Shown here: one piece after another, positions 1 to 64,000 of the stretch | How positions within the stretch are numbered: the first letter of the stretch is position 1 | Layout: the number at the start of each line of letters is the position of its first letter | Assembly (NCBI RefSeq): GCF_023008545.1 | Contig: NZ_CP095397.1 | Coordinates: forward strand, 2,480,001 to 2,544,000 | DNA length: 64,000 nt | Source: Natribaculum luteum | GTDB lineage: Archaea; Halobacteriota; Halobacteria; Halobacteriales; Natrialbaceae | Direction of reading: 5' to 3' | Notes under the pieces: generated by a model | What the model was told of the DNA's origin: nothing | The model's input: the letters and a program-made list of their open reading frames with translations, nothing else | Databases searched by the model: none | Program-made: the position numbers and the translations under genes

Positions 1-720
1 CAGGATGTCGTCGCCGATCTGGAAGGCGATCGAGGTCAGTTCGGCGTACCTGGCGACGTGCGATTCGACGTCTGCGGGCTGGTCGGTGAGGATCGCTGCG
101 AGGCGGGCGACGATACGGCCGAGACAGCCGGTCTTGCAGGCGGACATCTCGAGGTACTGCTCGTGGCCCACCCTGACTTCACGTTCGTTGTGCCAGCAGA
201 TGTCCATCCCCTGGCCGAGGTGGGTCCGGTTGAGTTCGTAGGTAAGCATCTCGTAGGCGGCGAGACGCGTCTCCGGCGAGAGGCGTCCCGAATCGTGCGT
301 GAGAATCTTGAATGGCAGAAAGTACATCGCGTTCCCGGCGTTGAGTGCGACGTCTTTGCCGTAGACGTGGTGTAACGCCGGTTCGCCGCGCCGCATCGTC
401 GCTTCGTCTTCGACGTCGTCGACGATGATCGTCCCGTTGTGGAGGATCTCTGGAATGCACGCGTACGGAAGGTACGCTTCTGGATCTTCACCGAAGGCCT
501 CGACGAACACGAGAAAGAGCACGGCTCGCCAGCGTTTCCCACCGCGGTCGAGCAGATCCCAGATGGGTGCTGCGAGCGCGCGCTGGATACCGACTGGATC
601 GTACTCGTAGGTCGGCTCGCCGAAGAACGACTCGAGGTAGTCAGCGTCGACGTCTCGAGGAAGAAAGTCGGCGATCGCATCGTCTATCATCGGCCGCCAC
701 TCGGCAAGCGTCTCCCGCAT
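1..720 (-). CDS. Polyprenyl diphosphate synthase, C-terminus cut by window edge
   Basis: The frame opens at an ATG at 718-720 and runs without a stop to the window edge, so about 240 residues are visible and the C-terminus is missing. The protein belongs to the trans-polyprenyl synthetase family, which condenses isopentenyl diphosphate onto allylic diphosphates to make the isoprenoid chains of archaeal lipids and quinones. The first aspartate-rich motif DDVED lies near residue 100, followed by an arginine pair (MRRG), and the start of the second motif (QIGDD) is the last thing seen. The residues just before DDVED and the chain-length region do not settle the product length, so C20 geranylgeranyl or a longer chain are both possible. 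It is divergent from the small gene at 834. Family assignment is secure; the exact substrate is not. Confidence 0.88.
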   Translation of the reverse strand, partial: MRETLAEWRPMIDDAIADFLPRDVDADYLESFFGEPTYEYDPVGIQRALAAPIWDLLDRGGKRWRAVLFLVFVEAFGEDPEAYLPYACIPEILHNGTIIVDDVEDEATMRRGEPALHHVYGKDVALNAGNAMYFLPFKILTHDSGRLSPETRLAAYEMLTYELNRTHLGQGMDICWHNEREVRVGHEQYLEMSACKTGCLGRIVARLAAILTDQPADVESHVARYAELTSIAFQIGDDIL

Positions 721-781
721 ACCTATCACCGTGACGGAGCGCCGTGAAAAACTTTCAGTTCCGATTTTAGAACGCACAATT

Positions 782-791
782 GGTTTATCGT
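782..791 (+). promoter_or_regulatory. Likely TATA box of the MTH865-family gene
   Basis: The stretch around GTTTATC is an AT-rich island in GC-rich sequence about 45-50 bp before the ATG at 834. A GAGGAG ribosome-binding site at 825-830 suggests a short leader rather than a leaderless transcript. Confidence 0.4.
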
Positions 792-833
792 TGTTCCAGA
801 ACGCTTAACTCTCTCGGTCGGCCAGAGGAGATC

Positions 834-1088
834 ATGGCCGACGAAGACGAACTCCGTGAGCAGTTGACCGAAGCGTTCGAAGGCGCAGATTACCCGGTGC
901 AAAGCCAGATGGACCTCGTCCCCGCGCTCCCCGACGGGCCAGGGACGACGTTCGAGTCCGGCGACGTCAGTTTCACCGCGATGGAACTCGGCACCAGACT
1001 CTCGAGTCACCAGGAGTTCCCCTACGAGGACGTCGACTCGCTGGTCGACGACGTGATCGAGGGGCTGAAAGCCGAAGGCGAACTGTAG
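834..1088 (+). CDS. MTH865-family small protein
   Basis: This 84-residue acidic protein matches the MTH865 family, a small helical archaeal family with an EF-hand-like fold and no established biochemical role. The family pattern is visible as an N-terminal helix (ELREQLTEAF), a segment with PVQSQMDLVPALP, and a C-terminal VDDVIEGL helix. The ATG at 834 was chosen over an upstream alternative start at 780 because it has a GAGGAG ribosome-binding site four bases upstream and the extra N-terminus has no haloarchaeal character. It lies alone between the divergent prenyl synthase and the M28 peptidase. No cysteines, signal or membrane segment are present, so a soluble cytoplasmic protein is expected. 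Confidence 0.82.
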   Translation: MADEDELREQLTEAFEGADYPVQSQMDLVPALPDGPGTTFESGDVSFTAMELGTRLSSHQEFPYEDVDSLVDDVIEGLKAEGEL

Positions 1089-1223
1089 ACGGTCGGTTCG
1101 GCGATCGCGTACTGTCTCGCCGGAACTCGTTCTCGCAGTTGGATCGTACCGGATAGCAGCCTCGCCGCCCACAGCCGCCCTCGAGCCAGAACAGTTAGGC
1201 CACGTCGCCGCCACCGTCGAGAC

Positions 1224-2537
1224 ATGAGCAACTGGATCGGTGAGACGTTCACCAGCGACGTTGGCTGGACTCACTTGGAGACGCTCGTCGACGTCGGCAA
1301 CCGGATGGCCGGAAGCGAGGGCGAACGCGTCGCCGCCGAAGCGACCCGCGACGCGCTCGCCGACGTCGGCGCGCGCGACGCGCGCCTCGAGACGTTCGAG
1401 ATACAGGGCTGGACGCGCGGCGAGAGTTCGCTCTCGGCCGGCGACGAGTGCCTCGACTGTATCGCGCTTCCGCGGAGTCCGTCCGAGAGCGCCACCGCGC
1501 CGCTCGTCGACCTCGGCTACGGCCTCCCCGAGGACTTCGACGAGGCCGACCTCGAGGGGCGCATCGTCATGGTCAGAAGCGACGTTCCGTCGTACGCGGA
1601 CCGCTACGTCCACCGCCGAGAGAAGTACTACCACGCAGTCGAGGGCGGTGCCGTCGCGTTCGTCTACCGCAATCACGTCGAGGGCTGCCTCCCGCCGACC
1701 GGCAGCGTCGGCACCGACGAGGACCCGATCGGCGCGATCCCGGCCGTCGGCGTCTCGAGCGAGGTCGGTGCGCGCCTCGCCCGGCGATTCGAAGGCGACG
1801 ACGTCGAGGTGGCCGTCGAGGCCGACGCGTCCGGCCCGGCGGAGAGCCAGAACGTCCACGCGGAACTCGGCCCGGACACCGACGAGCGCGTGCTCGTCAC
1901 CAGCCACGTCGACGCCCACGACGTCGCCGAAGGCGCACTGGACAACGGTGCCGGCACCGCGACGGTCGTCGAGATCGCGAACGCCCTCGCCAGCCGCGAG
2001 GACGAACTCGACACTCGCGTGGAGTTCGTCGTCTACGGCGCGGAGGAAGTCGGACTCGTCGGCTCGAGTCACCACGCCGCGGTCGCCGACCACGACGAGA
2101 TCAAGGCGATCGTCAACAACGACGGCGTCGTCCGCGATCGGACCCTCTCGGTTCACACCCACGGCTTCGACGACCTCGAGGATGCCGTCGAAGGGGTCGC
2201 CGACCGGTACGGGCATCCCATCGAGACGATCCCGCGACTCAGTCCCCACAGCGACCACTGGCCGTTCGTCCAGTGGGGCGTCCCCGGAACCCACGTGATG
2301 AGCACCTCCGACGACGTCGGTCGCGGCTGGGGCCACACCGCCGCCGACACCCTGGACAAACTCGAGAAACGTGACCTCCGTGAGAGTGCGATCCTTCTGA
2401 CCGAACTCGTCGTCGCACTCGCCGGCGACGACGTCGAGATCGACCACAAAGAGCCGGCAGAGATCGCCGACGCGCTCGAGGCAGAAGATCTCGCGAGAGG
2501 CATGCAGATCACGGGCGACTGGCCCTACGACGAGTAG
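1224..2537 (+). CDS. M28-family zinc metallopeptidase
   Basis: This 437-residue protein is a co-catalytic zinc aminopeptidase of family M28. The five expected metal ligands are visible: H228 (TSHVDAH), D240 (ALDNGAG), the glutamate pair E274/E275 (YGAEEVG) for catalysis and binding, D300 (NNDG) and H371 (WGHTAADT). A PA-like insert of about residues 95-200 sits before the catalytic core, as in many M28 enzymes. There is no signal peptide or membrane anchor, so a cytoplasmic peptidase is the simplest reading. The start is the first ATG after a short gap and gives the usual M28 N-terminal helix. Substrate preference cannot be read from sequence. It is followed after about 40 bp by the NAD-kinase-like gene in the same direction. 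Confidence 0.93.
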   Translation: MSNWIGETFTSDVGWTHLETLVDVGNRMAGSEGERVAAEATRDALADVGARDARLETFEIQGWTRGESSLSAGDECLDCIALPRSPSESATAPLVDLGYGLPEDFDEADLEGRIVMVRSDVPSYADRYVHRREKYYHAVEGGAVAFVYRNHVEGCLPPTGSVGTDEDPIGAIPAVGVSSEVGARLARRFEGDDVEVAVEADASGPAESQNVHAELGPDTDERVLVTSHVDAHDVAEGALDNGAGTATVVEIANALASREDELDTRVEFVVYGAEEVGLVGSSHHAAVADHDEIKAIVNNDGVVRDRTLSVHTHGFDDLEDAVEGVADRYGHPIETIPRLSPHSDHWPFVQWGVPGTHVMSTSDDVGRGWGHTAADTLDKLEKRDLRESAILLTELVVALAGDDVEIDHKEPAEIADALEAEDLARGMQITGDWPYDE

Positions 2538-2578
2538 ACATCCGCACGCTTTTGGTCGGTGCCCGGGAAGTGAGCGAC

Positions 2579-3391
2579 ATGACCTCCGCCGAGTGGACGC
2601 CGGACGACGACCCGCTCGTCGGCATCGTCGACGAGGAGGGATGTGTTGTTTCGGGTGAGCGTGCCGACCTGGTGGCTGACCTCGAGACGGTCGTCGCCGA
2701 CGCCGGCGGGGACGTCGTCTGTGGGCCGATCGATCGGCTCACAGAGCGGGAGCCGTCCGTGCTCGTCGCCGTCGGCGAACCGGCGCTGCTCGCGGCCGTC
2801 CGCGCAGAGACGACCGTTCCCGTTCTCCCCGTCGACGCCGGCCGCGGCATTCGGTCGGTTCCCTCCTCGCGACTCGCTGCAGCGGTCCGGACCGTCCTCG
2901 ACGGCGAGAGTCACCGACGACAGTGGCCAGTGCTCGATGTCGCCGTCGACGGTGACGGTCGATACCGGGCACTGTTCGACGTCACGCTCGTGACCGACGA
3001 ACCCGCACGCATCTCGGAGTTCGGCGTTCGAAGTCGCGACCGGGAGGTTGCGCAGTTCCGGGCCGACGGCGTCGTCGTCGCCACGCCCGCTGGAAGCCAT
3101 GGGTACGCGGACGCCGCAGGCGGGCCTCTGCTCTCACCCGCGATCGACGGCGTCGCCGTCGTCCCTATCAGCCCGTTCGTCACGCAAACGCGGCACTGGG
3201 TCTTGCCGGACGACGACCTCTACCTCTCGGTCGAACGCGAGGAAGGCCCCGTCGCGCTCTGTATCGACGACGACGCAGTCGCGACGATCACTCCCGACTC
3301 GACGGTTGTGATCGCCGCGAGCGGATCACTCTCGACACTCGTCGTTCCAGACGGCCGTGGCTACTTTGGATCTCCGGACTCGTCGGCCTGA
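2579..3391 (+). CDS. Degenerate NAD-kinase-like protein
   Basis: This 270-residue protein keeps the C-terminal half of an ATP-NAD kinase: a TDE turn where the family has NE, then DGVVVATPAGSHGYADAAGG, which follows the family DG-STPTGSTAYS-SAGGP pattern, and VVPISPF. The N-terminal catalytic loop GGDGT is replaced by VGEPAL near residue 65, so the aspartate that helps phosphate transfer is absent. I infer a paralogue with altered or lost kinase activity, perhaps an NAD(P)-binding regulator. The ATG at 2579 is preferred over an in-frame upstream start at 2552 because the conserved fold begins close after it. It lies 41 bp behind the M28 peptidase and may share its transcript. Family relationship is firm; activity is doubtful. 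Confidence 0.8.
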   Translation: MTSAEWTPDDDPLVGIVDEEGCVVSGERADLVADLETVVADAGGDVVCGPIDRLTEREPSVLVAVGEPALLAAVRAETTVPVLPVDAGRGIRSVPSSRLAAAVRTVLDGESHRRQWPVLDVAVDGDGRYRALFDVTLVTDEPARISEFGVRSRDREVAQFRADGVVVATPAGSHGYADAAGGPLLSPAIDGVAVVPISPFVTQTRHWVLPDDDLYLSVEREEGPVALCIDDDAVATITPDSTVVIAASGSLSTLVVPDGRGYFGSPDSSA

Positions 3392-3463
3392 CCGTCTACC
3401 GACACCGGCCATCGCTCGGCGTCATTGGAAAAACTCTAATGGTCGAACGACCGACGTTGAACT

Positions 3464-3919
3464 ATGATCACAGCTTCGCTGCTCGGACCGGTCGACATCC
3501 TCGCACAGGAGGTGGTCTCCGGCGTCGCGATCATCGAGTTCGTCCTGCTCGGACTCGTGATAATCAACCTCGCCGCACGCATGATTGCACACCGCGGCTA
3601 CGTCAACGCCGCACGCGAAGACGGTGCTGACGGTGTCTCTCGGAGCCTCTTCCTCGAGGCCACGGACGTGCTGATCGTCCTCGGTGGATTCTACTACGCC
3701 ACCGTCCACCTCCACGGCGGCGTCGTCTTCGCGACGCTCGCGGTCGGGATGTTCATCACCGACTTCTTCGAGTTCGAAGCTCGCCTCGTCGAGGCTCGCA
3801 AGGACGCCCCGCTCGAGCGGCCGAAGGCTGCGCTCTTTGCGTCCGCGCTCGTCTTCCTGTACATCGCGTACCAGTCGCTTTTCTTCATCATCAAGCCGCT
3901 CTGGGACGCGGTCATCTAG
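3464..3919 (+). CDS. Haloarchaeal membrane protein (DUF7313-like)
   Basis: This 151-residue protein has about four hydrophobic segments: residues 13-35 (VVSGVAIIEFVLLGLVII), 67-85, 88-105 and 122-142. An amphipathic cytoplasmic stretch containing ARMIAHRGYVNAAREDG follows the first segment. I recall this as a haloarchaeal family conserved beside the cytochrome bc locus (DUF7313), but the number is from memory. No catalytic or metal motif stands out; one histidine pair (TVHLHGG) lies inside a membrane segment. It points toward the leftward cytochrome operon and is separated from it by about 520 bp with no convincing gene. Function unknown. Confidence 0.8.
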   Translation: MITASLLGPVDILAQEVVSGVAIIEFVLLGLVIINLAARMIAHRGYVNAAREDGADGVSRSLFLEATDVLIVLGGFYYATVHLHGGVVFATLAVGMFITDFFEFEARLVEARKDAPLERPKAALFASALVFLYIAYQSLFFIIKPLWDAVI

Positions 3920-4439
3920 CTGGCTACCAGCCGGCCAGTCTTCGCCCGACGATCCGACCAGAGCCGATACCACCGACCGCTCCAGTCGCCATCGGTCAGT
4001 GCGGCCGAGTACGGCCCGGAGCAGCTTTCTCTCCGTTCTCTTCGGGCCGGCTCCCTCCCATCTCGTAACTCGAGTGTGACGCGACGCCACCGATGTCGAT
4101 CGGTCGTCGTCATCGACTTCGAGTCGGCGGTCCGACGTGGCTGCCAGCGACGGCGGTTCGACGTACGGGGGCTGCCCTCGACAACGATCGCGACCCGGCC
4201 GGCGGTTGCTCCGGGAAACAGTTACAGCAGGCGTTATGAAACGATTCACACCTCCCGCCGAAGCGGTCGAGGTCGGCGATCGCCCACCGGCGGTGGACGC
4301 CGTATCACGAGAGGTGACTGTCGACTGGGTCAGCAGATGCGCGAGTCGCTACATGCATCGGTCGACACGGGTGCAGCGCAGTGGCCCCTACTCGAGGGGA
4401 AGAAAAACGGGAAAATCGGCGCGGCAGTTCGTCGACGGT
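3920..4439. other. Intergenic region without a convincing gene
   Basis: This 520-bp gap lies between two convergent units. Several frames are open but their products are rich in Arg, Ser and Thr, unlike the acidic proteins around them. The only stretch with native-looking composition starts at an ATG at 4236 (MKRFTPPAEAVEVGDRPP) and loses that character after about 35 codons, so it may be a decayed gene start or chance. I see no tRNA or strong terminator hairpin. Confidence 0.5.
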
Positions 4440-4703
4440 TCAGTTCGAACTCGCGTAGTACTTTCGGGCTCGCCGGCTCGCTGGGATGACGACCCAGAAG
4501 GTCGTCGCGCCGAGGAGCGCGAAGTAGAGCGCCGCCTCCTTGACGAGGAGTGCCATGGACACGTACGTGCCGGGATCTTCCGGATTCGCACCGATTAGCT
4601 GGGTACCGTAGAAGTCCGGGGTGTTGTACCACGCCGCGAACGTCATCCACACCAGGAGCCCGCCGGTGAGAATGGCGAACCCTTTGATGAATTCGTCAGC
4701 CAT
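4440..4703 (-). CDS. Small membrane subunit of the bc-complex operon (DUF7314-like)
   Basis: This 87-residue protein has two hydrophobic segments, about residues 8-25 (FAILTGGLLVWMTFAAW) and 47-73 (MALLVKEAALYFALLGATTFWVVI), ending in a short basic tail. It is the last gene of the leftward cytochrome operon, and its start overlaps the end of the preceding gene by 8 bp, which suggests translational coupling. No redox-cofactor motif is present. Its fixed place in the operon points to an accessory subunit of the quinol-oxidising complex; that is inference. The family is known to me only as an uncharacterised haloarchaeal one (DUF7314, number from memory). Confidence 0.83.
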   Translation of the reverse strand: MADEFIKGFAILTGGLLVWMTFAAWYNTPDFYGTQLIGANPEDPGTYVSMALLVKEAALYFALLGATTFWVVIPASRRARKYYASSN

Positions 4704-5031
4704 TGTCGGAATGTTCGTCGGTGTCGTCTTTAGCGTTTCCCATTCCAGCGGTCTGGAACCTCGTCGAGAACGCGTACGTCAGCGCGCCAAACGCGATCAT
4801 TCCGATTCCGAGGAGCGCGAAGCCGATGCTTACGTCGGAGACGTCCGCCTGTGCGCTGTCGGTTGCGACATCGAGGACGATGAAGCCGCCGAGGATGCCT
4901 GCGACGGCGATGAGCGTCGAGAAAACGGTGATCGTCTTGTAGAGTCGCAGTGGAACGACGACCTCTCGTCGTTCCGACGCACCCGACCTTTCATCGCCGC
5001 CGGGTTCGTCGGGTGCGTCGCGTTGGGACAT
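4696..5031 (-). CDS. Small membrane subunit of the bc-complex operon (DUF7315-like)
   Basis: This 111-residue protein has a charged N-terminal region of about 25 residues rich in Asp, Glu and Arg, then two hydrophobic segments at about residues 30-52 (YKTITVFSTLIAVAGILGGF) and 68-90 (IGFALLGIGMIAFGALTYAF), and a short acidic C-terminal tail. It starts three bases after the end of the cytochrome b C-terminal gene and overlaps the following gene, so the three are likely co-translated. It carries no recognisable cofactor-binding motif. Probable accessory subunit of the same complex, by operon context. I recall it as DUF7315. Confidence 0.83.
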   Translation of the reverse strand: MSQRDAPDEPGGDERSGASERREVVVPLRLYKTITVFSTLIAVAGILGGFIVLDVATDSAQADVSDVSIGFALLGIGMIAFGALTYAFSTRFQTAGMGNAKDDTDEHSDNG

Positions 5032-5034
5032 CAG

Positions 5035-5790
5035 CTATCGTGGTGGCCGAAGCCGGTAGTACCGGCGGTTGAGGTCGTACATGTAGCCTTCGCGCATCGT
5101 CTTCAAGACGGCGTAGGTGATCGTCGCGGCCACGAACGGCAGCAGGAAGGTCAGATCGAACAGCAGGTGCGGTTCGATCGGGACCAGGTTCTTGACTGCG
5201 AGCGTGCTGACCGTGAACGCGAACACGACGCCGCCGACGCCGATCGCCGCCCAGAGGGGCTGTTCGACCGGTCGGCGAGCGCTCCCCTTGTTCAGGAAGG
5301 GGACGATCGCGATCGCTCCGACGACGACCACGTTAGCGAGGACGCCGTACAGCGGGTCCGACAGCAGCTTGTTCCCGCCGAGGATCGATAGCTCGGGGTT
5401 GAGCGGACCGAGCTTCAGGAGGCCGAACGACCAGTAGAGATACCAGTCGGGCAGGATGACCTCCGGCGTCTGCGCCGGGTTCGCCGGGTCGCCGAGGTGT
5501 GGCGGCAACATCGACGACAGGAACAGGATCATCCCCGTGAAGAAACTCGCAAGCGAGAGGTTGCGAATCGTCTCGTGGGGCCACGCCGGGAAGCCGAGCA
5601 CGTCTCGTTCGACGTAACTCGACTCCTGGCGGAGGTCCTGATCCTCGCGACGGGCGCGCTCGAAGTACTCGTAGGTGAGCCTCGAGAGGCCCGTCGTTCG
5701 TTCTTTTCGCTCACGCCAGGTCGGAACCTCGTCGTCTGGCGCGACGATACCTGGACCGCTTCCGTCGGTTTGGGGTTCGTTGTCGCTCAT
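5035..5790 (-). CDS. Cytochrome b C-terminal half (subunit-IV-like) of a bc-type complex
   Basis: This 251-residue protein is the C-terminal part of a split cytochrome b, equivalent to subunit IV of b6f. After a soluble acidic N-terminus of about 70 residues come the ef-loop region LPPHLGDPANPAQTP and the quinol-oxidation (Qo) motif PDWY at residues 114-117, where PEWY is the usual form; the conservative Glu-to-Asp change is worth noting. Three to four membrane segments follow (near 134-160, 178-198, 208-232). It starts four bases after the stop of the N-terminal cytochrome b gene. In the complex it completes the Qo site, which lies near the outer membrane face and delivers electrons to the Rieske cluster and the b hemes. 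Confidence 0.92.
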   Translation of the reverse strand: MSDNEPQTDGSGPGIVAPDDEVPTWRERKERTTGLSRLTYEYFERARREDQDLRQESSYVERDVLGFPAWPHETIRNLSLASFFTGMILFLSSMLPPHLGDPANPAQTPEVILPDWYLYWSFGLLKLGPLNPELSILGGNKLLSDPLYGVLANVVVVGAIAIVPFLNKGSARRPVEQPLWAAIGVGGVVFAFTVSTLAVKNLVPIEPHLLFDLTFLLPFVAATITYAVLKTMREGYMYDLNRRYYRLRPPR

Positions 5791-5794
5791 TGTA

Positions 5795-6592
5795 CTAGTG
5801 TGGTTCCGCGATGCCCTGCATCCAGACGATCGCGATGTGGATGGCGATCAGTGCCGTCACCACGAACGGGAGGACGAACACGTGCAAGATATACATCCGT
5901 TGTAGCGTCGGCTGACCGAGGCTGAAGCCACCGAACAGTAACTGGGCACCCCACTCGCCGACGATCGGGACCGCGAGTGCCATCTCGACGCCGATCTGTC
6001 CCGCCCAGAACGCGAGCTGGTTCCACGGGAGCAGGTAGCCGGTGTATCCGAACACCATCGTCAGCGAGAGCAGGATGATGCCGATGAGCCAGTTGACCTC
6101 GCGGGGTTCCTTGTACGCGCCCGTGAAGTAGACGCGGAGCATGTGCAGGAACACCGCTGCCGTCATCACCTGTGCGGACCAGCGGTGGATACTCCTGAGC
6201 ATGAACCCGAAGTTGAGGTCTTTGATGATGGCCACGAGCTGGACGTATGCCTCCGGATCGCCCTGGCCGGCCGTCGACGGCGCGTAGTAGAACCCCAGGA
6301 GGGCTCCCGTAAGCGCCGCGACGATGTACGCGATGACCGAGAACGATCCGAGCGCGTACAGCGGATACCAGTACCAGAACTTGTTGTCGAGGTTGTACTG
6401 CTCCGTGTGGCTCTTTGGCATCTGGAGGTTGACCTTGTAGTACATGTCCTCCATGAGTTCCAGATAATCGACGATCCGGAACCGCTTGTCGAGCCACATC
6501 AGCGACTTGAGGTACGTCGTCTCGACTGCCGAGAGGTCTTTCTCCTCGAGCCACGCGCCGTGGTCGTGTTCGTCTTTACGCTCGAGACTCAT
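5795..6592 (-). CDS. Cytochrome b N-terminal half (b6-type), diheme subunit
   Basis: This 265-residue protein is the heme-carrying half of a split cytochrome b. The four axial histidines are H136 (RSIHRWSA), H150 (VFLHMLRV), H237 (YILHVFVL) and H252 (IAIHIAIV). The spacings of 14 and 15 residues are those of cytochrome b6 rather than of mitochondrial cytochrome b (14 and 14). An unusually long N-terminal extension of about 75 residues precedes the first membrane segment. The last base of its ATG is shared with the Rieske stop codon (TAATG), so translation is coupled. It passes electrons across the membrane from the quinol site; menaquinol is the expected donor in haloarchaea. Confidence 0.94.
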   Translation of the reverse strand: MSLERKDEHDHGAWLEEKDLSAVETTYLKSLMWLDKRFRIVDYLELMEDMYYKVNLQMPKSHTEQYNLDNKFWYWYPLYALGSFSVIAYIVAALTGALLGFYYAPSTAGQGDPEAYVQLVAIIKDLNFGFMLRSIHRWSAQVMTAAVFLHMLRVYFTGAYKEPREVNWLIGIILLSLTMVFGYTGYLLPWNQLAFWAGQIGVEMALAVPIVGEWGAQLLFGGFSLGQPTLQRMYILHVFVLPFVVTALIAIHIAIVWMQGIAEPH

Positions 6593-7458
6593 TATTCGTC
6601 GTCCTCCGGTTCTGGTCGGGGTAGCGACACGAATCGGTCCTGGATGACCGTGAACGGGTCGTACACCGACTGGTGGCAGTTACAGTAGATTTTGTTCTCG
6701 GCGTTGTAACTTGTGGACTCGCCCAGGCGCTTGTATCCCGGCACGCAACAGAAGTGCGTACACTTGTTAACGTAGGCGATGAAGCCGTCGGGACACGTCG
6801 CACTCAACCACTCGTCGTCCTGGGTGGCTTCTTCGATCTGCGTGCTTCGAAGGATCACGACCGGGATCGTCTCTTCCGGCGGGACGTCCTGGGACCGCCA
6901 GGTGCCGGTCGCAGGTTTGCCGACGCCGGAGTCGCCGACGTCGTTGCCCCAGGTTTCGTAGTCCGCGAAGTCGTCGACGTGGATCTTGTCGCCGCCTTCG
7001 ATCTCTTCCATCCAGGGGTAGTCGCTCGTCGGCGGCGCCTGCGGGTACCGGAAGTACGCGTCCTGACCGTCCGCGTCGGGTCTGATTCCTTCGAACGTCT
7101 GGAGCCCGCAGTACTGGAACCACTCGGTGGAGTACTCGAAGCCGGCGATTTCGGTTCTCGCGACGGCAACTTCGGCCCCACCCTGCTCGACCGTTTCGGG
7201 TTCGGGCCAGACGCCCATGAGGTAGCCTTCGTCGTCGATTTCGACCGGGATCTGTGGCAGTCCACGCGGTGCGGGCCCGGATTCTCGCACTGCGCCACGG
7301 TACTGCATCAGACCACCGCCACCGCCAGACGGCGTGGTCGCCATGGACACGCTCCCAGCGCCGACGGTGAGCACGCCCGAGAGGGCGGCACCGCCGACAA
7401 CTCCTTTGACGAAGCGACGTCGATCCGATTCGACCGGGTATTTGTCGTCGTTTGCCAT
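6592..7458 (-). CDS. Rieske iron-sulfur protein of the bc-type complex, variant cluster boxes
   Basis: This 288-residue protein carries a Tat-like N-terminus (RRRFVKG at 13-19, then a hydrophobic stretch to about residue 40) that probably stays as a membrane anchor. The 2Fe-2S ligands are in two boxes near the C-terminus: box I CTHFCC (C233, H235, C238) and box II CNCHQS (C259, C261, H262). By homology C233, H235, C259 and H262 bind the cluster and C238 with C261 form the disulfide. Box I has an extra cysteine (C237) at the usual Gly, and box II has Asn and Gln in place of Pro and Gly. A long insert of about residues 60-220 precedes the fold. It sits between DUF7318-like and cytochrome b genes with 1-3 bp contacts. 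Confidence 0.93.
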   Translation of the reverse strand: MANDDKYPVESDRRRFVKGVVGGAALSGVLTVGAGSVSMATTPSGGGGGLMQYRGAVRESGPAPRGLPQIPVEIDDEGYLMGVWPEPETVEQGGAEVAVARTEIAGFEYSTEWFQYCGLQTFEGIRPDADGQDAYFRYPQAPPTSDYPWMEEIEGGDKIHVDDFADYETWGNDVGDSGVGKPATGTWRSQDVPPEETIPVVILRSTQIEEATQDDEWLSATCPDGFIAYVNKCTHFCCVPGYKRLGESTSYNAENKIYCNCHQSVYDPFTVIQDRFVSLPRPEPEDDE

Positions 7459-7461
7459 AGA

Positions 7462-7869
7462 TTATCGTTTGTAGTAGGGGTAAACTGCTCGTTTGATTGT
7501 GTCCCAGAAGCCGCCGGTTCCGCCGGCCAGCGACGTACCGTCTGCGTCCTCCTCGCGGACGTAGAGGTCTTCCCACTTCCGACGGCGCTTCTTGACGATC
7601 ATGACGTCCGGCAAGAACTCCTTGCGGTACAGCAGGAGGATGAATCCGAGGTTGACGAAGATCGCCGTGAGGAGGAAGCCGAGGACCGTGTTCCCGGTCC
7701 CGCCGTCGGTACCGGCGATTCCCCAGTTCTCCGACAGTCCGTAGACGAACATGGCGACGAAGACGATCTGGACGAACGTCAGCAAGACGATCGCGATCGC
7801 CGCCGCCGTACTTTCTCTGGGCGGTTCGTATCGGTGAATGTCTCCGTAGGTACTTCCTGACGAGGACAT
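7462..7869 (-). CDS. Membrane protein of the bc-complex operon (DUF7318-like)
   Basis: This 135-residue protein has two hydrophobic segments, about residues 20-44 (STAAAIAIVLLTFVQIVFVAMFVYG) and 58-80 (NTVLGFLLTAIFVNLGFILLLY, near the middle), followed by a basic cluster (VKKRRRKWEDL) and a C-terminal YPYYKR tail. Positive charges place the C-terminus in the cytoplasm. It lies three bases after the halocyanin stop and three before the Rieske start. No metal or heme ligand pattern is visible. Constant association with the halocyanin and Rieske genes suggests a structural subunit or assembly factor; no function has been shown to my knowledge. Confidence 0.85.
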   Translation of the reverse strand: MSSSGSTYGDIHRYEPPRESTAAAIAIVLLTFVQIVFVAMFVYGLSENWGIAGTDGGTGNTVLGFLLTAIFVNLGFILLLYRKEFLPDVMIVKKRRRKWEDLYVREEDADGTSLAGGTGGFWDTIKRAVYPYYKR

Positions 7870-7872
7870 GTG

Positions 7873-8541
7873 TTATCGCCTCCCTGGACTGCTCGTGTGC
7901 GCGGATTCGCCGTACTTCAACAGGTAGAACGTGAAGACCAGCGACATGAAGATGGCGAAAATCGCTGCGATTCCGAGCCAGTGTTTCTGGAGCGGGACGC
8001 CGAGTTCGTGGATGTCGACGTCGGCCGCCGCAGCGCCGCCACCGCCGCCGCCACCGCCGGCGTCCTGGGTGACCTCGATCGTTCCTTCCATCCCCAGCCC
8101 GACGTGGGGCGTGCAGTGGAACTCGTAGGTTCCCTCGGTCTCGAAGGTGTGTTCGTACTCGAACGGCGAGTTCTCGATCGCCTCGTGGCCTTCCCAGCCC
8201 GCGCCATCGGGCTGGCTGTCGACGACGATGTTGTGGTTGTCCGTCACCCAGACGAAGTTCACCGTCGTTCCGGGTTGGATCTGTAGCGGACTCTCGGTGC
8301 CGGGTTCGTACGCGTAGTCGACGAGTTCGACCGTCTCGGTGCCGCCACCGCCACCGCCGCCACCGCCGTCAGTGGCGTTTTCTGCACCACCACCGTCGCT
8401 CTCGTTGGCCGTCGCGTTGTCGCCGGAGTCGCCGTCGGACCCCTCCTCCTGGGCCACGACGGGTGTCGATGCCGCAGCGGTCGCGGCTGCGGCACCCCCG
8501 GCAACGCCGCTTGCCGTTACCATAAACTCCCGCCTATTCAT
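7873..8541 (-). CDS. Membrane-anchored halocyanin (blue copper protein)
   Basis: This 222-residue protein starts with a Tat-type signal (NRREFM, then an Ala/Gly-rich core to about residue 30). After a Gly/Asp/Asn-rich linker comes one plastocyanin-like domain of about residues 68-158 with type-1 copper ligands H103, C143, H146 and M151 (DNHNIV and FHCTPHVGLGM). A second poly-Gly linker leads to a C-terminal membrane helix at about 188-208 (LGIAAIFAIFMSLVFTFYLL). The copper domain therefore faces outside and is tethered at the C-terminus. As first gene of the operon with Rieske and cytochrome b, it likely accepts electrons from this complex, in the role cytochrome c plays elsewhere. Start chosen at the Tat motif; the promoter is just upstream. 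Confidence 0.93.
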   Translation of the reverse strand: MNRREFMVTASGVAGGAAAATAAASTPVVAQEEGSDGDSGDNATANESDGGGAENATDGGGGGGGGGTETVELVDYAYEPGTESPLQIQPGTTVNFVWVTDNHNIVVDSQPDGAGWEGHEAIENSPFEYEHTFETEGTYEFHCTPHVGLGMEGTIEVTQDAGGGGGGGGAAAADVDIHELGVPLQKHWLGIAAIFAIFMSLVFTFYLLKYGESAHTSSPGRR

Positions 8542-8560
8542 ACAGTGTAGACTCAGGAAC

Positions 8561-8576
8561 GGGTTTGCTTAAACCC
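8561..8576 (-). promoter_or_regulatory. TATA box of the bc operon inside a 16-bp palindrome
   Basis: The sequence GGGTTTGCTTAAACCC is a perfect 6-bp inverted repeat with a 4-nt spacer. Read leftward, its GTTTAAGC core is about 28 bp before the halocyanin ATG, the distance of a TATA box on a leaderless haloarchaeal transcript. A regulator bound here would block or aid TBP; that is inference. Confidence 0.6.
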
Positions 8577-8617
8577 ACCGATGCAACTGCTGTGAACAAC
8601 TCCAGAAACGAGAGGGT

Positions 8618-9508
8618 TCACGAATCGTCGGCGACCGATTCCTCCGCGTTCGGCGTGGTTTCGAAGGCGTCGTCGTCGATGGGGACGAACTCCGGGCGTT
8701 CGCCCGACTCGACCCCGATCGATCGGAGGCGGTCGCGGTACTCCTCGACTCTGAACTTGTCCGAGAGACGTGCATTTGCGACGATCGTAAACAGGAAGAG
8801 CCCGATCAGCACGAACCCAAGTCCCGTCGCGAGGAGGACGAGGTTCTCGCGCCAGCCGGAGGCGATCCAGGCGACCAGCGCCCCGAGGCCGACGAGAATC
8901 TGCACGCCAGCGAGCAACTGTAACATCCAGTTGCCGAGCTCGCTTCCCGACTCTGGGATCTCGCTGGGGCGGGGCAACCCCCAGTCTTCTGGTGGGTCGT
9001 CGACCTCGTAGCTCTCGATCGAACAGAGCGCGACGGTCGGTTTGACGTCACGAACGACGGTTCCAACCCCTTCGACGCTCCCGTCGGGATACACGATGGC
9101 GTAATCCGTATCCGAATACGCGACGAGGCTCCGCTTTCCGTCGACCTCTGCGTACTCGAGCATCGCGAAGACGTCTCGTTCTGCGACCCGGCTCTTCAGT
9201 TCCGCCTCGACGCGCTCGAGCAGTTCGTCGCCGATGATCCAGGTGTCCTCGTCGAAGGCGACGTCCCACTCCTCGGGCGTCATCTCGGCCATGTCCTGTG
9301 GGCCGAAGTTCTCGAAGTCGTACTTCTCTTCGACCTGTCGCAGGAGTTCCGCTTCCGTCGGGTCGGCCACCTCGGCGTCGTCGACGGGGGTACCACCAGC
9401 CGCCCCGTCGTCTTCGGACGACGTCGATCCTGTCTCCGAACGGCCACCGTCCGACTCGGCGACCCGGCTATCGGAGTTGTTCTCACCGGGGTCTCGAGGG
9501 TCGGCCAT
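8618..9508 (-). CDS. Haloarchaeal membrane protein upstream of the bc operon (DUF7319-like)
   Basis: This 296-residue protein has an acidic, disordered N-terminus of about 60 residues rich in Ser, Gly, Asp and Glu, a soluble domain of about residues 60-185, then two hydrophobic segments near 196-217 (MLQLLAGVQILVGLGALVAWI) and 224-246 (LVLLATGLGFVLIGLFLFTI), and a charged C-terminal tail. It is read in the same direction as the bc operon but is about 75 bp upstream of halocyanin, which has its own promoter. I recall the family as DUF7319, conserved next to this locus across haloarchaea. A role tied to complex III assembly or regulation is inferred from context only. Confidence 0.8.
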   Translation of the reverse strand: MADPRDPGENNSDSRVAESDGGRSETGSTSSEDDGAAGGTPVDDAEVADPTEAELLRQVEEKYDFENFGPQDMAEMTPEEWDVAFDEDTWIIGDELLERVEAELKSRVAERDVFAMLEYAEVDGKRSLVAYSDTDYAIVYPDGSVEGVGTVVRDVKPTVALCSIESYEVDDPPEDWGLPRPSEIPESGSELGNWMLQLLAGVQILVGLGALVAWIASGWRENLVLLATGLGFVLIGLFLFTIVANARLSDKFRVEEYRDRLRSIGVESGERPEFVPIDDDAFETTPNAEESVADDS

Positions 9509-9615
9509 TACCGAACCTTGGAGGTGAGTGCTGAAAACACTTTTCGACTCTCCGTCGCCGACCGAGTGTCCCGCCTTTCGCTTCGTTTATTCATTGTCCG
9601 CTCAGAGTTCCGGGT

Positions 9616-10101
9616 ATGGTGTCGGAACTGACGATCGCGACGATCGTCACGCTACTCGTGACGGCCAGCTTTCCGTTCTATCTCTACGGTGCCTGGATCA
9701 TGATCGACGCGGAAGCCGTCACGTGGTCGGTTCTCGTCTACCATCTCGAGTACATCGTCCCCGGCCTGTTGCTCAACACGATTCCGGTCGTCTTCTGGAT
9801 GATTCCGCGGACGGTCGACCAGGTCAGCGGTCTCCTCGTCGTCCACGCGTTTTTCGGCCTGCAGGCGTACGCGATGCTCGTCGTCGCGCTCACTGGAATC
9901 GTCCGGATCTTCCAGGTCAAATACGCTCACGATATCTACGCGAATCCCGACACCGACGTCGAACTGGACGCGCTCCACGAGAACATGCCGGGGTGGCGTC
10001 GCCGTCTTCGCGTCGGCGTCTTCGGCTACGTCCTGTTCTGGATCGTCGCCTACCTCATCGGGATCTTCCGGTACGTCCTCCGGTATCCGATTTTCACCTA
10101 G
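9616..10101 (+). CDS. Four-helix membrane protein near the bc locus (DUF7321-like)
   Basis: This 161-residue protein has about four hydrophobic segments: residues 5-28, 41-64 (HLEYIVPGLLLNTIPVVFWMI), 73-97 (LLVVHAFFGLQAYAMLVVALTGIV) and 133-155. Histidines sit at the start of segment 2 (YHLEY) and in segment 3 (VVHAFFG), the kind of placement that could bind heme, but this is only a suggestion. It is transcribed away from the DUF7319-like gene and overlaps the tail-to-tail neighbour at 10098 by four bases. I recall it as DUF7321, a haloarchaeal family found by this cytochrome locus. No function established. Confidence 0.8.
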   Translation: MVSELTIATIVTLLVTASFPFYLYGAWIMIDAEAVTWSVLVYHLEYIVPGLLLNTIPVVFWMIPRTVDQVSGLLVVHAFFGLQAYAMLVVALTGIVRIFQVKYAHDIYANPDTDVELDALHENMPGWRRRLRVGVFGYVLFWIVAYLIGIFRYVLRYPIFT

Positions 10102-10334
10102 CTGTTGTACGGCTCCTCGTCCCGGTGGTGGTCCGGATTCTCCTGCTCGAGTGCATCGTTCTCGCGCTCTTCGGACGTGTGTTCGATGTCCTGTCGCCGC
10201 TGCTGTTCGTCCTGTTTGCGGCGTGCTTCCTTCTGGGCCTCGGTGAGTTCTTCGTCTTCGTCGTCGGCGTCGGGGTCTTCCTTTGCGAGTTCGACGTCGC
10301 GGCCGTGTTCAGTCGTGGATTCGTCGTCGGACAT
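10098..10334 (-). CDS. Small highly charged disordered protein (DUF7322-like)
   Basis: This 78-residue protein is almost entirely charged: an acidic N-terminal third, a Gln/Arg/Lys/Glu-rich helix around residues 30-52 (EELTEAQKEARRKQDEQQ) and an acidic His-containing tail. It has no hydrophobic core and is probably an extended helix or disordered protein. It converges on the membrane protein gene ending at 10101 with a 4-bp overlap. Its composition matches genuine haloarchaeal proteins better than a shadow frame, since the opposite strand reads as Ser/Cys-rich nonsense. I recall it loosely as DUF7322. Function unknown. Confidence 0.65.
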   Translation of the reverse strand: MSDDESTTEHGRDVELAKEDPDADDEDEELTEAQKEARRKQDEQQRRQDIEHTSEERENDALEQENPDHHRDEEPYNS

Positions 10335-10413
10335 GATTCCCCTCTCGTGGCGCTATCGCGGTTACGGAGAAAGGAATTGGCCTTGCGCCAGACGGCCTTT
10401 CGTCGGCGTCCCG

Positions 10414-11097
10414 TCACCAGGGCTCGCCCGACGCCAGATCGACCTCGCTGTCGCCACGTTCGGACGGGCAGATGTCGGCGAGGACGCAGTCCGTACAGTC
10501 CGGGCTGCGGGCAGTACAGACGGCTCGGCCGTGGTCGATACAGAGGTGAGTGAACTGCTGCCAGTAGCCGTCGGGGACGATCTCCATGAGGTCTTCCTCG
10601 ATCCGCTCGGGACGCGTCTCCTCGGTCAATCCCAACCGACGTGAGAGCCGCTGGACGTGCGTGTCGACGACGATCCCCTCGACCACGTCGTGGCCGTGCT
10701 GGAGGACGACGTTCGCCGTCTTCCGACCGACGCCCGGGAGGTCTGTCAACTCGTCCATCGTGTCCGGCACCTCGCCGTCGTGTTCCTCGAGGATCTTCGC
10801 GGCCGCGTTCCGAATGTACTTCGCCTTGTTGTTGTAGTAGGTGATCGAGTTCAGATCCTCGGCGAGTTCCTCCTGGGAGACGTTCGCGTAGTCTTCGGGA
10901 CCGTCGTACTTTTCGAAGAGGTGCTCGGTCTCGCTGTTTACCCGCGCGTCGGTACACTGTGCCGAGAGGACCACGGCGACCAACAGCTCGAAGCGATTCG
11001 AGTATCGAAGCGAGATCGTCGAGTCCGGATACTCGGCCTCGAGTCGGTCGACGACCGCTCTGGCTTGCTCTTCGCGAGAGTCACGCGGCGTACCCAT
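10414..11097 (-). CDS. nth: Endonuclease III (DNA glycosylase/AP lyase)
   Basis: This 227-residue protein is a base-excision repair enzyme that removes oxidised pyrimidines and nicks the abasic site. It has the helix-hairpin-helix motif LPGVGRKTANV with the catalytic lysine K126, the catalytic aspartate D145 (VDTHVQR) and a C-terminal 4Fe-4S loop with cysteines C194, C201, C204 and C210 in the canonical 6-2-5 spacing. Length fits the family (about 210-230). The frame extends upstream to 11250, but the ATG at 11097 is chosen because the extension is Arg/Thr-rich and lacks similarity to the family. It is divergent from the coiled-coil gene at 11279. Confidence 0.96.
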   Translation of the reverse strand: MGTPRDSREEQARAVVDRLEAEYPDSTISLRYSNRFELLVAVVLSAQCTDARVNSETEHLFEKYDGPEDYANVSQEELAEDLNSITYYNNKAKYIRNAAAKILEEHDGEVPDTMDELTDLPGVGRKTANVVLQHGHDVVEGIVVDTHVQRLSRRLGLTEETRPERIEEDLMEIVPDGYWQQFTHLCIDHGRAVCTARSPDCTDCVLADICPSERGDSEVDLASGEPW

Positions 11098-11229
11098 ACG
11101 CAGTTGGTAGGAGTCGCGTCGTTTGAGCGTTCGGGTTCGAGCTGAGCACGGCCTCGTGCCGGTATTCGTTCGGTCGATATATTCACCGCTATCACCGTAA
11201 TTTCTACGCCGATGCAATTGTGTCAATGG

Positions 11230-11277
11230 GATATTATTATTTGCGCACACTTCGATACCAGTACGCAGAGGTGGGGG
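11230..11277 (+). promoter_or_regulatory. Promoter and strong ribosome-binding site of the 11279 gene
   Basis: An AT-rich box (ATATTATTATTT, 11231-11242) lies in GC-rich sequence about 40 bp before the ATG, and the purine run GAGGTGGGGGG ends at 11278, next to the start codon. The spacing implies a transcript with a leader of about 12-20 nt carrying a Shine-Dalgarno site, unusual next to the many leaderless genes here. Confidence 0.5.
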
Positions 11278-11278
11278 G

Positions 11279-12769
11279 ATGACGACGACAGAGCTTTCAT
11301 CAAACGACGTATGGATAGAGAAATCGACCGAACGCCGATCCGACGAGGAGTTGACCGTTCGATTCGAGATCGAATCGTGTTGTGAGAAAACGGTGGCGAT
11401 CCGGTTCGTCGACTCGATTTCACGAGAGTTCGGAACCGAGGACGTCGCCGTCGATCACGTCGATCGCTGGGGGATCCGACCGTCTGGTGAACTCGTCTGG
11501 CTCGGCTCGGTAGCACCAGGTGACGTGGTCGAAGCGCACTACGCCGTTCGGCTATCCGACTCGGACCCGGCGTCGCTCGAGTCACTCGAGCAGCGACCGC
11601 GGCTGGACGGCATCCGACAGCTCTCGGACGACACTCGCGTGCCGCCAGCGTGGCAGTCCGCGGACGACCTCGAACGGCCGGCACACCAGGTTCCGTCGCT
11701 GGAGTCGACGGTCGATCGGGACGAGACAGGGGGTGACGACGGAAGCGGGAGTGCCGGCGAGAGCGGGCGTACCACGGATCGAGCGGCGAGCGACGACCGG
11801 CCGGGCGACGACACCGCGGTGGATGTCGACCGGTATCGGCTCCGCATTTCGATCGCAGACGCCGAGAGAGCGACGGCCGGCACGGCCGTCGTTCACGGAC
11901 TCGCAAACGCGACGTCGCTCGTCGAGGGGACGCCGTCTGTAAGCGAGATCCGCGACGGCTCGTTCGACGGCGCGATCAGCCTGACGGTCGAGAGCGCACT
12001 CGACGATCGGCTGATAACGAACGCACTCGAGTCGATCGACGGCGTCGAAAGCGTCGACGCGGCCGTCCTCGAGACGGACGTCGGCGGAGACGCGTCTCGA
12101 TCCGAACCGTCGACGCGCGACGTGTTCGACGACTTGCGCGAGTCGATCGAACCGGCCGAACCGGACGCGATCGAGGCAGAGCTCTCGACGACGTCGTTCA
12201 AACCCGTCGAGTGTGACGGCTCCGGCGACTGGTCCGTCGCCACCGGTCCCGACGCCGAGGAGGTGAGTATCACCGACCTCGTCGGCGAGACGCAGCCGGA
12301 GACGACCAAAGGCGACCGCAGCACCACGAGCGGAGACGACGTCGACCACGACGCGGTCGTCGATGCCCTCGTCGAGGCGCTCGAGGGAGACGGCGGCGAG
12401 AGCCGGGCGGTGAAACTCCGCGACGCGCTCGGCCTCGAGTCCAGACGCAGTCTCGAGACGCGAGTCGACCACCTGCAGTCGCGAACCGAGGCGGTCCTCG
12501 CCTACGAGGACGCGCTCGCCGCGTTCCTCGACGAGAACGGCACGGCCGCCCTCCTCGAGGAGTTGACGGCGCGGATCGAGCACCTCGAGGACGACGTCGG
12601 GCGACTCCGGGACGACCTCGAGCGGCTAGGCGCCGAGGGGAGCGACCGCGACGAGCGGATCGACGCGGTCGAAGGCGACCTCGACGGTCTCGAGGCCGAA
12701 CTCGAGGACGTGATCGCCTGGCGTGAGCAACTCTCGGCCGCGTTCGAGTCGCCCGCCGCCGAGCGATAG
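11279..12769 (+). CDS. Haloarchaeal coiled-coil protein of unknown function
   Basis: This 496-residue acidic protein has three parts. An N-terminal beta-rich domain of about 115 residues contains a Cys-Cys pair (IESCCEKT) and a motif VAPGDVVEAHYAVRL. After a disordered linker rich in Asp, Ser and Gly comes a compact region at about 183-275 with a repeated alpha/beta feel (ISIADAERATAGTAVVHGL). The last 130 residues form a coiled coil with heptad Leu and Glu (LEELTARIEHLEDDVGRL). There is no membrane segment or signal. I do not recognise a named family. The layout suggests a cytoplasmic scaffold or oligomerising sensor. It is followed by the mevalonate-pathway gene at 12827 in the same direction. 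Confidence 0.8.
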   Translation: MTTTELSSNDVWIEKSTERRSDEELTVRFEIESCCEKTVAIRFVDSISREFGTEDVAVDHVDRWGIRPSGELVWLGSVAPGDVVEAHYAVRLSDSDPASLESLEQRPRLDGIRQLSDDTRVPPAWQSADDLERPAHQVPSLESTVDRDETGGDDGSGSAGESGRTTDRAASDDRPGDDTAVDVDRYRLRISIADAERATAGTAVVHGLANATSLVEGTPSVSEIRDGSFDGAISLTVESALDDRLITNALESIDGVESVDAAVLETDVGGDASRSEPSTRDVFDDLRESIEPAEPDAIEAELSTTSFKPVECDGSGDWSVATGPDAEEVSITDLVGETQPETTKGDRSTTSGDDVDHDAVVDALVEALEGDGGESRAVKLRDALGLESRRSLETRVDHLQSRTEAVLAYEDALAAFLDENGTAALLEELTARIEHLEDDVGRLRDDLERLGAEGSDRDERIDAVEGDLDGLEAELEDVIAWREQLSAAFESPAAER

Positions 12770-12826
12770 CGACGATTCACTCGCCGAGTCGTGACCTTTA
12801 TGCGGTCGTCACTCACCTGTGGGGAT

Positions 12827-13813
12827 ATGAAAGCGACGGCCATGGCCCACCCGATTCAGGGCCTCGTCAAGTACCACGGGATGCGCGACGACATCGAGCG
12901 ACTGCCGTATCACGACAGCATCAGCGTCTGTACGGCCCCGAGCCACACGCGCACGACCGTCGAGTTCTCGATGGACTACGAGGAGGACGTCTACGTCGTC
13001 GACGGCGAGGAACTCGATGGACGGGCTTACGAACGGGTCGAAGCCGTCGTCGAGAAGGCGCGGTCGATGTCCGACGCGGCACACACGGTGTATCCGGTCC
13101 GCCTCGAGAGCGAGAACAGCTTCCCGTCGAACGTCGGCCTCGGGTCGTCGTCGTCGGGATTCGCCGCGGCCGCGATGGCACTCGCTGAGGCCGCCGAACT
13201 CGACGTCTCCCACCAGGAGATCTCGACGATCGCCCGCGTGGGCTCCGCGTCGGCCGCCCGGGCGGTGACGGGCGCGTTCTCGCAGCTGTACACCGGTCTG
13301 AACGACGAGGACTGTCGGTCCCGTCGCATTCCTACAGACCTCCACGAGGACCTGAAGATCGTCGTCGGACTCGTCCCCTACCACAAGGAGACCGAGGACG
13401 CACACGCGGAGGCCGCGGACAGCCACATGTTCCAGGCGCGAAACGCCCACATCCACGGCCAGATCGCCGAGATGCGCGACGCCCTCCGGAACGACGACTT
13501 CGACCGCACGTTCGAACTGGCCGAGCGCGACTCGCTCAGCCTCGCCGCGACGACGATGACCGGACCGTCGGGCTGGGTCTACTGGCAGCCGGCCACGCTC
13601 GCGATCTTCAACCGTGTGCGCGAACTCCGCGAGGAAGAGGATATCCCGGCGTACTTCTCGACGGACACCGGCGCGACGGTCTACGTCAACACCACCGAAG
13701 AGTACGCCGACCGCGTCGAGGAGGCAGTCGCCGACTGCGGCGTCTCGACGACCATCTGGGGCGTCGGCGGCCCCGCCCGTCTGCTCGAGGACGACGACGA
13801 ACACCTGTTCTAG
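12827..13813 (+). CDS. mvaD: Phosphomevalonate decarboxylase
   Basis: This 328-residue protein is a GHMP-superfamily decarboxylase. The ATP-binding loop reads PSNVGLGSSSSGFAAAA near residue 100, and the conserved aspartate lies in YFSTDTGATVYVN. Haloarchaea run an altered mevalonate pathway in which mevalonate 5-phosphate is decarboxylated to isopentenyl phosphate (shown in Haloferax volcanii), so I prefer the monophosphate substrate over mevalonate diphosphate. The ATG at 12827 gives MKATAMAHPIQGLVKYHG, the family N-terminus with the KYHG motif; an upstream start at 12791 has no such support. The product feeds isopentenyl phosphate kinase and then prenyl synthases such as the one at the window start. 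Confidence 0.92.
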   Translation: MKATAMAHPIQGLVKYHGMRDDIERLPYHDSISVCTAPSHTRTTVEFSMDYEEDVYVVDGEELDGRAYERVEAVVEKARSMSDAAHTVYPVRLESENSFPSNVGLGSSSSGFAAAAMALAEAAELDVSHQEISTIARVGSASAARAVTGAFSQLYTGLNDEDCRSRRIPTDLHEDLKIVVGLVPYHKETEDAHAEAADSHMFQARNAHIHGQIAEMRDALRNDDFDRTFELAERDSLSLAATTMTGPSGWVYWQPATLAIFNRVRELREEEDIPAYFSTDTGATVYVNTTEEYADRVEEAVADCGVSTTIWGVGGPARLLEDDDEHLF

Positions 13814-13894
13814 GTACTGCGTTACGATCCGCCTTTTCTATCGCGGGTTTCCGCTTCGACTACATCTATAGCCGTTCGGCCCGAATACCGGCCC

Positions 13895-15046
13895 ATGCAC
13901 GTCGTGGTTCTCGGCGCAGGCTACGCGGGACTGTCGCTCACTCGCCACCTCGAGCGGCGACTCCCCCTCGACGTCGAGATCACGCTGGTCGACGAATCGC
14001 CGGACCACCTCGTCCAGCACGAGTTACACCGGGTGATTCGCCGACCGGGGCTGGCAGCCGACGTCACGGTTCCGTTGACCGACGCCGTCGAGCGGGCGAC
14101 GGTCCGCGTGGCTCGCGTCGAGGACGTCGATACGGACGAGCGGACGGTCTTTCTCTCCGACGGGTCGCTGACGTACGACGTTGGCGCGATCTGTCTGGGC
14201 GCGGAGACGGCCTACTACGGACTCGAGGGGGTTCGCGAGCACGCGAGGCCGCTGAAGCGACTGGAACACGCGAACCGAATTCGGTCCGACGTTCTCGCGG
14301 CGCTGTCGGCGACGTCGGACCCGCGACTCGTCGTCGGCGGGGCCGGCCTCTCCGGCGTGCAGGTCGCGGGCGAACTCGCGGCACTGGTCCGCGAGGAAGA
14401 CGCGACGGCGACGATCACCGTCCTCGAGCAGTTCGACGACGTCGCACCGGGGTTCCCCGAGAACTTCCAGCGTGCGGTTCGGAACGCCCTCGAGGCACAG
14501 AGCGTCGAGATTCGGACGGGCGAGACGGTGACTGACGCCGACGAGCGCCACGTCGTCCTCGAGGGCGACGAGCGGGTGCCCTACGACGTCTTCGTCTGGA
14601 CCGGCGGGATCCGCGGCTCCGACGCGCTCGAGGGGAGCCGACGGACCGTCAGGGCCGACCTCCGGGTCGACGACCGGACGTTCGCCCTGGGCGACGCGGC
14701 CAGAGTCGTCGACGCCGACGGCGAGGCGGTGCCCGCGAGCGCACAGACTGCGGTTCGACAGGCGCGAACCGCTGCCGAGAACGTCGCCAGGATCGTCGAG
14801 TACGAACGCGACGGGGGCGTCTTCGAACCCAGACTCGAGGGGTACACGTTCGAGTCGCCCGGCTGGCTCGTGAGCGTCGGCGACGACGCCGTTGCGCAGG
14901 TCGGCCCGACGGTGTTTACCGGCCCGGCAGCGAACGCCCTGAAGACGACCGTCGGCGTCGGCTACCTCTCCTCGGTCGGCGCGATCAGAAACGCCGTCGA
15001 ACTCGTCGAGGAAGAACTCGACCTCGAGCGGGCGACGCGCCGATAG
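13895..15046 (+). CDS. NDH-2-like FAD-dependent oxidoreductase
   Basis: This 383-residue protein is a two-dinucleotide-binding flavoprotein. The FAD-binding motif GAGYAGLSL begins at residue 7, a second Rossmann motif VGGAGLSGVQVAGELA for NAD(P)H lies near residue 150, and the FAD pyrophosphate motif FALGDAARV is near residue 270. This arrangement matches type II NADH:quinone dehydrogenases and related haloarchaeal proteins. A C-terminal amphipathic segment near 345-375 could attach it to the membrane, but no clear transmembrane helix is seen. If it reduces menaquinone, it would feed the bc-type complex encoded upstream; sulfide:quinone oxidoreductase is less likely as the key cysteines are absent. 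It converges on the FEN1 gene. Confidence 0.88.
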   Translation: MHVVVLGAGYAGLSLTRHLERRLPLDVEITLVDESPDHLVQHELHRVIRRPGLAADVTVPLTDAVERATVRVARVEDVDTDERTVFLSDGSLTYDVGAICLGAETAYYGLEGVREHARPLKRLEHANRIRSDVLAALSATSDPRLVVGGAGLSGVQVAGELAALVREEDATATITVLEQFDDVAPGFPENFQRAVRNALEAQSVEIRTGETVTDADERHVVLEGDERVPYDVFVWTGGIRGSDALEGSRRTVRADLRVDDRTFALGDAARVVDADGEAVPASAQTAVRQARTAAENVARIVEYERDGGVFEPRLEGYTFESPGWLVSVGDDAVAQVGPTVFTGPAANALKTTVGVGYLSSVGAIRNAVELVEEELDLERATRR

Positions 15047-15061
15047 CGTCGCTCTACGTGG

Positions 15062-16042
15062 TCAGGTCCAGCGATCCAGTCCAGTCTGGGTGACGCTCTC
15101 CTCGATCCGCTCGAAGCCGCGGGCGACCTCGTCGGCGGCGACGCCCCACTCGTCGACGACGTACGACCGTGCAGCCGAGAGGTCGGGTTCGAGGGTTGGA
15201 TCGAACTCGTAGTCGTCGGTCACGTTCGGGTTCCGAAAGAGGTCCCGGACACGGTCTGCGTACTCGACGTGGTCGCCTCTTGCCTCGAGGACGCTCCAGA
15301 GGTCGCCGTGTTCGGTGATCTCCGAAATCGCTGTCTTCGGACCGATGCCGGAGACCCCCTCGTTGAAGTCCGTCCCGATCAAGATTGCGGCGTCGATCAG
15401 TTGCTCGAGCGTGAGGTCGTGTTTCTCGAGGGTCGCCTCGAGGTCCATACACTCGGGGTTCCCCTTGCTCGTCAGTTGCCGGAGCGTCAGCGGCGCGCCA
15501 AACAGCAGGGCGTCGTAGTCCTCGGAGCCGACGTAGTCGGCGTCGCCGCGGCGAGCCATGTGGGCGGCCTGCGCTTCGCCCTCCGCCGGGGCCTCGACGA
15601 TCGGCACGTCGAGCAGTTCGAGGAGTTCGCGGCTGGTCTCCTGGATCGTCGGCGTCAGCCGCTGGGTGCGCGACTCGAGCTGGGCGATCGCGACCTCGTC
15701 GCCTTCCTCGCGGGCGACCTCGAGTTGCTCCTCGTAGGTTTCGCGCTGTTCTCGCCGGGACTCGATCTCGTCGCTTTTGAGTTCGGAGGGGCCGCCGTCG
15801 AAGACCATCACGGGCGTGATGTCGTGCTCGAAGAACTTCGGCAAGCCCTGGACGATGCCGACCAGATTCGCCACCTCGGTTCCGTCTAGGGTCGTGTACG
15901 TCTCGCTTGCGGTCCACTTGACGGTCGTCGTCAGATACCGGTAGAGCCAGTTGTGGGCGTCGACGGCGACGATCGACCCCGCGAGGTCGTCGAACGGGAC
16001 CTCCTCGATGACGGCGATGTCCCGGAGTGCGGCGTTTCCCAT
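15062..16042 (-). CDS. fen: Flap endonuclease 1 (FEN1)
   Basis: This 326-residue structure-specific nuclease removes 5' flaps in Okazaki-fragment maturation and repair. Metal-binding acidic motifs are visible: VDAHNWLYR near 27, FDGGPSEL near 80, [11 protein letters not shown] near 150, [11 protein letters not shown] near 172 and [16 protein letters not shown] near 225, which also holds the H2TH loop. The C-terminus QTGLDRWT fits a PCNA-interacting box (Q-x-x-L-x-x-W). The start at 16042 gives [11 protein letters not shown], the family N-terminus; the longer frame to 16102 adds a Pro/Ser-rich extension without support. It converges on the flavoprotein gene with a 15-bp gap. Confidence 0.95.
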
Positions 16043-16126
16043 GCCGGTTTCGTTGGGGCTTGAGGGGTTTGGCTCTATTGGACTCGTATCCGGGCCGAAC
16101 ACTCGAGCCAGAGCACACTGGACAGT

Positions 16127-16663
16127 TTAGACGCCGATCGGCGACGGCGGATCGGCGTCGCGTCGCTCGCGAAGGAACGACTGCTCCGCTTCGGAGAGGT
16201 CCCGGTCGCGAAACTCGTCGAGTCCGTCGTGGTACCGGCCGGGGTCCGGACGGGACGGGCCGGAATCGGGGGAATATTCGAGAATTAGCTCCGCGATGCC
16301 GGTCGTCTCGCCGGTATAGCCGAACCCCGCCCGGTAGAGCGCTTCGTAGGCGAAGACGTTGTTGACCGCGATGCGAACGTGATCGTACCCGCGCTCGAGC
16401 GCGCGGTCGCGCGAGAACGCCGCCAGTCGCGGGCCGATCCCCTCGCCGCGCCGATCGGCCCGAACCGTGATGTACCGGAGCCACAGCGTCGTCTCGTCGG
16501 TCCGGTCCTCGTTGAACGCGACGGCGGCAACGACGTCGCCGTCGACGCGGGCGACGGCCTTGCCCGTACTGCTCATCACGAACTTGCCGGCGTAGCTGAA
16601 CCGTTCGTAGTCGAGTCGGAGTTTCGGCCCGTCCGGCGGCCAGCCCAGTAGTTCGTACTCCAC
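16127..16663 (-). CDS. GNAT-family acetyltransferase
   Basis: This 178-residue protein has the GNAT acetyl-CoA pocket: a beta-4 strand (TLWLRYITVRADRRG) followed by the pyrophosphate loop RRGEGIGPRL near residue 90, then ALERGYDHVRIAVNNVFAYEALYRAGFGYTG, the typical beta-5/alpha-4 region. I chose the GTG at 16663 (VEYELLGWPPDGP) because upstream codons in the same frame are Arg-rich and unlike haloarchaeal protein; a nearby AT-poor promoter makes this uncertain by a few codons. The acceptor substrate is unknown. It is read away from the membrane protein at 16775 and lies 84 bp upstream of FEN1 in the same direction. Confidence 0.83.
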   Translation of the reverse strand: MEYELLGWPPDGPKLRLDYERFSYAGKFVMSSTGKAVARVDGDVVAAVAFNEDRTDETTLWLRYITVRADRRGEGIGPRLAAFSRDRALERGYDHVRIAVNNVFAYEALYRAGFGYTGETTGIAELILEYSPDSGPSRPDPGRYHDGLDEFRDRDLSEAEQSFLRERRDADPPSPIGV

Positions 16664-16774
16664 GGCAGTAGTTCGTCGGTGACGTCCTAAGTGTTCACGG
16701 CCGCATCCCGATCGCGGGTCGTCCCGGACAGTGCCGGACGAACGCTTTTGCTCGCGTCGCGGCGACGTGCGCAC

Positions 16775-17302
16775 ATGAGCGCCGAGTCAGACACCGCAAC
16801 CGGCTTCGGAATCGCGAGTCGCTTCGGGTGGCCGATCGGCGGCGCACTCGGCGGTGCGCTGGGAGCCGCCGCGTTCGGCGCGTTGATCTGGCTGATCGAC
16901 CCGGCCGTCGTCGAAGTCGCGATTCCCGCCCTCTACGGCCTCGGGCCCGGCGAAATCGTCGGCTGGGGGATCCACCTGTTCCACGGCGCGGTCCTCGGAA
17001 TCGTCTTTGGCTTTCTCGTCACCCGAGACGTCGTCCTCGAGACGCTCCGCACGGACGTCGAGACCGACGCACTCGCCGAGAGCGGAAACTGGCTGCGCCT
17101 CGTCGGTGCCGGTTTCGCCTACGGACTCGCCGTCTGGGCGATCCTGCCCGCTCTCGTCCTTCCGATCTGGGTGGGCCGCGCCGGCGTCGACGCGGCAGCC
17201 GCGTTCCCCGCCGTCGCCGTCGACGGCATGATCGGCCACGCCGTCTTCGGACTGGTACTCGGTCTCGTCTTCGCGGCGACGGTCGACCTGCAGGACCGGT
17301 AG
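16775..17302 (+). CDS. Four-helix haloarchaeal membrane protein
   Basis: This 175-residue protein has four Gly/Ala-rich hydrophobic segments: about residues 15-40 (FGWPIGGALGGALGAAAFGALIW), 60-82 (GWGIHLFHGAVLGIVFGFL), 105-130 and 148-170 (MIGHAVFGLVLGLVFAATV). Segments 2 and 4 share the pattern H-x2-x-GxVxGxVFG, so the protein looks like an internal duplication of a two-helix unit with a conserved histidine, here HLFHGAVLG and GHAVFGLVLG. Function is not known. The ATG at 16775 follows a short AT-poor leader. A PPOX-family gene follows 75 bp later in the same direction. Confidence 0.78.
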   Translation: MSAESDTATGFGIASRFGWPIGGALGGALGAAAFGALIWLIDPAVVEVAIPALYGLGPGEIVGWGIHLFHGAVLGIVFGFLVTRDVVLETLRTDVETDALAESGNWLRLVGAGFAYGLAVWAILPALVLPIWVGRAGVDAAAAFPAVAVDGMIGHAVFGLVLGLVFAATVDLQDR

Positions 17303-17376
17303 CTCGAGACGTCGTCAGTCGAGTGTCGTCTCTCGGCGGGGGACGTATTATAACACTGCGCGATGGGGGTACGACT

Positions 17377-17826
17377 ATGGACGTCCGTGGCTCGCTCTCG
17401 CGTTCGGAACTCGAGACGTTCCTCGAGACGACGACTGTTCCCGTACGCCTCGCCTGTCACCGGCCGGACGGCTCGCTGTGGATGCTCTCGCTGTGGTTTC
17501 GCTACCGGGAGGAGACGATCGAGTGTGCGACGGCCGCGAGCGCAGACGTCGTCGCGTTCCTCGAGCGCGATCCAGCAGTCGCGTTCGAGGTGTCGACGAA
17601 CGACCCGCCGTACCGGGGCGTCCGTGGCAACGGAACGGCGACAGTCGCGTCGGATCCAGAGAAAACCGTGTTGCGGGACCTGCTCGAGCGCTACCTCGGA
17701 ACGACCGACGCGCCGCTTGCACGACGTCTCCTCTCGGACGACCGGGACGAGGTTACGATCTCGATCGACCCCGAAACAGTCTACGGCTGGGACTACTCCG
17801 GTCGGATGGCGGGTTCGGAGCAGTAG
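17377..17826 (+). CDS. Pyridoxamine 5'-phosphate oxidase-like flavin protein
   Basis: This 149-residue protein has the split-barrel flavin-binding fold of the PNPOx-like family: an N-terminal helix, then VPVRLACHRPDGSLWMLSLWFRY, which forms the first strands, and a middle segment PYRGVRGNGTATV, followed by a C-terminal YGWDYSGR. Such proteins bind FMN, heme or F420 and reduce or sense small molecules; haloarchaeal members are rarely characterised. The ATG at 17377 follows a TATA-like TATTATAAC at about 17346-17354, about 27 bp upstream, which favours a leaderless transcript. Neighbours give no firm substrate. Confidence 0.82.
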   Translation: MDVRGSLSRSELETFLETTTVPVRLACHRPDGSLWMLSLWFRYREETIECATAASADVVAFLERDPAVAFEVSTNDPPYRGVRGNGTATVASDPEKTVLRDLLERYLGTTDAPLARRLLSDDRDEVTISIDPETVYGWDYSGRMAGSEQ

Positions 17827-17913
17827 CAAAGCGGCGACCGACAGTCGCCGTGGCCGTGAAACTGCAGGCCGAACGCTGATCCGCTATGCAATGTTACCAA
17901 ATACCAAACAACG

Positions 17914-18288
17914 ATGGGGCGCGGGGATCGCGAAACGTCCGGCGTCGGAGACGGCGAGATCGACGATAGCGTCTTCTACGCCCTTCGGAATCGTCACCGG
18001 CGGTTCACGCTCTACTTCCTCCTCGAGCACGAGTCCGTCTCGGTCGTCGAACTCGCGGACGTGGTTGCTGGCTGGATACGCGCCGGGGAGTACGGTATGG
18101 CGACGCGCGCGGAACGCGACGGCGTCTACGCGAGCCTCGTCCACCGTCACGTCCCCGTCCTCGAGGAGGCGGACCTGGTCGAGTGGAGCGACGACCGCGA
18201 GACCGTCTCGCGAACGAACTGGCCGGTGCCCGTTTCCGAACTGGTTCGACTGGCGCTCACGGCCGAAACCGGCGAGGACGAATCCTGA
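17914..18288 (+). CDS. Winged-helix DUF7344-type regulator
   Basis: This 124-residue protein contains a winged-helix domain: DDSVFYALRNRHRRFTLYFLLEH, then VSVVELADVVAGW as the second and recognition helices, and a long alpha-helical stretch leading to HRHVPVLEEADLVEWSDD, the closing wing with a conserved H-x3-P-x-L-x-x-x-x-x-V pattern. I recall this as DUF7344, a family of small haloarchaeal DNA-binding proteins related to HTH-10 and ArsR types. Two relatives occur in this window (28753 and 48655). The start is preceded by TACCAAAT repeats at 17895-17909. It lies just upstream of the DICT-domain gene and may regulate it. Confidence 0.83.
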   Translation: MGRGDRETSGVGDGEIDDSVFYALRNRHRRFTLYFLLEHESVSVVELADVVAGWIRAGEYGMATRAERDGVYASLVHRHVPVLEEADLVEWSDDRETVSRTNWPVPVSELVRLALTAETGEDES

Positions 18289-18351
18289 CGCGCGAAAATC
18301 CCGCCGTGTCTCCGACGGTCGCTTTCCCCGACTGCCCCCGCCTGCGTTCCA

Positions 18352-19059
18352 ATGAACTTCGACCGACTCCTCTCGACGGTCGAGCGCCGTCGAAAGACGA
18401 TCGTCGTCTACTCGAGTGACGACGACGACGTCGCCGACGGATTCGAGGTTCGAAACGCGTCGGTCGAGCACAGGCGACTCCCCGACGGGGCCGCCGGGTT
18501 CGCCGTCGTTCGCGGCCGGGACGGCTTCGCCGGCGCGATCGGTCTCGGGGAACTCGAGGAGTTCGTCGAACCGCCGATCTACAGCCCCTGGGACGAGGCG
18601 TTTCTCACGGCGGAGTATCGAACCCTGTTCGAGTTACTCGACGACAGTCTGTTCGCCTCGCTCGATCGCCGACAGCTCCTCGCGGCGACTCGCGAGATCG
18701 AAAACCGGGCGTGGCGCGTCGGCCGTGGCACCCTCCGGGTCGGCTTCCAGCGACTGTCGATACTGGAGACGCAGATCGACTTCTACGCCCGACTCGGCGC
18801 GGAGACGGCCCTGGACGTTCACGTCTACGGACGGGACGACTGGGACCCGCTCGAGATTCCCAACACGACGGTCCACGCGGAACCAGGCGACGAGATTGGG
18901 TCGTTCTGGTTTCTCGCGTTCGACGGCGGCGACGACGAAACGCAGGCGTGTGCCCTGCTCGCGAAGGAACGTGCGCCAGGTAAATTCTCCGGCTTCTGGA
19001 CGTACGACCCACAGATCGTCGACGAGATGATGACCTACGTCCGTAATACGTACGACTAG
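18352..19059 (+). CDS. DICT-domain sensory protein
   Basis: This 235-residue protein has the DICT domain found beside diguanylate cyclases and two-component proteins in bacteria and as a stand-alone in haloarchaea. Features seen are an N-terminal alpha/beta part (KTIVVYSSDDDD), a middle helical part with LRVGFQRLSILETQIDFYARL near 125-145, and a C-terminal strand block ending FWTYDPQIVDEMMTYV. The DICT domain is thought to sense light or another signal, but the ligand is unknown. No kinase or cyclase domain is attached here, so its output must be through a partner, perhaps the winged-helix protein ending 63 bp upstream. Confidence 0.87.
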   Translation: MNFDRLLSTVERRRKTIVVYSSDDDDVADGFEVRNASVEHRRLPDGAAGFAVVRGRDGFAGAIGLGELEEFVEPPIYSPWDEAFLTAEYRTLFELLDDSLFASLDRRQLLAATREIENRAWRVGRGTLRVGFQRLSILETQIDFYARLGAETALDVHVYGRDDWDPLEIPNTTVHAEPGDEIGSFWFLAFDGGDDETQACALLAKERAPGKFSGFWTYDPQIVDEMMTYVRNTYD

Positions 19060-19178
19060 TCGAGTCCGTCGTCTCGACTGTCGGCTGCCGCTTTCGGCGG
19101 GTGACGATCGGCGACCGTGCTCGAGCAACGTCCCTGGTAACTCGTCTCGAGTCGAGTGTCAGCACTCGCCACAACCAT

Positions 19179-19192
19179 TATTATTTATTAAT
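19179..19192 (+). promoter_or_regulatory. TATA box of the protoglobin gene
   Basis: The run TATTATTTATTA stands out in GC-rich sequence and is centred about 25 bp before the ATG at 19208, giving an essentially leaderless transcript. Confidence 0.6.
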
Positions 19193-19207
19193 TGAATTTT
19201 GTCACCG

Positions 19208-20122
19208 ATGGTTACCAACAGTCAACGAGACTCAGACGACGGTGTGACAGACGCGTTCGGAAGCACCGAACTCGACGATCGGAGCGAGCCGGAGCAGCTC
19301 GGACGGCTCCTCGAGGAGACGACGCTGTCGTGGCGAAAGGAGTTCGTCGACTTCGACGACGAGGACGCACAGCGGCTGGCCGACCTCGAGTCGCTGTTCC
19401 GAGAACACCAGGACGAACTCGCCGATCGATTCTACGACAACGTACTCGAGTACGACGAAACGAACGCGGTCGTCGATCGATCCGAGCGCTCGATCGAAGC
19501 GCTGAAAGACGCCCAGCGGGCGTATCTGCACTCGCTCGCGACCGGCGACTACGGCGAAGCGTACTTCCGGAACCGTGCGCGGATCGGCATGCACCACGCC
19601 ACGCTCGAGGTGCCGATGGCCCAGTACGTCGGACAGTACACCGTCTACTACGAGGTCGTGCTCTCGATGCTCGAAGAACGGATGCAACGCGAGGTCGTCG
19701 CGGCCGCCGAGGAGTGGGCGGCGTCGGAACTCGAGTCAGCCGACTCGCAGCGAGATGGACTGTTCACCGGTGAGTTTTCGGTGTACGCAGAGACTGACTA
19801 CTCGAGGTCGGGTGAGGACGAGTTCGAACTGTCGGAGTCGTTCGAATCGGCGCTTCGAGAGGCGATTCACGAGGGGATGCAGGACGTCCTCTCGGTGTTG
19901 CGGCTTACGAACCTCGACATGCAGATGGCTGCGGACGCGTACGACGCCGCCGATAGAGTCGGCGACGACGAGCAGGCGACTGGCACGGACGACGAACGAT
20001 CGGGTGCAGACACGGCACGAACGGGTTCGACGAGCGACGGGGAATCCGATGAAACCGGCCAGTCGGAGGGCGTTGGTGGACTTGCGGACGAAATTTCCGA
20101 CATTCTCGACGGAAACACGTGA
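19208..20122 (+). CDS. Protoglobin/globin-sensor domain protein without kinase or MCP output
   Basis: This 304-residue protein has a globin-sensor domain at about residues 35-185, like HemAT of Halobacterium. The proximal heme ligand is likely H130 in RARIGMHHATLEVPM, matching the RIG-x-x-H pattern of HemAT. A distal helix of the domain reads FREHQDELADRFYDNV. After the globin comes a region (220-245) with a helix MQDVLSVLRLTNLDMQMAADAY and a disordered Thr/Asp/Gly-rich tail. There is no MCP, kinase or cyclase domain. It likely binds oxygen or another gas and signals through a partner. The ATG at 19208 is supported by the TATA box above. A TTG start nine bases upstream is less likely. Confidence 0.87.
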   Translation: MVTNSQRDSDDGVTDAFGSTELDDRSEPEQLGRLLEETTLSWRKEFVDFDDEDAQRLADLESLFREHQDELADRFYDNVLEYDETNAVVDRSERSIEALKDAQRAYLHSLATGDYGEAYFRNRARIGMHHATLEVPMAQYVGQYTVYYEVVLSMLEERMQREVVAAAEEWAASELESADSQRDGLFTGEFSVYAETDYSRSGEDEFELSESFESALREAIHEGMQDVLSVLRLTNLDMQMAADAYDAADRVGDDEQATGTDDERSGADTARTGSTSDGESDETGQSEGVGGLADEISDILDGNT

Positions 20123-20283
20123 CGTCCGCCACACGGCTGACGCCGTGGGGACAGTCGGAAACCAGTACCGCTCCCGACTCGGCAATACGGGAAGCTTTGG
20201 CGGTTACGTCTGAAGTGACTACGTTCACCAGTACCGACTGGATAACTTCTTTCAGTTACTGATTGATGCGTCGTTCCCGAACT

Positions 20284-20293
20284 ATTATATAGG
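20284..20293 (+). promoter_or_regulatory. TATA box of the tupABC operon
   Basis: TTATATAG lies about 32 bp before the tupA ATG at 20321 in otherwise GC-rich DNA, fitting a promoter with a very short leader. No clear tungstate-regulator palindrome is visible nearby. Confidence 0.55.
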
Positions 20294-20320
20294 GAGTAGC
20301 CGATTAGGTTTGACGTACCT

Positions 20321-21286
20321 ATGGCGATACATCGACGTAAATTCCTGGGGGCGACTGCAGGAGCAGTGGCGGCCACGATGGCCGGCTGTATGGGGAACGA
20401 CGGCGAAAATGGCGATGGCAACGGCGACGGTGACGGCAACGGTGACGATGGCGGGGCTAGCGCAGAAATCGTCGGCGAGACGCTCACCCTGACGACGACC
20501 ACGAGCACGTACGACACGGGGCTGCTCGACGAGGTAAACGCCGCCTTCGAGGACCGATACGGCGTCGCCGTGGACGCGGTCGCACAGGGAACCGGCGCGG
20601 CACTCGAGACGGCCCGGTCGGGCGACTCCGACGTCGTGATGGTCCACGCGCGATCGCTCGAGGACGAGTTCCTCGAGGAGGGGTACGGGGTGAACCGTCG
20701 CGACCTGATGTTCAACGACTTCGTCGTCGTCGGTCCCGAGGACGATCCGGCGGGAATCGACGGGATGGAAAGTGCGACCGAGGCATTTCAGACGATCGCC
20801 GACACCGGGTCGACGTTCGTCTCGCGTGGGGACAACTCCGGGACGCACACCAAGGAGCTGGCGATCTGGGAAGCCGCCGGCACCGAGCCGGGCGGCAACT
20901 GGTACCGCGAGGTCGGAGCCGGGATGGGCGACGCGCTCAACCAGGCAAGCGAGAGCGGAGCGTACACGCTGTCCGACCGGGGGACGTTCATCTCGATGCA
21001 GGACGACGTCAATCTCGGCATTCGCGTCCAGGGGCCGATCGAGGGCGGCCCGGAACTGCTGGCGAACCCGTACGGGGTCATCGCGGTCAATCCGGCGGTG
21101 CACTCGAACGCGAACTACGACCTGGCGATGTCGTACATCGGCTTTCTCACCTCGCCGGAAGGACAGGAGATCATCGAGAACTACACCGTCGACGACAAAC
21201 AGCTGTTCTTCCCGGAGGCGCTCTCGGAGGACCCGAACTTCCAGCAGTACGTGCCCGAAGGATGGAGTTCCGACGGGGGTGAGTGA
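20321..21286 (+). CDS. tupA: Tungstate ABC transporter substrate-binding lipoprotein
   Basis: This 321-residue protein has a Tat-lipoprotein signal: [10 protein letters not shown] and lipobox AGC at about residue 22, then a Gly/Asp/Asn-rich linker. The mature part has [15 protein letters not shown], a TupA hallmark, and [24 protein letters not shown] and [14 protein letters not shown], which together line the oxyanion site of tungstate- and molybdate-binding TupA proteins. I call it tungstate-binding on the basis of these motifs; molybdate cannot be excluded. The next two genes are permease and ATPase, followed by a ModE/TOBE regulator, so the locus is a complete uptake unit. Its cargo likely serves the tungsto- or molybdopterin enzymes. 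Confidence 0.92.
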
Positions 21287-21337
21287 TCGCGGCTTTCGAA
21301 ACGTATGTGCAACGGCGTCGCGTTTTCCGAGGTGGCG

Positions 21338-22096
21338 ATGATCGGTCCAGCACTGTCGAGTCAGCCGTTCGTGGAGCTTCTATCGCTGCTGTCTGGCATC
21401 ATCTCGGAGCCGTTGCTCGTCGAGTTCCCCTTCGAACGCAACTACGTTACGAGCATCATCCGGGTCTCGCTGTACGTGAGTCTCGCCGCCGTCGCCGCGA
21501 GCACCCTCTTTAGCCTCCCGGTGGCGATGCTCGTCGGCTTCACCGACTTTCCGGGCAAGCGCGTCGTCGTCGCAGTCATCAACACCGGGATGGGATTCCC
21601 GAGCGTCGTCGTCGGGCTGGTCGTGCTCTTTGCCGTCTCGAACCAGGGGCCACTCGGCTCGCTCGAGCTGGTGTTCACGAAGGAGGCGATGATCATGTCA
21701 CAGTTCGTCCTCGCGACGCCGGTGATCACCGGCGTGAGCCTCGCGGCCGTCACGAGCGTCGAAGAGGGAGTCCAGGACGCCGCGTACGCGATGGGGGGTA
21801 CGCGACTGGACGTCGCGCTCGTGACGATCAAGGAAGCCCGCTACGGCATCGTAACCGCAGTCCTGGCCGGACTTGGCCGAGCGATAAGCGAGATCGGATC
21901 GGTGTTGATCGTCGGCGGGAACATCGTGCGGGCAGACGGAACCTCCATCACGCGAACGCTGACGACCGCGATCCGGGTCGAGGCGCGGCAGGGTCGCTAC
22001 GAGACGGCGTTCGTCCTCGGCGCGATCCTCGTGGCGCTCGTCTTGCTCATCAACGGAATCGTGCTCCATCTGGGCGGAACCGGGAGGGGACGATGA
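21338..22096 (+). CDS. tupB: Tungstate ABC transporter permease
   Basis: This 252-residue membrane protein has the binding-protein-dependent permease fold, with about six hydrophobic segments and the EAA-like loop [33 protein letters not shown] near residues 155-187, which touches the ATPase. The family TupB pattern [13 protein letters not shown] is present. The ATG at 21338 is chosen because GAGGTGG precedes it; an upstream start at 21305 lacks a ribosome-binding site and begins with a less hydrophobic peptide. Its stop overlaps the start of tupC by ATGA, implying translational coupling. It forms the membrane pore for tungstate uptake with tupA and tupC. Confidence 0.91.
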
Positions 22097-22902
22097 GCCG
22101 GGAAACGCTCCGGCCGGACGACTCGATGTGGGGCCCGACCGACCGGATCAGCCTCGAGTCGATCACGCACGGGTTCGACGGAACGACCGTGTTCGAAGAC
22201 GTGTCGCTGGCGGTCGAACCCGGCGAAACGGTCGCGATCATCGGCCCCTCCGGAGTGGGAAAGACGACGCTCTTGCGGATGCTCGCGCTGTTTTTGCGCC
22301 CCGGCGATGGAATCGTCCGGGTCGACGGCGACGACGTGTGGGCACTGTCCAAACGCGACCGACTCGAGGCCCGCCGTCGCGTCGGAATGGTGTTTCAGGA
22401 GGCGAACCTCTTCGACGCGTCCGTCCGTCGGAACGTCGCCTACGGCATGCAGGTGCGGCGTCGCTGGGCCGATCGACTTCGGCGACACGTCGAACGTCTC
22501 CTCGGGGAGGAAAACAGGAGAGTCATCGAGGCGCTCGAGCTCGTCGGACTCGCGGACGCGGTCGACCGGAACGTCGGGTCGCTGTCCGGCGGCGAGGCCC
22601 AGCGCGTGGCGTTCGCCCGCGCGATCGCGTACGATCCCGACTACCTGCTGCTCGACGAGCCGACGTCGGACCTCGACCCGCGAAACACCGCCGTCATCGA
22701 GGACGCCGTGACGGCCGCCAGAAACGACGGCATCGGCGTCGCACTCGCGACACACGACATGAACCAGGCCCGTCGGATCGCCGACCGCGTGGCCGTCTTG
22801 CTGGACGACTCGATCATCGAGGTGGGGCCGACCGAGCAGGTGTTCACCGATCCCGGGGACCCCCGTGCCCGGAAGTTCATCGACGGCGAACTCGTGTACT
22901 GA
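22093..22902 (+). CDS. tupC: Tungstate ABC transporter ATPase
   Basis: This 269-residue ATPase has Walker [10 protein letters not shown] near residue 51, Q-loop MVFQEANLF, signature [13 protein letters not shown], Walker [13 protein letters not shown] and the H-loop ATHDMN. A stretch of about 25 Arg-rich residues ([18 protein letters not shown]) between Q-loop and signature is a little longer than usual. No TOBE domain is attached, unlike many molybdate ATPases; a TOBE domain occurs instead in the next gene. It is coupled to tupB by a 4-bp overlap. ATP hydrolysis powers uptake of tungstate (or molybdate) through TupB. Confidence 0.92.
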
Positions 22903-22974
22903 CGAATCAGTGTCACCGCTTCTCCCCGGGCGACGGCGGGACACTCAAGTCGTGACGTTGCGTGAGGGTCACGT

Positions 22975-23673
22975 ATGACGATCGACGCGACGGGTCGCGG
23001 ACGTGCTGCCCTGGTCGAAGACGGCGTCGAGTTCGACGACCGCGACGCCGCGTTGTTGCGGGCGATCGACCGAACCGGGTCCGTCGCCGGGGCTGCGTCC
23101 GACCTGGGGCGATCGCGCGCCCGGGCGCTTCGTCGAATCGAGACGCTCGAGGACGTGTTCGACGCGGTCGTCGAGCGCCACCGCGGCGGGAGCGATGGCG
23201 GCGGCAGTCGGCTGACGCAGACTGGCCGCGACCTGCTCGCGCGGTACGACCGCCTCGCGGCGGCGCTCGCGGCGGCGGCGAGTGTCCCCGAGACGGTGTT
23301 GACTGGCGACGTGACGGCCGTCGACGGCGAACTCGCGACGGTCGCGACCGAAGTCGGCGACGTGCGGGCGCTCCAGAGCGGCGTGGCTGCGGGCGACGCC
23401 GTCCAGGTTCGCGTCGGGGCCGACGCCGTGACCCTCCACGCACCCGCGGAGGCTCCCCGTCCGGACGCGACGAGCGCACGTAACCGCGTCTCGGGTCGCG
23501 TGGCCGCGATCGATCCCGGCGAGACGGTTCTCGAGGTCGACGTGACCGTCGACGACGTGGCGTTCCGGGCGCTCGTGACGGCCGACAGCGCCACGCGACT
23601 GGACCTCGAGTCCGGCAGGGACCTCGTCGTCAGCTGGAAGGCAACCGCGACGCGGCTGGTACCCATCGAGTAG
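22975..23673 (+). CDS. ModE-like regulator with C-terminal TOBE domains
   Basis: This 232-residue protein joins an N-terminal helix-turn-helix of the ModE/LysR type (ALLRAIDRTGSVAGAASDLGRSRARALRRIETL, near 28-60) to C-terminal TOBE-like oxyanion-binding repeats. Two beta-rich copies are visible: VLTGDVTAVDGELATVATEVG with VRALQSG, and RVSGRVAAIDPGETVLEVDVTV with FRALVTAD. This matches the oxyanion-sensing regulators of tungstate and molybdate uptake. It follows tupC by 72 bp, so autoregulation of the tup unit by ligand-bound protein is likely, though I see no operator. The N-terminal HTH reads as a ModE N-terminal domain. Confidence 0.85.
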   Translation: MTIDATGRGRAALVEDGVEFDDRDAALLRAIDRTGSVAGAASDLGRSRARALRRIETLEDVFDAVVERHRGGSDGGGSRLTQTGRDLLARYDRLAAALAAAASVPETVLTGDVTAVDGELATVATEVGDVRALQSGVAAGDAVQVRVGADAVTLHAPAEAPRPDATSARNRVSGRVAAIDPGETVLEVDVTVDDVAFRALVTADSATRLDLESGRDLVVSWKATATRLVPIE

Positions 23674-23723
23674 GCGCGACCGAGACGCGTAGAACTTTCC
23701 GCAGCCACGTCCTACGGGCGTGT

Positions 23724-24173
23724 ATGTACGATTCGATCCTCGTGGCGACGGACGGCAGCGACGACGCCTCGATCGCGGTCGACCACGCCGTCGAACTGGC
23801 AGACCGACTCGAGGCGTCGCTACACGGCGTCGCCGTCGTGGAGACGCGGACGGCCTACGACAACGCGATCGTCGACCCGGAAGAAGCCAGGCGTCGCCTC
23901 CGGACGGAGGCGGAGGAATCGCTCGAGGAGGTCGAAGAGACGGCACGGGCGGCCGGCGTCCCGGTCGTGACCCAGGTTCTGGAGGGAGTACCCCACGAGG
24001 CGATCCTCGCGTACGTCGACGAACACGACGTCGAGACGGTCGTCGTCGGTGCGCGCGGGCGCTCGTCGTTCAGGCGGGCGCTGCTCGGCAGTACGGTCGA
24101 CGCGGTCGTTCGCCTCTCGCCGGTGCCCGTCATCGTCGTCGGCGAAGAGGGGTGGGACCGATCCGAATCGTGA
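23724..24173 (+). CDS. Universal stress protein (ATP-binding type)
   Basis: This 149-residue UspA-family protein has the N-terminal strand YDSILVATDGSDDASIA and the nucleotide-binding loop GARGRSSFRRALLGSTVD (G-x2-G-x9-G-S/T) near residue 110-128, so it likely binds ATP. It is a small cytoplasmic dimer-forming protein typical of haloarchaea, where many copies occur. The start follows a 50-bp gap after the TOBE regulator. A second universal stress gene follows in the same direction after 60 bp. No specific stress can be assigned from sequence. Confidence 0.92.
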   Translation: MYDSILVATDGSDDASIAVDHAVELADRLEASLHGVAVVETRTAYDNAIVDPEEARRRLRTEAEESLEEVEETARAAGVPVVTQVLEGVPHEAILAYVDEHDVETVVVGARGRSSFRRALLGSTVDAVVRLSPVPVIVVGEEGWDRSES

Positions 24174-24233
24174 CGCCGCGAGCCGGACGGTTCGGACAGA
24201 ACATTTACTGTTTCTCTCGTAGCACGTCCTGCC

Positions 24234-24680
24234 ATGACGCTACTCGTTCCGTTCGACGGGTCGGAGCTTTCGACGGCAGCACTCGAGAAGGCAGCCGAAT
24301 TCGGCGACCTCACCGACGAAGACGTGGTCGCGTTGACGGTCGTTCCGGACGACGACGAGTACGCACGTGAACGAGGGTGGATCGGCCAGCACGAGCAGTT
24401 CGATCCGGACGTGGTCACGCGGAAGATGCGCAGAACCGTCGCGGACGTCGCACCCGAGGCGACGTTCGAGGTCGAACTCGTCGACTCGGACGAACCCACG
24501 GCGACGGCGACGACGAGCGTAGTGCGGACGATCCGCGACAGGGCGGCCGACCTCGACGCGTCGCTGGTCTTCGTCGGGTCCGAGAACGCCGGTTCGGTGA
24601 CGACCCCGCTCTCGAGCGTCGGCGGGCCGGTCGCGAGCGACCAGCACTACGACGTCTACGTCGTCCGCCACGCGGAGTAA
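24234..24680 (+). CDS. Universal stress protein-like, divergent binding loop
   Basis: This 148-residue protein has the UspA fold: N-terminal TLLVPFDGSELSTAALEKAAEF and a C-terminal strand VYVVRHAE. The nucleotide-binding loop is altered to GSENAGSVTTPLSSVGG, lacking the Gly-Arg-Gly arrangement of the preceding gene, so it may not bind ATP. It lies 60 bp after the ATP-type universal stress gene, and the two may form a hetero-pair; that is inference. The gene converges on the large Bat regulator with a 46-bp gap. Confidence 0.85.
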   Translation: MTLLVPFDGSELSTAALEKAAEFGDLTDEDVVALTVVPDDDEYARERGWIGQHEQFDPDVVTRKMRRTVADVAPEATFEVELVDSDEPTATATTSVVRTIRDRAADLDASLVFVGSENAGSVTTPLSSVGGPVASDQHYDVYVVRHAE

Positions 24681-24726
24681 CGACGGGGCCGGATCGTCAC
24701 GCGAGGGCAGGACGACGACGGGCCTG

Positions 24727-27700
24727 CTACTCGGGCCCGGTCAGAGACAGCTCCTCGAACAGCGCGTCGAAGAGTTTGCGTTCGGCAGCGCGGACGTGCT
24801 GGTGGAACGTCGCCGACGTGATGTCGAGCGAGTCGGCGACGTCTTCCCCGGAACTGTTTCGTGGCCACTCGAAGAAGCCGGCGAAGTAAGCCGTCTCGAG
24901 TGCGGTCCGCTGTCGGTCCGTCAACTCGTCCATCCAGGCCTGCTTGACCAGCCGTGGGATGTCCGACGAACGCGCCACCTGCCTGCGAGCCAGCGGTTCG
25001 ATGGCGGGATACGCTTCTTCGATCGTCTCGATCACCTGCCGGACGTTCGCTCCCTGTGGGAGGTGGACGGTCATTCGGTAGTCGCCGTCTTCGATTGCCG
25101 ACTGGCTGACGGACCCGCCGTGGGACGCGACCGTCGACAGGATGGTCGGCTCCGACAGCCGGAGCTCGAACTGGATCTCGCCGAAGCGCTCGTCGATCAC
25201 GGACACTCCGTCCCACTGTGGCAACTGCTCGACGAGCGCTTCGACGGCGGACATCCCGTCGTCGGTCGCCGTTCCGTACACGAGGTACTCGCCGTCGGCG
25301 ACGGGAACCGTCTGGTCGAAGGTGATTCGCTCGTCGGTCGAGGCCGAGACGTCGAACGCCTCGAAGAAGTCTCGAATCTGGAACTCGAGTTCGACGACCT
25401 GGTCGCTGGTCAGTGCACGTTTGCGTTCGACGGCAGCGATCGCGTGGCCGACGATTTCGCCGAGTTGGCTGATCACCGTCCGCTCGTCGTCGGTGAACGC
25501 GTACGGCCGTTCTGCGTAGACGTTCAGGACGCCGTAGAGCGTGCCCTCGTGGACGATCGGGATCGCGGCCGACGAACGAAAGCCGTAGTCGCTGATCTGC
25601 TCGCGCCAGGGGTCGTGTCTGGTATCTTCACGGATGTCCTGAGTGGTCTGGATCTCGCGTTGCAAGACCGCCCGCCCCGTGGGCCCCTGACTGCGCTCGT
25701 CGTCGGGATCGACGGATATCGTAATTCCCTCGAGATAGCCCTCGATGCCCGCCTCCGTCCGCAGGTCAACCGTCTGTGTCTGCGAGTCGACGGCGCCGAT
25801 CCAGGCGAACGCGTACGACTCCATCTCGGCGAGTCGCTGGCAGACGATCTCTTCGATCTCCTCGCGGGTGGACTGTTCGATGATCGCGTCGGTGATCTCC
25901 CGGACGAGTTCGTTGAGTTCGTTGAGTGCTGCGAGTTGGCCGCGCTGGCGTTCGAGGTTCTGTTCCCGTTCGACTCGATCGTAGGCGGTCTCGGCGTTTG
26001 CGGCCAGGACCTCGACGAGGTGGCGGGTCCGATCGTCGAGCGACCCGATCTCGTCCGAACCGACGACGATGATCCCGTGGTCGCCTATCGGCACGAATAG
26101 CCCCGACCGCATCTCGGTGTCGTGGGCTTGCAACCGCGGCGATTCGAATATGTCGTCGTAGTTCCGTGACTCGCCCGTGGCGAAGACGTGACCGGTGATG
26201 CTCTCGTCGCCGGGCGGCACTTCGGGGAACGCCTGTCGCATGAAGTCGGCTTCGACCGACCGCGCGCCGGGAACGAGCAGGTCCCGATCGTCGTCGTGCC
26301 GATAGACGATTACGCCGGGGAGGTCGAGGACGTTCGACGCTGCGTCGACGACGGTCTCGCCAACTTCCGCCTTCGTCGTCGAGCGAATCATCTGCCGCGT
26401 CGAGTCGTGGAGGGCCTGCAACGTCTCCTCGAACTGTCTGCGGTCGGTGACGTCCTGTGACATCGCCATGGCGGCGAACACGTCGCCGTCGTCGTCGGTC
26501 AGCGGGAGCACCCAGAACTTGAACGATCGTCCCTGAAACTCGAGTTCGAACGAGGTCGTCTCGCCCTCGAGTGCGGCCCGGTAGTTGGGTTCGACGATCT
26601 CCCGGACGTCATCGGGATAGACGTCCTGTACCCGTTCGCCCCGGAGGTCGGCAGCGTCGATGTCGAGTCTCTCGAAGCCTTTCCCCTCGACGAGCGTGTG
26701 CCGCAGTTCCTCGTCGAGGAGAACGACACCCCCGTTCGGGAAGTTCTCCGCGAGGGTGCGGTAGCGTCGTTCGGACTCCTCGAGTGCACGTTCGCGCTCG
26801 AGTCGGGTGGAGACGTCCCGAACGACGCCACATCGACCGTAGCCGTCGCCGACCGGGAAGGGAGCGAACCGGGTTTCGACCGGTACGGTCTCACCGTCTT
26901 TTCGCACGAGATCGAGTTCGAGGATGCCCGCCTCGCGGTCGCCGGCGACGATCTGGTCGCTCATCTCGGTTGCCGTGGCGTTGATCTGCTCGCTGTGGAC
27001 GACTTTGGCGGGTTTCCCGAGCAGTTCCTCCCGGTCGTATCCCACTAACTCGAGGAACGCGTCGTTGGCCATCACGAACCGCTCGTCGTCGTCGAGCGCG
27101 TAGACTCCGTCGTCGATCGTCTCGACGATCTTTCTGTACTGTTCGAGTTTCTGCTCGCGCTCCTTTCGTTCGGTGATGTCACGGAAGTACACCGACAGTC
27201 CCGACTCGGAGGGGTAGATGTTGCCCTCGACCCAGAACCCCAGCGGCTCGTAGTGAGTTTCGAAGCTGGTCGGTTCCTGTGTCGACAGCGCCCGGTGGAA
27301 CCTCTCCCAGGCGTCGGTCTCGGCAGCCTGCGGAAACGTCTCCCAGATGCTCTCCCCGAGGAGCTCTTCTCTGGAGTGCTGGAGCAGCTCTTCGGCCCGG
27401 TCGTTGACGTACGTAAACCGGTACTCGTCGTCGACCGCGTAGAACGCGTCGTCGATCCGCTTGAAAATCTCGTCCAGTTCTCGCTCGAGGTCGTCGCGCT
27501 GTTGACGGAGCCGCTGCTCGTACTCGCGCCGGTCGGTCATGTCCCGGGTGACCTTGGCGTACCCCGCGAGGTCGCCGTCCTCGTCGTGAATGGCAGTGAG
27601 GGTGACGTAAGCCCAGAACCGCGAGCCGTCCTTTCGCACCCGCCACCCTTCGTCCTCGGTCGAGCCGTCCGCCGCGGCGTCGGCCAGGTTTCGCTCGGGA

Positions 27701-28542
27701 ACGCCCTCGTCTGCCGCCTCGTCCGTGTAGAACGTAGAGACGTGTTCGCCCACGATCTCTTCGCGTTCGTATCCCTTGATCTGCTCGGCACCCCGGTTCC
27801 AGGTGGAGACCCGTCCGTCGGCGTCGAGCATGAAGATGGCGTACTCCTCGGTCGCGTCTATCATCGACCGGAACTGGCGTTCGCGCTCCGAGAGCGCCTG
27901 CTCCGCGCGCTTCTGGTCTGTGATATCGGTGATTACCCCCTCGAGGATTTCGTACTCGTCGTCATCGTCACCGACGCCGTATCCGCGTTCCTGGACCCAG
28001 CGGGTGTTTCCGTCGGCGGTCTGGATGCGAAACTGGAGGCTAAATTGGCCGTCCTCGTCCAGTTGCGCCTGTACCTCCTCTCGGACGTAGTCAGCGTCGT
28101 CCGGATGGACGACGTCCCGTTCCCAGCTCACGTCGCCGGATTCCAGGGTGGCAGGATCGTACCCGGTGATCTCGGCGCAGCCGTCGCTGACGAACGACAT
28201 CGGCCAGCCCTCCCCGTATCGGCAGCGGTACACGATCCCCGGTACGTTGTCGACGAGTCGCGAGAGCATCTGTTCGTGCTCGTCGGTCGATCGGTCGTGG
28301 TCGTCGTCCGCTTCGACGGAACCGTCGCGCGCCGACAGCCACCAGACGCGTCCTCGAGCGCCGACTTTCTTGGTCTCGACGGCGTCTCGCTCGACGAGGC
28401 GGTCCAGCCGCTCGTAGGCGGCACGGCGGGTGATTTCCAGTTCCGCTGCGACTTCGCTCGTCGTAAGCGGCGTTCGGGGAGACGCCATTCGATCGAAGAC
28501 GGCCAGCGTTTCACTGAGAGCGTCCAGGTTCCCGCCAGACAT
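24727..28542 (-). CDS. Large Bat-type regulator with five PAS and two GAF domains
   Basis: This 1271-residue protein joins many sensing domains to DNA-binding ends. In order: an N-terminal winged helix at about 1-75 (TTSEVAAELEITRRAAYERLDRL); PAS domains near 90-215, 220-345, 350-470, 475-595 and 600-725; GAF domains near 735-890 and 900-1055; a Bat-type domain near 1065-1200; and an HTH-10 helix-turn-helix at the C-terminus (LTDRQRTALETAYFAGFFEWPRNSSGEDVA in part). Unlike a histidine kinase it has no HATPase. It probably reads several signals, such as redox, light or small molecules, and acts directly on transcription. The ATG lies close to the C-terminal end of the divergent upstream region near 28542. 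It is unusually long for the bacterioopsin-activator family. Confidence 0.9.
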   Translation of the reverse strand: MSGGNLDALSETLAVFDRMASPRTPLTTSEVAAELEITRRAAYERLDRLVERDAVETKKVGARGRVWWLSARDGSVEADDDHDRSTDEHEQMLSRLVDNVPGIVYRCRYGEGWPMSFVSDGCAEITGYDPATLESGDVSWERDVVHPDDADYVREEVQAQLDEDGQFSLQFRIQTADGNTRWVQERGYGVGDDDDEYEILEGVITDITDQKRAEQALSERERQFRSMIDATEEYAIFMLDADGRVSTWNRGAEQIKGYEREEIVGEHVSTFYTDEAADEGVPERNLADAAADGSTEDEGWRVRKDGSRFWAYVTLTAIHDEDGDLAGYAKVTRDMTDRREYEQRLRQQRDDLERELDEIFKRIDDAFYAVDDEYRFTYVNDRAEELLQHSREELLGESIWETFPQAAETDAWERFHRALSTQEPTSFETHYEPLGFWVEGNIYPSESGLSVYFRDITERKEREQKLEQYRKIVETIDDGVYALDDDERFVMANDAFLELVGYDREELLGKPAKVVHSEQINATATEMSDQIVAGDREAGILELDLVRKDGETVPVETRFAPFPVGDGYGRCGVVRDVSTRLERERALEESERRYRTLAENFPNGGVVLLDEELRHTLVEGKGFERLDIDAADLRGERVQDVYPDDVREIVEPNYRAALEGETTSFELEFQGRSFKFWVLPLTDDDGDVFAAMAMSQDVTDRRQFEETLQALHDSTRQMIRSTTKAEVGETVVDAASNVLDLPGVIVYRHDDDRDLLVPGARSVEADFMRQAFPEVPPGDESITGHVFATGESRNYDDIFESPRLQAHDTEMRSGLFVPIGDHGIIVVGSDEIGSLDDRTRHLVEVLAANAETAYDRVEREQNLERQRGQLAALNELNELVREITDAIIEQSTREEIEEIVCQRLAEMESYAFAWIGAVDSQTQTVDLRTEAGIEGYLEGITISVDPDDERSQGPTGRAVLQREIQTTQDIREDTRHDPWREQISDYGFRSSAAIPIVHEGTLYGVLNVYAERPYAFTDDERTVISQLGEIVGHAIAAVERKRALTSDQVVELEFQIRDFFEAFDVSASTDERITFDQTVPVADGEYLVYGTATDDGMSAVEALVEQLPQWDGVSVIDERFGEIQFELRLSEPTILSTVASHGGSVSQSAIEDGDYRMTVHLPQGANVRQVIETIEEAYPAIEPLARRQVARSSDIPRLVKQAWMDELTDRQRTALETAYFAGFFEWPRNSSGEDVADSLDITSATFHQHVRAAERKLFDALFEELSLTGPE

Positions 28543-28752
28543 GCACCCTTATAACTGGGCGAACGTTATCAATCCTCCGTTGACGGAACCTCTCCTCCAG
28601 GCGGGGCCGATCGACGACACTCCGCGTGCGGCAGACCAACCGCTTCGGATCTGCGGCCGAAAATGTCATAGGACTATACCAAATTTGTTAGTAGCGTCCC
28701 TTACTGTCCGCCGACTCTTCGTCACCAATACGGTCAAACCACACACCCAACA
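28543..28752. promoter_or_regulatory. Divergent promoter region of the Bat regulator and DUF7344 gene
   Basis: This 210-bp divergent gap holds TTATAAC at 28551-28556 close to the leftward start and an AT-rich patch ACTATACCAAATTTGTTAG at 28674-28692 about 65-80 bp before the rightward ATG. No clear inverted repeat is seen. The TACCAAAT core recurs before the DUF7344 gene at 17914. Confidence 0.4.
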
Positions 28753-29088
28753 ATGAATTTCGTAACGCAACCCCCGAGCGAAACGGGCGACGAGACCGTG
28801 CCCGTGAGCGACGTCTACGACGCTCTCTCGAACGAGCGGCGGCGACGAGTGCTCTCGGCACTGTCGGAAGAGACGACACCTGTCGACGTCGCCGAACTGG
28901 CTCACACCGTCGCCACGGCGGAGACGGCAGACCGGCCCCGCGGGACCCCGGACGAGCACGTCACCCAGGTCCACACGTCGCTCCACCACGTTCACCTCCC
29001 GAAACTGACGGATCTCGGACTCGTCGAGTACGACCCGGACGCGGAAACCGTCGACTGTGTCGTCGACGTCAACTCCGTTCTCGCGTAG
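28753..29088 (+). CDS. Winged-helix DUF7344-type regulator
   Basis: This 111-residue protein has the DUF7344-like winged helix: VSDVYDALSNERRRRVLSAL, then VDVAELAHTVAT, and the closing segment LHHVHLPKLTDLGLVEYDPD with the family H-x-H-L-P-x-L pattern. It is most like small haloarchaeal DNA-binding proteins that pair with Bat or HTH-10 regulators. It is divergent from the large Bat regulator, so the two may control each other; that is inference. The only other feature is a short C-terminal stretch with VDCVVDVNSV. Confidence 0.82.
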   Translation: MNFVTQPPSETGDETVPVSDVYDALSNERRRRVLSALSEETTPVDVAELAHTVATAETADRPRGTPDEHVTQVHTSLHHVHLPKLTDLGLVEYDPDAETVDCVVDVNSVLA

Positions 29089-29245
29089 TCGTTCGTCCCA
29101 CTCGCACGTACGGGGTCGGGCGTTCCGAACTCGATCGAGCGTGCACCGAACTGCTCGAGTTCTCGAGCGAGTACGCTGATCCGCGAGGATTGATGCTCCA
29201 CGTCGTGACTCTCGTTACCGGCGTCTTTTACCCAGATTAATTTTT

Positions 29246-29259
29246 GTGAAAATTATTTG
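29246..29259 (+). promoter_or_regulatory. TATA box of the CARDB exoprotein gene
   Basis: The AT-rich run TGAAAATTATTT lies about 29 bp before the ATG at 29283, and an earlier AATTTTTG run is just upstream. The spacing points to a leaderless transcript. Confidence 0.5.
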
Positions 29260-29282
29260 TGGGTGCCGTCGTAGCTCCGCGC

Positions 29283-31178
29283 ATGCACCGACGACACTAC
29301 CTGATGGGCATGAGTGCGGGGGTCGGAGTGCTGGTGTCGACGGGCGGTGGGGCCACGGTCGGCACACAGTCCGCACTGTCGGTCACGATCGTCTGGACGA
29401 ACACACCCGTCACGGGGGGCGACGTCCTCGAGGTAAACGTTCACGTTCGCAACGAGAGCGAGCGCAGCGTCACCCGCGAGATCGCTCTCGTGGTCAGCGA
29501 CGACCGGGTAGACACTACCTCCGTGACGGTCGATCCCGGAGACGTAGCGTCGGTCGACCTGGGATACGAGACCTATCCCGTGCGGCAAACCGTCGAGTTC
29601 CCGGTGACCGTCGAGACGGACGGGAGTTCGGACACGCGTACCGTCTCCGTCTTCGGCACGGACGATCCGCTCGTCCAGCGAGTGCGTCCCAGCGCCGACG
29701 TCGCCGTCCAGCCGGAGACGACCGTCATGTTCGAGGTCCAGACCGTCGCGCTCGGCCAGACGGCGTGGCACCTCGACGGCGAGTTCGTCCGGCGCTCGTT
29801 CGGCCCCTGGTACAGCGAGTACAATCGGCAGGCGGAGGCCGACTACTGGCAACACACCTTCGAGGCAACGGGAACACACGAGGTCGCCGCAGTCGTCGAG
29901 ACCGACGACTGGACCGAGACGGTCGAGTGGACGATCGACGTGACGTCAGACGGGCGGACGACGCCGAACATCGACGACGTCCAGCCGAGCGACGACACGA
30001 TCGCCACCGACCGTGACGAACCGCTCGAGGTCGCCGTCTCCGATCCCGACGGCGGCCTCGATCGCGTCGTCTGGTGGCTCGGCCACGCGGACGTGATCCT
30101 CGACGTCACGAGCGTCAGCGGGGCGGAAGCCACCGCGTCGCTGTCGGCCGACGACTTCTCGGGGTGTCACCAGTGTCCGGTCGTCGTCTGGGTGGTCGAC
30201 GAGCAGGGCGTGATCGGCGAGGCGAGTCCGTGGACGTTCGCCATCCAGGACGTCCCGCTCTCGGTGACGATCACTGGGACGACCGATCCCGTCGACGCGG
30301 GCGACGTCCTCGAGGTGCAGGCCCGACTCGAGAACACGGGAACCGCCTCGAGCACGACGGACGCCCGCCTCGTGGTCAGCGACGATGTCGTCGACGTCAC
30401 GTCTGTCTTGCTCGCTCCCGGCGAAGCGGAAACGATCGTGCTGGGGTACGAAACCTATCCCGTCCGCCAGGACGTCGAGTTCCCGGTAACCGTCGAGACC
30501 GACGACGCCGCCGACTCACAGACCGTCGAGGTGTACGGCACCGAGGAGTCCGCCGCACCGTCGCTCTCCGTGGCGATCACCGGGACGAACGCGCCGGTCG
30601 GCGCTGGCGAGTTCCTCGAGGTGACCGCCCAGGTCGAGAACACGGGCGGGACAGAAGCGACCCAGGACGTCCGTCTCGTGGTCAGCGACGACGTCGTCGA
30701 CTCCACGACGGTCTCGCTCGGCTCCGGGGAGACGACGACGGTCTCGCTCGGCTACGAGACCTACCCCGTCGAGCAAGACGTCAGCTTCCCCGTGCGCGTC
30801 GCGACCGACGACGACGCAGACGAACGCACCGTCGAGGTGTTCGCCGACGGCAATTCCGGCGATGGTGACGACTCCGGCGGCGAGCCGTCGCTCTCCGTCT
30901 CGATCAGCAGAACGAACGCCCCCGTCGACGCGGGCGAGTTCCTCCAGGTGACTGCTGCCGTCCAGAATTCGGGCTCGGCGAGCGCCACGCCGACGCTCGA
31001 GCTCGTCGTCGGCGGCGACGTGGTCGACTCCGCCTCCGTGACGGTCGGCCCCGGCCAGTCGACGACGGTCTCGCTCGGCTACGAGACCTATCCCGTCGAG
31101 CAGGACGTCAGCTTCCCCGTGACGGTCCGTGGCGGCGGCGCTTCGGCGTTGCGCACGGTTCGCGTCTTCGGCGGTTGA
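29283..31178 (+). CDS. Secreted CARDB-repeat protein
   Basis: This 631-residue protein has an N-terminal twin-arginine-like signal (MHRRHYLMGMSAGVG, hydrophobic to about 30). Four CARDB-type beta domains lie at about 31-125, 325-418, 427-520 and 535-631, each with the signature GYETYPV followed by FPVTV or FPVRV. Between the first two are two Ig-like beta domains at about 130-222 and 228-323; the latter has a Cys-x2-Cys (GCHQCPV). Such proteins are extracellular and bind surfaces or ligands, with no enzyme activity seen. The last three CARDB copies are nearly alike at DNA level, so recent repeat exchange is likely. It may be an adhesin or cell-surface stalk; a lipid anchor is absent. Confidence 0.85.
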   Translation: MHRRHYLMGMSAGVGVLVSTGGGATVGTQSALSVTIVWTNTPVTGGDVLEVNVHVRNESERSVTREIALVVSDDRVDTTSVTVDPGDVASVDLGYETYPVRQTVEFPVTVETDGSSDTRTVSVFGTDDPLVQRVRPSADVAVQPETTVMFEVQTVALGQTAWHLDGEFVRRSFGPWYSEYNRQAEADYWQHTFEATGTHEVAAVVETDDWTETVEWTIDVTSDGRTTPNIDDVQPSDDTIATDRDEPLEVAVSDPDGGLDRVVWWLGHADVILDVTSVSGAEATASLSADDFSGCHQCPVVVWVVDEQGVIGEASPWTFAIQDVPLSVTITGTTDPVDAGDVLEVQARLENTGTASSTTDARLVVSDDVVDVTSVLLAPGEAETIVLGYETYPVRQDVEFPVTVETDDAADSQTVEVYGTEESAAPSLSVAITGTNAPVGAGEFLEVTAQVENTGGTEATQDVRLVVSDDVVDSTTVSLGSGETTTVSLGYETYPVEQDVSFPVRVATDDDADERTVEVFADGNSGDGDDSGGEPSLSVSISRTNAPVDAGEFLQVTAAVQNSGSASATPTLELVVGGDVVDSASVTVGPGQSTTVSLGYETYPVEQDVSFPVTVRGGGASALRTVRVFGG

Positions 31179-31516
31179 TCGCGCCGGTTCTCGGCCACAC
31201 GAGATGTCGCCTCGTGGGCGACGTCTCCGCGTCGGCGTCTCTGCGTCGGCGTCTCGACCGCGGCGAGCGAAAGTACACGCGGCGCGCGCTGGGGAGCCGC
31301 TCGAGCACTGCGAGAGTGGCTCGACGACGCCGTGCGAGGGGCGAGTGAGTGAGTGCAACGAGCGAACGAGTCGGCTGGGGAGGGTGAGGCTATGGGCGGG
31401 ACAGAACGGGCCGGGGGCGCTCTCAATCGCTGCAGTGTCGACGATGATCGCCGTGCGGCGATGACTGCCACTGCCGCTTCCGCAGGGAGTGAGGGCTGAC
31501 GTGCTCGAGGAAAACC
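31179..31516. other. Non-coding region with short tandem repeats and a purine-rich tract
   Basis: After the CARDB stop there is no gene-like frame. At 31224-31257 a GCGTCGGCGTCTC unit occurs twice in tandem. From about 31335 to 31420 the + strand is purine-rich, with GAGTGAGTGAGTG and GGGGAGGGTGAGG. The products of the open frames are rich in Arg and Ser and are not real proteins. Confidence 0.6.
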
Positions 31517-31601
31517 GCGCCGGCCGGGATTTGAACCGAAGCAAGACGGTCGCACTCACTTCGTACGTGCGCTGCGACTTGCAGGGTTCAAATCGCCGGC
31601 G
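31517..31601. repeat. Inverted partial copies of the tRNA-Gly 3' end flanking a hairpin
   Basis: Bases 31517-31537 repeat exactly the 21 bases 31640-31660, which on the minus strand are the acceptor and T-arm of the tRNA-Gly gene next door. Bases 31585-31601 are the same sequence inverted, lacking three bases. Between them, the GCAAG and TCGCA blocks at 31541-31554 pair with TGCGA and CTTGC at 31573-31582. The whole can fold into one long hairpin. It is not a tRNA gene, since no D-arm or anticodon arm can be drawn. It could be a remnant of a tRNA-targeting element or a degenerate attachment site. Confidence 0.75.
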
Positions 31602-31638
31602 TGGCGATCATGTCTCTCACGTTCGTTCGAGACGATAA

Positions 31639-31709
31639 TGCGCCGGCCGGGATTTGAACCCGGGCCATGAGCTTGGAAGGCTCAGGTCCTGCCACTAGAC
31701 CACCGGCGC
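31639..31709 (-). tRNA. tRNA-Gly (anticodon UCC)
   Basis: Read on the minus strand, the 7-bp acceptor GCGCCGG pairs with CCGGCGC, followed by an A discriminator. The anticodon stem TGAGC/GCTCA closes the loop CTTCCAA, giving anticodon TCC for glycine. The T-arm is CCGGG-TTCAAAT-CCCGG. No intron and no encoded CCA are present, as is usual in haloarchaea. The length is 71 bases. An imperfect copy of its 3' end lies about 120 bp away. Confidence 0.95.
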
Positions 31710-31833
31710 GCACCTCCCACTTTTCGCCGTTCCCTTAAGGGAGTTTCTGTTTTCGTCGGCGATAGTGCTGTATCGTACCACGGCACGCCACACCGTGACC
31801 ACGGAAACGATCGTTCTCGAGGACCCCAGTCCG

Positions 31834-32100
31834 TCACGTCGCGCGCGACTCACCGTGACCGTCGCCACCGTCCGCGAGACAGACGTACGTTCGGGTCGTA
31901 CCGACGCTCTCGAGTGCGCGAATCCCCTCGGTGACCGCCCGCAGGAGTTCCTGGGTGGTCTCGGTTTCCAGATCCACGATGACGTCGAAGTCGCCCGTGA
32001 CGACGAACGCCTCCGTTACGGCCGGATGCTCTCGAATCTGTTCGACCAGTTCCCGTTCCGTGCCCGCCGACACCACGACGGCGACGAATGCGTGAACCAT
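31834..32100 (-). CDS. Stand-alone RAM (Lrp/AsnC ligand-binding) domain protein
   Basis: This 88-residue protein is a stand-alone RAM domain, the effector-binding half of Lrp/AsnC regulators, with no helix-turn-helix. The beta-alpha-beta pattern MVHAFVAVVVSAGTERELVEQI, then VTEAFVVTGDFDVIVDLE with the G-D-F-D-V signature, is clear. Such proteins bind amino acids and may pair with full-length Lrp proteins. The start at 32100 is used because it begins the beta strand directly; upstream codons to 32127 add a short extension. It lies downstream of the Trm9-like methyltransferase on the same strand, 81 bp away, and could share its transcript. Confidence 0.85.
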   Translation of the reverse strand: MVHAFVAVVVSAGTERELVEQIREHPAVTEAFVVTGDFDVIVDLETETTQELLRAVTEGIRALESVGTTRTYVCLADGGDGHGESRAT

Positions 32101-32181
32101 CGTAAGAAACCGACCACGACCGCACAAAAAGCCGTTTTTCAGGATTTACCGGGAGTCACGCGGACCGATCGGTCACGTCGG

Positions 32182-32838
32182 TTACTGTTCGTCGACGCCG
32201 ACGGTGGCATAGCAGTTCCCGCTCGAGAGTTCCCACTCGTGGACGTCGAGTACGCTCTCCTCGAGGTCGGCCTCGAACTCCTCGGGTGAGTAGATGTGAT
32301 AGAAGCGATCGACCGTCTCGCCGCCGGGGAGCGTCCACTCGACGGTCGTGTCGAACCCCTCGTCGGCGTCGAAGCGGTCGTGGGCGGTCGACCAGGCGCT
32401 GACGAGCGCCCGTCCGTCGGGCGCGAGCACGCGAGCGAGTTCGTCGAGACTGGTCACGCGACTCTCTCGCGTGGGGAGGTGGTGGAGGGTCGCGACGTAG
32501 ACGGCGACGTCGACGACGCCCTCAACGAGCGGGAGCGCCGCGGCGTCGCCCTGGAGCAGGTCGACGGCGAAGTCGCGCTCGAGTGCGCGCGCCCGGCCGG
32601 TCTCGAGCAAGCCGCGGCTGACGTCGAGGCCGACGGTGCGGCCGACGCGGTCGGCCAGCAACTCGGCGTGGCGACAGTTCCCACAGCCGACGTCGAGTCC
32701 GGTCGTGTCGGCACCCGTCAGGTCGGCAGGCACGCGCTCGAGGAACGACTCGACTTCGGGCCAGGCGTACTCGCGGGTCGAGGCGAAGTGCGTCGCGATG
32801 CGGTCGTAGGTCTCCCGGACGTCGGCCCGACGGTCCAT
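32182..32838 (-). CDS. Trm9-like SAM-dependent methyltransferase
   Basis: This 218-residue protein has the class I methyltransferase fold: motif I GLDVGCGNCRHAEL near 46-60, an acidic loop (LDVSRGLLE), and a motif IV-like YVATLHHLPTRESRV near 120. This order and the LHHLP motif match the Trm9/ABH8 methyltransferases that modify wobble uridine (mcm5U) of tRNA, so a tRNA substrate is plausible. In eukaryotes Trm9 works with Trm112; a Trm112-like protein is encoded in this window at 44027. The start at 32838 (MDRRADVRETYDRIA) is chosen over a longer frame. The next gene is the RAM domain. Confidence 0.82.
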   Translation of the reverse strand: MDRRADVRETYDRIATHFASTREYAWPEVESFLERVPADLTGADTTGLDVGCGNCRHAELLADRVGRTVGLDVSRGLLETGRARALERDFAVDLLQGDAAALPLVEGVVDVAVYVATLHHLPTRESRVTSLDELARVLAPDGRALVSAWSTAHDRFDADEGFDTTVEWTLPGGETVDRFYHIYSPEEFEADLEESVLDVHEWELSSGNCYATVGVDEQ

Positions 32839-33095
32839 GGTCGGCCGTGGTCGTGGACGGGGCAAAAACGTTCGCAAGTGTGGCGGCCACGAACCGGACA
32901 CTGTTCAGCATCTTTCGAGGCGGAGCCATCGGTCCCAACGAGCGAGGGCATCAGCCCGAGCGAAGTAGGGCGGGGTCGGTTACTCGAGACAGACTGTTCG
33001 ATGGACTGACCGATTGTCCCCCAGAGGGCGGGCAGGTTCGCCGCTGGATTGGGCGTTACGTTCATACCACGCGAGGTCCAAACGACACGTACGGA

Positions 33096-33566
33096 ATGAG
33101 GCGCGAGCACTTCACGCTAGATGTCAGCAATGTCGACTGGGTCGAGACGGACGGCGAGCCACGAAAGCCGTCGGTATCGATCGACTTCACCGGCCCGGAG
33201 ACGTTGCTTCGCGAGCGCCTTACCGCTCCCGATGGCGACGTTCTCGATGCGAGTGAGACGGACGTCGCCCTTCGACTCCAGGAACCACTGGACGAGGACG
33301 CGGCAGGCGTCGTCAGCGTCACCGACCGTATCACGGGCGATTTCGTCCTCGAACTCAACGAAGACGCGTCGAACGTCCTGAAGTTCATCCGGGCAGCACG
33401 GAACTACGGCGAGGTCGCGACCGAGGACGAGGGACGGTACAAAGTGTCGATCACGTTCGACGGCGAGGAGTTCGTCACCTACGACAAGCGGACGTTTCTC
33501 GTCTACGACGATCAGGGAGATCTCCTCCGCCAGCACAGCCTGATCCCGAGCGGCGTCGAACTTTGA
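33096..33566 (+). CDS. Haloarchaeal DUF5793-like protein
   Basis: This 156-residue acidic protein has a mixed beta-alpha feel. The N-terminal block MRREHFTLDVSNVDWVE is followed by a middle VVSVTDRITGDFVLELNE and a C-terminal VSITFDGEEFVTYDKRTFLVYDDQGDLL. I recall it as DUF5793, a haloarchaeal family of unknown function. No cysteines, membrane segment or signal are present. The ATG at 33096 is the first with no Arg-rich upstream extension. It is divergent from the Trm9-like gene across about 260 bp, where no gene can be seen. Confidence 0.78.
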   Translation: MRREHFTLDVSNVDWVETDGEPRKPSVSIDFTGPETLLRERLTAPDGDVLDASETDVALRLQEPLDEDAAGVVSVTDRITGDFVLELNEDASNVLKFIRAARNYGEVATEDEGRYKVSITFDGEEFVTYDKRTFLVYDDQGDLLRQHSLIPSGVEL

Positions 33567-33692
33567 TACTATCTGATGTGACCGTGTTCCGACGAAACCG
33601 CCCGATGGGTCGCGACGGGGCACGGTTGCATCGACACTGACTCGCATCGGTCGTCACGAGGCGGCCGCCCCAACTCGAGAGAAAAATCGGCA

Positions 33693-33722
33693 GTTATAAG
33701 TGATTTAGGCCCGCCTAAATCA
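33693..33722 (+). promoter_or_regulatory. TATA box and DtxR-type palindromic operator of the ABC ATPase gene
   Basis: TATA-like GTTATAAG at 33693-33700 is followed directly by TGATTTAGGC-CC-GCCTAAATCA, a perfect 10-bp inverted repeat with a 2-nt spacer at 33701-33722. The TTAGGC-GCCTAA core is that of DtxR-family metal regulators such as the iron-dependent SirR and Idr proteins. Position just downstream of the TATA box would block transcription when bound. Confidence 0.75.
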
Positions 33723-33752
33723 AACGAAGAGCCGATCGAGCAAGGATCAACG

Positions 33753-34883
33753 ATGTCAAACGGGGAACTTCTCACGTCGACGGCCGACGAACCGTCTTTC
33801 GAGACCGCAACACCAGAGACCGTTCTCGAACTCGACGGCGTCGCGAAACGCTACGGCAGCGAAACGATCATCCCGGAGCTCTCGCTGTCGGTCCGCGACG
33901 GGGAGATCCTCACCCTGCTCGGTCCCTCGGGCTGTGGGAAAACGACGACACTGCGACTCATCGCTGGACTCGAGCGACCGAACGGCGGTTCGATTCGGCT
34001 TCAGAACGGCTTCGTGGCCGGAAACGAGACGTTCGTTCCTCCTGAAGAGCGCGACGTCGGCGTCGTCTTCCAGGAGTTCGCGCTCTTTCCACACCTCACC
34101 GCCCGGGAGAACGTCGCGTTCGGGTTGGACGGCTGGGAGCCAGAAGAGCGTGACGCCCGCGTCGAGGAACTGCTCGAGCTGGTCGGCCTCGAGGAACACG
34201 GCGACCACTACCCGGACGAACTCTCCGGCGGCCAGCAACAGCGGGTCGCCCTCGCACGGTCGATCGCGCCCGAACCGGACATGCTCTTGCTCGACGAGCC
34301 GTTCTCGAATCTCGACGTCGACCTGCGCGTGGAGATGCGCGAGGAGGTCCGCCGGATCATCAAGAAAGCGGGCGTCACCGCGATTTCGGTCACGCACGAC
34401 CAGGAGGAGGCGCTGTCGATCTCCGACCGTGTCGCGGTGATGAACGACGGCGTCATCGAACAGGTCGGCACGCCAGAGCGGGTCTTCCAGCAGCCGAAGT
34501 CGCGGTTCGTCGCCGGTTTCCTGGGCCACGCGAGTTTCCTCTCTGGACAGGTCCACGGCGACCACGTCGAGACCGCGCTCGGACGCGTCCTCAGAGACGA
34601 CATTCACGGTCTGGCTCAACAGTACGACGGCACCGAGATCGACCTGCTCGTCCGCCCGGACGACGTGACGGCGTACCCGGCAGACGGCACCGAGGCCGAC
34701 GGTCAGGTCGTCTACCGGCGGTATCTCGGGCCGACCGTCCTCTATCGCGTCGAACTCGACGACGGCGACGTCATCGAGTGTATGCACAACCACTCCGACC
34801 GCCTCGAACTCGACGAACGCGTCGCCGTCCGCGTCACCGCCGACCACGAACTCGCGTGGTTCCCCGCCGGACAGCGCGACTAA
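33753..34883 (+). CDS. Iron-type ABC transporter ATPase, orphan
   Basis: This 376-residue ATPase of the FbpC/PotA type has Walker A GPSGCGKTTT near residue 60, Q-loop VVFQEFALFPHLT, signature LSGGQQQRVALARSI, Walker B MLLLDEPFSNLD and H-loop SVTHDQEEAL, followed by a TOBE-like C-terminal domain of about 130 residues with DLLVRPDDVTAYP. The FLGHASFLSG stretch resembles FbpC of ferric-iron importers. The upstream palindrome supports metal control. No binding protein or permease gene is adjacent, so this ATPase must serve partners elsewhere. It converges on the VOC gene with a 4-bp overlap. Confidence 0.9.
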   Translation: MSNGELLTSTADEPSFETATPETVLELDGVAKRYGSETIIPELSLSVRDGEILTLLGPSGCGKTTTLRLIAGLERPNGGSIRLQNGFVAGNETFVPPEERDVGVVFQEFALFPHLTARENVAFGLDGWEPEERDARVEELLELVGLEEHGDHYPDELSGGQQQRVALARSIAPEPDMLLLDEPFSNLDVDLRVEMREEVRRIIKKAGVTAISVTHDQEEALSISDRVAVMNDGVIEQVGTPERVFQQPKSRFVAGFLGHASFLSGQVHGDHVETALGRVLRDDIHGLAQQYDGTEIDLLVRPDDVTAYPADGTEADGQVVYRRYLGPTVLYRVELDDGDVIECMHNHSDRLELDERVAVRVTADHELAWFPAGQRD

Positions 34884-35236
34884 CCGCAGACCGACTCCGT
34901 CTCGTGGAGGAACGTCTGACACTCGACCGTCCGTCCTTCGGGATCTTCGGCGAAAAAATTGTAGATCCGGTAGCGCTCGTTCTCGCTCGGTTCGTCGACT
35001 GCGTGGTCGGCCAGTGCCTCGTAAGCGACGTCGACCTCGTCTCGAGTTCCGTAGACGAACGTGATGACTCCCTCGGTCTCGGCGTCGTCGCGCTCGCAGA
35101 AGCCGACGAGCATGTTGTCGTACTGGAGGATCGTACATCCGGGCTGCTCGAGCCAGATCGACGCGCCTACCTCGTCCACGTAGAAGTCGACGACTCGTTC
35201 GAGCGCTTCGGTCGCGAAGAACACGATGCCAGACAT
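34880..35236 (-). CDS. VOC-superfamily protein (glyoxalase-like)
   Basis: This 118-residue protein has a single VOC fold half-pair: N-terminal GIVFFATEALERVVDFYVDEVGA with the family V-x-F-Y pattern, then CTILQYDNMLVGFCERDD and a C-terminal RIYNFFAEDPEGRTVECQTFL. The last part (DPEGRTVE) matches the metal-binding strand of glyoxalase/bleomycin-resistance/dioxygenase proteins. The first-half ligand is not evident, so whether it binds metal is uncertain. It overlaps the stop of the ABC ATPase gene by four bases, tail to tail. Substrate is unknown. Confidence 0.85.
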   Translation of the reverse strand: MSGIVFFATEALERVVDFYVDEVGASIWLEQPGCTILQYDNMLVGFCERDDAETEGVITFVYGTRDEVDVAYEALADHAVDEPSENERYRIYNFFAEDPEGRTVECQTFLHETESVCG

Positions 35237-35391
35237 GGGAGAGCCTGCGACGTGAGCGGATAAAACAGTTCACCTGCCGGTGGGTTTATCGGAGTTCCGG
35301 AAGCAGCCAGTCGTATGACAGCTTCGATACGTGTCGCCGTCCTCGCAGGGTGGAGGGCACGCGACGACAGCGTAACTGGGGTGGGCGCGTC

Positions 35392-36027
35392 GTGACCGAC
35401 GAGCGGCTGGCGACGCGGTGTGGACTTCTCGCACCCGTCGTCACGCTGGGTGCGATCGTGCTTGCGACGGTCCTCGCCACGCCGGAGACGTTCACCTGGC
35501 ACGCTCGGTCGCTGTCCGACATGGGTCGGGTCGGAACGCGGACCTTCTGGCTGTTCAACGGCGGCCTGATCGTCGGCGGCCTGCTCGGAGTACCGTTCGT
35601 CTGGGGGCTCTGGTCGACAGCTCGAAACGGCCTCGAGCGCGTCGGGGTCGCCCTCGTCGGAATCGCCCTCGCCGGGATCGTCGGCGTCGGCGTCTTCTTT
35701 CTCGGACACACGGACTACTACCTCGAGACCGGACTGCACTTCGTCGCCGCGATAACGTTCTTCGGCGTGGCACCGATCGCACAGTGGCTCTACGGGACGG
35801 GACTGCTCCTCGCTGGCGACGTTCGACTCGGCGGGCTCTCGTTCTGGCTGGGGAACGTCCACGCCGCCGGGTGGTTCGGCTGGCTGCTCTATCGCGACGC
35901 CGTCGCCGCCGACCCCTGGGAGTTGTTCGCCGTCCCCGAGTTCGTCGCCGCCGTCGCCTTCGGGCTCTGGATCGCACTGGTCACCTGGTCGCAACTCGAC
36001 GGTGTATCCGACTCAACGGGCCGCTAA
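35392..36027 (+). CDS. DUF998-family membrane protein
   Basis: This 211-residue protein has about six hydrophobic segments: near 7-30 (RCGLLAPVVTLGAIVLATVLA), 52-76, 83-105 (VGVALVGIALAGIVGVGVFFLGH), 112-130, 140-165 and 175-200. The loop FTWHARSLSDMG after segment 1 matches the DUF998 family signature (W-x3-SLSD-x-G). The GTG at 35392 is chosen because the earlier frame start at 35350 adds an Arg-rich peptide with no hydrophobic content. No function is known for the family, though members bear conserved His. It stands alone between the VOC gene and UPF0058. Confidence 0.84.
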   Translation: MTDERLATRCGLLAPVVTLGAIVLATVLATPETFTWHARSLSDMGRVGTRTFWLFNGGLIVGGLLGVPFVWGLWSTARNGLERVGVALVGIALAGIVGVGVFFLGHTDYYLETGLHFVAAITFFGVAPIAQWLYGTGLLLAGDVRLGGLSFWLGNVHAAGWFGWLLYRDAVAADPWELFAVPEFVAAVAFGLWIALVTWSQLDGVSDSTGR

Positions 36028-36096
36028 CTGGCGTACACTGCCGTTGAGACTGATCGGCACACAACTCTTAAATCGAAACCGTTCATATACGCCCGT

Positions 36097-36375
36097 ATGC
36101 ATAAGGACGAACTTCTAGAGCTGCACGAAGAACTGGTGGTCATCATGGAGTACTTCGCCGAGCGCGAAGACGTCGACGAAGGACTGTTCGAACCGTACCG
36201 CAAACTCGAGGTCGATCCCTCTCACGTCCACAAATCCAAGAGCGAACACAAACACGCCGTCTTCGTGCTGGGCAACGCCCTGGCGAGTGCGATGAGCGAA
36301 GACGAGTTCTCGAGTGCCGGCCGGATCGGCAAGCGGATGGAAGAACTCGCCGACGACGCCCAGTCGAAGATATAG
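36097..36375 (+). CDS. UPF0058-family protein
   Basis: This 92-residue helical protein matches the archaeal UPF0058 family. The pattern MHKDELLELHEELVVIMEYF, then VDPSHVHKSKSEHKHAVFVLGNALA, is characteristic, with several conserved His and Lys (HVHKSKSEHKHA). The role is not known; the His/Lys-rich loop could bind nucleic acid or metal. A TATA-like CTTAAAT at about 36066-36072 sits some 28 bp upstream, so the transcript is probably leaderless. It stands just before the large scaffold-like gene in the same direction. Confidence 0.9.
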   Translation: MHKDELLELHEELVVIMEYFAEREDVDEGLFEPYRKLEVDPSHVHKSKSEHKHAVFVLGNALASAMSEDEFSSAGRIGKRMEELADDAQSKI

Positions 36376-36454
36376 ACGTCCCTGATCGTTCAACGTTCAA
36401 CTTTTTAATACATACAGGCGAAACGTATTTATTCCATATCCCGTTTGTTGGATT

Positions 36455-38797
36455 ATGGACTCGCGCACGCAAGAGCGCGTCGAGCGCTGGGATTCTCGCC
36501 CGTTCGATGGCGGTCGAGACGGGCTCTCCGATCTCGCTGACAGTGGGTTCTCGGGTGCCGTCACCGCAGCCGGGACGTGGCTGTTTATGCTCAACGGCCG
36601 CGTCGTCGGCGTCTTCGACGGCTCGCTCGAGGACTTCGACGCCGCTTCCGGGACCGTCTACGTCGCGCCCGACCCGGCACTTCCCTTACTGGCCGCGATG
36701 AAAACCCGCGGTGGCGACACGCGGGCGAAGTACTACACCAACGACACGCCGCTGTCGGAGGTCGATCAGACGCTTCAGGACGGCTCGTTTACGGGCTACG
36801 TCGAACTGAGCGAAAACGTCCTCAGTGGCGACTACTACGTGGTTTACTACGGCGGCCGACGGATGGCTGCCGCGTACATCGGCACTGCAGAGCGACTGCT
36901 CACCGACGAGGAGGCGTTCGAACGGGCGGCCGACGAGGTCGGGATTTACGAGGTGATCGACGTCGACGTCGACGTGACCGACCTTCGCGAACCGGCCAAC
37001 GAACCGGAGCCCGACCCTGAACTCGAATCCGACCCGACGCCCAGTTCGCCCGACTCGTCCGGGAACCTCGACGTGTCGATCGACGCCGTCGAGGAGGCGG
37101 AAGCCGACGCGACCTCGAGCGACGTGACGGTCGACGACGCGCTGGACGACACCGCAAGCGACCCGGCGGCACCGACCGACGACGCCGCCACCGGGATCAC
37201 GACGACGGACGACCAGCCGACCGACGCATCGTCACCGGGTATTACCGACGTGACCATCGATCCCACGGGCACCGAGTCGACGACCGACGGCACGCCCGAG
37301 ACCACCGCTGCGACCGTCGACGAACCGACGGAGGGCCAATCGGCGTCTGTCGCCGACGCCATCGAGACGGCAGACGAGGCCGACGAGTCGGACGACGGGC
37401 CGACGGATCCGGACCTCGTGGAGGTCGAGGCCGCCGCCAAAGAACTGGACGAAAGTGGCATCTCCTGGACGGCCGACGACGAAGACGAGACCGACGGAGA
37501 CGCCACGAAGGCGACCGAGTCCACCGACGCCGACGGCGGTTCCGACGACAGCGACCTCGAGAGGCAGTTCGAACGCGAAGAGCAGTGGCGCGAAACCCGG
37601 AGCATCCCGTCGATCGATCCGGACAACACGAGCGAGTCGGCGGCGGCCGAGCGCGGTTCGGCCAGCGGCCGACAGCGTTCGAACGCAGCGTCGTCGAGTG
37701 GGTCGACCGGCGCAAGCGCCGGGCCGAGCGAGCGCCAGCGCGGACCCGACCAGTCCTCGCCGTCCGGATCGAATTCGCCCCGTCGCGAATCGAGCGTCAG
37801 CGAAGCAACCGCAGCCAGCCCGTCGACGTCCCCGTCGCGCGCTCGCGACGCCGACGATCGAACGGCGCGCATCGAACGGCTCGAGGAACGTCGCGATGCC
37901 CTGGAAGCACAGCGCGACGAACTCGCGGAGAAGTGCGAACGACTACAGGCAGAGAATCAGGAACTGTCGGCCACTGTCGACCGACTCCAGTCGCGCATCG
38001 ACGACCTCGAGCGCCAACTCGAGCAGGCGCAGTCGGCCGACTCGTCGACGGCGGTCGACGGCGTCGCGGGTGGCACCTCGCTCTCGCCGAAGCGGGCACT
38101 CGCCGGGACGAACCTCTTCGTCCGGTACGACTCGAAGAGCAAGCCGACGCTCGAGACGGCCCACGGCGGGGGTGCCAGCCCGAGCGAGGTCGCGTCGAAC
38201 CTGCGTCTGGAACACCACACGGGATTCGACGACTCGACCGTCACCGTCGACGGGCAGCCGTACGTCGAGTTCCTCCGGGAGACGATGGAGTACCAGCTGG
38301 TCGACTGGCTGACCACCACCGTCCTTTACGAGATCCGCGACACCGGTCGCGCCGACGGACTCGGCGACCTCTACGACGCGATTCCGCGGATCGACCGTGC
38401 CGAGTTACACGCGTCGATCGCACTCGAGGACGACGCCGCGGACGTGCCGAGTGAGGTGACGTTCGACGTCGTCGCGTTCGACAAGATGGGCAACCCGCTT
38501 ATCGTCGCCAACCTGAACCGCTCGCGCGAGCCGGCGACGCGTGAGATGCTCGAAGAGCTAGAGGCGACGGCGTCGGCGCTCAAGGCAAACTACCCCGATC
38601 TCGGGGCGGCGCTCGTCGTCACCTCGAGTTTCTTCGAACCCGGCGCACTCGAGGTGACAGAAGAGGCGACGAGCAGCGGCTTCCTGAGCCGCGGCTCGAA
38701 ACTCAGCTACGTCAACCTCTCGCGAAAACAGGGATATCACCTGTGTCTAGTGGAGGCGCGCTCGGGCGGCTTCCACATGAACGTCCCAGAGCTGTAG
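36455..38797 (+). CDS. Large haloarchaeal scaffold-like protein (DUF7527-like)
   Basis: This 780-residue protein has an N-terminal globular domain of about 175 residues (GTWLFMLNGRVVGVFDGSLEDF, then DYYVVYYGGRRMAAAYIG), a very acidic disordered region of about 180-460 rich in Asp, Glu, Thr and Ser, a coiled coil at about 465-530 (RIERLEERRDALEAQRDEL and LQSRIDDLERQLEQ) and a C-terminal domain of about 230 residues (ALAGTNLFVRYDSKSKPTL). I recall the family as DUF7527 but am not certain. There is no signal peptide or membrane helix, and no catalytic motif. The layout suggests a cytoplasmic scaffold that joins two folded ends by a long flexible tether. Confidence 0.82.
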   Translation: MDSRTQERVERWDSRPFDGGRDGLSDLADSGFSGAVTAAGTWLFMLNGRVVGVFDGSLEDFDAASGTVYVAPDPALPLLAAMKTRGGDTRAKYYTNDTPLSEVDQTLQDGSFTGYVELSENVLSGDYYVVYYGGRRMAAAYIGTAERLLTDEEAFERAADEVGIYEVIDVDVDVTDLREPANEPEPDPELESDPTPSSPDSSGNLDVSIDAVEEAEADATSSDVTVDDALDDTASDPAAPTDDAATGITTTDDQPTDASSPGITDVTIDPTGTESTTDGTPETTAATVDEPTEGQSASVADAIETADEADESDDGPTDPDLVEVEAAAKELDESGISWTADDEDETDGDATKATESTDADGGSDDSDLERQFEREEQWRETRSIPSIDPDNTSESAAAERGSASGRQRSNAASSSGSTGASAGPSERQRGPDQSSPSGSNSPRRESSVSEATAASPSTSPSRARDADDRTARIERLEERRDALEAQRDELAEKCERLQAENQELSATVDRLQSRIDDLERQLEQAQSADSSTAVDGVAGGTSLSPKRALAGTNLFVRYDSKSKPTLETAHGGGASPSEVASNLRLEHHTGFDDSTVTVDGQPYVEFLRETMEYQLVDWLTTTVLYEIRDTGRADGLGDLYDAIPRIDRAELHASIALEDDAADVPSEVTFDVVAFDKMGNPLIVANLNRSREPATREMLEELEATASALKANYPDLGAALVVTSSFFEPGALEVTEEATSSGFLSRGSKLSYVNLSRKQGYHLCLVEARSGGFHMNVPEL

Positions 38798-38806
38798 GCG
38801 GTAGTC

Positions 38807-39112
38807 TTAGCCTTCGATCTCCGCGACGTCTTCGATCTTCATTCCCTCGAGCTTGTCGACGATCTCGTCGATCTTGCCGTCGAGTTCGTCGACGAACTCG
38901 GCAGTGCGCTCGGTCTTGATCGCACCCTGGCTGGAGGGCTCGATGAGGTTCTCCTCTTCGAGGACGCGCAGAGAGTAGCGAACTTTGTGGTGGGGGTAGC
39001 CGGTCTCGTTCGACATCTTGACGATCCCGATCGGTTCGTTTTCGATGACCATCTTCAGGACCTGCAGATGTCGTTCCAGCATATCGACTTCCTTCTCTAG
39101 CCGGTCTATCAT
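38807..39112 (-). CDS. Conserved haloarchaeal winged-helix regulator with coiled-coil start
   Basis: This 101-residue protein starts with a coiled-coil helix (MIDRLEKEVDMLERHLQVLKMV) followed by a winged helix (PIGIVKMSNETGYPHHKVRYSLRVLEEENLIE) and a C-terminal helix rich in Glu and Asp. This pattern is very well kept among haloarchaea. It likely binds DNA as a dimer through the coiled coil. A palindromic CTTTTAAAAG sits about 30 bp upstream of the start and is likely the TATA box, so the transcript is leaderless. It converges on the large scaffold-like gene and is divergent from purA. Confidence 0.85.
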   Translation of the reverse strand: MIDRLEKEVDMLERHLQVLKMVIENEPIGIVKMSNETGYPHHKVRYSLRVLEEENLIEPSSQGAIKTERTAEFVDELDGKIDEIVDKLEGMKIEDVAEIEG

Positions 39113-39137
39113 GGCATTTGTTAACTTGTCTTTGCAC

Positions 39138-39147
39138 CTTTTAAAAG
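39138..39147 (-). promoter_or_regulatory. TATA box of the winged-helix gene
   Basis: CTTTTAAAAG is a self-complementary AT-rich box centred about 30 bp before the start at 39112, a spacing expected for leaderless transcription. A similar box is absent on the purA side, where CTGTTTATCG (39337-39346) serves instead. Confidence 0.55.
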
Positions 39148-39370
39148 TTACTCTCGAGAGGCGACGGGAATCAGTCTCAACTCGTCGATAATTCTTGGCA
39201 GTAGTTAACGCTTCGGGTTCGATCGTCGAATCGGGGGTGATCCCACCGCCGTCCCGGAGTATCGTCGCCTCCTGACAGTCACGATAGTGGCACAGACGGC
39301 CGCCCCTCGAGTGCCGCCGACCACCGATACCGTAATCTGTTTATCGACTGGGCAAGAACCCGTCGCTGTT

Positions 39371-40732
39371 ATGACCGTCACTATCGTCGGGTCGCAACTC
39401 GGCGACGAAGGGAAAGGTGGGGTCGTCGACCTCTATGGCGACGCCGCCGACGTCGTCGTCCGCTATCAGGGCGGCGACAACGCCGGCCACACCGTCGTCT
39501 ACGACGGTGAGAAGTACAAGCTCTCTCTCGTTCCGTCGGGGGCCGTCCGGGGCAAGGTCGGCGTCCTCGGCAACGGTTGCGTCGTCAACCCCGAAACGCT
39601 GTTCGACGAGATCGACACGCTCCGCGAGCGCGGTCTCGAACCGGACGTTCGCGTGGCCGAGCGTGCACACGCGATTCTCCCCTACCACCGCGTTCTCGAC
39701 GGCATCGAGGAAGACGAGAAAGACGACCTCGCCGCTGGCACCACGAAGCGCGGTATCGGTCCGACCTACGAGGACAAGGCGGGCCGTCGTGGCATCCGCA
39801 TCGGCGACATGCTCGACCCCGACACGCTGCGTGCGCGCCTCGAGTACGTCGTCCCCCAGAAGAAGGCCTTAGCGGAGGAGGTCTTCGGCAAAGAGACGGG
39901 CGAGGCGTTCGACGTCGACCACCTCTACGAGACCTACCGCGAGTACGGGAAGCGTCTCGAAGAGGAAGGGATGACCGTCGACTGTGGCACCTACCTGCAG
40001 CGGCGGATCGACGAGGGCGACGACGTCATGCTCGAGGGCGCACAGGGTACCTCGATCGACATCGATCACGGCATCTACCCCTACGTCACCTCCTCGAACC
40101 CGACTGCGGGCGGCGCCTGTGTCGGTAGCGGTCTCGGCCCGACCGTCGTCGGCCAGGGCGACGTGATCGGCGTCGTGAAAGCCTACCTCTCGCGGGTCGG
40201 TACCGGTCCGCTCCCGACCGAACTCGGCGGTGTCGAGGGCCAGACGCCGGGGTACGACCCCGACGAGGCAGACGACGAGGAAGAAGAACTCGCGACGTAC
40301 ATCCGCGACGAAGGCGGCGAGTACGGAACCGTCACCGGCCGTCCTCGACGCGTCGGGTGGCTCGACATGCCCATGTTGCGCCACGCCGCGCGTGCGAGTG
40401 GCTTCACCGGCCTCGCGGTCAACCACATCGACGTTCTCGCCGGCCTGGACGAGGTCAACGTCGGTCACGCCTACGAACTCGACGGCGAGGAAGTGCTGAC
40501 GATGCCGCCGACAACGGAGAAGTGGGGCGAGTGTGAGGCGGTCTTGCGTACGTTCGACGGCTGGTCGGAGGTCGACTGGGCCGAAGTCGCCGACGAAGGG
40601 TACGAGGCGATCCCCGAGAACGCCCGGACCTACCTCGAGTACCTCGAGGACGAACTCGAGACGCCGATCTACGCCGTCGGCGTCGGTCCCGGTCGCGAGG
40701 AGACCGTCGTCGTCGAAGATCCCTACGAATAA
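39371..40732 (+). CDS. purA: Adenylosuccinate synthase
   Basis: This 453-residue enzyme joins IMP and aspartate with GTP hydrolysis in AMP synthesis. The N-terminal phosphate loop reads GSQLGDEGKGGVVD (catalytic D in GDEGKG), and GGDNAGHTVV carries the catalytic histidine. ATG at 39371 gives MTVTIVGSQLGDEGKG, the family start, and its TATA box at about 39337-39346 is 29 bp upstream, so the upstream frame extension to 39287 is rejected. The third lysine of bacterial GKGK is replaced by Gly, common in haloarchaeal forms. An acidic insert (DPDEADDEEEELATYIRDE) around residue 300 is longer than in bacteria. It stands alone. Confidence 0.95.
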   Translation: MTVTIVGSQLGDEGKGGVVDLYGDAADVVVRYQGGDNAGHTVVYDGEKYKLSLVPSGAVRGKVGVLGNGCVVNPETLFDEIDTLRERGLEPDVRVAERAHAILPYHRVLDGIEEDEKDDLAAGTTKRGIGPTYEDKAGRRGIRIGDMLDPDTLRARLEYVVPQKKALAEEVFGKETGEAFDVDHLYETYREYGKRLEEEGMTVDCGTYLQRRIDEGDDVMLEGAQGTSIDIDHGIYPYVTSSNPTAGGACVGSGLGPTVVGQGDVIGVVKAYLSRVGTGPLPTELGGVEGQTPGYDPDEADDEEEELATYIRDEGGEYGTVTGRPRRVGWLDMPMLRHAARASGFTGLAVNHIDVLAGLDEVNVGHAYELDGEEVLTMPPTTEKWGECEAVLRTFDGWSEVDWAEVADEGYEAIPENARTYLEYLEDELETPIYAVGVGPGREETVVVEDPYE

Positions 40733-40810
40733 CGAGTCGGTTCGCGCCTCGAGCGGACGTAACCGGCCGTCGTGTTCGCCGACGGCCCGTTCGGACGTCG
40801 ACGCTCGTTT

Positions 40811-41029
40811 TTACAGTTTGTACGAAATTCGTTCGATCGCCAGGACGGCTCTGTAGAGCAAGTAGCAGAGAAACAGCGCGAGACTCAGCGAGACTGCTGC
40901 GCCGACTGCCCACGCCCAGCGGAGGAGGTCGGCGACGAGGAGTGCGTACACGAAACTCACGAGCAGGGCGGCGAGAAGCACGATACCGTATCGAACGGGT
41001 ATCCGTTCAGTGACTGGTGCTGAAGACAT
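40811..41029 (-). CDS. Small two-helix membrane protein
   Basis: This 72-residue protein has two hydrophobic segments at about residues 13-33 (YGIVLLAALLVSFVYALLVA) and 38-62 (WAWAVGAAVSLSLALFLCYLLY) with a short charged C-terminal tail. It has no known motif. The gene is convergent with purA (stop at 40732) and divergent from aconitase. An AT-rich promoter-like patch with AAATGTAGTCGGATAAATATAT lies upstream at 41044-41065, read leftward. It is small but has a clear membrane-protein composition, so I think it is real. Confidence 0.65.
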   Translation of the reverse strand: MSSAPVTERIPVRYGIVLLAALLVSFVYALLVADLLRWAWAVGAAVSLSLALFLCYLLYRAVLAIERISYKL

Positions 41030-41192
41030 AAGTCAATCAATAAATGTAGTCGGATAAATATATGCCGACAGTGTCGATCGTCGAACAACGTACGACGAAT
41101 TCGTCTCTGGTCGAAAATCGAGGCGCTCCGTCGGTATCACACCGTTCCAGAGATATCGGGAAGTTCAAGGTGTCTTCTTCCAGACGTGCCAT
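41030..41192. promoter_or_regulatory. Divergent AT-rich promoter region before aconitase
   Basis: The 160 bp between the small membrane gene and acnA holds AT-rich runs TCAATCAATAAATG and GGATAAATATATG at 41034-41065. These suit the leftward gene. The rightward gene may use AGATATCG at about 41151-41158. No inverted repeat is clear. Confidence 0.4.
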
Positions 41193-43931
41193 ATGGTAGA
41201 ATCAGACCCATTCGACGCCATCCGGGAGATCGAGGTCGACGGGACCTCGTACTCGATGGCCGACCTTACCGTTCTCGAAGAGCAGGGACTGTGCGACCTC
41301 GAGAAGCTACCGGTGAGCATCCGGGTCCTTCTCGAGTCGGTTCTCCGGAACGCCGACGGCGAACACATCACCGAAGAGGACATCCGGAACGCCGCCTCGT
41401 GGGAGCCGGACGTGCCGGACGTCGAGGTGCCGTTCCAGCCGTCGCGCGTCGTCCTCCAGGACCTCACCGGCGTCCCCGCGGTCGTCGACCTGGCGGCGCT
41501 GCGCTCCGCTGCGGACCGCAAGGGCGTCGACCCGACGGTCGTCGAACCCGAAGTCCCCTGTGACCTCGTGATCGACCACAGCGTCCAGGTCGACTACTTC
41601 GGTAGCGAGGACGCCTACGAGAAGAACGTCGAACTCGAGTACGAGCGAAACGAGGAGCGATATCGTGCGATCAAGTGGGCCGAACAGGCCTTCGAGGACT
41701 TCAACGTCGTTCCGCCGGGAACCGGGATCGTCCACCAGGTCAACTTGGAGCACCTGGGTCAGGTCGTCCACGCCCGCGAGCAGGACGGCGAGCAGTGGCT
41801 GCTGCCCGACACGCTCGTCGGCACGGACAGCCACACCCCGATGATCGGCGGCATCGGCGTCGTCGGCTGGGGCGTCGGTGGCATCGAGGCCGAGGCCGCG
41901 CTGCTCGGCCAGCCGATCACGATGACGCTTCCGGAGGTCGTCGGCGTCAAACTCACCGGTGAACTCCCAGACGGTGCGACCGCGACCGACCTCGTGCTCC
42001 ACATCACGGAGAAACTCCGCCAGGTCGGCGTCGTCGACAAGTTCGTCGAGTTCTTCGGCCCCGGCGTCTCCCAGCTTTCGGTGGCCGATCGCGCGACCAT
42101 CTCGAACATGGCACCCGAGCAGGGGTCGACGATCAGCATGTTCCCCGTCGACGAGAAGACCCTCGACTACCTCGAGCTCACGGGTCGCGACGCCGAGCAC
42201 ATCGACCTCGTCCGCGAGTACCTCGAGGCACAGGGTCTGTTCGGCGAACACGACCCCGAGTTCACCGAGGTCGTCGAGTTCGACCTGGGCGACGTCGAAC
42301 CGAGCCTCGCGGGCCACAAGAAGCCCCACGCCCGCATCCCGATGGGCGATCTGGACGAGCACTTCCCGACGCTGCTCGAGGAGCAGGGCGTCCTCGACGG
42401 CGGAGCCGCAACCAGCGACGGCGGACTCGTCACCGAGAACACGCCCGACCTCGACGAGAAAGTCCCCGTCACGCTCGAGGACGGCACCGAGGTCGAGATC
42501 GGCCACGGCGACGTTCTCGTGAGCGCGATCACCTCCTGTACGAACACCTCGAACCCGTCGGTGATGGTCGCCGCGGGGCTGCTCGCGCGCAACGCCGCCG
42601 AGGCCGGACTCGAGGTGCCCGAGTACGTCAAGACGAGCCTCGCACCCGGGAGCAAGGTCGTCACCGAGTACCTCGAGGCCGCGGGCCTGCTCGACGACCT
42701 GGAGGAGCTTGGCTACCACGTCGTCGGCTACGGCTGTACGACCTGTATCGGCAACGCCGGGCCGCTGCCCGACCCGATCGAGGAGGCGATCGACGAGTAC
42801 GACCTCTGGACGACGAGCGTCCTCTCGGGCAACCGTAACTTCGAGGCGCGCATCCACCCGAAGATCCGGGCGAACTACCTCGCGTCCCCGCCGCTGGTCG
42901 TCGCCTACGGGCTCGCAGGCCGGATGGACATCGACCTCGAAGAGGAGCCGATCGGCGTCAACGACGAGGGCGAGGAGGTCTACCTCGAGGACGTCTGGCC
43001 GGACACGGAAGAGGTCCGCGAGACGATCCACGACAGCGTCTCGCCCGACCTGTTCGAGGAGAAATACGCCTCCGTCTTCGAGGGCGACGAACGCTGGGAA
43101 AGCCTCGAGGCACCCACGGGCGACGTCTACGAGTGGGACGACGAGTCCACGTACATCCGCGAGCCGCCGTTCTTCCAGGACTTCCCGCTCGAGGAACCCG
43201 GCGTCTCCGACATCGCAGACGCCCGCTGTCTGCTGACCCTCGGTGACACCGTGACGACCGACCACATCAGCCCCGCCGGGCCGTTCAGCGAGGACCTGCC
43301 CGCCGGCCAGTGGCTCAGCGAACGCGGCGTCGAACCCTACGAGTTCAACACGTACGGCTCACGCCGTGGCAACCACGAGGTCATGATGCGCGGTACCTTC
43401 GCGAACGTCCGCATCGAGAACCAGATGCTAGACGGCAAGGAGGGCGGCTACACGATCCACCACCCGACTGACGAGGAGGCCACCGTCTTCGAGGCATCCG
43501 AGCGCTACCGGGAGGAGGACACGCCGCTCGTGGTCCTCTCCGGCGAGGAGTTCGGGACCGGCTCGAGCCGCGACTGGGCGGCAAAGGGGACCGACCTGCT
43601 TGGCATCCGTGCGACCATCGCGAAGAGCTACGAGCGCATCTACCGCGACAACCTCATCGGCATGGGCGTCCTGCCCCTGCAGTTCGAAGCGGGTGAGGGC
43701 TGGGAGGAACTCGGCCTCGACGGCTCCGAGTACTTCGAGATCGAGGGTCTCGACGACGGACTCGAGCCCAACGACGAACTCACCGTCGTCGCCGAGGACG
43801 AAGACGGCGAGACCACCGAGTTCACCGTCACCGCACAGGTCGGCACGCCCGCTGCCGTCCGCTACATCGAGAACGGCGGCGTCCTGCACCTCGTGCTTCG
43901 CCGACTGCTGACCGAAGAGACCGCGGCCTGA
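41193..43931 (+). CDS. acnA: Aconitate hydratase (AcnA type)
   Basis: This 912-residue TCA-cycle enzyme interconverts citrate and isocitrate. The 4Fe-4S cluster ligands are the cysteine in SCTNTSNPSVM and the pair in GYGCTTCIGNAGPL. Active-site motifs GTDSHTPM, PVDEKTLDYLELTGR and SRDWAAKGT are present. Length and order (N-terminal three domains, C-terminal swivel) match AcnA/IRP1 rather than mitochondrial or AcnB forms. Start at the ATG at 41193 matches the family. It stands alone with a divergent small membrane gene upstream. Confidence 0.97.
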   Translation: MVESDPFDAIREIEVDGTSYSMADLTVLEEQGLCDLEKLPVSIRVLLESVLRNADGEHITEEDIRNAASWEPDVPDVEVPFQPSRVVLQDLTGVPAVVDLAALRSAADRKGVDPTVVEPEVPCDLVIDHSVQVDYFGSEDAYEKNVELEYERNEERYRAIKWAEQAFEDFNVVPPGTGIVHQVNLEHLGQVVHAREQDGEQWLLPDTLVGTDSHTPMIGGIGVVGWGVGGIEAEAALLGQPITMTLPEVVGVKLTGELPDGATATDLVLHITEKLRQVGVVDKFVEFFGPGVSQLSVADRATISNMAPEQGSTISMFPVDEKTLDYLELTGRDAEHIDLVREYLEAQGLFGEHDPEFTEVVEFDLGDVEPSLAGHKKPHARIPMGDLDEHFPTLLEEQGVLDGGAATSDGGLVTENTPDLDEKVPVTLEDGTEVEIGHGDVLVSAITSCTNTSNPSVMVAAGLLARNAAEAGLEVPEYVKTSLAPGSKVVTEYLEAAGLLDDLEELGYHVVGYGCTTCIGNAGPLPDPIEEAIDEYDLWTTSVLSGNRNFEARIHPKIRANYLASPPLVVAYGLAGRMDIDLEEEPIGVNDEGEEVYLEDVWPDTEEVRETIHDSVSPDLFEEKYASVFEGDERWESLEAPTGDVYEWDDESTYIREPPFFQDFPLEEPGVSDIADARCLLTLGDTVTTDHISPAGPFSEDLPAGQWLSERGVEPYEFNTYGSRRGNHEVMMRGTFANVRIENQMLDGKEGGYTIHHPTDEEATVFEASERYREEDTPLVVLSGEEFGTGSSRDWAAKGTDLLGIRATIAKSYERIYRDNLIGMGVLPLQFEAGEGWEELGLDGSEYFEIEGLDDGLEPNDELTVVAEDEDGETTEFTVTAQVGTPAAVRYIENGGVLHLVLRRLLTEETAA

Positions 43932-44026
43932 AGGCCCGATCAACCCTCGACGACACTCCGTTTTTGCGCTCGAGTTACCGACCGCGTTCCCGAAACCTTT
44001 TGCTGACGGCGGTCACCGTTCCTATC

Positions 44027-44221
44027 ATGAAAGAGTCGTTGCTTGAAATCCTCTGTTGCCCGCTGGACAAACACGATCTCGAACTCGAGGACGCCGAGTA
44101 CGACGGCGACGAGGTCATTTCGGGAACGCTCGTCTGCAGCGAGTGTGGCGAACGCTACGCCATCGAGGACGGCATTCCGAACCTGCTGCCGCCGGATATG
44201 CGCGAAGAAACGCCAGCCTGA
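44027..44221 (+). CDS. Trm112-like methyltransferase activator
   Basis: This 64-residue protein has the Trm112 zinc-binding fold: MKESLLEILCCPLDKHDLEL and VCSECGERYAIEDGIPNLLPPDM, with cysteines as Cys-Cys and Cys-x2-Cys. Trm112 proteins are small partners that activate several methyltransferases of tRNA, rRNA and release factors. In Haloferax the partner set is known to be large, which fits. The start at 44027 is preferred over the longer frame because it begins the conserved MKESLLEILCCP. It may activate the Trm9-like enzyme at 32182, but that is inference. Confidence 0.92.
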   Translation: MKESLLEILCCPLDKHDLELEDAEYDGDEVISGTLVCSECGERYAIEDGIPNLLPPDMREETPA

Positions 44222-44226
44222 GAGCC

Positions 44227-44799
44227 GTGTCTCGAGACGAGGTCACCGTCCACGTCGGACGGAACGGCACGGACACGATCGCCGCCGACACGCGGACGCT
44301 CGAGACGACCGAATCGTTCGGGATCGTCCTGGAGAGCCACGACACGCCGGCACACGTCCACTGCCGACTCGGCGGTGACCTCGCACACGTCGCCACACTC
44401 GAGCAGTCTCACTACTACGTCGAACCGGACGAGGAGACGTACGTGCCGATTCTCGTCGACGACGTCGACGCCGACGTCGCGGGCACGCTCGAGGTGTCGA
44501 CCGGCTACGGTGCGGCGTCGGTTTCGATCGACGTGACGGTCACGCCCGGCCCGCCGCCGGTCGAGGTCGACGAGACGCTCGCCCAGCCGCAATCGCCCGA
44601 GCAGGAACCGACCGTTTTCGAGCGCCTGTCGACGACGAGCGGCCTCGACGCCGGGACGATCGGGCTGTTCGTGCTGGGACTGCTCGCACTCGGCGTCGCG
44701 ACCGCGACGGCGGCCGTCGTCGGCGGTCCAGTCGCGCTCGTCGGCGTCCTGGTCGTCGTCGTCGGAATCGGCGTCGCGACGCTGTTACTTCTGCGGTGA
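44227..44799 (+). CDS. Haloarchaeal protein with extracellular beta domain and two membrane helices
   Basis: This 190-residue protein has an N-terminal beta-rich region (VTVHVGRNGTDTIAADTRTLETTESFGIVL in part, then VHCRLGGDLAHVATLE) and a Pro-rich link near 120, then two hydrophobic segments at about 139-161 (GTIGLFVLGLLALGVATATAAVV) and 165-188 (PVALVGVLVVVVGIGVATLLLL). A GTG five bases after the Trm112-like stop is the likely start. No signal peptide precedes the beta domain, so it may be cytoplasmic with the helices as an anchor. I recall it loosely as DUF7524. Function unknown. Confidence 0.72.
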   Translation: MSRDEVTVHVGRNGTDTIAADTRTLETTESFGIVLESHDTPAHVHCRLGGDLAHVATLEQSHYYVEPDEETYVPILVDDVDADVAGTLEVSTGYGAASVSIDVTVTPGPPPVEVDETLAQPQSPEQEPTVFERLSTTSGLDAGTIGLFVLGLLALGVATATAAVVGGPVALVGVLVVVVGIGVATLLLLR

Positions 44800-44972
44800 C
44801 CGCAGTCGGTCTCCCCACCGCGTGAACGCGAACTGTGCGAGGACGTCTGCCTCGAGGTCGCTGGTGGTGAGCGTCCCATCACTGCTACCTGCCCATCCGC
44901 CGCTCGAGGCGCTGACGACGCACCTCGCGGGGAGCACATCATTTACTACGCTGTTGGCGAAAGAGGGTGGTA

Positions 44973-46097
44973 ATGGACCTCTCGAACGAGCAGCAACTCA
45001 TCCAGGAGACGATCCAGGACTTCGTCGAGGCGGAGGTACGGCCCGTCGTCGACGAGGCCGACGAGAACCAGGAGTTCCCCGAGGACGTCTGGGACGCGCT
45101 GGCGGACCTGGACCTGACCGGGCTGACGGTGCCCGAGGAGTACGGCGGCTTCGGTGCAGACGAGGTGACGAAAAGCGTCGTCAACGAGGAACTCGCCTAC
45201 GGCCACCTCTCGCTTGCGACCGCGCTGTCGGTCCACGCCCTCGCGACGTCGTGTATCGACGAGTTCGCGAGCGAAGCGCAAAAGGAGGCGTGGCTGCCGG
45301 AGATGGCGACGGGGCGACCCGTCGGCGCGTTCGCGCTGTCGGAACCCGACGCCGGCTCGAACCCGGCGGAGATGACGACCGAAGCCCGCCGGGAGGGTGA
45401 CGAGTACGTGATCGACGGCAAGAAACAGTGGATCACCAACGGACAGCGCGCGGGCGTCGTCGTTCTGTTCGCCAAGACCGACCGCGACGATCCCAACTCG
45501 GTCACGCAGTTTCTCGTCCCCAAAGACGCCGAGGGACTCGAGGTCGGCAAGAAAGAGGACAAACTGGGACTGCGCGCGAGCGACACGACCTCGCTTCTCT
45601 TCGACGGTGTGCGCATTCCGGCCGAAAACCGCCTGACAGAGGTTGGCGAGGGGCTGAAATCGGCGTTCTCGATTCTCACCGGAGGACGGATCGCCATCGC
45701 CAGCCAGGCCGTCGGCGTCGCACAGGCGGCGTTAGACGACGCCGTCGCCTACGCCAACGAGCGCGAGCAGTTCGGGAAGCCGATCGTCGAACACCAGGCG
45801 ATCGGACACATGCTGGCTGACATGCAGACGAACGTCCAGGCAGCGCGCCTGCTCACCCGCGACGCCGCGCGAAAGAACGACGACGGACTCGATCCGATGG
45901 CCGCGAGTATGGCGAAGTACTTCGCCAGCGAGACGGCCGTCGACGTCGCCAGCGACGCCGTCCAGGTCCACGGCGGCTACGGCTACACCAAGGACTTCGA
46001 CGTCGAACGCTACTACCGCGACGCCAAGATCACGACCATCTACGAGGGAACCTCCGAGATCCAGAAGAAGATCATCGCCCGGCACCTGAAAGAGTGA
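44973..46097 (+). CDS. Acyl-CoA dehydrogenase
   Basis: This 374-residue FAD enzyme oxidises acyl-CoA in fatty- or branched-acid breakdown. The signature regions FALSEPDAGSNPAEMTT and KQWITNGQRAGVVVLFAKT (FAD-binding) are present, and the catalytic glutamate lies in YEGTSEIQKKII near the C-terminus. Length fits the family (about 375-385). The ATG at 44973 follows GAGGGTGG. No neighbouring thiolase or hydratase is seen, so the chain length cannot be judged. The electron acceptor is usually ETF, not encoded here. Confidence 0.95.
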   Translation: MDLSNEQQLIQETIQDFVEAEVRPVVDEADENQEFPEDVWDALADLDLTGLTVPEEYGGFGADEVTKSVVNEELAYGHLSLATALSVHALATSCIDEFASEAQKEAWLPEMATGRPVGAFALSEPDAGSNPAEMTTEARREGDEYVIDGKKQWITNGQRAGVVVLFAKTDRDDPNSVTQFLVPKDAEGLEVGKKEDKLGLRASDTTSLLFDGVRIPAENRLTEVGEGLKSAFSILTGGRIAIASQAVGVAQAALDDAVAYANEREQFGKPIVEHQAIGHMLADMQTNVQAARLLTRDAARKNDDGLDPMAASMAKYFASETAVDVASDAVQVHGGYGYTKDFDVERYYRDAKITTIYEGTSEIQKKIIARHLKE

Positions 46098-46132
46098 ACG
46101 CTTAAGCGCCGCCCGTCGCCTACTCCACGTCG

Positions 46133-47791
46133 ATGAAGTTCGCCGCGTTCGCCGACCGGGCCGGAGAGATCGAAGCCGAAGCGTCCGACCTCGAGATCGT
46201 CGACCACGTCACGTCACTGCTCGCGGACGCGAACGACGACCTCGAGCTCGTCGCGCGGTTCGTCCAGGGGCGGGTCTTCCCGGCGTGGGACTCGACGACC
46301 CTCGACGTCGGCCCGCGGACGTGCTACGAGGCGATCGCCCGCGCGGCAGGAACGAACGTGAGCGCGGACGACGTCGAGGAGCGCCTGGCAGCGGTCGGCG
46401 AGATCGGCGAGGTGGCGGCGAGCTACGACTTCGGCGGCCAGCAGGGACTCGGCGCGTTCACCGAGGGCGGTGGCGGCGACGCCCTCTCTGTCCGCGAGGT
46501 GTACGAGACGCTCGTCGACCTCGCCGAGGCGGACGGGTCGGGCAGTCAGGACCGCAAGGTCGATCTCCTCTTTGGCCTGTTCAACCGCTGCTCGAGCGAG
46601 GAAGCGCGCTATCTCGCCAGGCTCGTCCTCTCGGAGATGCGCATCGGCGTCGGCGAAGGCGCGGTGCGAGACGCCGTCGCCGCCGCGTTCGACGTCCCCG
46701 AGGACCGCGTCGAGCGCGCCCTGCAGGTCTCGAACGATTACGGACGGGTCGCGGTTGTCGCCCGCGAGGAGGGCCTCGAGGGCCTGGACGCGATGGACCT
46801 CGAACTCGGCCGTCCCGTCAGGGCGATGCTCGCCCAGGCGGGGACGGTGGCGGACGCGCTCGAGGAGTGGGACGAGACGGCAGTGGAGTGGAAGTACGAC
46901 GGGGCCAGGATCCAGTTGCACCACGACCCCGACGGCGAGACGCGGGTCTTCTCGCGGAACATGGAGGACGTCACCGACGCCCTCCCGGAGGTCGTCGAGT
47001 TCGCCGCCGACCGTCTCGTCGATCCGGTGATCCTCGACGGCGAGGTCGTCGCGATCGACGACACAGGCGACCCGCTCCCCTTCCAGGAGGTGTTACGGCG
47101 GTTCCGCCGGAAACACGACGTGGCGAAAGCGCGCGAAGACGTCACTGTCAGACCCGTTTTCTTCGACTGCCTGCACGTCGCCGGCGAGGACTTGCTCGAG
47201 GCTCCGCTGACCGAGCGCCACGCCCGCCTCGAGTCCCTGCTCGCGGATGGCGAGGGGCTCTCGACGCTGTGGCTCACCGACGACCCCGACGAGATCGAGG
47301 CGATCGATGCAGACGCACTCGAGGGCGGCCACGAGGGGATCATGCTCAAAAATCCCGACGCGACGTACTCGCCGGGTCGTCGAGGGAAAAACTGGCTCAA
47401 GCGCAAGCCGGACGTCGAGACGCTCGACTGCGTCGTGACGGGTGCGGAGTGGGGCGAGGGGCGGCGAGCGACGTATCTCGGCACGTTCGAGCTGTCGGTC
47501 CGCGACGGCGAGACGTTCGAGACGGTCGGGAAGGTCGCGACAGGCATCACCGACGAGACGCTCGCCGATCTCACGGAGCTGCTCGAGCCCCACGTCCTGA
47601 CCCAGGACGGCCAGGAAGTCGACCTCGAGCCCGCGGTCGTCTTCGAGGTCGGCTACGAGGAGATCCAGGCCTCGCCGACCTACTCCGCGGGCTACGCGCT
47701 GCGATTTCCCCGTTTCCTCGGGGTTCGCCACGACAAGGAGCCGGCCGACGCCGACACGCTCGAGCGCGTCAGATCACTGTACGAGGGGTGA
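46133..47791 (+). CDS. lig: ATP-dependent DNA ligase
   Basis: This 552-residue enzyme seals DNA nicks. The catalytic lysine is K254 in EWKYDGARIQ (motif I), with LDGEVVAID (motif III), EGIMLKNPD (motif IV) and NWLKRKPD (motif V) following. An N-terminal DNA-binding domain of about 240 residues precedes the nucleotidyl-transferase core, and the C-terminal OB-fold ends at LERVRSLYEG. The fold and order match archaeal LigB-type ligases. The start at 46133 has a matching family N-terminus (MKFAAFADRAGEIE). It is followed at five bases by a hairpin element that may end the transcript. Confidence 0.96.
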   Translation: MKFAAFADRAGEIEAEASDLEIVDHVTSLLADANDDLELVARFVQGRVFPAWDSTTLDVGPRTCYEAIARAAGTNVSADDVEERLAAVGEIGEVAASYDFGGQQGLGAFTEGGGGDALSVREVYETLVDLAEADGSGSQDRKVDLLFGLFNRCSSEEARYLARLVLSEMRIGVGEGAVRDAVAAAFDVPEDRVERALQVSNDYGRVAVVAREEGLEGLDAMDLELGRPVRAMLAQAGTVADALEEWDETAVEWKYDGARIQLHHDPDGETRVFSRNMEDVTDALPEVVEFAADRLVDPVILDGEVVAIDDTGDPLPFQEVLRRFRRKHDVAKAREDVTVRPVFFDCLHVAGEDLLEAPLTERHARLESLLADGEGLSTLWLTDDPDEIEAIDADALEGGHEGIMLKNPDATYSPGRRGKNWLKRKPDVETLDCVVTGAEWGEGRRATYLGTFELSVRDGETFETVGKVATGITDETLADLTELLEPHVLTQDGQEVDLEPAVVFEVGYEEIQASPTYSAGYALRFPRFLGVRHDKEPADADTLERVRSLYEG

Positions 47792-47796
47792 AACGG

Positions 47797-47864
47797 GCTG
47801 CTGTACCGATTTACCGGTGCAACCGCAGGCGGTCGCGGTTGCACCGGAACTGACGTACAGTAGT
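47797..47864 (+). repeat. Two-tier hairpin directly after the DNA ligase stop
   Basis: The inner stem CCGGTGCAACCGC (47814-47826) pairs perfectly over 13 bp with GCGGTTGCACCGG (47835-47847) around the loop AGGCGGTC. An outer stem CTGCTGTAC (47798-47806) pairs with GTACAGTAG (47855-47863) at eight of nine positions. It begins six bases after the ligase stop. Related elements follow stop codons at 55274 and 62430, sharing the GCAACCGC core. A terminator or 3'-end processing signal is likely. Confidence 0.8.
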
Positions 47865-47930
47865 CCGTGTGTGGCGCGGTCGATTCGGTGGGGTGGGTAT
47901 TTTTAACACTGAAGTTACATACTCGCGGTA

Positions 47931-48581
47931 ATGGCCGTCGTCTCGGAGTTCGAAATCGCCGCCGACGAGTTCGTCCTCGGACGGGTACTCACCGCGGAAG
48001 TCGACGTCGAGGTCGACGTCGAACGCGTCGTTCCGTCGTCGGATCGCATCATGCCGTACGTCTGGGTCGGTGGACGGGAGGTCGACGCCTTCGGTGATCG
48101 CATCGCCACCTGTGAGGTCGTCGACTCGATCGTCGAGGTCGATCGGCTCGACGGGCGAATCCTGTATCGAATCGACTGGAACGACGACCTCGAGTGTTTC
48201 GTGACCGGACTCGAGGCCCACCGTGCGACGATCCTCGAGGCACGAGGCGGCGATCGCTGGCACTTTCGGCTCCGATTTCCTGCCCACGAGGACCTGTCGG
48301 GTTTCCACGAGTACTGCGACGAACGCGGCATTGGCCTCTCGCTGGTCCGAATTCGTTCGATCGAGTCGCGGACGGCGGAGCGGTTCGAACTGACGCCGGA
48401 ACAGCGACGGACGCTCGAACTCGCGACCGAACGGGGGTACTTCGAAATCCCGCGGGGGGTCACCCTGTCGGAACTCGCCGACGAACTCGGCATCTCGACG
48501 CAGGCGGCGTCGGAGCGCCTGCGTCGGGGGACGAACACGGTGCTCCGATCCGAGGTCGCCGACGACGCCAATTATGGTTGA
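47931..48581 (+). CDS. HTH-10 (Bat-type) transcription regulator
   Basis: This 216-residue protein is a short bacterioopsin-activator-like regulator. An N-terminal sensing domain (FEIAADEFVLGRVL and HRATILEARGGDRWHFRLRF) precedes an HTH-10 motif at the C-terminus (LTPEQRRTLELATERGYFEIPRGV, then TLSELADELGISTQAASERLRRG). No PAS or GAF is seen. A TATA-like TATTTTTAAC at 47899-47908 lies about 27 bp upstream, giving a leaderless transcript. Target genes are unknown. The next gene is a winged-helix regulator, so this is a pair. Confidence 0.9.
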   Translation: MAVVSEFEIAADEFVLGRVLTAEVDVEVDVERVVPSSDRIMPYVWVGGREVDAFGDRIATCEVVDSIVEVDRLDGRILYRIDWNDDLECFVTGLEAHRATILEARGGDRWHFRLRFPAHEDLSGFHEYCDERGIGLSLVRIRSIESRTAERFELTPEQRRTLELATERGYFEIPRGVTLSELADELGISTQAASERLRRGTNTVLRSEVADDANYG

Positions 48582-48654
48582 CCCGGGCGCAAGTAAGTAG
48601 ACCCTGATCTCTACTGCCGAGCGCACACGTTATTGTAGTGTGTTCACATTGATC

Positions 48655-49050
48655 ATGAAGTTCTCTCGGGCGGAGAACTCGGTTCGATCGACAGACAGAT
48701 CCACCGAACTGTTCGAGACGCTGTCGTCACCTCGTCGACGAACGATTCTCGCCGTTCTCGAGGCAGGGGACGCGTCGTCGGTCTCGGAGCTAGTGACGTG
48801 CCTCCTCGCCGAACGCGGCCTCGACGAGGATGCGTCGGCGCTCCGGCGACGGGCCGCCGTCTCGCTCGTCCACGTTCACCTGCCGTGGCTCGACGACCGT
48901 GGCCTCGTCGACTGGGATTGCGAGACCGGGACGGTCGCGCTGACGGCCGCTGCTCGCGTGTGCGATCTCGAGGCGATCGAGCGCATTGCCTCGACGGGAG
49001 CCGCCGCCGGCGAAATCCCGACCGACGCGAGTACAGGTGAGCATCCTTAA
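48655..49050 (+). CDS. Winged-helix DUF7344-type regulator
   Basis: This 131-residue protein has the DUF7344-like fold: STELFETLSSPRRRTILAVLE, then VSELVTCLLAER, and SLVHVHLPWLDDRGLVDWD, with the family H-x-H-L-P-x-L pattern. The start at 48655 (MKFSRAENS) gives the shorter N-terminus; a longer frame from 48640 is possible. A small inverted repeat CACAC-N9-GTGTG lies at 48624-48642 and could be an operator. It follows the HTH-10 gene and precedes hisC. Confidence 0.82.
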   Translation: MKFSRAENSVRSTDRSTELFETLSSPRRRTILAVLEAGDASSVSELVTCLLAERGLDEDASALRRRAAVSLVHVHLPWLDDRGLVDWDCETGTVALTAAARVCDLEAIERIASTGAAAGEIPTDASTGEHP

Positions 49051-49075
49051 GACCCGTGAGACGAACCGTTGGCGT

Positions 49076-50209
49076 ATGCAACCGCGCGATCTGTCGGACC
49101 ACGTCGCGTACGAGGCGGGCCGGGGGATCGAGGAAGTCGCCCGCGAGCTCGGGCGCGATCCCTCGGAGTTCGTCAAACTCGCCTCGAACGAGAACCCGCA
49201 CGGTCCGTCCCCGGCGGCCGTCGTAGCGATCCGTGACACCGCATCGAACGCGAGTTCGTACCCGAAAGCCGCCCACGCCGACCTCACCGCCGCCCTCGCC
49301 GACCGGTGGGATGTCGCGAGTGAGCAAGTCTGGCTCGCAAACGGCGGCGACGGCGCGATCGACTACCTCCACCGGGCGACCCTCGAACCAGGTGACGACG
49401 TGCTCGTTCCCTCGCCCGGCTTCGCGTACTACGGGATGAGCGCCCGGTTCCACCACGGCGGCGTCCGCGAGTACGCGCTCTCGAAGGCCGACGACTTCGA
49501 ACAGCCCGCCGAGACCGTCCTCGAGTCCTACGACGGCGAGCGCGTCGTCTGGATCACGAGCCCACACAACCCGTCGGGGTCGACGATGCCTCTCGCTGAA
49601 CTCGACCGACTCGCCGAGGGGACCGACGAGGAGACGCTCGTCGTCGTCGACGAGGCCTACGGCGAGTTCGCAGACCGTGAGAGCGCCGTCGCGCTGATAG
49701 AGGGCCGTGCAGGGTTCGACGCCCGCGACGACGTCGCCGTCCTGCGGACGTTCTCGAAGGCCTACGGCCTCGCCGGGGTCCGACTCGGCTATGCCGTCGT
49801 CCCCGACGGGTGGGCCGACGCCTACGCCCGCGTGAATACCCCGTTCGCAGCGAGCGAACTGGCCTGTCGCGCCGGCCTCGCCGCCCTCGAGGACGACGAA
49901 CACGTCGAGCGAACCGTCGAGACGACCCTCGAGTCCCGGGCGACCATGCGCGACGAGATCGACGCCCACGTCTGGCCCAGCGAGGGGAACTTCGTCCTCG
50001 TCGACGTCGGCGACGCGACGGCGGTCGCCGAGGAGATGCAAGACCGGGGCGTCATCGTTCGTGACTGCACGAGCTTCGGCCTTCCCGGGTGCGTCCGGAT
50101 CACCTGCGGCACCGACGAGGAGACCGAGCGCGCCGTCGAGACGCTCAACGCGGTCCTGGGCGACGGGATCGGCGACTCCGGTGGACGAACGGAGGTGACG
50201 GACGCGTGA
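49076..50209 (+). CDS. hisC: Histidinol-phosphate aminotransferase
   Basis: This 377-residue class-II PLP aminotransferase carries out the seventh step of histidine synthesis. PLP-binding motifs are LASNENPHGPSP, VDEAYGEFA and TFSKAYGLAGVRLGY with the catalytic lysine in SKAYG. Start at 49076 (MQPRDLSDHVAYEAGRG) fits archaeal HisC. The stop overlaps the start of the next gene (GTGA at 50206-50209), so translation is coupled. No other his gene is in the window. Neighbours are a kinase and a phospholipid-type transferase, likely one operon with no shared pathway. Confidence 0.93.
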   Translation: MQPRDLSDHVAYEAGRGIEEVARELGRDPSEFVKLASNENPHGPSPAAVVAIRDTASNASSYPKAAHADLTAALADRWDVASEQVWLANGGDGAIDYLHRATLEPGDDVLVPSPGFAYYGMSARFHHGGVREYALSKADDFEQPAETVLESYDGERVVWITSPHNPSGSTMPLAELDRLAEGTDEETLVVVDEAYGEFADRESAVALIEGRAGFDARDDVAVLRTFSKAYGLAGVRLGYAVVPDGWADAYARVNTPFAASELACRAGLAALEDDEHVERTVETTLESRATMRDEIDAHVWPSEGNFVLVDVGDATAVAEEMQDRGVIVRDCTSFGLPGCVRITCGTDEETERAVETLNAVLGDGIGDSGGRTEVTDA

Positions 50210-50715
50210 GAGTCGCCGTCACCGGCACGCCCGGAACGGGGAAGACGACCGCGAGCCGGCTGCTCGAGACGGACCTCGAGGTAATCCACCTCAACGAGGT
50301 GATCGAAGACGAGGAGCTGTACACCGAGATCGACGAGGATCGCGGCAGCGTCATCGTCGACCTCGAGGCGGCGTCGGAGTGGCTCGAGGGCCGCGACGAC
50401 GTCGTGATCGAGTCCCACCTCGCCCACCGCTTCGACGCCGACCGCGTCACAGTGTTGCGGTGTCACCCCGACGAACTCGAGCGTCGGCTGCTCGAGCGCG
50501 GCGAGAACGAGGCGAAAGCCGTCGAAAACGCCGAAAGCGAAGCGCTCGACGTGATCCTCGCCGGGGCCGCCGAGGAACACGGCCTCGAGTCCGTCTACGA
50601 GATCGACACGACCGACCTGGAGCCGGCGGCGGTGGCAGCCGAACTCGAGGCCGTGATCCGGGGTGACCGTGAACCGAGTGCAGGAACCGTCGACTTCGTG
50701 GAGTACCTCGAATGA
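50206..50715 (+). CDS. AK6/Fap7-type adenylate kinase
   Basis: This 169-residue protein has the P-loop GTPGTGKTT at about residues 7-15 and the lid-like FDADRVTVLRCHPDELERRL. It resembles Fap7/AK6, the adenylate-kinase-like ATPase needed for 18S/16S rRNA maturation with uS11. It is shorter than canonical adenylate kinase and lacks the long lid. The GTG start at 50206 overlaps the hisC stop. Next it overlaps the CDP-alcohol transferase gene (ATGA), making three coupled genes. Ribosome biogenesis role is known for the family; not shown here. Confidence 0.87.
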   Translation: MRVAVTGTPGTGKTTASRLLETDLEVIHLNEVIEDEELYTEIDEDRGSVIVDLEAASEWLEGRDDVVIESHLAHRFDADRVTVLRCHPDELERRLLERGENEAKAVENAESEALDVILAGAAEEHGLESVYEIDTTDLEPAAVAAELEAVIRGDREPSAGTVDFVEYLE

Positions 50716-51323
50716 CGCTCGACAAACTCAGGCCGTACGTCTCGGAGGTGCTCGACCCGTTCGTCCGGGGATTCGACCGACTCGGGCTGACACCAAACGG
50801 CGTGAGCGTGCTGGCGTTCGGGATGGCCGTCGCCGCCGCCGTCGCGTTCTACCTCGGCGGCGTCGCCGATCGGTTCTGGTACGTCGCCGCCGCCACACTG
50901 GTTTTTTGCAACGGCTGGCTCGACATCCTCGACGGCGCACTCGCCCGCGAGCAGGGCGTCGCCTCCCGTGGCGGCGACCTGCTGGATCACGTCCTCGATC
51001 GGTACGCCGACATCGTCGTCATCGCCGGTCTCGCCGCGGGGATCGGCGACTTCGTCCTCGGCTTCGCGGCGGTCACCGGCGTCGTGATGACGTCGTACCT
51101 CGGTACGCAGGCCCAGGCCGTCGGCCTCGAGCGCGTCTACGGCGGTCTCGTCGGCCGCGCGGACCGACTCGCGATCATCGGTGCCGTCGGCCTCCTCGCG
51201 TACCCGCTCTCCGAAACCTACGCCGGCTTCTCGCTCGTCGGCTGGCTGCTCGTCTTTCTCGCCGTGATCGGCCACTTCACGGCGCTCCAGCGCTTTTTCT
51301 ACGCCTGGAAAGCCCTCGAGTGA
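50712..51323 (+). CDS. CDP-alcohol phosphatidyltransferase family protein
   Basis: This 203-residue membrane enzyme has the family motif D-G-x2-A-R-x8-G-x3-D-x3-D in LDILDGALAREQG and GGDLLDHVLDRYAD near residue 78-105. About six membrane segments fill the rest. In archaea such enzymes move a polar head group onto CDP-archaeol, so a role in archaetidylglycerol- or archaetidylserine-type lipid synthesis is likely; the head group cannot be judged. It starts with ATGA overlapping the Fap7-like gene. Confidence 0.9.
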   Translation: MTLDKLRPYVSEVLDPFVRGFDRLGLTPNGVSVLAFGMAVAAAVAFYLGGVADRFWYVAAATLVFCNGWLDILDGALAREQGVASRGGDLLDHVLDRYADIVVIAGLAAGIGDFVLGFAAVTGVVMTSYLGTQAQAVGLERVYGGLVGRADRLAIIGAVGLLAYPLSETYAGFSLVGWLLVFLAVIGHFTALQRFFYAWKALE

Positions 51324-51372
51324 CGACGGAAGCGCCGCATCCTTTATGACTCGCGGCGATATAGTTTCGTGT

Positions 51373-51915
51373 ATGGTTCAGTGTGAGATGTGTGGTGCCG
51401 AGACGTCGTCCCCGAAGACCATCAAGGTCGAAGGCGCGAAGCTGGACGTTTGTTCTAACTGTACTGACTTCGGTACCGAAGTGAAGACCCAGAGTTCGAC
51501 CTCGAGCACCTCGACGAAGTACTCGACCGGGTCGAGCGGCTCCGGGTCGAGCGGCGGCTCGAGTTCTTCGAGCGCGGGTCGATCGACCGGGTCGAGCGGC
51601 TCTCGCCGCCGCTCGGACATGTTCGACGACATGGACGAACTCGCGCCGGACTACGACGACCGCATCCGGCGCGCCCGGGAGAAGAAGGGACTCAGCCAGT
51701 CCGACCTCGCCAACGAACTCAACGAGAAGGCGAGTCTCATCCGCAAACTCGAGCGCGGTGACACGCTCCCGAGCGACAACGTGCAGTCGAAACTCGAGCG
51801 CTTCCTCGACGTGAGTCTCACCGGCTCTGCCGGCACCGACGAGGACACCGAGTGGGAGGGTGGCTCCGCGAGCGGCAGCTACACCCTCGGCGACGTCGTC
51901 AAGCGAAAGGACTGA
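51373..51915 (+). CDS. Archaeal multiprotein-bridging factor 1 (aMBF1)
   Basis: This 180-residue protein has an N-terminal zinc ribbon (MVQCEMCGAETSSPKTI and VCSNCTDFG with two Cys-x2-Cys), a Ser/Gly-rich linker of about 50 residues, and a C-terminal Cro-type helix-turn-helix (IRRAREKKGLSQSDLANELNEKASLIRKLERGDTLPS). This is the archaeal MBF1 layout, a transcription co-factor that binds TBP or ribosome-linked factors. The Ser/Gly linker is longer than most. The ATG at 51373 starts the zinc ribbon directly. It is followed by tpiA at 97 bp. Confidence 0.93.
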   Translation: MVQCEMCGAETSSPKTIKVEGAKLDVCSNCTDFGTEVKTQSSTSSTSTKYSTGSSGSGSSGGSSSSSAGRSTGSSGSRRRSDMFDDMDELAPDYDDRIRRAREKKGLSQSDLANELNEKASLIRKLERGDTLPSDNVQSKLERFLDVSLTGSAGTDEDTEWEGGSASGSYTLGDVVKRKD

Positions 51916-52011
51916 ACGTCGCCGACGCGGATCTCGTCTCCTCGCTGCGTAGTGTGCCGGCCGATCGACGAACTCGGAAACTATTTCCCGCGAGCGCAAT
52001 CCTGTTCGGAT

Positions 52012-52656
52012 ATGTTCGTCCTCGTCAACCTGAAGACGTATCCGTGCGATCCGATCGCGGTCGCGGAAGCCGCCCGCGACGTAAACGAGACGACCGACGC
52101 GCGCGTCGCCGTCGCGCCGCAGTCGACGGACCTGGCACGCGTCGCGGAGACCGGCGTCGAGACGTGGGCCCAGCACGTCGACCCGATCGACTACGGCAGC
52201 AACACAGGCCACGTGCTCGCGGAGTCGGTCGCCGACGCCGGCGCCGTCGGCACCTTGCTCAACCACTCCGAGCGCCGGCTGAAACTGGCCGACGTCGACG
52301 GTGCCCTGCGAGCTGCCCGGCGCGCCGACCTCGAGACGATCGTCTGTGCGAACAACCCCGGCCAGATCGGTGCCGCGGCGGCGCTCGGCCCGGACGCCGT
52401 CGCCGTCGAACCGCCCGAACTGATCGGCACTGGAACGCCCGTCAGTCAGGCCGATCCAGATGTCGTCGAGGGCGCCGTCGACGCCGCTCGCACCGTCGAC
52501 GACGACGTCTCGGTCCTCTGTGGCGCCGGTATCAGCACCGGCGAGGACGTCGTCGCTGCCGGCGACCTCGGTGCGGAGGGCGTCCTGCTTGCGAGCGGCG
52601 TCGCCAAGGCCGACGATCCCAAAGCGGCGCTCGAAGACCTCGTCGCACCGCTGTAG
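52012..52656 (+). CDS. tpiA: Triose-phosphate isomerase (archaeal short type)
   Basis: This 214-residue enzyme interconverts glyceraldehyde 3-phosphate and dihydroxyacetone phosphate. The motif NLKTY at residues 6-10 has the catalytic Asn and Lys, LNHSERR has the histidine, and [10 protein letters not shown] has the base glutamate. The C-terminal [10 protein letters not shown] and [10 protein letters not shown] bind phosphate. Archaeal TIMs are about 220 residues and tetrameric. The ATG at 52012 gives [10 protein letters not shown]; a longer frame is rejected. It lies alone between aMBF1 and the gene at 52701. Confidence 0.95.
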
Positions 52657-52700
52657 GGCGACCCGCAGGCATTTGCCGCTGCCGGTCCAACGGTCGGTAC

Positions 52701-53048
52701 ATGACCGGGGAACGGCCACTGGCGGAGACGCTCGAGAATCGGCTCATGGGGCAAGGGATCTACCTCACCGACTGGGACCGCGAGGGGTCTGTCGTCGACC
52801 TCGAGTACGAGACCGTCGCCAACGTTCCGTCGGTAACCAGCCACGAGGTCGGCGTCGTGGTCCGAACCGTCCTCGAGATCGCCGACGAACGCGAGGAGTG
52901 GACGTCCGTCACGCTCGAGGCGACGTCGAAGACGACCGACGGGGACGTCCGCGGGACCTGGTACGTCGATGCAGACTGGTTCGACAGGCTGTACGACGAT
53001 CTCTCGGAGGTCGAGTTCTCCCAGCGCGTCCTCGAGACTGTCGAGTGA
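52701..53048 (+). CDS. Small acidic haloarchaeal protein of unknown function
   Basis: This 115-residue protein is acidic with a mixed alpha-beta pattern: RPLAETLENRLMGQGIYLTDWD, then VDLEYETVAN and a VGVVVRTVLEIADE helix, and WTSVTLEATSKTTDGDVRGTWYVDADWFDRL. It has no cysteine, signal or membrane segment. I do not recognise the family with certainty. The end of the protein (FSQRVLETVE) is a helix. The start at 52701 is used; an in-frame extension upstream is Arg-rich. It is 44 bp after tpiA. Confidence 0.78.
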   Translation: MTGERPLAETLENRLMGQGIYLTDWDREGSVVDLEYETVANVPSVTSHEVGVVVRTVLEIADEREEWTSVTLEATSKTTDGDVRGTWYVDADWFDRLYDDLSEVEFSQRVLETVE

Positions 53049-53109
53049 TCTTTCAGCGAATTACAGTTACATTGAAGATGTTCGACTCTAAATTAAGAGC
53101 CATCTATCG

Positions 53110-53733
53110 ATGACTGGAGAGCAGGTGTACGTGGCACACGCGCCAGGCGACCTCGAGCTGGTCCAGGACCTGTTCTCGACGGTCAAGAACTTCCCCTTCG
53201 GCGTTCACATCGCTCTCGAGGAGGCCGACGCCGACCGTTCCCGGGACCTCCTCAAGGGTCGAATCGACGATAGTGACCTCCTCGTCGCCGTGTTGACCGA
53301 CGATGCAGCTGACGACCAGTGGGTAAACCAGGAGATCGGCTACGCGGTCGCGAAGGACGTTCCCGTCCTCCCGCTGTACGACCACGAGCAGCTCCGCGGC
53401 GGCTACGTCACGGCCGTTGACGGGATAGAAATCGATCGCGAGAACCTGACGGCGACGATCTTCGCGCTCCTCGGTCGACTCCGCGACGAACTCACCCCGC
53501 TTGGCGGACTCGCGGTCCCGAACTGGTTCGTTCGGTTCCCGTGTACGCTGTCGGGCTGTGGCCACCGGGTCACCCTCGAGATCGACGACGAACAGACGAA
53601 ACTGTGGAAGCGCCACAAACACGGTCAGCGCCTCGAGACGACGTGTGACGTCTGCGGGACGACGTACTACTTCGATCCGGCGACGATCGGATTCGTTCGG
53701 CGAGAGGACGGTCGAGCGCCACCGGGAAGGTGA
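53110..53733 (+). CDS. TIR-domain protein with C-terminal zinc ribbon
   Basis: This 207-residue protein has a TIR-like domain at about residues 1-125: QVYVAHAPGDLELVQDLF at the start, LLVAVLTDDAADDQWVNQEIG in the middle with W71 and the candidate NADase glutamate E75, and a C-terminal strand VPVLPLYDHE. A zinc ribbon follows, with C145, C150, C179 and C182 (CTLSGC and CDVCG). TIR domains cleave NAD or act as protein-protein modules in immune systems. No effector partner is adjacent. A CTAAATTAAG box at 53088-53097 is a likely promoter. It converges with the J-domain gene, only 7 bp away. Confidence 0.82.
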   Translation: MTGEQVYVAHAPGDLELVQDLFSTVKNFPFGVHIALEEADADRSRDLLKGRIDDSDLLVAVLTDDAADDQWVNQEIGYAVAKDVPVLPLYDHEQLRGGYVTAVDGIEIDRENLTATIFALLGRLRDELTPLGGLAVPNWFVRFPCTLSGCGHRVTLEIDDEQTKLWKRHKHGQRLETTCDVCGTTYYFDPATIGFVRREDGRAPPGR

Positions 53734-53740
53734 GACGAGA

Positions 53741-54400
53741 TCAGATAAGCCGATCGTAGGCCCGCTTGACGAGTTTGAACGCCGACCGACTCCCGCTCTT
53801 TCTGTCGGGGTGTGCGCTTTTGATCTGCGTCAGGAAGGCGTTTCGGATCTCTGACTCCGTCGCCCCCGCCTCGACGCCGAGGATCTCGCGCGCCTCGGCC
53901 TTTCGCATCTGGACGTCCGTGACGACGCCGTCGTCCTCGAGCAGTTCCTTGCAGTCTCGGCACATCTCCTCGGTTCGACCGTCGACCGTCGTGACCCGAA
54001 AGAGTTCCTCGCCGGTCCACTCGTGGCACTGACTGCAGAGGTTCTTCGTCGTGGCGATCTCGGTGGTCTCCGCCTCGGTGCCGTCGGCCGACGACTCGGC
54101 GCCGTCGCTTCTGCCCGGGACCTCCGCGAGACAGTCCGGACAACAGGAGATGACCGTCCCGTCGGTCAGGACGACGTCTTCGAGGTCCGCGCTGGGGAAC
54201 TCGCCGTTGCAGCCGTCACAGCTGGCCCGCTGCGTGTCGAGCGACGAGAGTTTCTCCGCTGCTTCTCGAGCATGGGGTTCACACTCGGGACAGCAGGCGA
54301 TGGCCTCTCCGTCGGGCATCGTCACCGTCGTGAGGTCCTCGAGCGAGACGGTTCGCCCACACCCGTCACATCTCTCTCGTCGTTCGTCGGCCACTGCCAT
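53741..54400 (-). CDS. Zinc-finger protein with C-terminal J domain
   Basis: This 219-residue protein has three zinc-binding modules of the CxxC...CCxxC kind: CDGCGRTV with CCPEC (11-40), CDGCNGEF with CCPDC (62-94), and CSQCHEWTG with CRDC (about 122-150). A J domain follows at about 168-219 with the HPD motif in SAHPDRKSG, so it likely stimulates an Hsp70 (DnaK). The zinc modules differ from the DnaJ CxxCxGxG type and probably bind a specific client. The start at 54400 follows an ATG. It is tail to tail with the TIR gene. Confidence 0.88.
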   Translation of the reverse strand: MAVADERRERCDGCGRTVSLEDLTTVTMPDGEAIACCPECEPHAREAAEKLSSLDTQRASCDGCNGEFPSADLEDVVLTDGTVISCCPDCLAEVPGRSDGAESSADGTEAETTEIATTKNLCSQCHEWTGEELFRVTTVDGRTEEMCRDCKELLEDDGVVTDVQMRKAEAREILGVEAGATESEIRNAFLTQIKSAHPDRKSGSRSAFKLVKRAYDRLI

Positions 54401-54846
54401 CGAGACGACAGTATGTATTCTTGCTATATTAGTTCTGCCTTACGGCTGATAGAACGCGTGTCGCCACTGTCGACGCGCCGGGCGCTGAGAGCGGCCGTCT
54501 CGGCCCGGAGCGTGCCATCGTCGGCTTCGTCGTGAATCTTCGACGACGGGTCTCGAGAGCGTCACGAACTCCAGGAATCGTCTCCGAACGCCGGTCGACG
54601 TCGACCGGGCTAGGCTCTCGTTACCAGTCGCGGCGCTCGTCGTGGGACGGTCGTCGCGCTCGAAAGATGCCGATAACAAAGTACGAGAAGGGCCTCGTTT
54701 CGCGAGTGCGGGGCTGGGCGCCTCGCACGCCGACGCTCTGTCCGTTGGACGACCACGGCGACGCCAGTCGCCGCGGTTCCTCCTCTCCTGTCATCGCCGA
54801 CCGAGAAACCGGGAAAGCCATAGGTCCAGGGGACCGATTTCGCCGT
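54401..54846. other. Non-coding region before the DUF3054 gene
   Basis: No convincing gene is present in these 446 bp; open frames give Arg- or Ser-rich products. A hairpin-forming stretch GTGCGGGGCTGGGCGCCTCGCAC lies near 54709-54731. The gap separates divergently read units, so promoters for the J-domain gene and DUF3054 gene must lie here; TATATTAG near 54422-54431 may serve the J-domain gene. Confidence 0.5.
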
Positions 54847-55269
54847 ATGGTCGAAGACGTACGAACGCTCGAGACGGGCGGTGTCGTGGATCGCCGGACG
54901 CTGTTTCTGGGACTCGTCGACGTCGCGCTGGTCGCGGGGCTCGTACTCGTCGGGTTCCTGAACCACGGCGGCAATCCGGTCGACGCGCCGCTCGACGCAC
55001 TCGAGACGATGACTCCGTTCGTGATCGGCTGGCTCGTCGTCGTGCCGCTCGCCGACATCTACGCGCCACGGGCGCTGTCCTCGTCGACGACTGCAGCGCG
55101 CGTGACAGCGCTCGCCTGGCTCGCCGCGGTCAACGTCGGGCTGTTGCTCCGGTCGTCCCCGGCGTTCGAGGGCGGGGTAACCTGGCCGTTTAACCTCGTG
55201 ATGACCGGGACCGGGCTAGTCGTGCTCCTGACCTGGCGGATCGGATACGCGGCGACAGTCGGCGACTGA
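54847..55269 (+). CDS. DUF3054-family membrane protein
   Basis: This 140-residue protein has four hydrophobic segments: about 18-38 (TLFLGLVDVALVAGLVLVGF), 52-72 (MTPFVIGWLVVVPLADIY), 80-100 and 112-132. The pattern matches DUF3054, a family of small membrane proteins in actinobacteria and haloarchaea with no known function. The start at 54847 is used because upstream codons are Arg-rich. It is followed directly by a hairpin element related to the one after DNA ligase. Confidence 0.87.
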   Translation: MVEDVRTLETGGVVDRRTLFLGLVDVALVAGLVLVGFLNHGGNPVDAPLDALETMTPFVIGWLVVVPLADIYAPRALSSSTTAARVTALAWLAAVNVGLLLRSSPAFEGGVTWPFNLVMTGTGLVVLLTWRIGYAATVGD

Positions 55270-55273
55270 TACC

Positions 55274-55325
55274 GCCTGCTGTACCTGATTCTTCGCACAC
55301 CCGCAAGCCGTCCGGCGGTTGCATC
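55274..55325 (+). repeat. Hairpin element after the DUF3054 stop, degenerate copy
   Basis: CTGCTGTACC-TGATT at 55277-55290 matches the outer arm of the element at 47797 (CTGCTGTACC-GATT), and CCGCAAGCCGTCCGGCGGTTGCA at 55301-55323 matches its core. The inner stem is imperfect. It lies five bases after the stop codon, as in the other two copies. Confidence 0.65.
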
Positions 55326-55678
55326 GATCAAGAACGCGCACGGACACGTTCCAAAACTATCATTCCCTGTTCGATTTCGGTACCGTTTCCAAACGTGTCA
55401 TTTCTCGCATGTGTGCTCTCGAGTCGAGTCGGGGCCACGTGAGCGAAACAGACGAGTTCTCCCGGACGGCTCTCGACCCGTGCGGATGCGTTCCCGAGTT
55501 TCGCTACCGCTATCCTGCGATTACGCAGTCTCCTCGACTCATCGCCGTTCGCGCGCGGTCGATTTCCAGGTCGACCTCGATCAAATTACAGCGTTTCGAG
55601 CCCGGTATTATTTACTCATAACTTATCAATATCCACTATGCTGGATCCGTATTGAAGACAAATCTGCTATAAGCCAAT
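55326..55678. other. Region without a gene, AT-rich at its right end
   Basis: No protein-like frame is seen. The first part has ordinary composition; from about 55575 on the sequence turns AT-rich, leading into the promoter of the small membrane protein at 55725. No repeat or RNA structure stands out. Confidence 0.5.
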
Positions 55679-55710
55679 TATGGGAAACACTTATATAGCA
55701 ATATCCCATA
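55679..55710 (+). promoter_or_regulatory. TATA box between inverted 7-bp arms
   Basis: TTATATAG at 55691-55698 is about 30 bp before the ATG at 55725, giving a leaderless transcript. It is flanked by TATGGGA (55679-55685) and its inverse TCCCATA (55704-55710). The pair could be a regulator site around the core promoter. Confidence 0.6.
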
Positions 55711-55724
55711 GTATGAGATAGATT

Positions 55725-55946
55725 ATGGCTGGATATTACGACATTGTTCTTGGGCTCATTCCGGTCGCACTGCTCGGCGTCACCGCAGCACTCACTGTCG
55801 TCGGCATCTCCGTGATGAGCGCCGTGCCGTTCGGTGCGCTCGTCGCGGTCGGCCTCATCGGCCACGCGATGTTCGTCAACTCGCCGGTCGACGCGCGCGA
55901 AGAGAGCCAGAACCAGACGTCGCATACTCCAGCCAACGCGGACTGA
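55725..55946 (+). CDS. Small two-helix membrane protein
   Basis: This 73-residue protein has two hydrophobic segments at about residues 7-31 (IVLGLIPVALLGVTAALTVVGI) and 33-53 (MSAVPFGALVAVGLIGHAMFV), with a hydrophilic tail rich in Gln, Asn and Ser. Similar small proteins are common in haloarchaea, of unknown role. The gene has a strong AT-rich leaderless promoter, so it may be well expressed. It stands before the ornithine-cyclodeaminase-like gene in the same direction, 48 bp away. Confidence 0.8.
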   Translation: MAGYYDIVLGLIPVALLGVTAALTVVGISVMSAVPFGALVAVGLIGHAMFVNSPVDAREESQNQTSHTPANAD

Positions 55947-55994
55947 AGCGCCGCTTCTCCTGTCTTTTTTACCCCACCGTTCGTTGGGACGATC

Positions 55995-56996
55995 ATGACC
56001 GACACGCTGTTTCTCACCAGCGACGACGTCACCGGTCTCGCGACGCCTGCCGAGTACGTAGCGGCCGTTCGCGAGGGGTATCGCCAGCGCGGCGAGGGCG
56101 CACCCGCTCACCCACGTCAGAAGTTCCTCCGCTCCGATCCCGGGGGTATGATGACCAGTTACGCCGCCCTCCTCCCCGACACCGGCGCGATGGGCGGATA
56201 CATGTACTCCGCCGGCTTCGGTGCCGGTGACGCCTGGTTCATGACGCCGCTTTTCGACGCCGAGAGCGGTGAACCACTCGCCCTGCTCGACGGGGCGAGC
56301 ATGAATCCCTTCAAGACCGGTGCGGCCGGTGCCGTCGGCGTCGACGCACTCGCCCGCGAGGACGCCGAGACGCTCGCCGTCGTCGGCAGCGGCGCACAGG
56401 CACGCGGCCAGGTACTCGCGACCGCGACCGTCCGCGAATTCACCGACGTTCGCGTCTACTCGCAGACTCGCGAGAACCGCGAATCCTTCGCAACCGAGTT
56501 CGACGACCGCCTCGAGGCCACCGTCGCTGCCGTCGACTCGAGCGAGGCCGCAGTCTCGGGCGCGGACGTCGTGATCACCGCAACGACGGCGAGTGAGCCG
56601 GTCTTCGACGGCGACGCGCTCGATCCGGGGACCCACGTCACCGCGATGGGTCAGTACCACCCGGGGAAACGGGAACTCGATACGACGACGATCGAACGGG
56701 CGACGTACGTCCCCGACCTGCGAGAGCGTGTGACCTACGACGCGGGCTCGTTCCTCGCCGCACTCGAGGACGGCGTGGTGACCGAAGACCACGTCCACGC
56801 CGAACTCGGCGAGGTCGTCGCCGACGTCGAACCGGGGCGGACGAGCGACGACGAGATCACCGTCTTCGACAGCGGTGGCACCGGCATCGAGACAGTCGCC
56901 GCCGCGTACCTGCTGTACGAGCGAGCACTCGAGGAAGACGTCGGCTCGACGATCTCGTTTTCCCCCGCCAGCGAGGCGCTGACGGGGCGGGAGTGA
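55995..56996 (+). CDS. Ornithine cyclodeaminase/mu-crystallin family protein
   Basis: This 333-residue protein has the family NAD-binding motif VVGSGAQARGQV near 130 and the N-terminal substrate-binding region with KFLRSDPGGMMTSYAALLPD and GASMNPFKTGAAGAVGVDAL. Known members are ornithine cyclodeaminase and archaeal alanine dehydrogenase, which share this fold. Catalytic Asp and Lys candidates are present, but I cannot tell which reaction it runs. Length fits (about 330). It is followed by a small membrane protein gene in the same direction. Confidence 0.9.
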   Translation: MTDTLFLTSDDVTGLATPAEYVAAVREGYRQRGEGAPAHPRQKFLRSDPGGMMTSYAALLPDTGAMGGYMYSAGFGAGDAWFMTPLFDAESGEPLALLDGASMNPFKTGAAGAVGVDALAREDAETLAVVGSGAQARGQVLATATVREFTDVRVYSQTRENRESFATEFDDRLEATVAAVDSSEAAVSGADVVITATTASEPVFDGDALDPGTHVTAMGQYHPGKRELDTTTIERATYVPDLRERVTYDAGSFLAALEDGVVTEDHVHAELGEVVADVEPGRTSDDEITVFDSGGTGIETVAAAYLLYERALEEDVGSTISFSPASEALTGRE

Positions 56997-57080
56997 CCCC
57001 CGCTCTACGACTCGGACCGGGCGGTTCGGAGTCCACCGCGTGTCCGAACCGATAAGGAGGCCGACGACGAACCCTCGCCT

Positions 57081-57422
57081 ATGTCCGAGAGAAGCGGTCG
57101 AAACGTCGTCGTCGCGAAGCTCATGTCGATTCTCTCCGCGATCTACGTCGCCACCGGGATCTATCTGGTGTTCTCGAACGTCAGCCCGTCGGCGTTTCGA
57201 GTGGGCTTTTTCGCGATCGTCGCGGTCGTCACGCTCGTCGGCGTCGGTAACGCGCTGCTCGGCCGCAGCGTGCCCGCGATCGTCGCCGGATTCGCCCTCT
57301 TCGCGCTTGGCTACTGGCAGGCGAACTTCTGGCTCGCTATCGTTCCGGCGTCGTTTCTCCTGGGTGGTGCCGGCATCATCATCGCCGACGCACAGACCGA
57401 CGACGTCGCTCCGACGACGTAG
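57081..57422 (+). CDS. Four-helix small membrane protein
   Basis: This 113-residue protein has four hydrophobic segments at about 12-32 (LMSILSAIYVATGIYLVF), 38-57 (FRVGFFAIVAVVTLVGVGNAL), 62-78 and 82-101, with short loops and a disordered tail. It has no histidine or cysteine. No family is recognised. An alternative frame start nearby gives Arg-rich products and is rejected. It lies between the ornithine cyclodeaminase-like gene and the DHH phosphoesterase. Confidence 0.75.
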   Translation: MSERSGRNVVVAKLMSILSAIYVATGIYLVFSNVSPSAFRVGFFAIVAVVTLVGVGNALLGRSVPAIVAGFALFALGYWQANFWLAIVPASFLLGGAGIIIADAQTDDVAPTT

Positions 57423-57527
57423 CTCCCCCATTCGCGACGACTCGCCGTCGACGAGACAGTCTCCCGGACGCGGGCCACCACGAGAGTCGCCACGGGGTTC
57501 AAGCCGCTGGTTCCCGTAGGTTCTCCT

Positions 57528-58541
57528 ATGTCACGCGGGGACGAGCTGGCAGCCGTTCTCGAGGACGTCGACTCTCTGGCGATCGTCTGTCACGACAACC
57601 CGGATCCCGACTGTCTCGCCAGCGCCGTCGCACTCGAGGAGATCGCCGACGCACGCGACGTCGACGCGACCATCGTCTACGGTGGCGAAATCTCCCACCA
57701 GCAAAATCGCGCCTTCGTCAATCTGCTCGACATCGACGCACACGAAATCGACGAGGTCGATCTCGACGACTACGAGTGTATCGCCTTCGTCGATCACTCG
57801 CAACCGGGTGCAAACACGGAAGTTCCCGCCGAGATCGAACCGGAGATCGTCGTCGACCACCACCCCGGCGAGGAGATCGACGCCACGTTCGCCGACGTCA
57901 GACCCGAGTACGGCTCGACGTCGACCATCTTCGTCGAGTACCTCCGTGACCTCGAGGTGGCGCTGACGACCCGTCTCGCCTCGGCGCTTCTGTTCGCGCT
58001 CCATCGCGAGCGCCTCGACTTCATTCGCGAACCGACCGACCGGGAGTACGAGGCCGCCCTCACCGTCGTTCCCGACGCCGACCTCGAACTTCTCGAGCAG
58101 CTGTACGGGACGGCGTTCTCGCCGGCGACGATCGACGCGATCGGCCACGCAATCGCGTCGAGAGAACGGCGAGGCTCGTCGCTCGTCGCGAGCGTCGGTC
58201 GGACCGTCGAGACCGACGCGTTGCCACAGGCCGCAGATTACCTGCTCAATCTCGAGGGCGTCGACACGGTGCTCGCGTACGGCATCGTCGACGGACAGAT
58301 TCGCATGAGCGGCCGGTCGGTCGATCCGCGAGTCCACATGGGCGAGACGCTGAAAGACGCCTTCGCGCGGTTCGGCTCCGTCGGCGGTCACCACGACATG
58401 GCCGGTGGCCAGATCGACCTCGGCCTGTTCGCAGACGAAGGCGACGACGAGGCTGAACTGCTCGAGTTCGCCGGCTCGCGGATCGAACGGCGGTTCTTCG
58501 ACGCGCTCCACCTCGAGAGCGAACTCGACGAAAATCAGTGA
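57528..58541 (+). CDS. DHH/DHHA1-family phosphoesterase
   Basis: This 337-residue protein has the DHH metal-binding motifs: IVCHDNPDPDCLASAVAL near 24-40, AFVDHS near 88, VVDHHPGEE (the DHH motif) near 110, and the C-terminal DHHA1 motif GSVGGHHDMAGGQ near 285. It fits the NrnA/RecJ-like group that cleaves short RNA oligonucleotides, 3'-phosphoadenosine phosphate or cyclic dinucleotides. The start at 57528 follows a short gap. It is tail to tail with the Hsp20 gene, three bases apart. Which substrate is used is unknown. Confidence 0.91.
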   Translation: MSRGDELAAVLEDVDSLAIVCHDNPDPDCLASAVALEEIADARDVDATIVYGGEISHQQNRAFVNLLDIDAHEIDEVDLDDYECIAFVDHSQPGANTEVPAEIEPEIVVDHHPGEEIDATFADVRPEYGSTSTIFVEYLRDLEVALTTRLASALLFALHRERLDFIREPTDREYEAALTVVPDADLELLEQLYGTAFSPATIDAIGHAIASRERRGSSLVASVGRTVETDALPQAADYLLNLEGVDTVLAYGIVDGQIRMSGRSVDPRVHMGETLKDAFARFGSVGGHHDMAGGQIDLGLFADEGDDEAELLEFAGSRIERRFFDALHLESELDENQ

Positions 58542-58544
58542 CGG

Positions 58545-59021
58545 TTACTCGATTTCGATCGAACGCGAGTCGCGCCCGGGTTCTTCTTTGCCGAGCGTGA
58601 TCGTCAACACGCCGTTCTGGACGCGGGCCGACGCCTCGTCGGTGTCGACCGGTTCCGGCAGCCGGACCCGCCGACTGAAGGAGCGACGCTGGCGTTCGCG
58701 ACGGAGGTAGTTCTCCGCTTCCTCGTCTGTCTCTCGTTCGCGCTCGCCCTCGATGTGGAGCGTATCGCCCGTGAGCCGGACCTCGATGTCGTCTTTCTCG
58801 TAGCCGGGAACGTCGACCGTGACGACGAACTCGTCGTCGTGGTCGGCGAGGTCGAGTCCGGCACCGGACTCACTCGTCATCATCCCGAACCCGCCCTCGT
58901 CGGGAGACGTCGGCAACTCCTCGCTGGAGGTGTCCCACGTGCGAGCGGCGCTCTCGAACTGGCGGCTCATTCGCTCGAACAGTTCCTCGAGTCCGTCGAA
59001 CGGATTGCGTCGGCCTGACAT
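58545..59021 (-). CDS. Small heat-shock protein (Hsp20)
   Basis: This 158-residue chaperone has the alpha-crystallin domain at about 55-148: EFVVTVDVPGYEKDDIEVRL, then LHIEGERERETDEEAENYLRRER, and FSRRVRLPEPVD, ending NGVLTITLGKEE with the conserved Leu-Thr-Ile-x-Leu. The start at 59021 is chosen since GGTGG lies five bases upstream; an earlier ATG at 59051 would add ten residues. The C-terminal SIEIE fits the I-x-I anchor of Hsp20. It is convergent with the DHH gene and divergent from the DJ-1 gene. Confidence 0.93.
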   Translation of the reverse strand: MSGRRNPFDGLEELFERMSRQFESAARTWDTSSEELPTSPDEGGFGMMTSESGAGLDLADHDDEFVVTVDVPGYEKDDIEVRLTGDTLHIEGERERETDEEAENYLRRERQRRSFSRRVRLPEPVDTDEASARVQNGVLTITLGKEEPGRDSRSIEIE

Positions 59022-59208
59022 GGTTACCACCGTGACGGTTTCTTCAGACATCAGCGTGACTGTTAAAGACCACTCCCGACCACCCTGACGGTTCGACCAG
59101 AAGACAGGTCTGCCGGATGCCGGCGACGACGAAACCAGCGGCATCGACGGCAGTCGACCTGCAGTTCCCGCCAGAGCGTTTAACCGTTCTGCTGCGGTAT
59201 GTCGGTGC

Positions 59209-59886
59209 ATGACGAAGGCGCTGTTCGTCGTGAGCGAGGAAGGGTACTGGGGCGAAGAGTGCGTCGAACCGCTTGAGACGCTCTCGAACGCGGGCGTCGA
59301 GATCACGGTCGCGACGCCGACCGGATCACCGCCGGTGATCGACGAGCGATCGATCGACCCCGAGAACGTCGGCGAGGAGACGGCCGAGCACGTCCAAAAC
59401 GTTCACGAGACGGACGAACGACTGACCGATCCGATTCCGATCGTCGAGGCCCACGCGGACGAGTACGACGCGGTCGTCTTCCCGGGTGGTCACGGCACGG
59501 AGTGGGACGTAAATCAGGACCGACACGCCCGCGAACTGCTACGCGAGACCGTCGAGGGCGACGGGAAGGCGCTGGTCGTCTGTCACGCCGTCGGCCTGCT
59601 CGCGTTCACGCGAGACCGCCACGGCGCGTTCCTCGTCAACGGACGCGAAGTCACCGGCTTCCCCAACGAGTGGGAAGCAAACATCGTCGACGACGACGAC
59701 ACGATGCCCGACGGCCGCAAGCTACCGTACTGGGTCGAAGACGAGGTAAAGACGGCAGGCGGCGAGTGGGACGCAGAACTCGACGCCGACACGAGTGTCA
59801 CCGTCGACGGCGACCTGATCACCGGCCGCGGTCCCGGCTCCTCGAGGGCGGCCGCAGAGACCTTGCTCGAGGAACTCGGCCTCTAG
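59209..59886 (+). CDS. DJ-1/PfpI-family (Hsp31-like) protein
   Basis: This 225-residue protein has the nucleophile-elbow VVCHAVGLL with catalytic C125 and adjacent H126, a Glu near the N-terminus (EGYWGEECVEPLETL), and the strand AVVFPGGHGTEWD. It fits the Hsp31/YhbO group of DJ-1/PfpI proteins that act as glyoxalase III, deglycase or chaperone. Its length of 225 residues fits the Hsp31-like branch rather than short PfpI. Divergent from the Hsp20 gene, so the two may form a stress-response pair. The activity is not proven. Confidence 0.91.
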   Translation: MTKALFVVSEEGYWGEECVEPLETLSNAGVEITVATPTGSPPVIDERSIDPENVGEETAEHVQNVHETDERLTDPIPIVEAHADEYDAVVFPGGHGTEWDVNQDRHARELLRETVEGDGKALVVCHAVGLLAFTRDRHGAFLVNGREVTGFPNEWEANIVDDDDTMPDGRKLPYWVEDEVKTAGGEWDAELDADTSVTVDGDLITGRGPGSSRAAAETLLEELGL

Positions 59887-60095
59887 GACTGCCGCCGAGT
59901 CGACGGACTCCCTGGACGGTCACTCTCGATCGACTCGAGACACGTGTAGGTTTGCGTATTATGCTGGGAAAATGATATACTGTCAGAGTCTGAATGTGCC
60001 AGCAGAACGGCGATGGGATTCCGACACGTTGGGGGAACATTCGGGGGATCGAGCAGTGAGATCGGAGAGACGGCGGTTCGCTGGGGGGTGTGACG

Positions 60096-61661
60096 ATGGA
60101 CGTCTCACCGCTGGTACAGGGGCTCGTCCTCGTCGGTGCGATCGTGATGGTCGTGTCGATCTACTACACGAAACGGCTACTCGATCGAGTCACCGAAAAC
60201 GCCTACGAAGAACGGTGGCGCGCGCTGTTCGCGCTGATGGTCGTGTTCCTCGTCGGCTATCTCGGTGCGCTGGCGATCACCGTCGGCGGCTACGAGGTCG
60301 CGTTCCAGTTTCTGACCGGGCTCGTCTTCCTGTTCGGTGCCGTCTTCCTCGTGGTCAACACTGGCCTGCTGACCGTCGAGGACCTCCAGGAGAAACGCGC
60401 CGAACTCGAGCAACAGATGGAGGCGGCAGCGACAGCACGCGACGAAGCCGAGACGCTCAGAGCGGAGACCGAGCAGTTTAACCGCCACCTCGAGCAGACG
60501 GCCGACGAGTATCGGGAGGTCATGGAAGCCGGTGCTCGAGGCGACCTGTCCGTCCGGATGGAGCCGGGCAGCGAGAGCCAGGCGATGGCCGACATCGCCA
60601 AGAGTTTCAACGAGATGATGGCGGAACTCGACGAGACCGTGGTACAGGTGCGGACGTTCGCGACCGACGTCGCGGCCGCAAGCGAGGAGGTGACCGCGAG
60701 CGCAGAGGAGATCGAGCGGACGAGCCAGGAAGTAAGCGACGCCATTCAGGCGATTTCTGACGGGACGGAACGGCAAAACGAGCAGTTTCAGCGAGTGTCC
60801 CATCAGGCGGCCGAGCTGTCGACGACGAACGAAGAGATCGCGGCCTCCTCCGACGAGGTTGCCACGCTGGCCGAGCGAACCGCCGCGGCCGGCAGTCGGG
60901 GACGGGCCGCTGCTCGCGAGGCCATCGAGAACGTCCAGGAGATCGAACGCGAGTCCGAACGCGCCGTCGACGTGATCACCGAACTCGAAGACGAGGTGAC
61001 ACAGATCGACGAACTCGTGGAGTTCATCTCAGAGGTCGCGGAGCGAACCAACGTGTTGGCACTCAACGCCAACATCGAGGCGGCACACTCGGCGGAGACC
61101 GACGACGGCTTCGCCGTGGTCGCAGACGAGATCAAAGACCTCGCCGCCGAGACCAGAGACGCCGCCGAAGACGTCGAGACGCGACTCGAGCGCATCAAGG
61201 AGCGAACGGAGACGACGGCCGGCGAGGTCCAGCAGACGGGCGACAGAATCGCTGACCACACCAACGCGGTCGAAGACGCGATCGACGCTCTCGACGAAAT
61301 CGCCACGTACGCGGCCGAAACGAACGACGGCGTCCAGGAAATCGCCGACGCGACGGCAGAGCAGGCCGACGCGACCGAGACGGTCGTCGTCCTCGTCGAG
61401 CGGGCGGAGACGATCGCCGACGCGACGGCGACGGAGGCCGAACGCGTCGCCGCTGCCGCCGAAGAACAGACGGGCGCGGTTTCGGACGTTACGCACAGTC
61501 TAGACCAGCTCTCGCATCGGGCCAGCGAACTCACCGAGGTGCTCGCCCGTTTCGAAACGCTCGACGACCGGACCGAAAGCGACGGGGTCGAGTACGCCTA
61601 CGACGAGACGAGTTCGGCCGACAACGCGGCGACGACGACCGACACCGAAGAGGATGGCTGA
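60096..61661 (+). CDS. Methyl-accepting chemotaxis (transducer) protein lacking an outer domain
   Basis: This 521-residue protein has three membrane segments in its first 95 residues: about 7-28 (VQGLVLVGAIVMVVSIYY), 45-67 (FALMVVFLVGYLGALAITVG) and 70-95 (EVAFQFLTGLVFLFGAVFLV). A short helix and a HAMP-like region follow, then the long MCP coiled coil with the hairpin tip VAERTNVLALNANIEAAHS near residue 320. No extracellular ligand domain is present. A TATA-like GATATACTG near 59971-59979 lies upstream. The signal may be sensed in the membrane, or by another protein. The tail (after about 485) is acidic and disordered. Confidence 0.92.
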   Translation: MDVSPLVQGLVLVGAIVMVVSIYYTKRLLDRVTENAYEERWRALFALMVVFLVGYLGALAITVGGYEVAFQFLTGLVFLFGAVFLVVNTGLLTVEDLQEKRAELEQQMEAAATARDEAETLRAETEQFNRHLEQTADEYREVMEAGARGDLSVRMEPGSESQAMADIAKSFNEMMAELDETVVQVRTFATDVAAASEEVTASAEEIERTSQEVSDAIQAISDGTERQNEQFQRVSHQAAELSTTNEEIAASSDEVATLAERTAAAGSRGRAAAREAIENVQEIERESERAVDVITELEDEVTQIDELVEFISEVAERTNVLALNANIEAAHSAETDDGFAVVADEIKDLAAETRDAAEDVETRLERIKERTETTAGEVQQTGDRIADHTNAVEDAIDALDEIATYAAETNDGVQEIADATAEQADATETVVVLVERAETIADATATEAERVAAAAEEQTGAVSDVTHSLDQLSHRASELTEVLARFETLDDRTESDGVEYAYDETSSADNAATTTDTEEDG

Positions 61662-61750
61662 TCCGCGGCGACCACGAGGGCGGCCCGTGCGAACCGGCGG
61701 CTGGGAACCTGAATCAGTCCCTTTTTACCCCACGCCGGGGAACTGCGGGT

Positions 61751-61948
61751 ATGAGCTTCGAGGAAGACGACCGCGTCGTCCTGAACGACAAGCACAGCGA
61801 ATTCGACGGCGAAGTCGGCACCGTCACCCAGACGATGGAGTCGATGTTCGGCGACGTCACCTACACGGTCAGCTTCGAGGACGGTCAGGAGACCGGCATT
61901 CCCGAGGACGCACTCGAGGCGGCTGACGAAGACGAGGACGAAGAGTAA
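61751..61948 (+). CDS. Small SH3-like DUF1918-type protein
   Basis: This 65-residue acidic protein has a barrel-like pattern: MSFEEDDRVVLNDKHSEFDGEVGTVTQ in the first part, then VTYTVSFEDGQETGIPEDALEA. It resembles the small DUF1918/SH3-like haloarchaeal proteins of unknown function. The C-terminal tail is almost all Asp and Glu. It lies 89 bp after the MCP gene and 44 bp before the RNA-binding protein gene. Confidence 0.82.
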   Translation: MSFEEDDRVVLNDKHSEFDGEVGTVTQTMESMFGDVTYTVSFEDGQETGIPEDALEAADEDEDEE

Positions 61949-61992
61949 CGACCGAGCGGCCCTGACGCCGCTCTCTCACATCCAACGCATCG

Positions 61993-62430
61993 ATGCCCAA
62001 AATTCCGCTTCACTACGTCGACCTGCGGACGTTCTGTTACGCGACCGAGGACGAGAAACGCGTCGAGGAGGCGCTTCGAACCTTCCTGCCGGAGGAGTTC
62101 GAGATCGACCGCGTCGAGACCGAGGGCCACTACGGCGATCGCATCCTCGTCCTCTCGGCTCGCGTCGAGAACGCCGACGACGTCCGTCACGTCCTCTCGC
62201 GGCTCGCCGACCTCGAGGACCTGGATCGATTGCTCGACGAACTCGACGAGCGAGTCACCGAGAATACGGAGCTGTTCTTGCGACTCGACAAACAGGCCGC
62301 CTTCGGCGACGAGGTCCGTCTCGGCGACGGCATCACCTTCCGTGCGAAAGTCGAGGCCTATCCCGCAAAGAAGGAGACAGCCGTCGAGAACGCCCGCGAG
62401 GTTCTCGAGCGACTGCGAGACGAGGACTGA
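61993..62430 (+). CDS. Archaeal RNA-binding protein (COG1325-like)
   Basis: This 145-residue protein matches the archaeal family related to an exosome-linked RNA-binding protein (COG1325). The pattern PLHYVDLRTFCYATEDEKRVEEALRTFL at the N-terminus and a C-terminal region with ITFRAKVEAYPAKKETAVENAREVLERL are seen. It is likely to bind RNA via a compact alpha-beta fold. The stop at 62430 is directly followed by a large two-tier hairpin. Role in RNA processing is likely but not shown. Confidence 0.85.
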   Translation: MPKIPLHYVDLRTFCYATEDEKRVEEALRTFLPEEFEIDRVETEGHYGDRILVLSARVENADDVRHVLSRLADLEDLDRLLDELDERVTENTELFLRLDKQAAFGDEVRLGDGITFRAKVEAYPAKKETAVENAREVLERLRDED

Positions 62431-62511
62431 TAATGATGGCTGTGACTGGGTGCCGACGCAACCGCAAGACGGTTCGCGGTTGCGACGGTAACGACTCACA
62501 GCTATCGTTAT
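62430..62511 (+). repeat. Two-tier hairpin directly after the RNA-binding gene stop
   Basis: The inner stem CGCAACCGC (62457-62465) pairs perfectly over 9 bp with GCGGTTGCG (62476-62484) around a 10-nt loop AAGACGGTTC. The outer stem ATAATGATGGCTGTGA (62430-62445) pairs with TCACAGCTATCGTTAT (62496-62511) at 14 of 16 positions. It overlaps the stop codon's last base. The core matches the elements at 47797 and 55274. Confidence 0.8.
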
Positions 62512-62644
62512 GATCACGTCGGTTGGTACCGTTCCGTCGCAGCCGTCGGACGGGCCGCGGGTGCGCCGGTTCCGACATGCAACCGACGGTATCCGCTGAC
62601 GCTCGAGCGCGTCGTTTTTTGCCCCTCGCTCTCGAGTCCCGGGT

Positions 62645-64000
62645 ATGGAAGTCCACGTCGTCGCCGACGATCCGGTTCGCGAGGCCGTCGTCGCCGCCCT
62701 CGCAGACGTCGACCTCGAAGTACGTGACGCCGAGCCGACCGACCTCGCCGAGGCCCGTTTTGCCGTCGTGAGCGGCGTCGTCGGCGACGAGACGTTCCGT
62801 GTAGCAAACGAGGCCACACGAGCGGGATCGACGCCGTGGGTCGCCGTCGAGATCGGCGGCATCGGCGGCCACTCCCTCCCGGACGTCGACGCCGCAGTCT
62901 CTGGGTTCACCGCGGAGACTGGCTGTTTCGAATGTCTTCGAACGCGCGTCGCCTCGACCGTCGACGAACCCACAGAGACGCCACGAGCCGATCGGAGCGC
63001 CGCCCGTCTCGCGGGAGCGATCGCCGGCCGAGAGTGTGTGCGCGTCTTCGCTGGCGAGGAGCCGTCGATCCTCGGGAGCGTCCGGGAGATTCCCCACGCT
63101 CGAAGGCGATTCCTCCCTGTCCCCGGCTGTTCGTGTGACGACGGCCGGGACCGATCTCTCGAGCGCGACGACGACTCGCTCGACCTCGAGGCTGCGGTCG
63201 ACCACGTCGAACTCGCCATCGACGACCGCGTCGGCCTCGTCGCCGATATCGCCGAAGTCGAGTCGTTCCCGGCACCGTACTACCTCGCGACGACGGTCGA
63301 GACGGCGGGCTACAGCGACGCGAGCGCCCCGAAGCAGTCGGCCGGCGTCGACGCCGACTGGAACGCTGCGCTGATGAAAGCCGTCGGCGAAGCCCTCGAG
63401 CGCTACTGCGCGGGCGTCTACCGCGAGGACGATTTCGTCCACACCAGTTACGACGACCTCGAGAACGCCGTCTCACCGACGGATCTCGTCCGTCCCGAAA
63501 ACGCACCGGAGTTCGACCCGACGGCCGAATACCGGTGGGTCGAAGGCGAGAACGTAGAGACTGGCGAGTCGACACATCTGCCCGCGGCCGCGGTGCAGTT
63601 CCCCCAGCCAGGCGAGCGGCTCGTGCCCGCGATCACCACCGGACTCGGCCTCGGCTCGTCGACCGTCGACGCGCTGCTGTCGGGGCTGCTCGAGGTCCTC
63701 GAGCGCGACGCGACGATGCTCGGCTGGTACTCGACGTACGAACCGCTCGGACTGGCCGTCGACGACGAGGCGTTCGCGACGCTCGAGCGCCGTGCCGGAA
63801 GCGAGGGGCTGTCGGTGACGCCGCTTCTGGTCACGCAGGACGTCGACGTACCGGTCGTGGCGGTCGCCATCCACCGGGAAGGCGGCGAGTGGCCACGGTT
63901 CGCGATCGGCTCTGCGGCCGACCTCGACGCCACGGCCGCGGCGCGGTCGGCGCTCGCCGAGGCGATACAGAACTGGATGGAACTGCGGTCGCTGGGCCCC
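62645..64000 (+). CDS. YcaO-family protein with N-terminal cysteine tetrad, truncated by window edge
   Basis: The frame is open for 452 codons to the window end, so the C-terminus is missing. An N-terminal domain of about 180 residues holds a Cys-x2-Cys (C94 and C97, GCFECLRTR) and a Cys-x-Cys (C162 and C164, GCSCDDG), likely a zinc site as in the E1-like part of azole-forming cyclodehydratases. The YcaO core follows: KAVGEALERYCAG near 246-257, GLLEVLERDATM near 350, and ALAEAIQNW near the end, the three Glu-rich ATP-Mg motifs of the family. YcaO enzymes activate peptide backbone amides to make azoles, thioamides or amidines. Start at 62645 follows the usual short leader. No leader peptide or TfuA gene is in view. 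Confidence 0.88.
   Translation, partial: MEVHVVADDPVREAVVAALADVDLEVRDAEPTDLAEARFAVVSGVVGDETFRVANEATRAGSTPWVAVEIGGIGGHSLPDVDAAVSGFTAETGCFECLRTRVASTVDEPTETPRADRSAARLAGAIAGRECVRVFAGEEPSILGSVREIPHARRRFLPVPGCSCDDGRDRSLERDDDSLDLEAAVDHVELAIDDRVGLVADIAEVESFPAPYYLATTVETAGYSDASAPKQSAGVDADWNAALMKAVGEALERYCAGVYREDDFVHTSYDDLENAVSPTDLVRPENAPEFDPTAEYRWVEGENVETGESTHLPAAAVQFPQPGERLVPAITTGLGLGSSTVDALLSGLLEVLERDATMLGWYSTYEPLGLAVDDEAFATLERRAGSEGLSVTPLLVTQDVDVPVVAVAIHREGGEWPRFAIGSAADLDATAAARSALAEAIQNWMELRSLGP

Follow-up and report, generated by a model that had tools for sequence, protein, structure and literature searches.

A stretch of 64,000 nucleotides (the window; C1:2480001-2544000) in the 4.6-Mb genome of a haloarchaeon belonging to Natribaculum, a genus that NCBI places in the family Natrialbaceae, carries palindromes at the ends of rightward genes that share no function. 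Are these palindromes signals for the 3' ends of transcripts, or copies of something mobile? An earlier note on this DNA had offered both options, a 3'-end signal or a mobile palindrome that tolerates only 3' ends.

Hairpins of the window and their genome-wide family

The earlier note described two-tier hairpins in three copies with a common core, each starting 0 to 6 bases after a stop codon. For two copies this description holds: the inverted repeats at 47797-47864 and 62430-62511 are the two longest in the window (arm distances up to 60 nt), share the core, and fold at -52.1 and -49.6 kcal/mol, respectively, with z scores against shuffles of -7.6 and -8.9. The third (55267-55352) retains the left end TGATACCGCCTGCTGTACC and, of the core, only the right half GCGGTTGC; the left core reads CACCCGC, the right arm has disappeared, and folding is no better than for shuffles (z = +0.7). 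It is a decayed relative, and even less of it is left in Natribaculum breve. The position behind stop codons was correct, but the true limits include the stop codon: with their flanking triplets the two intact-core elements span 47789-47872 and 62428-62513 and start at the stop codon, with its TGA forming the left member of a duplicated triplet (Table 1). Pfam agrees with the gene identities proposed at first (DNA ligase, DUF3054, and RNA-binding protein). A search of Rfam 15 over 44000-64000 returned only sub-threshold chance matches, and no curated covariance model matched.

Table 1. Palindromic elements, their target genes, and sites compared between species. Plain numbers are window positions; positions with an L prefix refer to fetched loci.
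Feature	Position	Strand	Remark
Type A palindromic element, intact	62428-62513	+	Duplicated triplets TGA 62428-62430 and TGA 62511-62513
Core stem-loop GCAACCGC-AAGACGGTTC-GCGGTTGC of type A element	62458-62483	+	
Type B palindromic element	47789-47872	+	Left TGA 47789-47791 serves as DNA ligase stop; decay has turned the right triplet into TGT
Degenerate type B-like copy	55267-55352	+	TGA 55267-55269 is the DUF3054 stop
Degenerate copy, TGA..CGA	33564-33659	+	At stop of ORF 32847-33566
Half of degenerate type B-like copy	4154-4239	-	Surviving end: TCA on minus strand (TGA 4237-4239 on plus)
ATP-dependent DNA ligase gene	46133-47791	+	Stop codon is target; Pfam
DUF3054 gene	54532-55269	+	Stop codon is target; Pfam
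RNA_binding (PF01877) gene	61993-62430	+	Ends Asp-TGA; stop codon is target; Pfam
Filled site in N. breve	L221:2649		Empty counterpart L260
Filled site in N. breve	L224:1001		Empty counterpart L256
Filled site in N. breve	L225:1001		Empty counterpart L257
Filled site in N. breve	L227:1001		Empty counterpart L253
Filled site in N. breve	L216:1001		Empty counterpart L123
Filled site in N. breve	L222:1001		Empty counterpart L102
Second palindrome set (family C)	L122:2595-2702, L026:1235-1342, L237:1408-1515, L243:1501-1608, L078:2310-2476		78/108/167 bp

The hairpins belong to a genome-wide element, as the earlier note had supposed. The genome contains the exact core pattern GCAACCGC-N4-14-GCGGTTGC 64 times and the reversed control pattern not once, so that chance does not account for the core. 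A covariance model followed by a profile search over the loci fetched recognized at least 97 copies above 25 bits, a lower bound that covers the stretches around copies and undercounts decayed copies elsewhere. Intact copies are near-perfect palindromes of about 80 bp that have TA... tips and lack coding capacity. Their ends fall into two types, A (TAATGATGGCTGTGACTGG...CGACTCACAGCYATCGTTA) and B (TACGGTCTGCTGTA...TACAGTAGTCCGTA), around a common core, GCAACCGC-(AAGACGGTTC or similar)-GCGGTTGC. Stems are maintained between subfamilies by paired changes: 68 cells were changed on both sides, compared with 18 in shuffled and 3 to 5 in slid controls. The 48 rows of this comparison were picked by exact core, so the invariance of the core among them is not evidence. 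This is the form expected of MITEs, which are short (less than about 600 bp), non-coding, and multi-copy and have terminal inverted repeats; here the arms pair along the element. Two type A copies also occur in direct tandem with no triplet between them, in both species (L039:1471-1636 and L213:1001-1166).

Across the Halobacteria the distribution is patchy, with matches (E <= 1e-8) in 80 of 242 sampled genomes, from families f1, f4, f5, f6, and f7. Most same-family genomes in a smaller sample of relatives carry the element and few outside the family do. Within the family, the best copies in other genera are flanked by the same triplets, with 13 of 22 placed on a stop. The element also occurs on plasmids, in Natribaculum, Natrinema, and Natronorubrum; searches of phage and viral collections returned no match to it.

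Triplet duplication at filled and empty sites

We compared the triplets that flank the 97 copies, read in element orientation. TGA/TGA (34 copies), TCA/TCA (28), and TGA/CGA (10) predominate and other combinations are rare, so that the end triplets match in 62 copies, compared with two discordant TGA/TCA copies. Decay to CGA, CGG, or TGG affects the far triplet, and the one on the side of the gene remains TGA, as expected if only the latter is selected as a stop codon.

Six sites provide clean filled/empty pairs, for which sites differing by more than the element were left out. In each, N. breve is filled and the window genome is bare, and the TGA/TCA target is present once when empty and twice when filled, which is the target-site duplication characteristic of MITEs. 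In all six the triplet is a TGA stop after Asp (FRED*, IAAD*, PEED*, ARND*, EEGD*, and FRHD*); the coding score is 58 to 117 for five of these genes and 12 for the sixth, relative to a threshold of 15 used elsewhere. At two further loci (L197 and L211) the element is missing from the window genome, but the triplet is mutated. That one TGA/TCA becomes two around a hairpin points to MITE-like insertions with a 3-bp target duplication rather than to evolved terminators. We infer the direction of change at polymorphic sites, as exact excision that leaves one triplet would look alike.

Presence and absence at orthologous genes agree with this pattern. The type A element of the window has an orthologous copy in N. 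breve and is absent after the orthologous stop of most other genera. In other genera, most orthologs of the genes for the ligase and the RNA-binding protein end in a plain stop without the element, and in one genome (G019, locus L186) the corresponding stop is occupied by a decayed type B-like element. Together with the filled/empty sites and nested insertions, these observations bear out the mobile palindrome suggested at first. We therefore consider it very probable that the hairpins are non-autonomous, MITE-like transposable elements that insert at TGA/TCA, duplicate the triplet, and persist at stop codons.

The 3-bp duplication suggests a staggered cut at TGA/TCA, which would be made by a transposase acting in trans. 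Insertion at a stop codon would duplicate it and leave the gene intact, so that the event would be harmless and the copy would persist, whereas insertions in coding or regulatory DNA would presumably be lost by selection. Any effect on host mRNA would be secondary, and the location at 3' ends would reflect target choice and tolerance rather than 3'-end function.

Stop-codon excess, target context, and rival explanations

For 61 of the 97 copies, the end triplet is the TGA stop of a coding gene according to a codon-usage gene model. In 483 kb of control sequence (290 TGA stops, 2179 non-coding TGA/TCA), 12% would be expected at stops. Occupied sites share a palindromic motif, GWC-TSA-GWC, which is also seen at 21 occupied sites that are not stops. 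Stop codons carry this motif unusually often, since the genes of many acidic proteins in haloarchaea close with GAC or GAT and then TGA; GAC precedes 11% of TGA stops and 1.7% of non-coding TGA, making it about sevenfold commoner at stops. When sites are weighted by the motif derived from non-stop sites, the expectation becomes 24%, or 43% if sites are limited to within 150 nt downstream of a gene. The observed 63% exceeds all three values (P of about 1e-32, 3e-16, and 6e-5 against 12%, 24%, and 43%, with copies treated as independent). TAA and TTA make up 36% of non-coding TNA, though they are found at none of the 62 matched pairs (P of about 7e-13). Copies are thus not random relative to stop codons (12 to 24% expected), in keeping with the earlier note, but its proposal that only 3' ends are tolerated is too strict: stops are favored, the target is TGA/TCA within palindromic surroundings, and roughly one copy in three occupies a non-stop site, mostly intergenic. 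The insertion target is in effect a "safe harbor" that duplication rebuilds, tied to the acidic C termini of haloarchaeal proteins (GAC-TGA).

Could insertion occur at any TGA/TCA, with the excess at stops due only to selection against other insertions? Insertions in coding sequence would be harmful and those at stop codons preserve the gene, and the motif-weighted expectation near gene ends already reaches 43%. The GWC context at occupied non-stop sites, however, argues for a real target preference, and of the eight polymorphic sites that could be resolved, six fall on stops (P = 0.003 relative to 24%, but 0.07 relative to 43%). Selection as the sole cause appears rather unlikely to us; we read target preference as part of the excess and selection as the rest, in uncertain shares.

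It is improbable that the hairpins instead function as signals at 3' ends (as terminators, RNase stops, or processing sites) and that selection retains them after stops. They are very stable and lie directly after stop codons, and at stops 44 are in sense and 17 in antisense orientation (20:10 in N. breve, about even in other genera), an excess that MITE-like insertion leaves unexplained. In Haloferax volcanii, hairpins occur upstream of 3' ends and are linked to termination, and a weak hairpin terminator has been tested (PMC7237163). Yet the same gene can be filled or bare between close relatives, the target is duplicated, about one copy in three lies away from stops, and archaeal intrinsic termination is independent of hairpins (PMC7289017). 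Nor are downstream T-tracts, which would supply the 3'-terminal U-tract of an archaeal intrinsic terminator, commoner than after ordinary TGA stops: a T4 tract lies within 60 nt of 7 of 61 elements at stops (11.5%) and of 45 of 394 ordinary TGA stops (11.4%). The 3'-end signal put forward in the earlier note thus finds no positive evidence here, and a role in termination is unsupported; later adoption as such a signal is conceivable from the Haloferax hairpins. Such hairpins should accordingly not be annotated as terminators, and the many natural filled/empty pairs at 3' ends offer material for testing the effect of a hairpin on archaeal mRNA ends.

We dropped, as very improbable, the reading of the hairpins as REP-like or PATE-like palindromes moved single-stranded by HUH (IS200/IS605/RAYT) enzymes: they are extragenic palindromes in high copy, and haloarchaea commonly contain PATEs and IS605-type elements (PMC3119063), but HUH transposition and PATEs involve no target duplication (PMC3119063), whereas the 3-bp duplication here is clear and the tips are inverted ends over the whole element.

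Related elements, the mobilizing enzyme, and other palindrome families

The hairpins make up a genuine family that extends through the genome and is best classed as a MITE with a stop-codon-centered target. Among known prokaryotic MITEs, the RUP, ERIC, and Correia types duplicate TA. Reviews describe these types with 5'-TA-3' tips (PMC10969869, PMC2229807), and prokaryotic MITEs such as Correia/NEMIS, RUP, and ERIC resemble our family in being short, non-coding, and high in copy number, with inverted ends starting in TA, a target duplication, and mostly non-coding positions (PMC10969869, PMC2229807); the 3-bp TGA/TCA duplication centered on stop codons differs, and no parent transposon was found here. 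YPAL/RU-2 of Yersinia are likewise palindromic mobile repeats with filled/empty sites and dyad-symmetry targets, and are transcribed with upstream genes, but they are bacterial, about 168 bp long, and without TA tips, with internal inverted repeats and duplications of 3 to 26 bp (PMC2229807). Closer in host are SMR-A, SMR-B, and the MITEs of Haloquadratum walsbyi, which are haloarchaeal, 80 to 110 bp long, with prominent inverted repeats and no transposase, and which insert into other elements (PMC3119063); the inverted ends of SMR lack a target duplication (PMC3119063), and the duplication seen here sets our family apart. A search of full-text literature found neither this family nor archaeal MITEs targeted to stop codons; ISfinder and most subscription papers lay outside that search, and an earlier naming is possible. 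The new part is the stop-codon target context, which is common to several palindrome families, sometimes at the same stop codon.

We searched for the mobilizing enzyme through the ends. With up to three mismatches, the type A end matched known palindromes in the window genome and otherwise only at chance level, with no autonomous partner; exact patterns of type A ends without the core matched none of 61 family genomes. Type B ends without the core occurred at eight loci that were decayed, nested, or built on another core, and no end pair enclosed a transposase. Loci with PF01609 were rejected as partners, being IS elements that, where ends were found, have unrelated ends and 6- to 8-bp duplications; PF13586 was looked for and is absent. 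The ends make up almost the whole element, and so a TIR in common with a parent transposon cannot be shown. In Haloquadratum, too, MITEs are mobile although the genome lacks an intact parent (PMC3119063). The target motif offers a concrete lead to the missing transposase.

Type A and B copies adjoin one another or sit within copies of another set of gene-less palindromes, family C, with ends TACTGCCGGACAACA and lengths of 78 and 108 bp (a 167-bp relative occurs in G015). Its ends match about 45 times per strand in the window genome; long spacings between them at L261 and L262 proved to be ordinary sequence between separate copies. Family C has matching TNA triplets (TAA, TTA, TGA, and TCA). 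The IS1031 group of the IS5 family makes 3-bp target duplications of the form TNA, in which family C resembles it. The main family differs in using TSA only, and the IS5-like (PF01609) transposons here differ in the length of their duplications. The same stop codons are reused: one TGA holds type B in the window genome (L252:4695-4779) and type A in N. breve (L212:1001-1086), and another holds family C in the window genome (L122:2595-2702) and type A in N. breve (L219:1001-1086). Tentatively, and with some doubt, types A and B and families C and D may form a haloarchaeal guild that makes stop-centered 3-bp TNA duplications (A and B in GWC-TSA-GWC), reuses the stops of acidic proteins as safe harbors, and is moved by something other than a resident standard IS transposase.

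Most orthologous copies kept their orientation (19 of 24 pairs compared, with 3 not decisive). The core loop, but not the outer arms, is inverted between species in the ligase element (47819-47842 versus L233:17581-17659) and at L104:1501-1585 versus L201:1001-1086, a change that may have arisen by recombination or by template switching inside the palindrome. Type B ends also occur with a different core stem, CCGATCGCC...GGCGATCGG, at L304:1501 and L306:1501 (minus strand; G068 and G014), which hints at an exchange of ends and cores between families.
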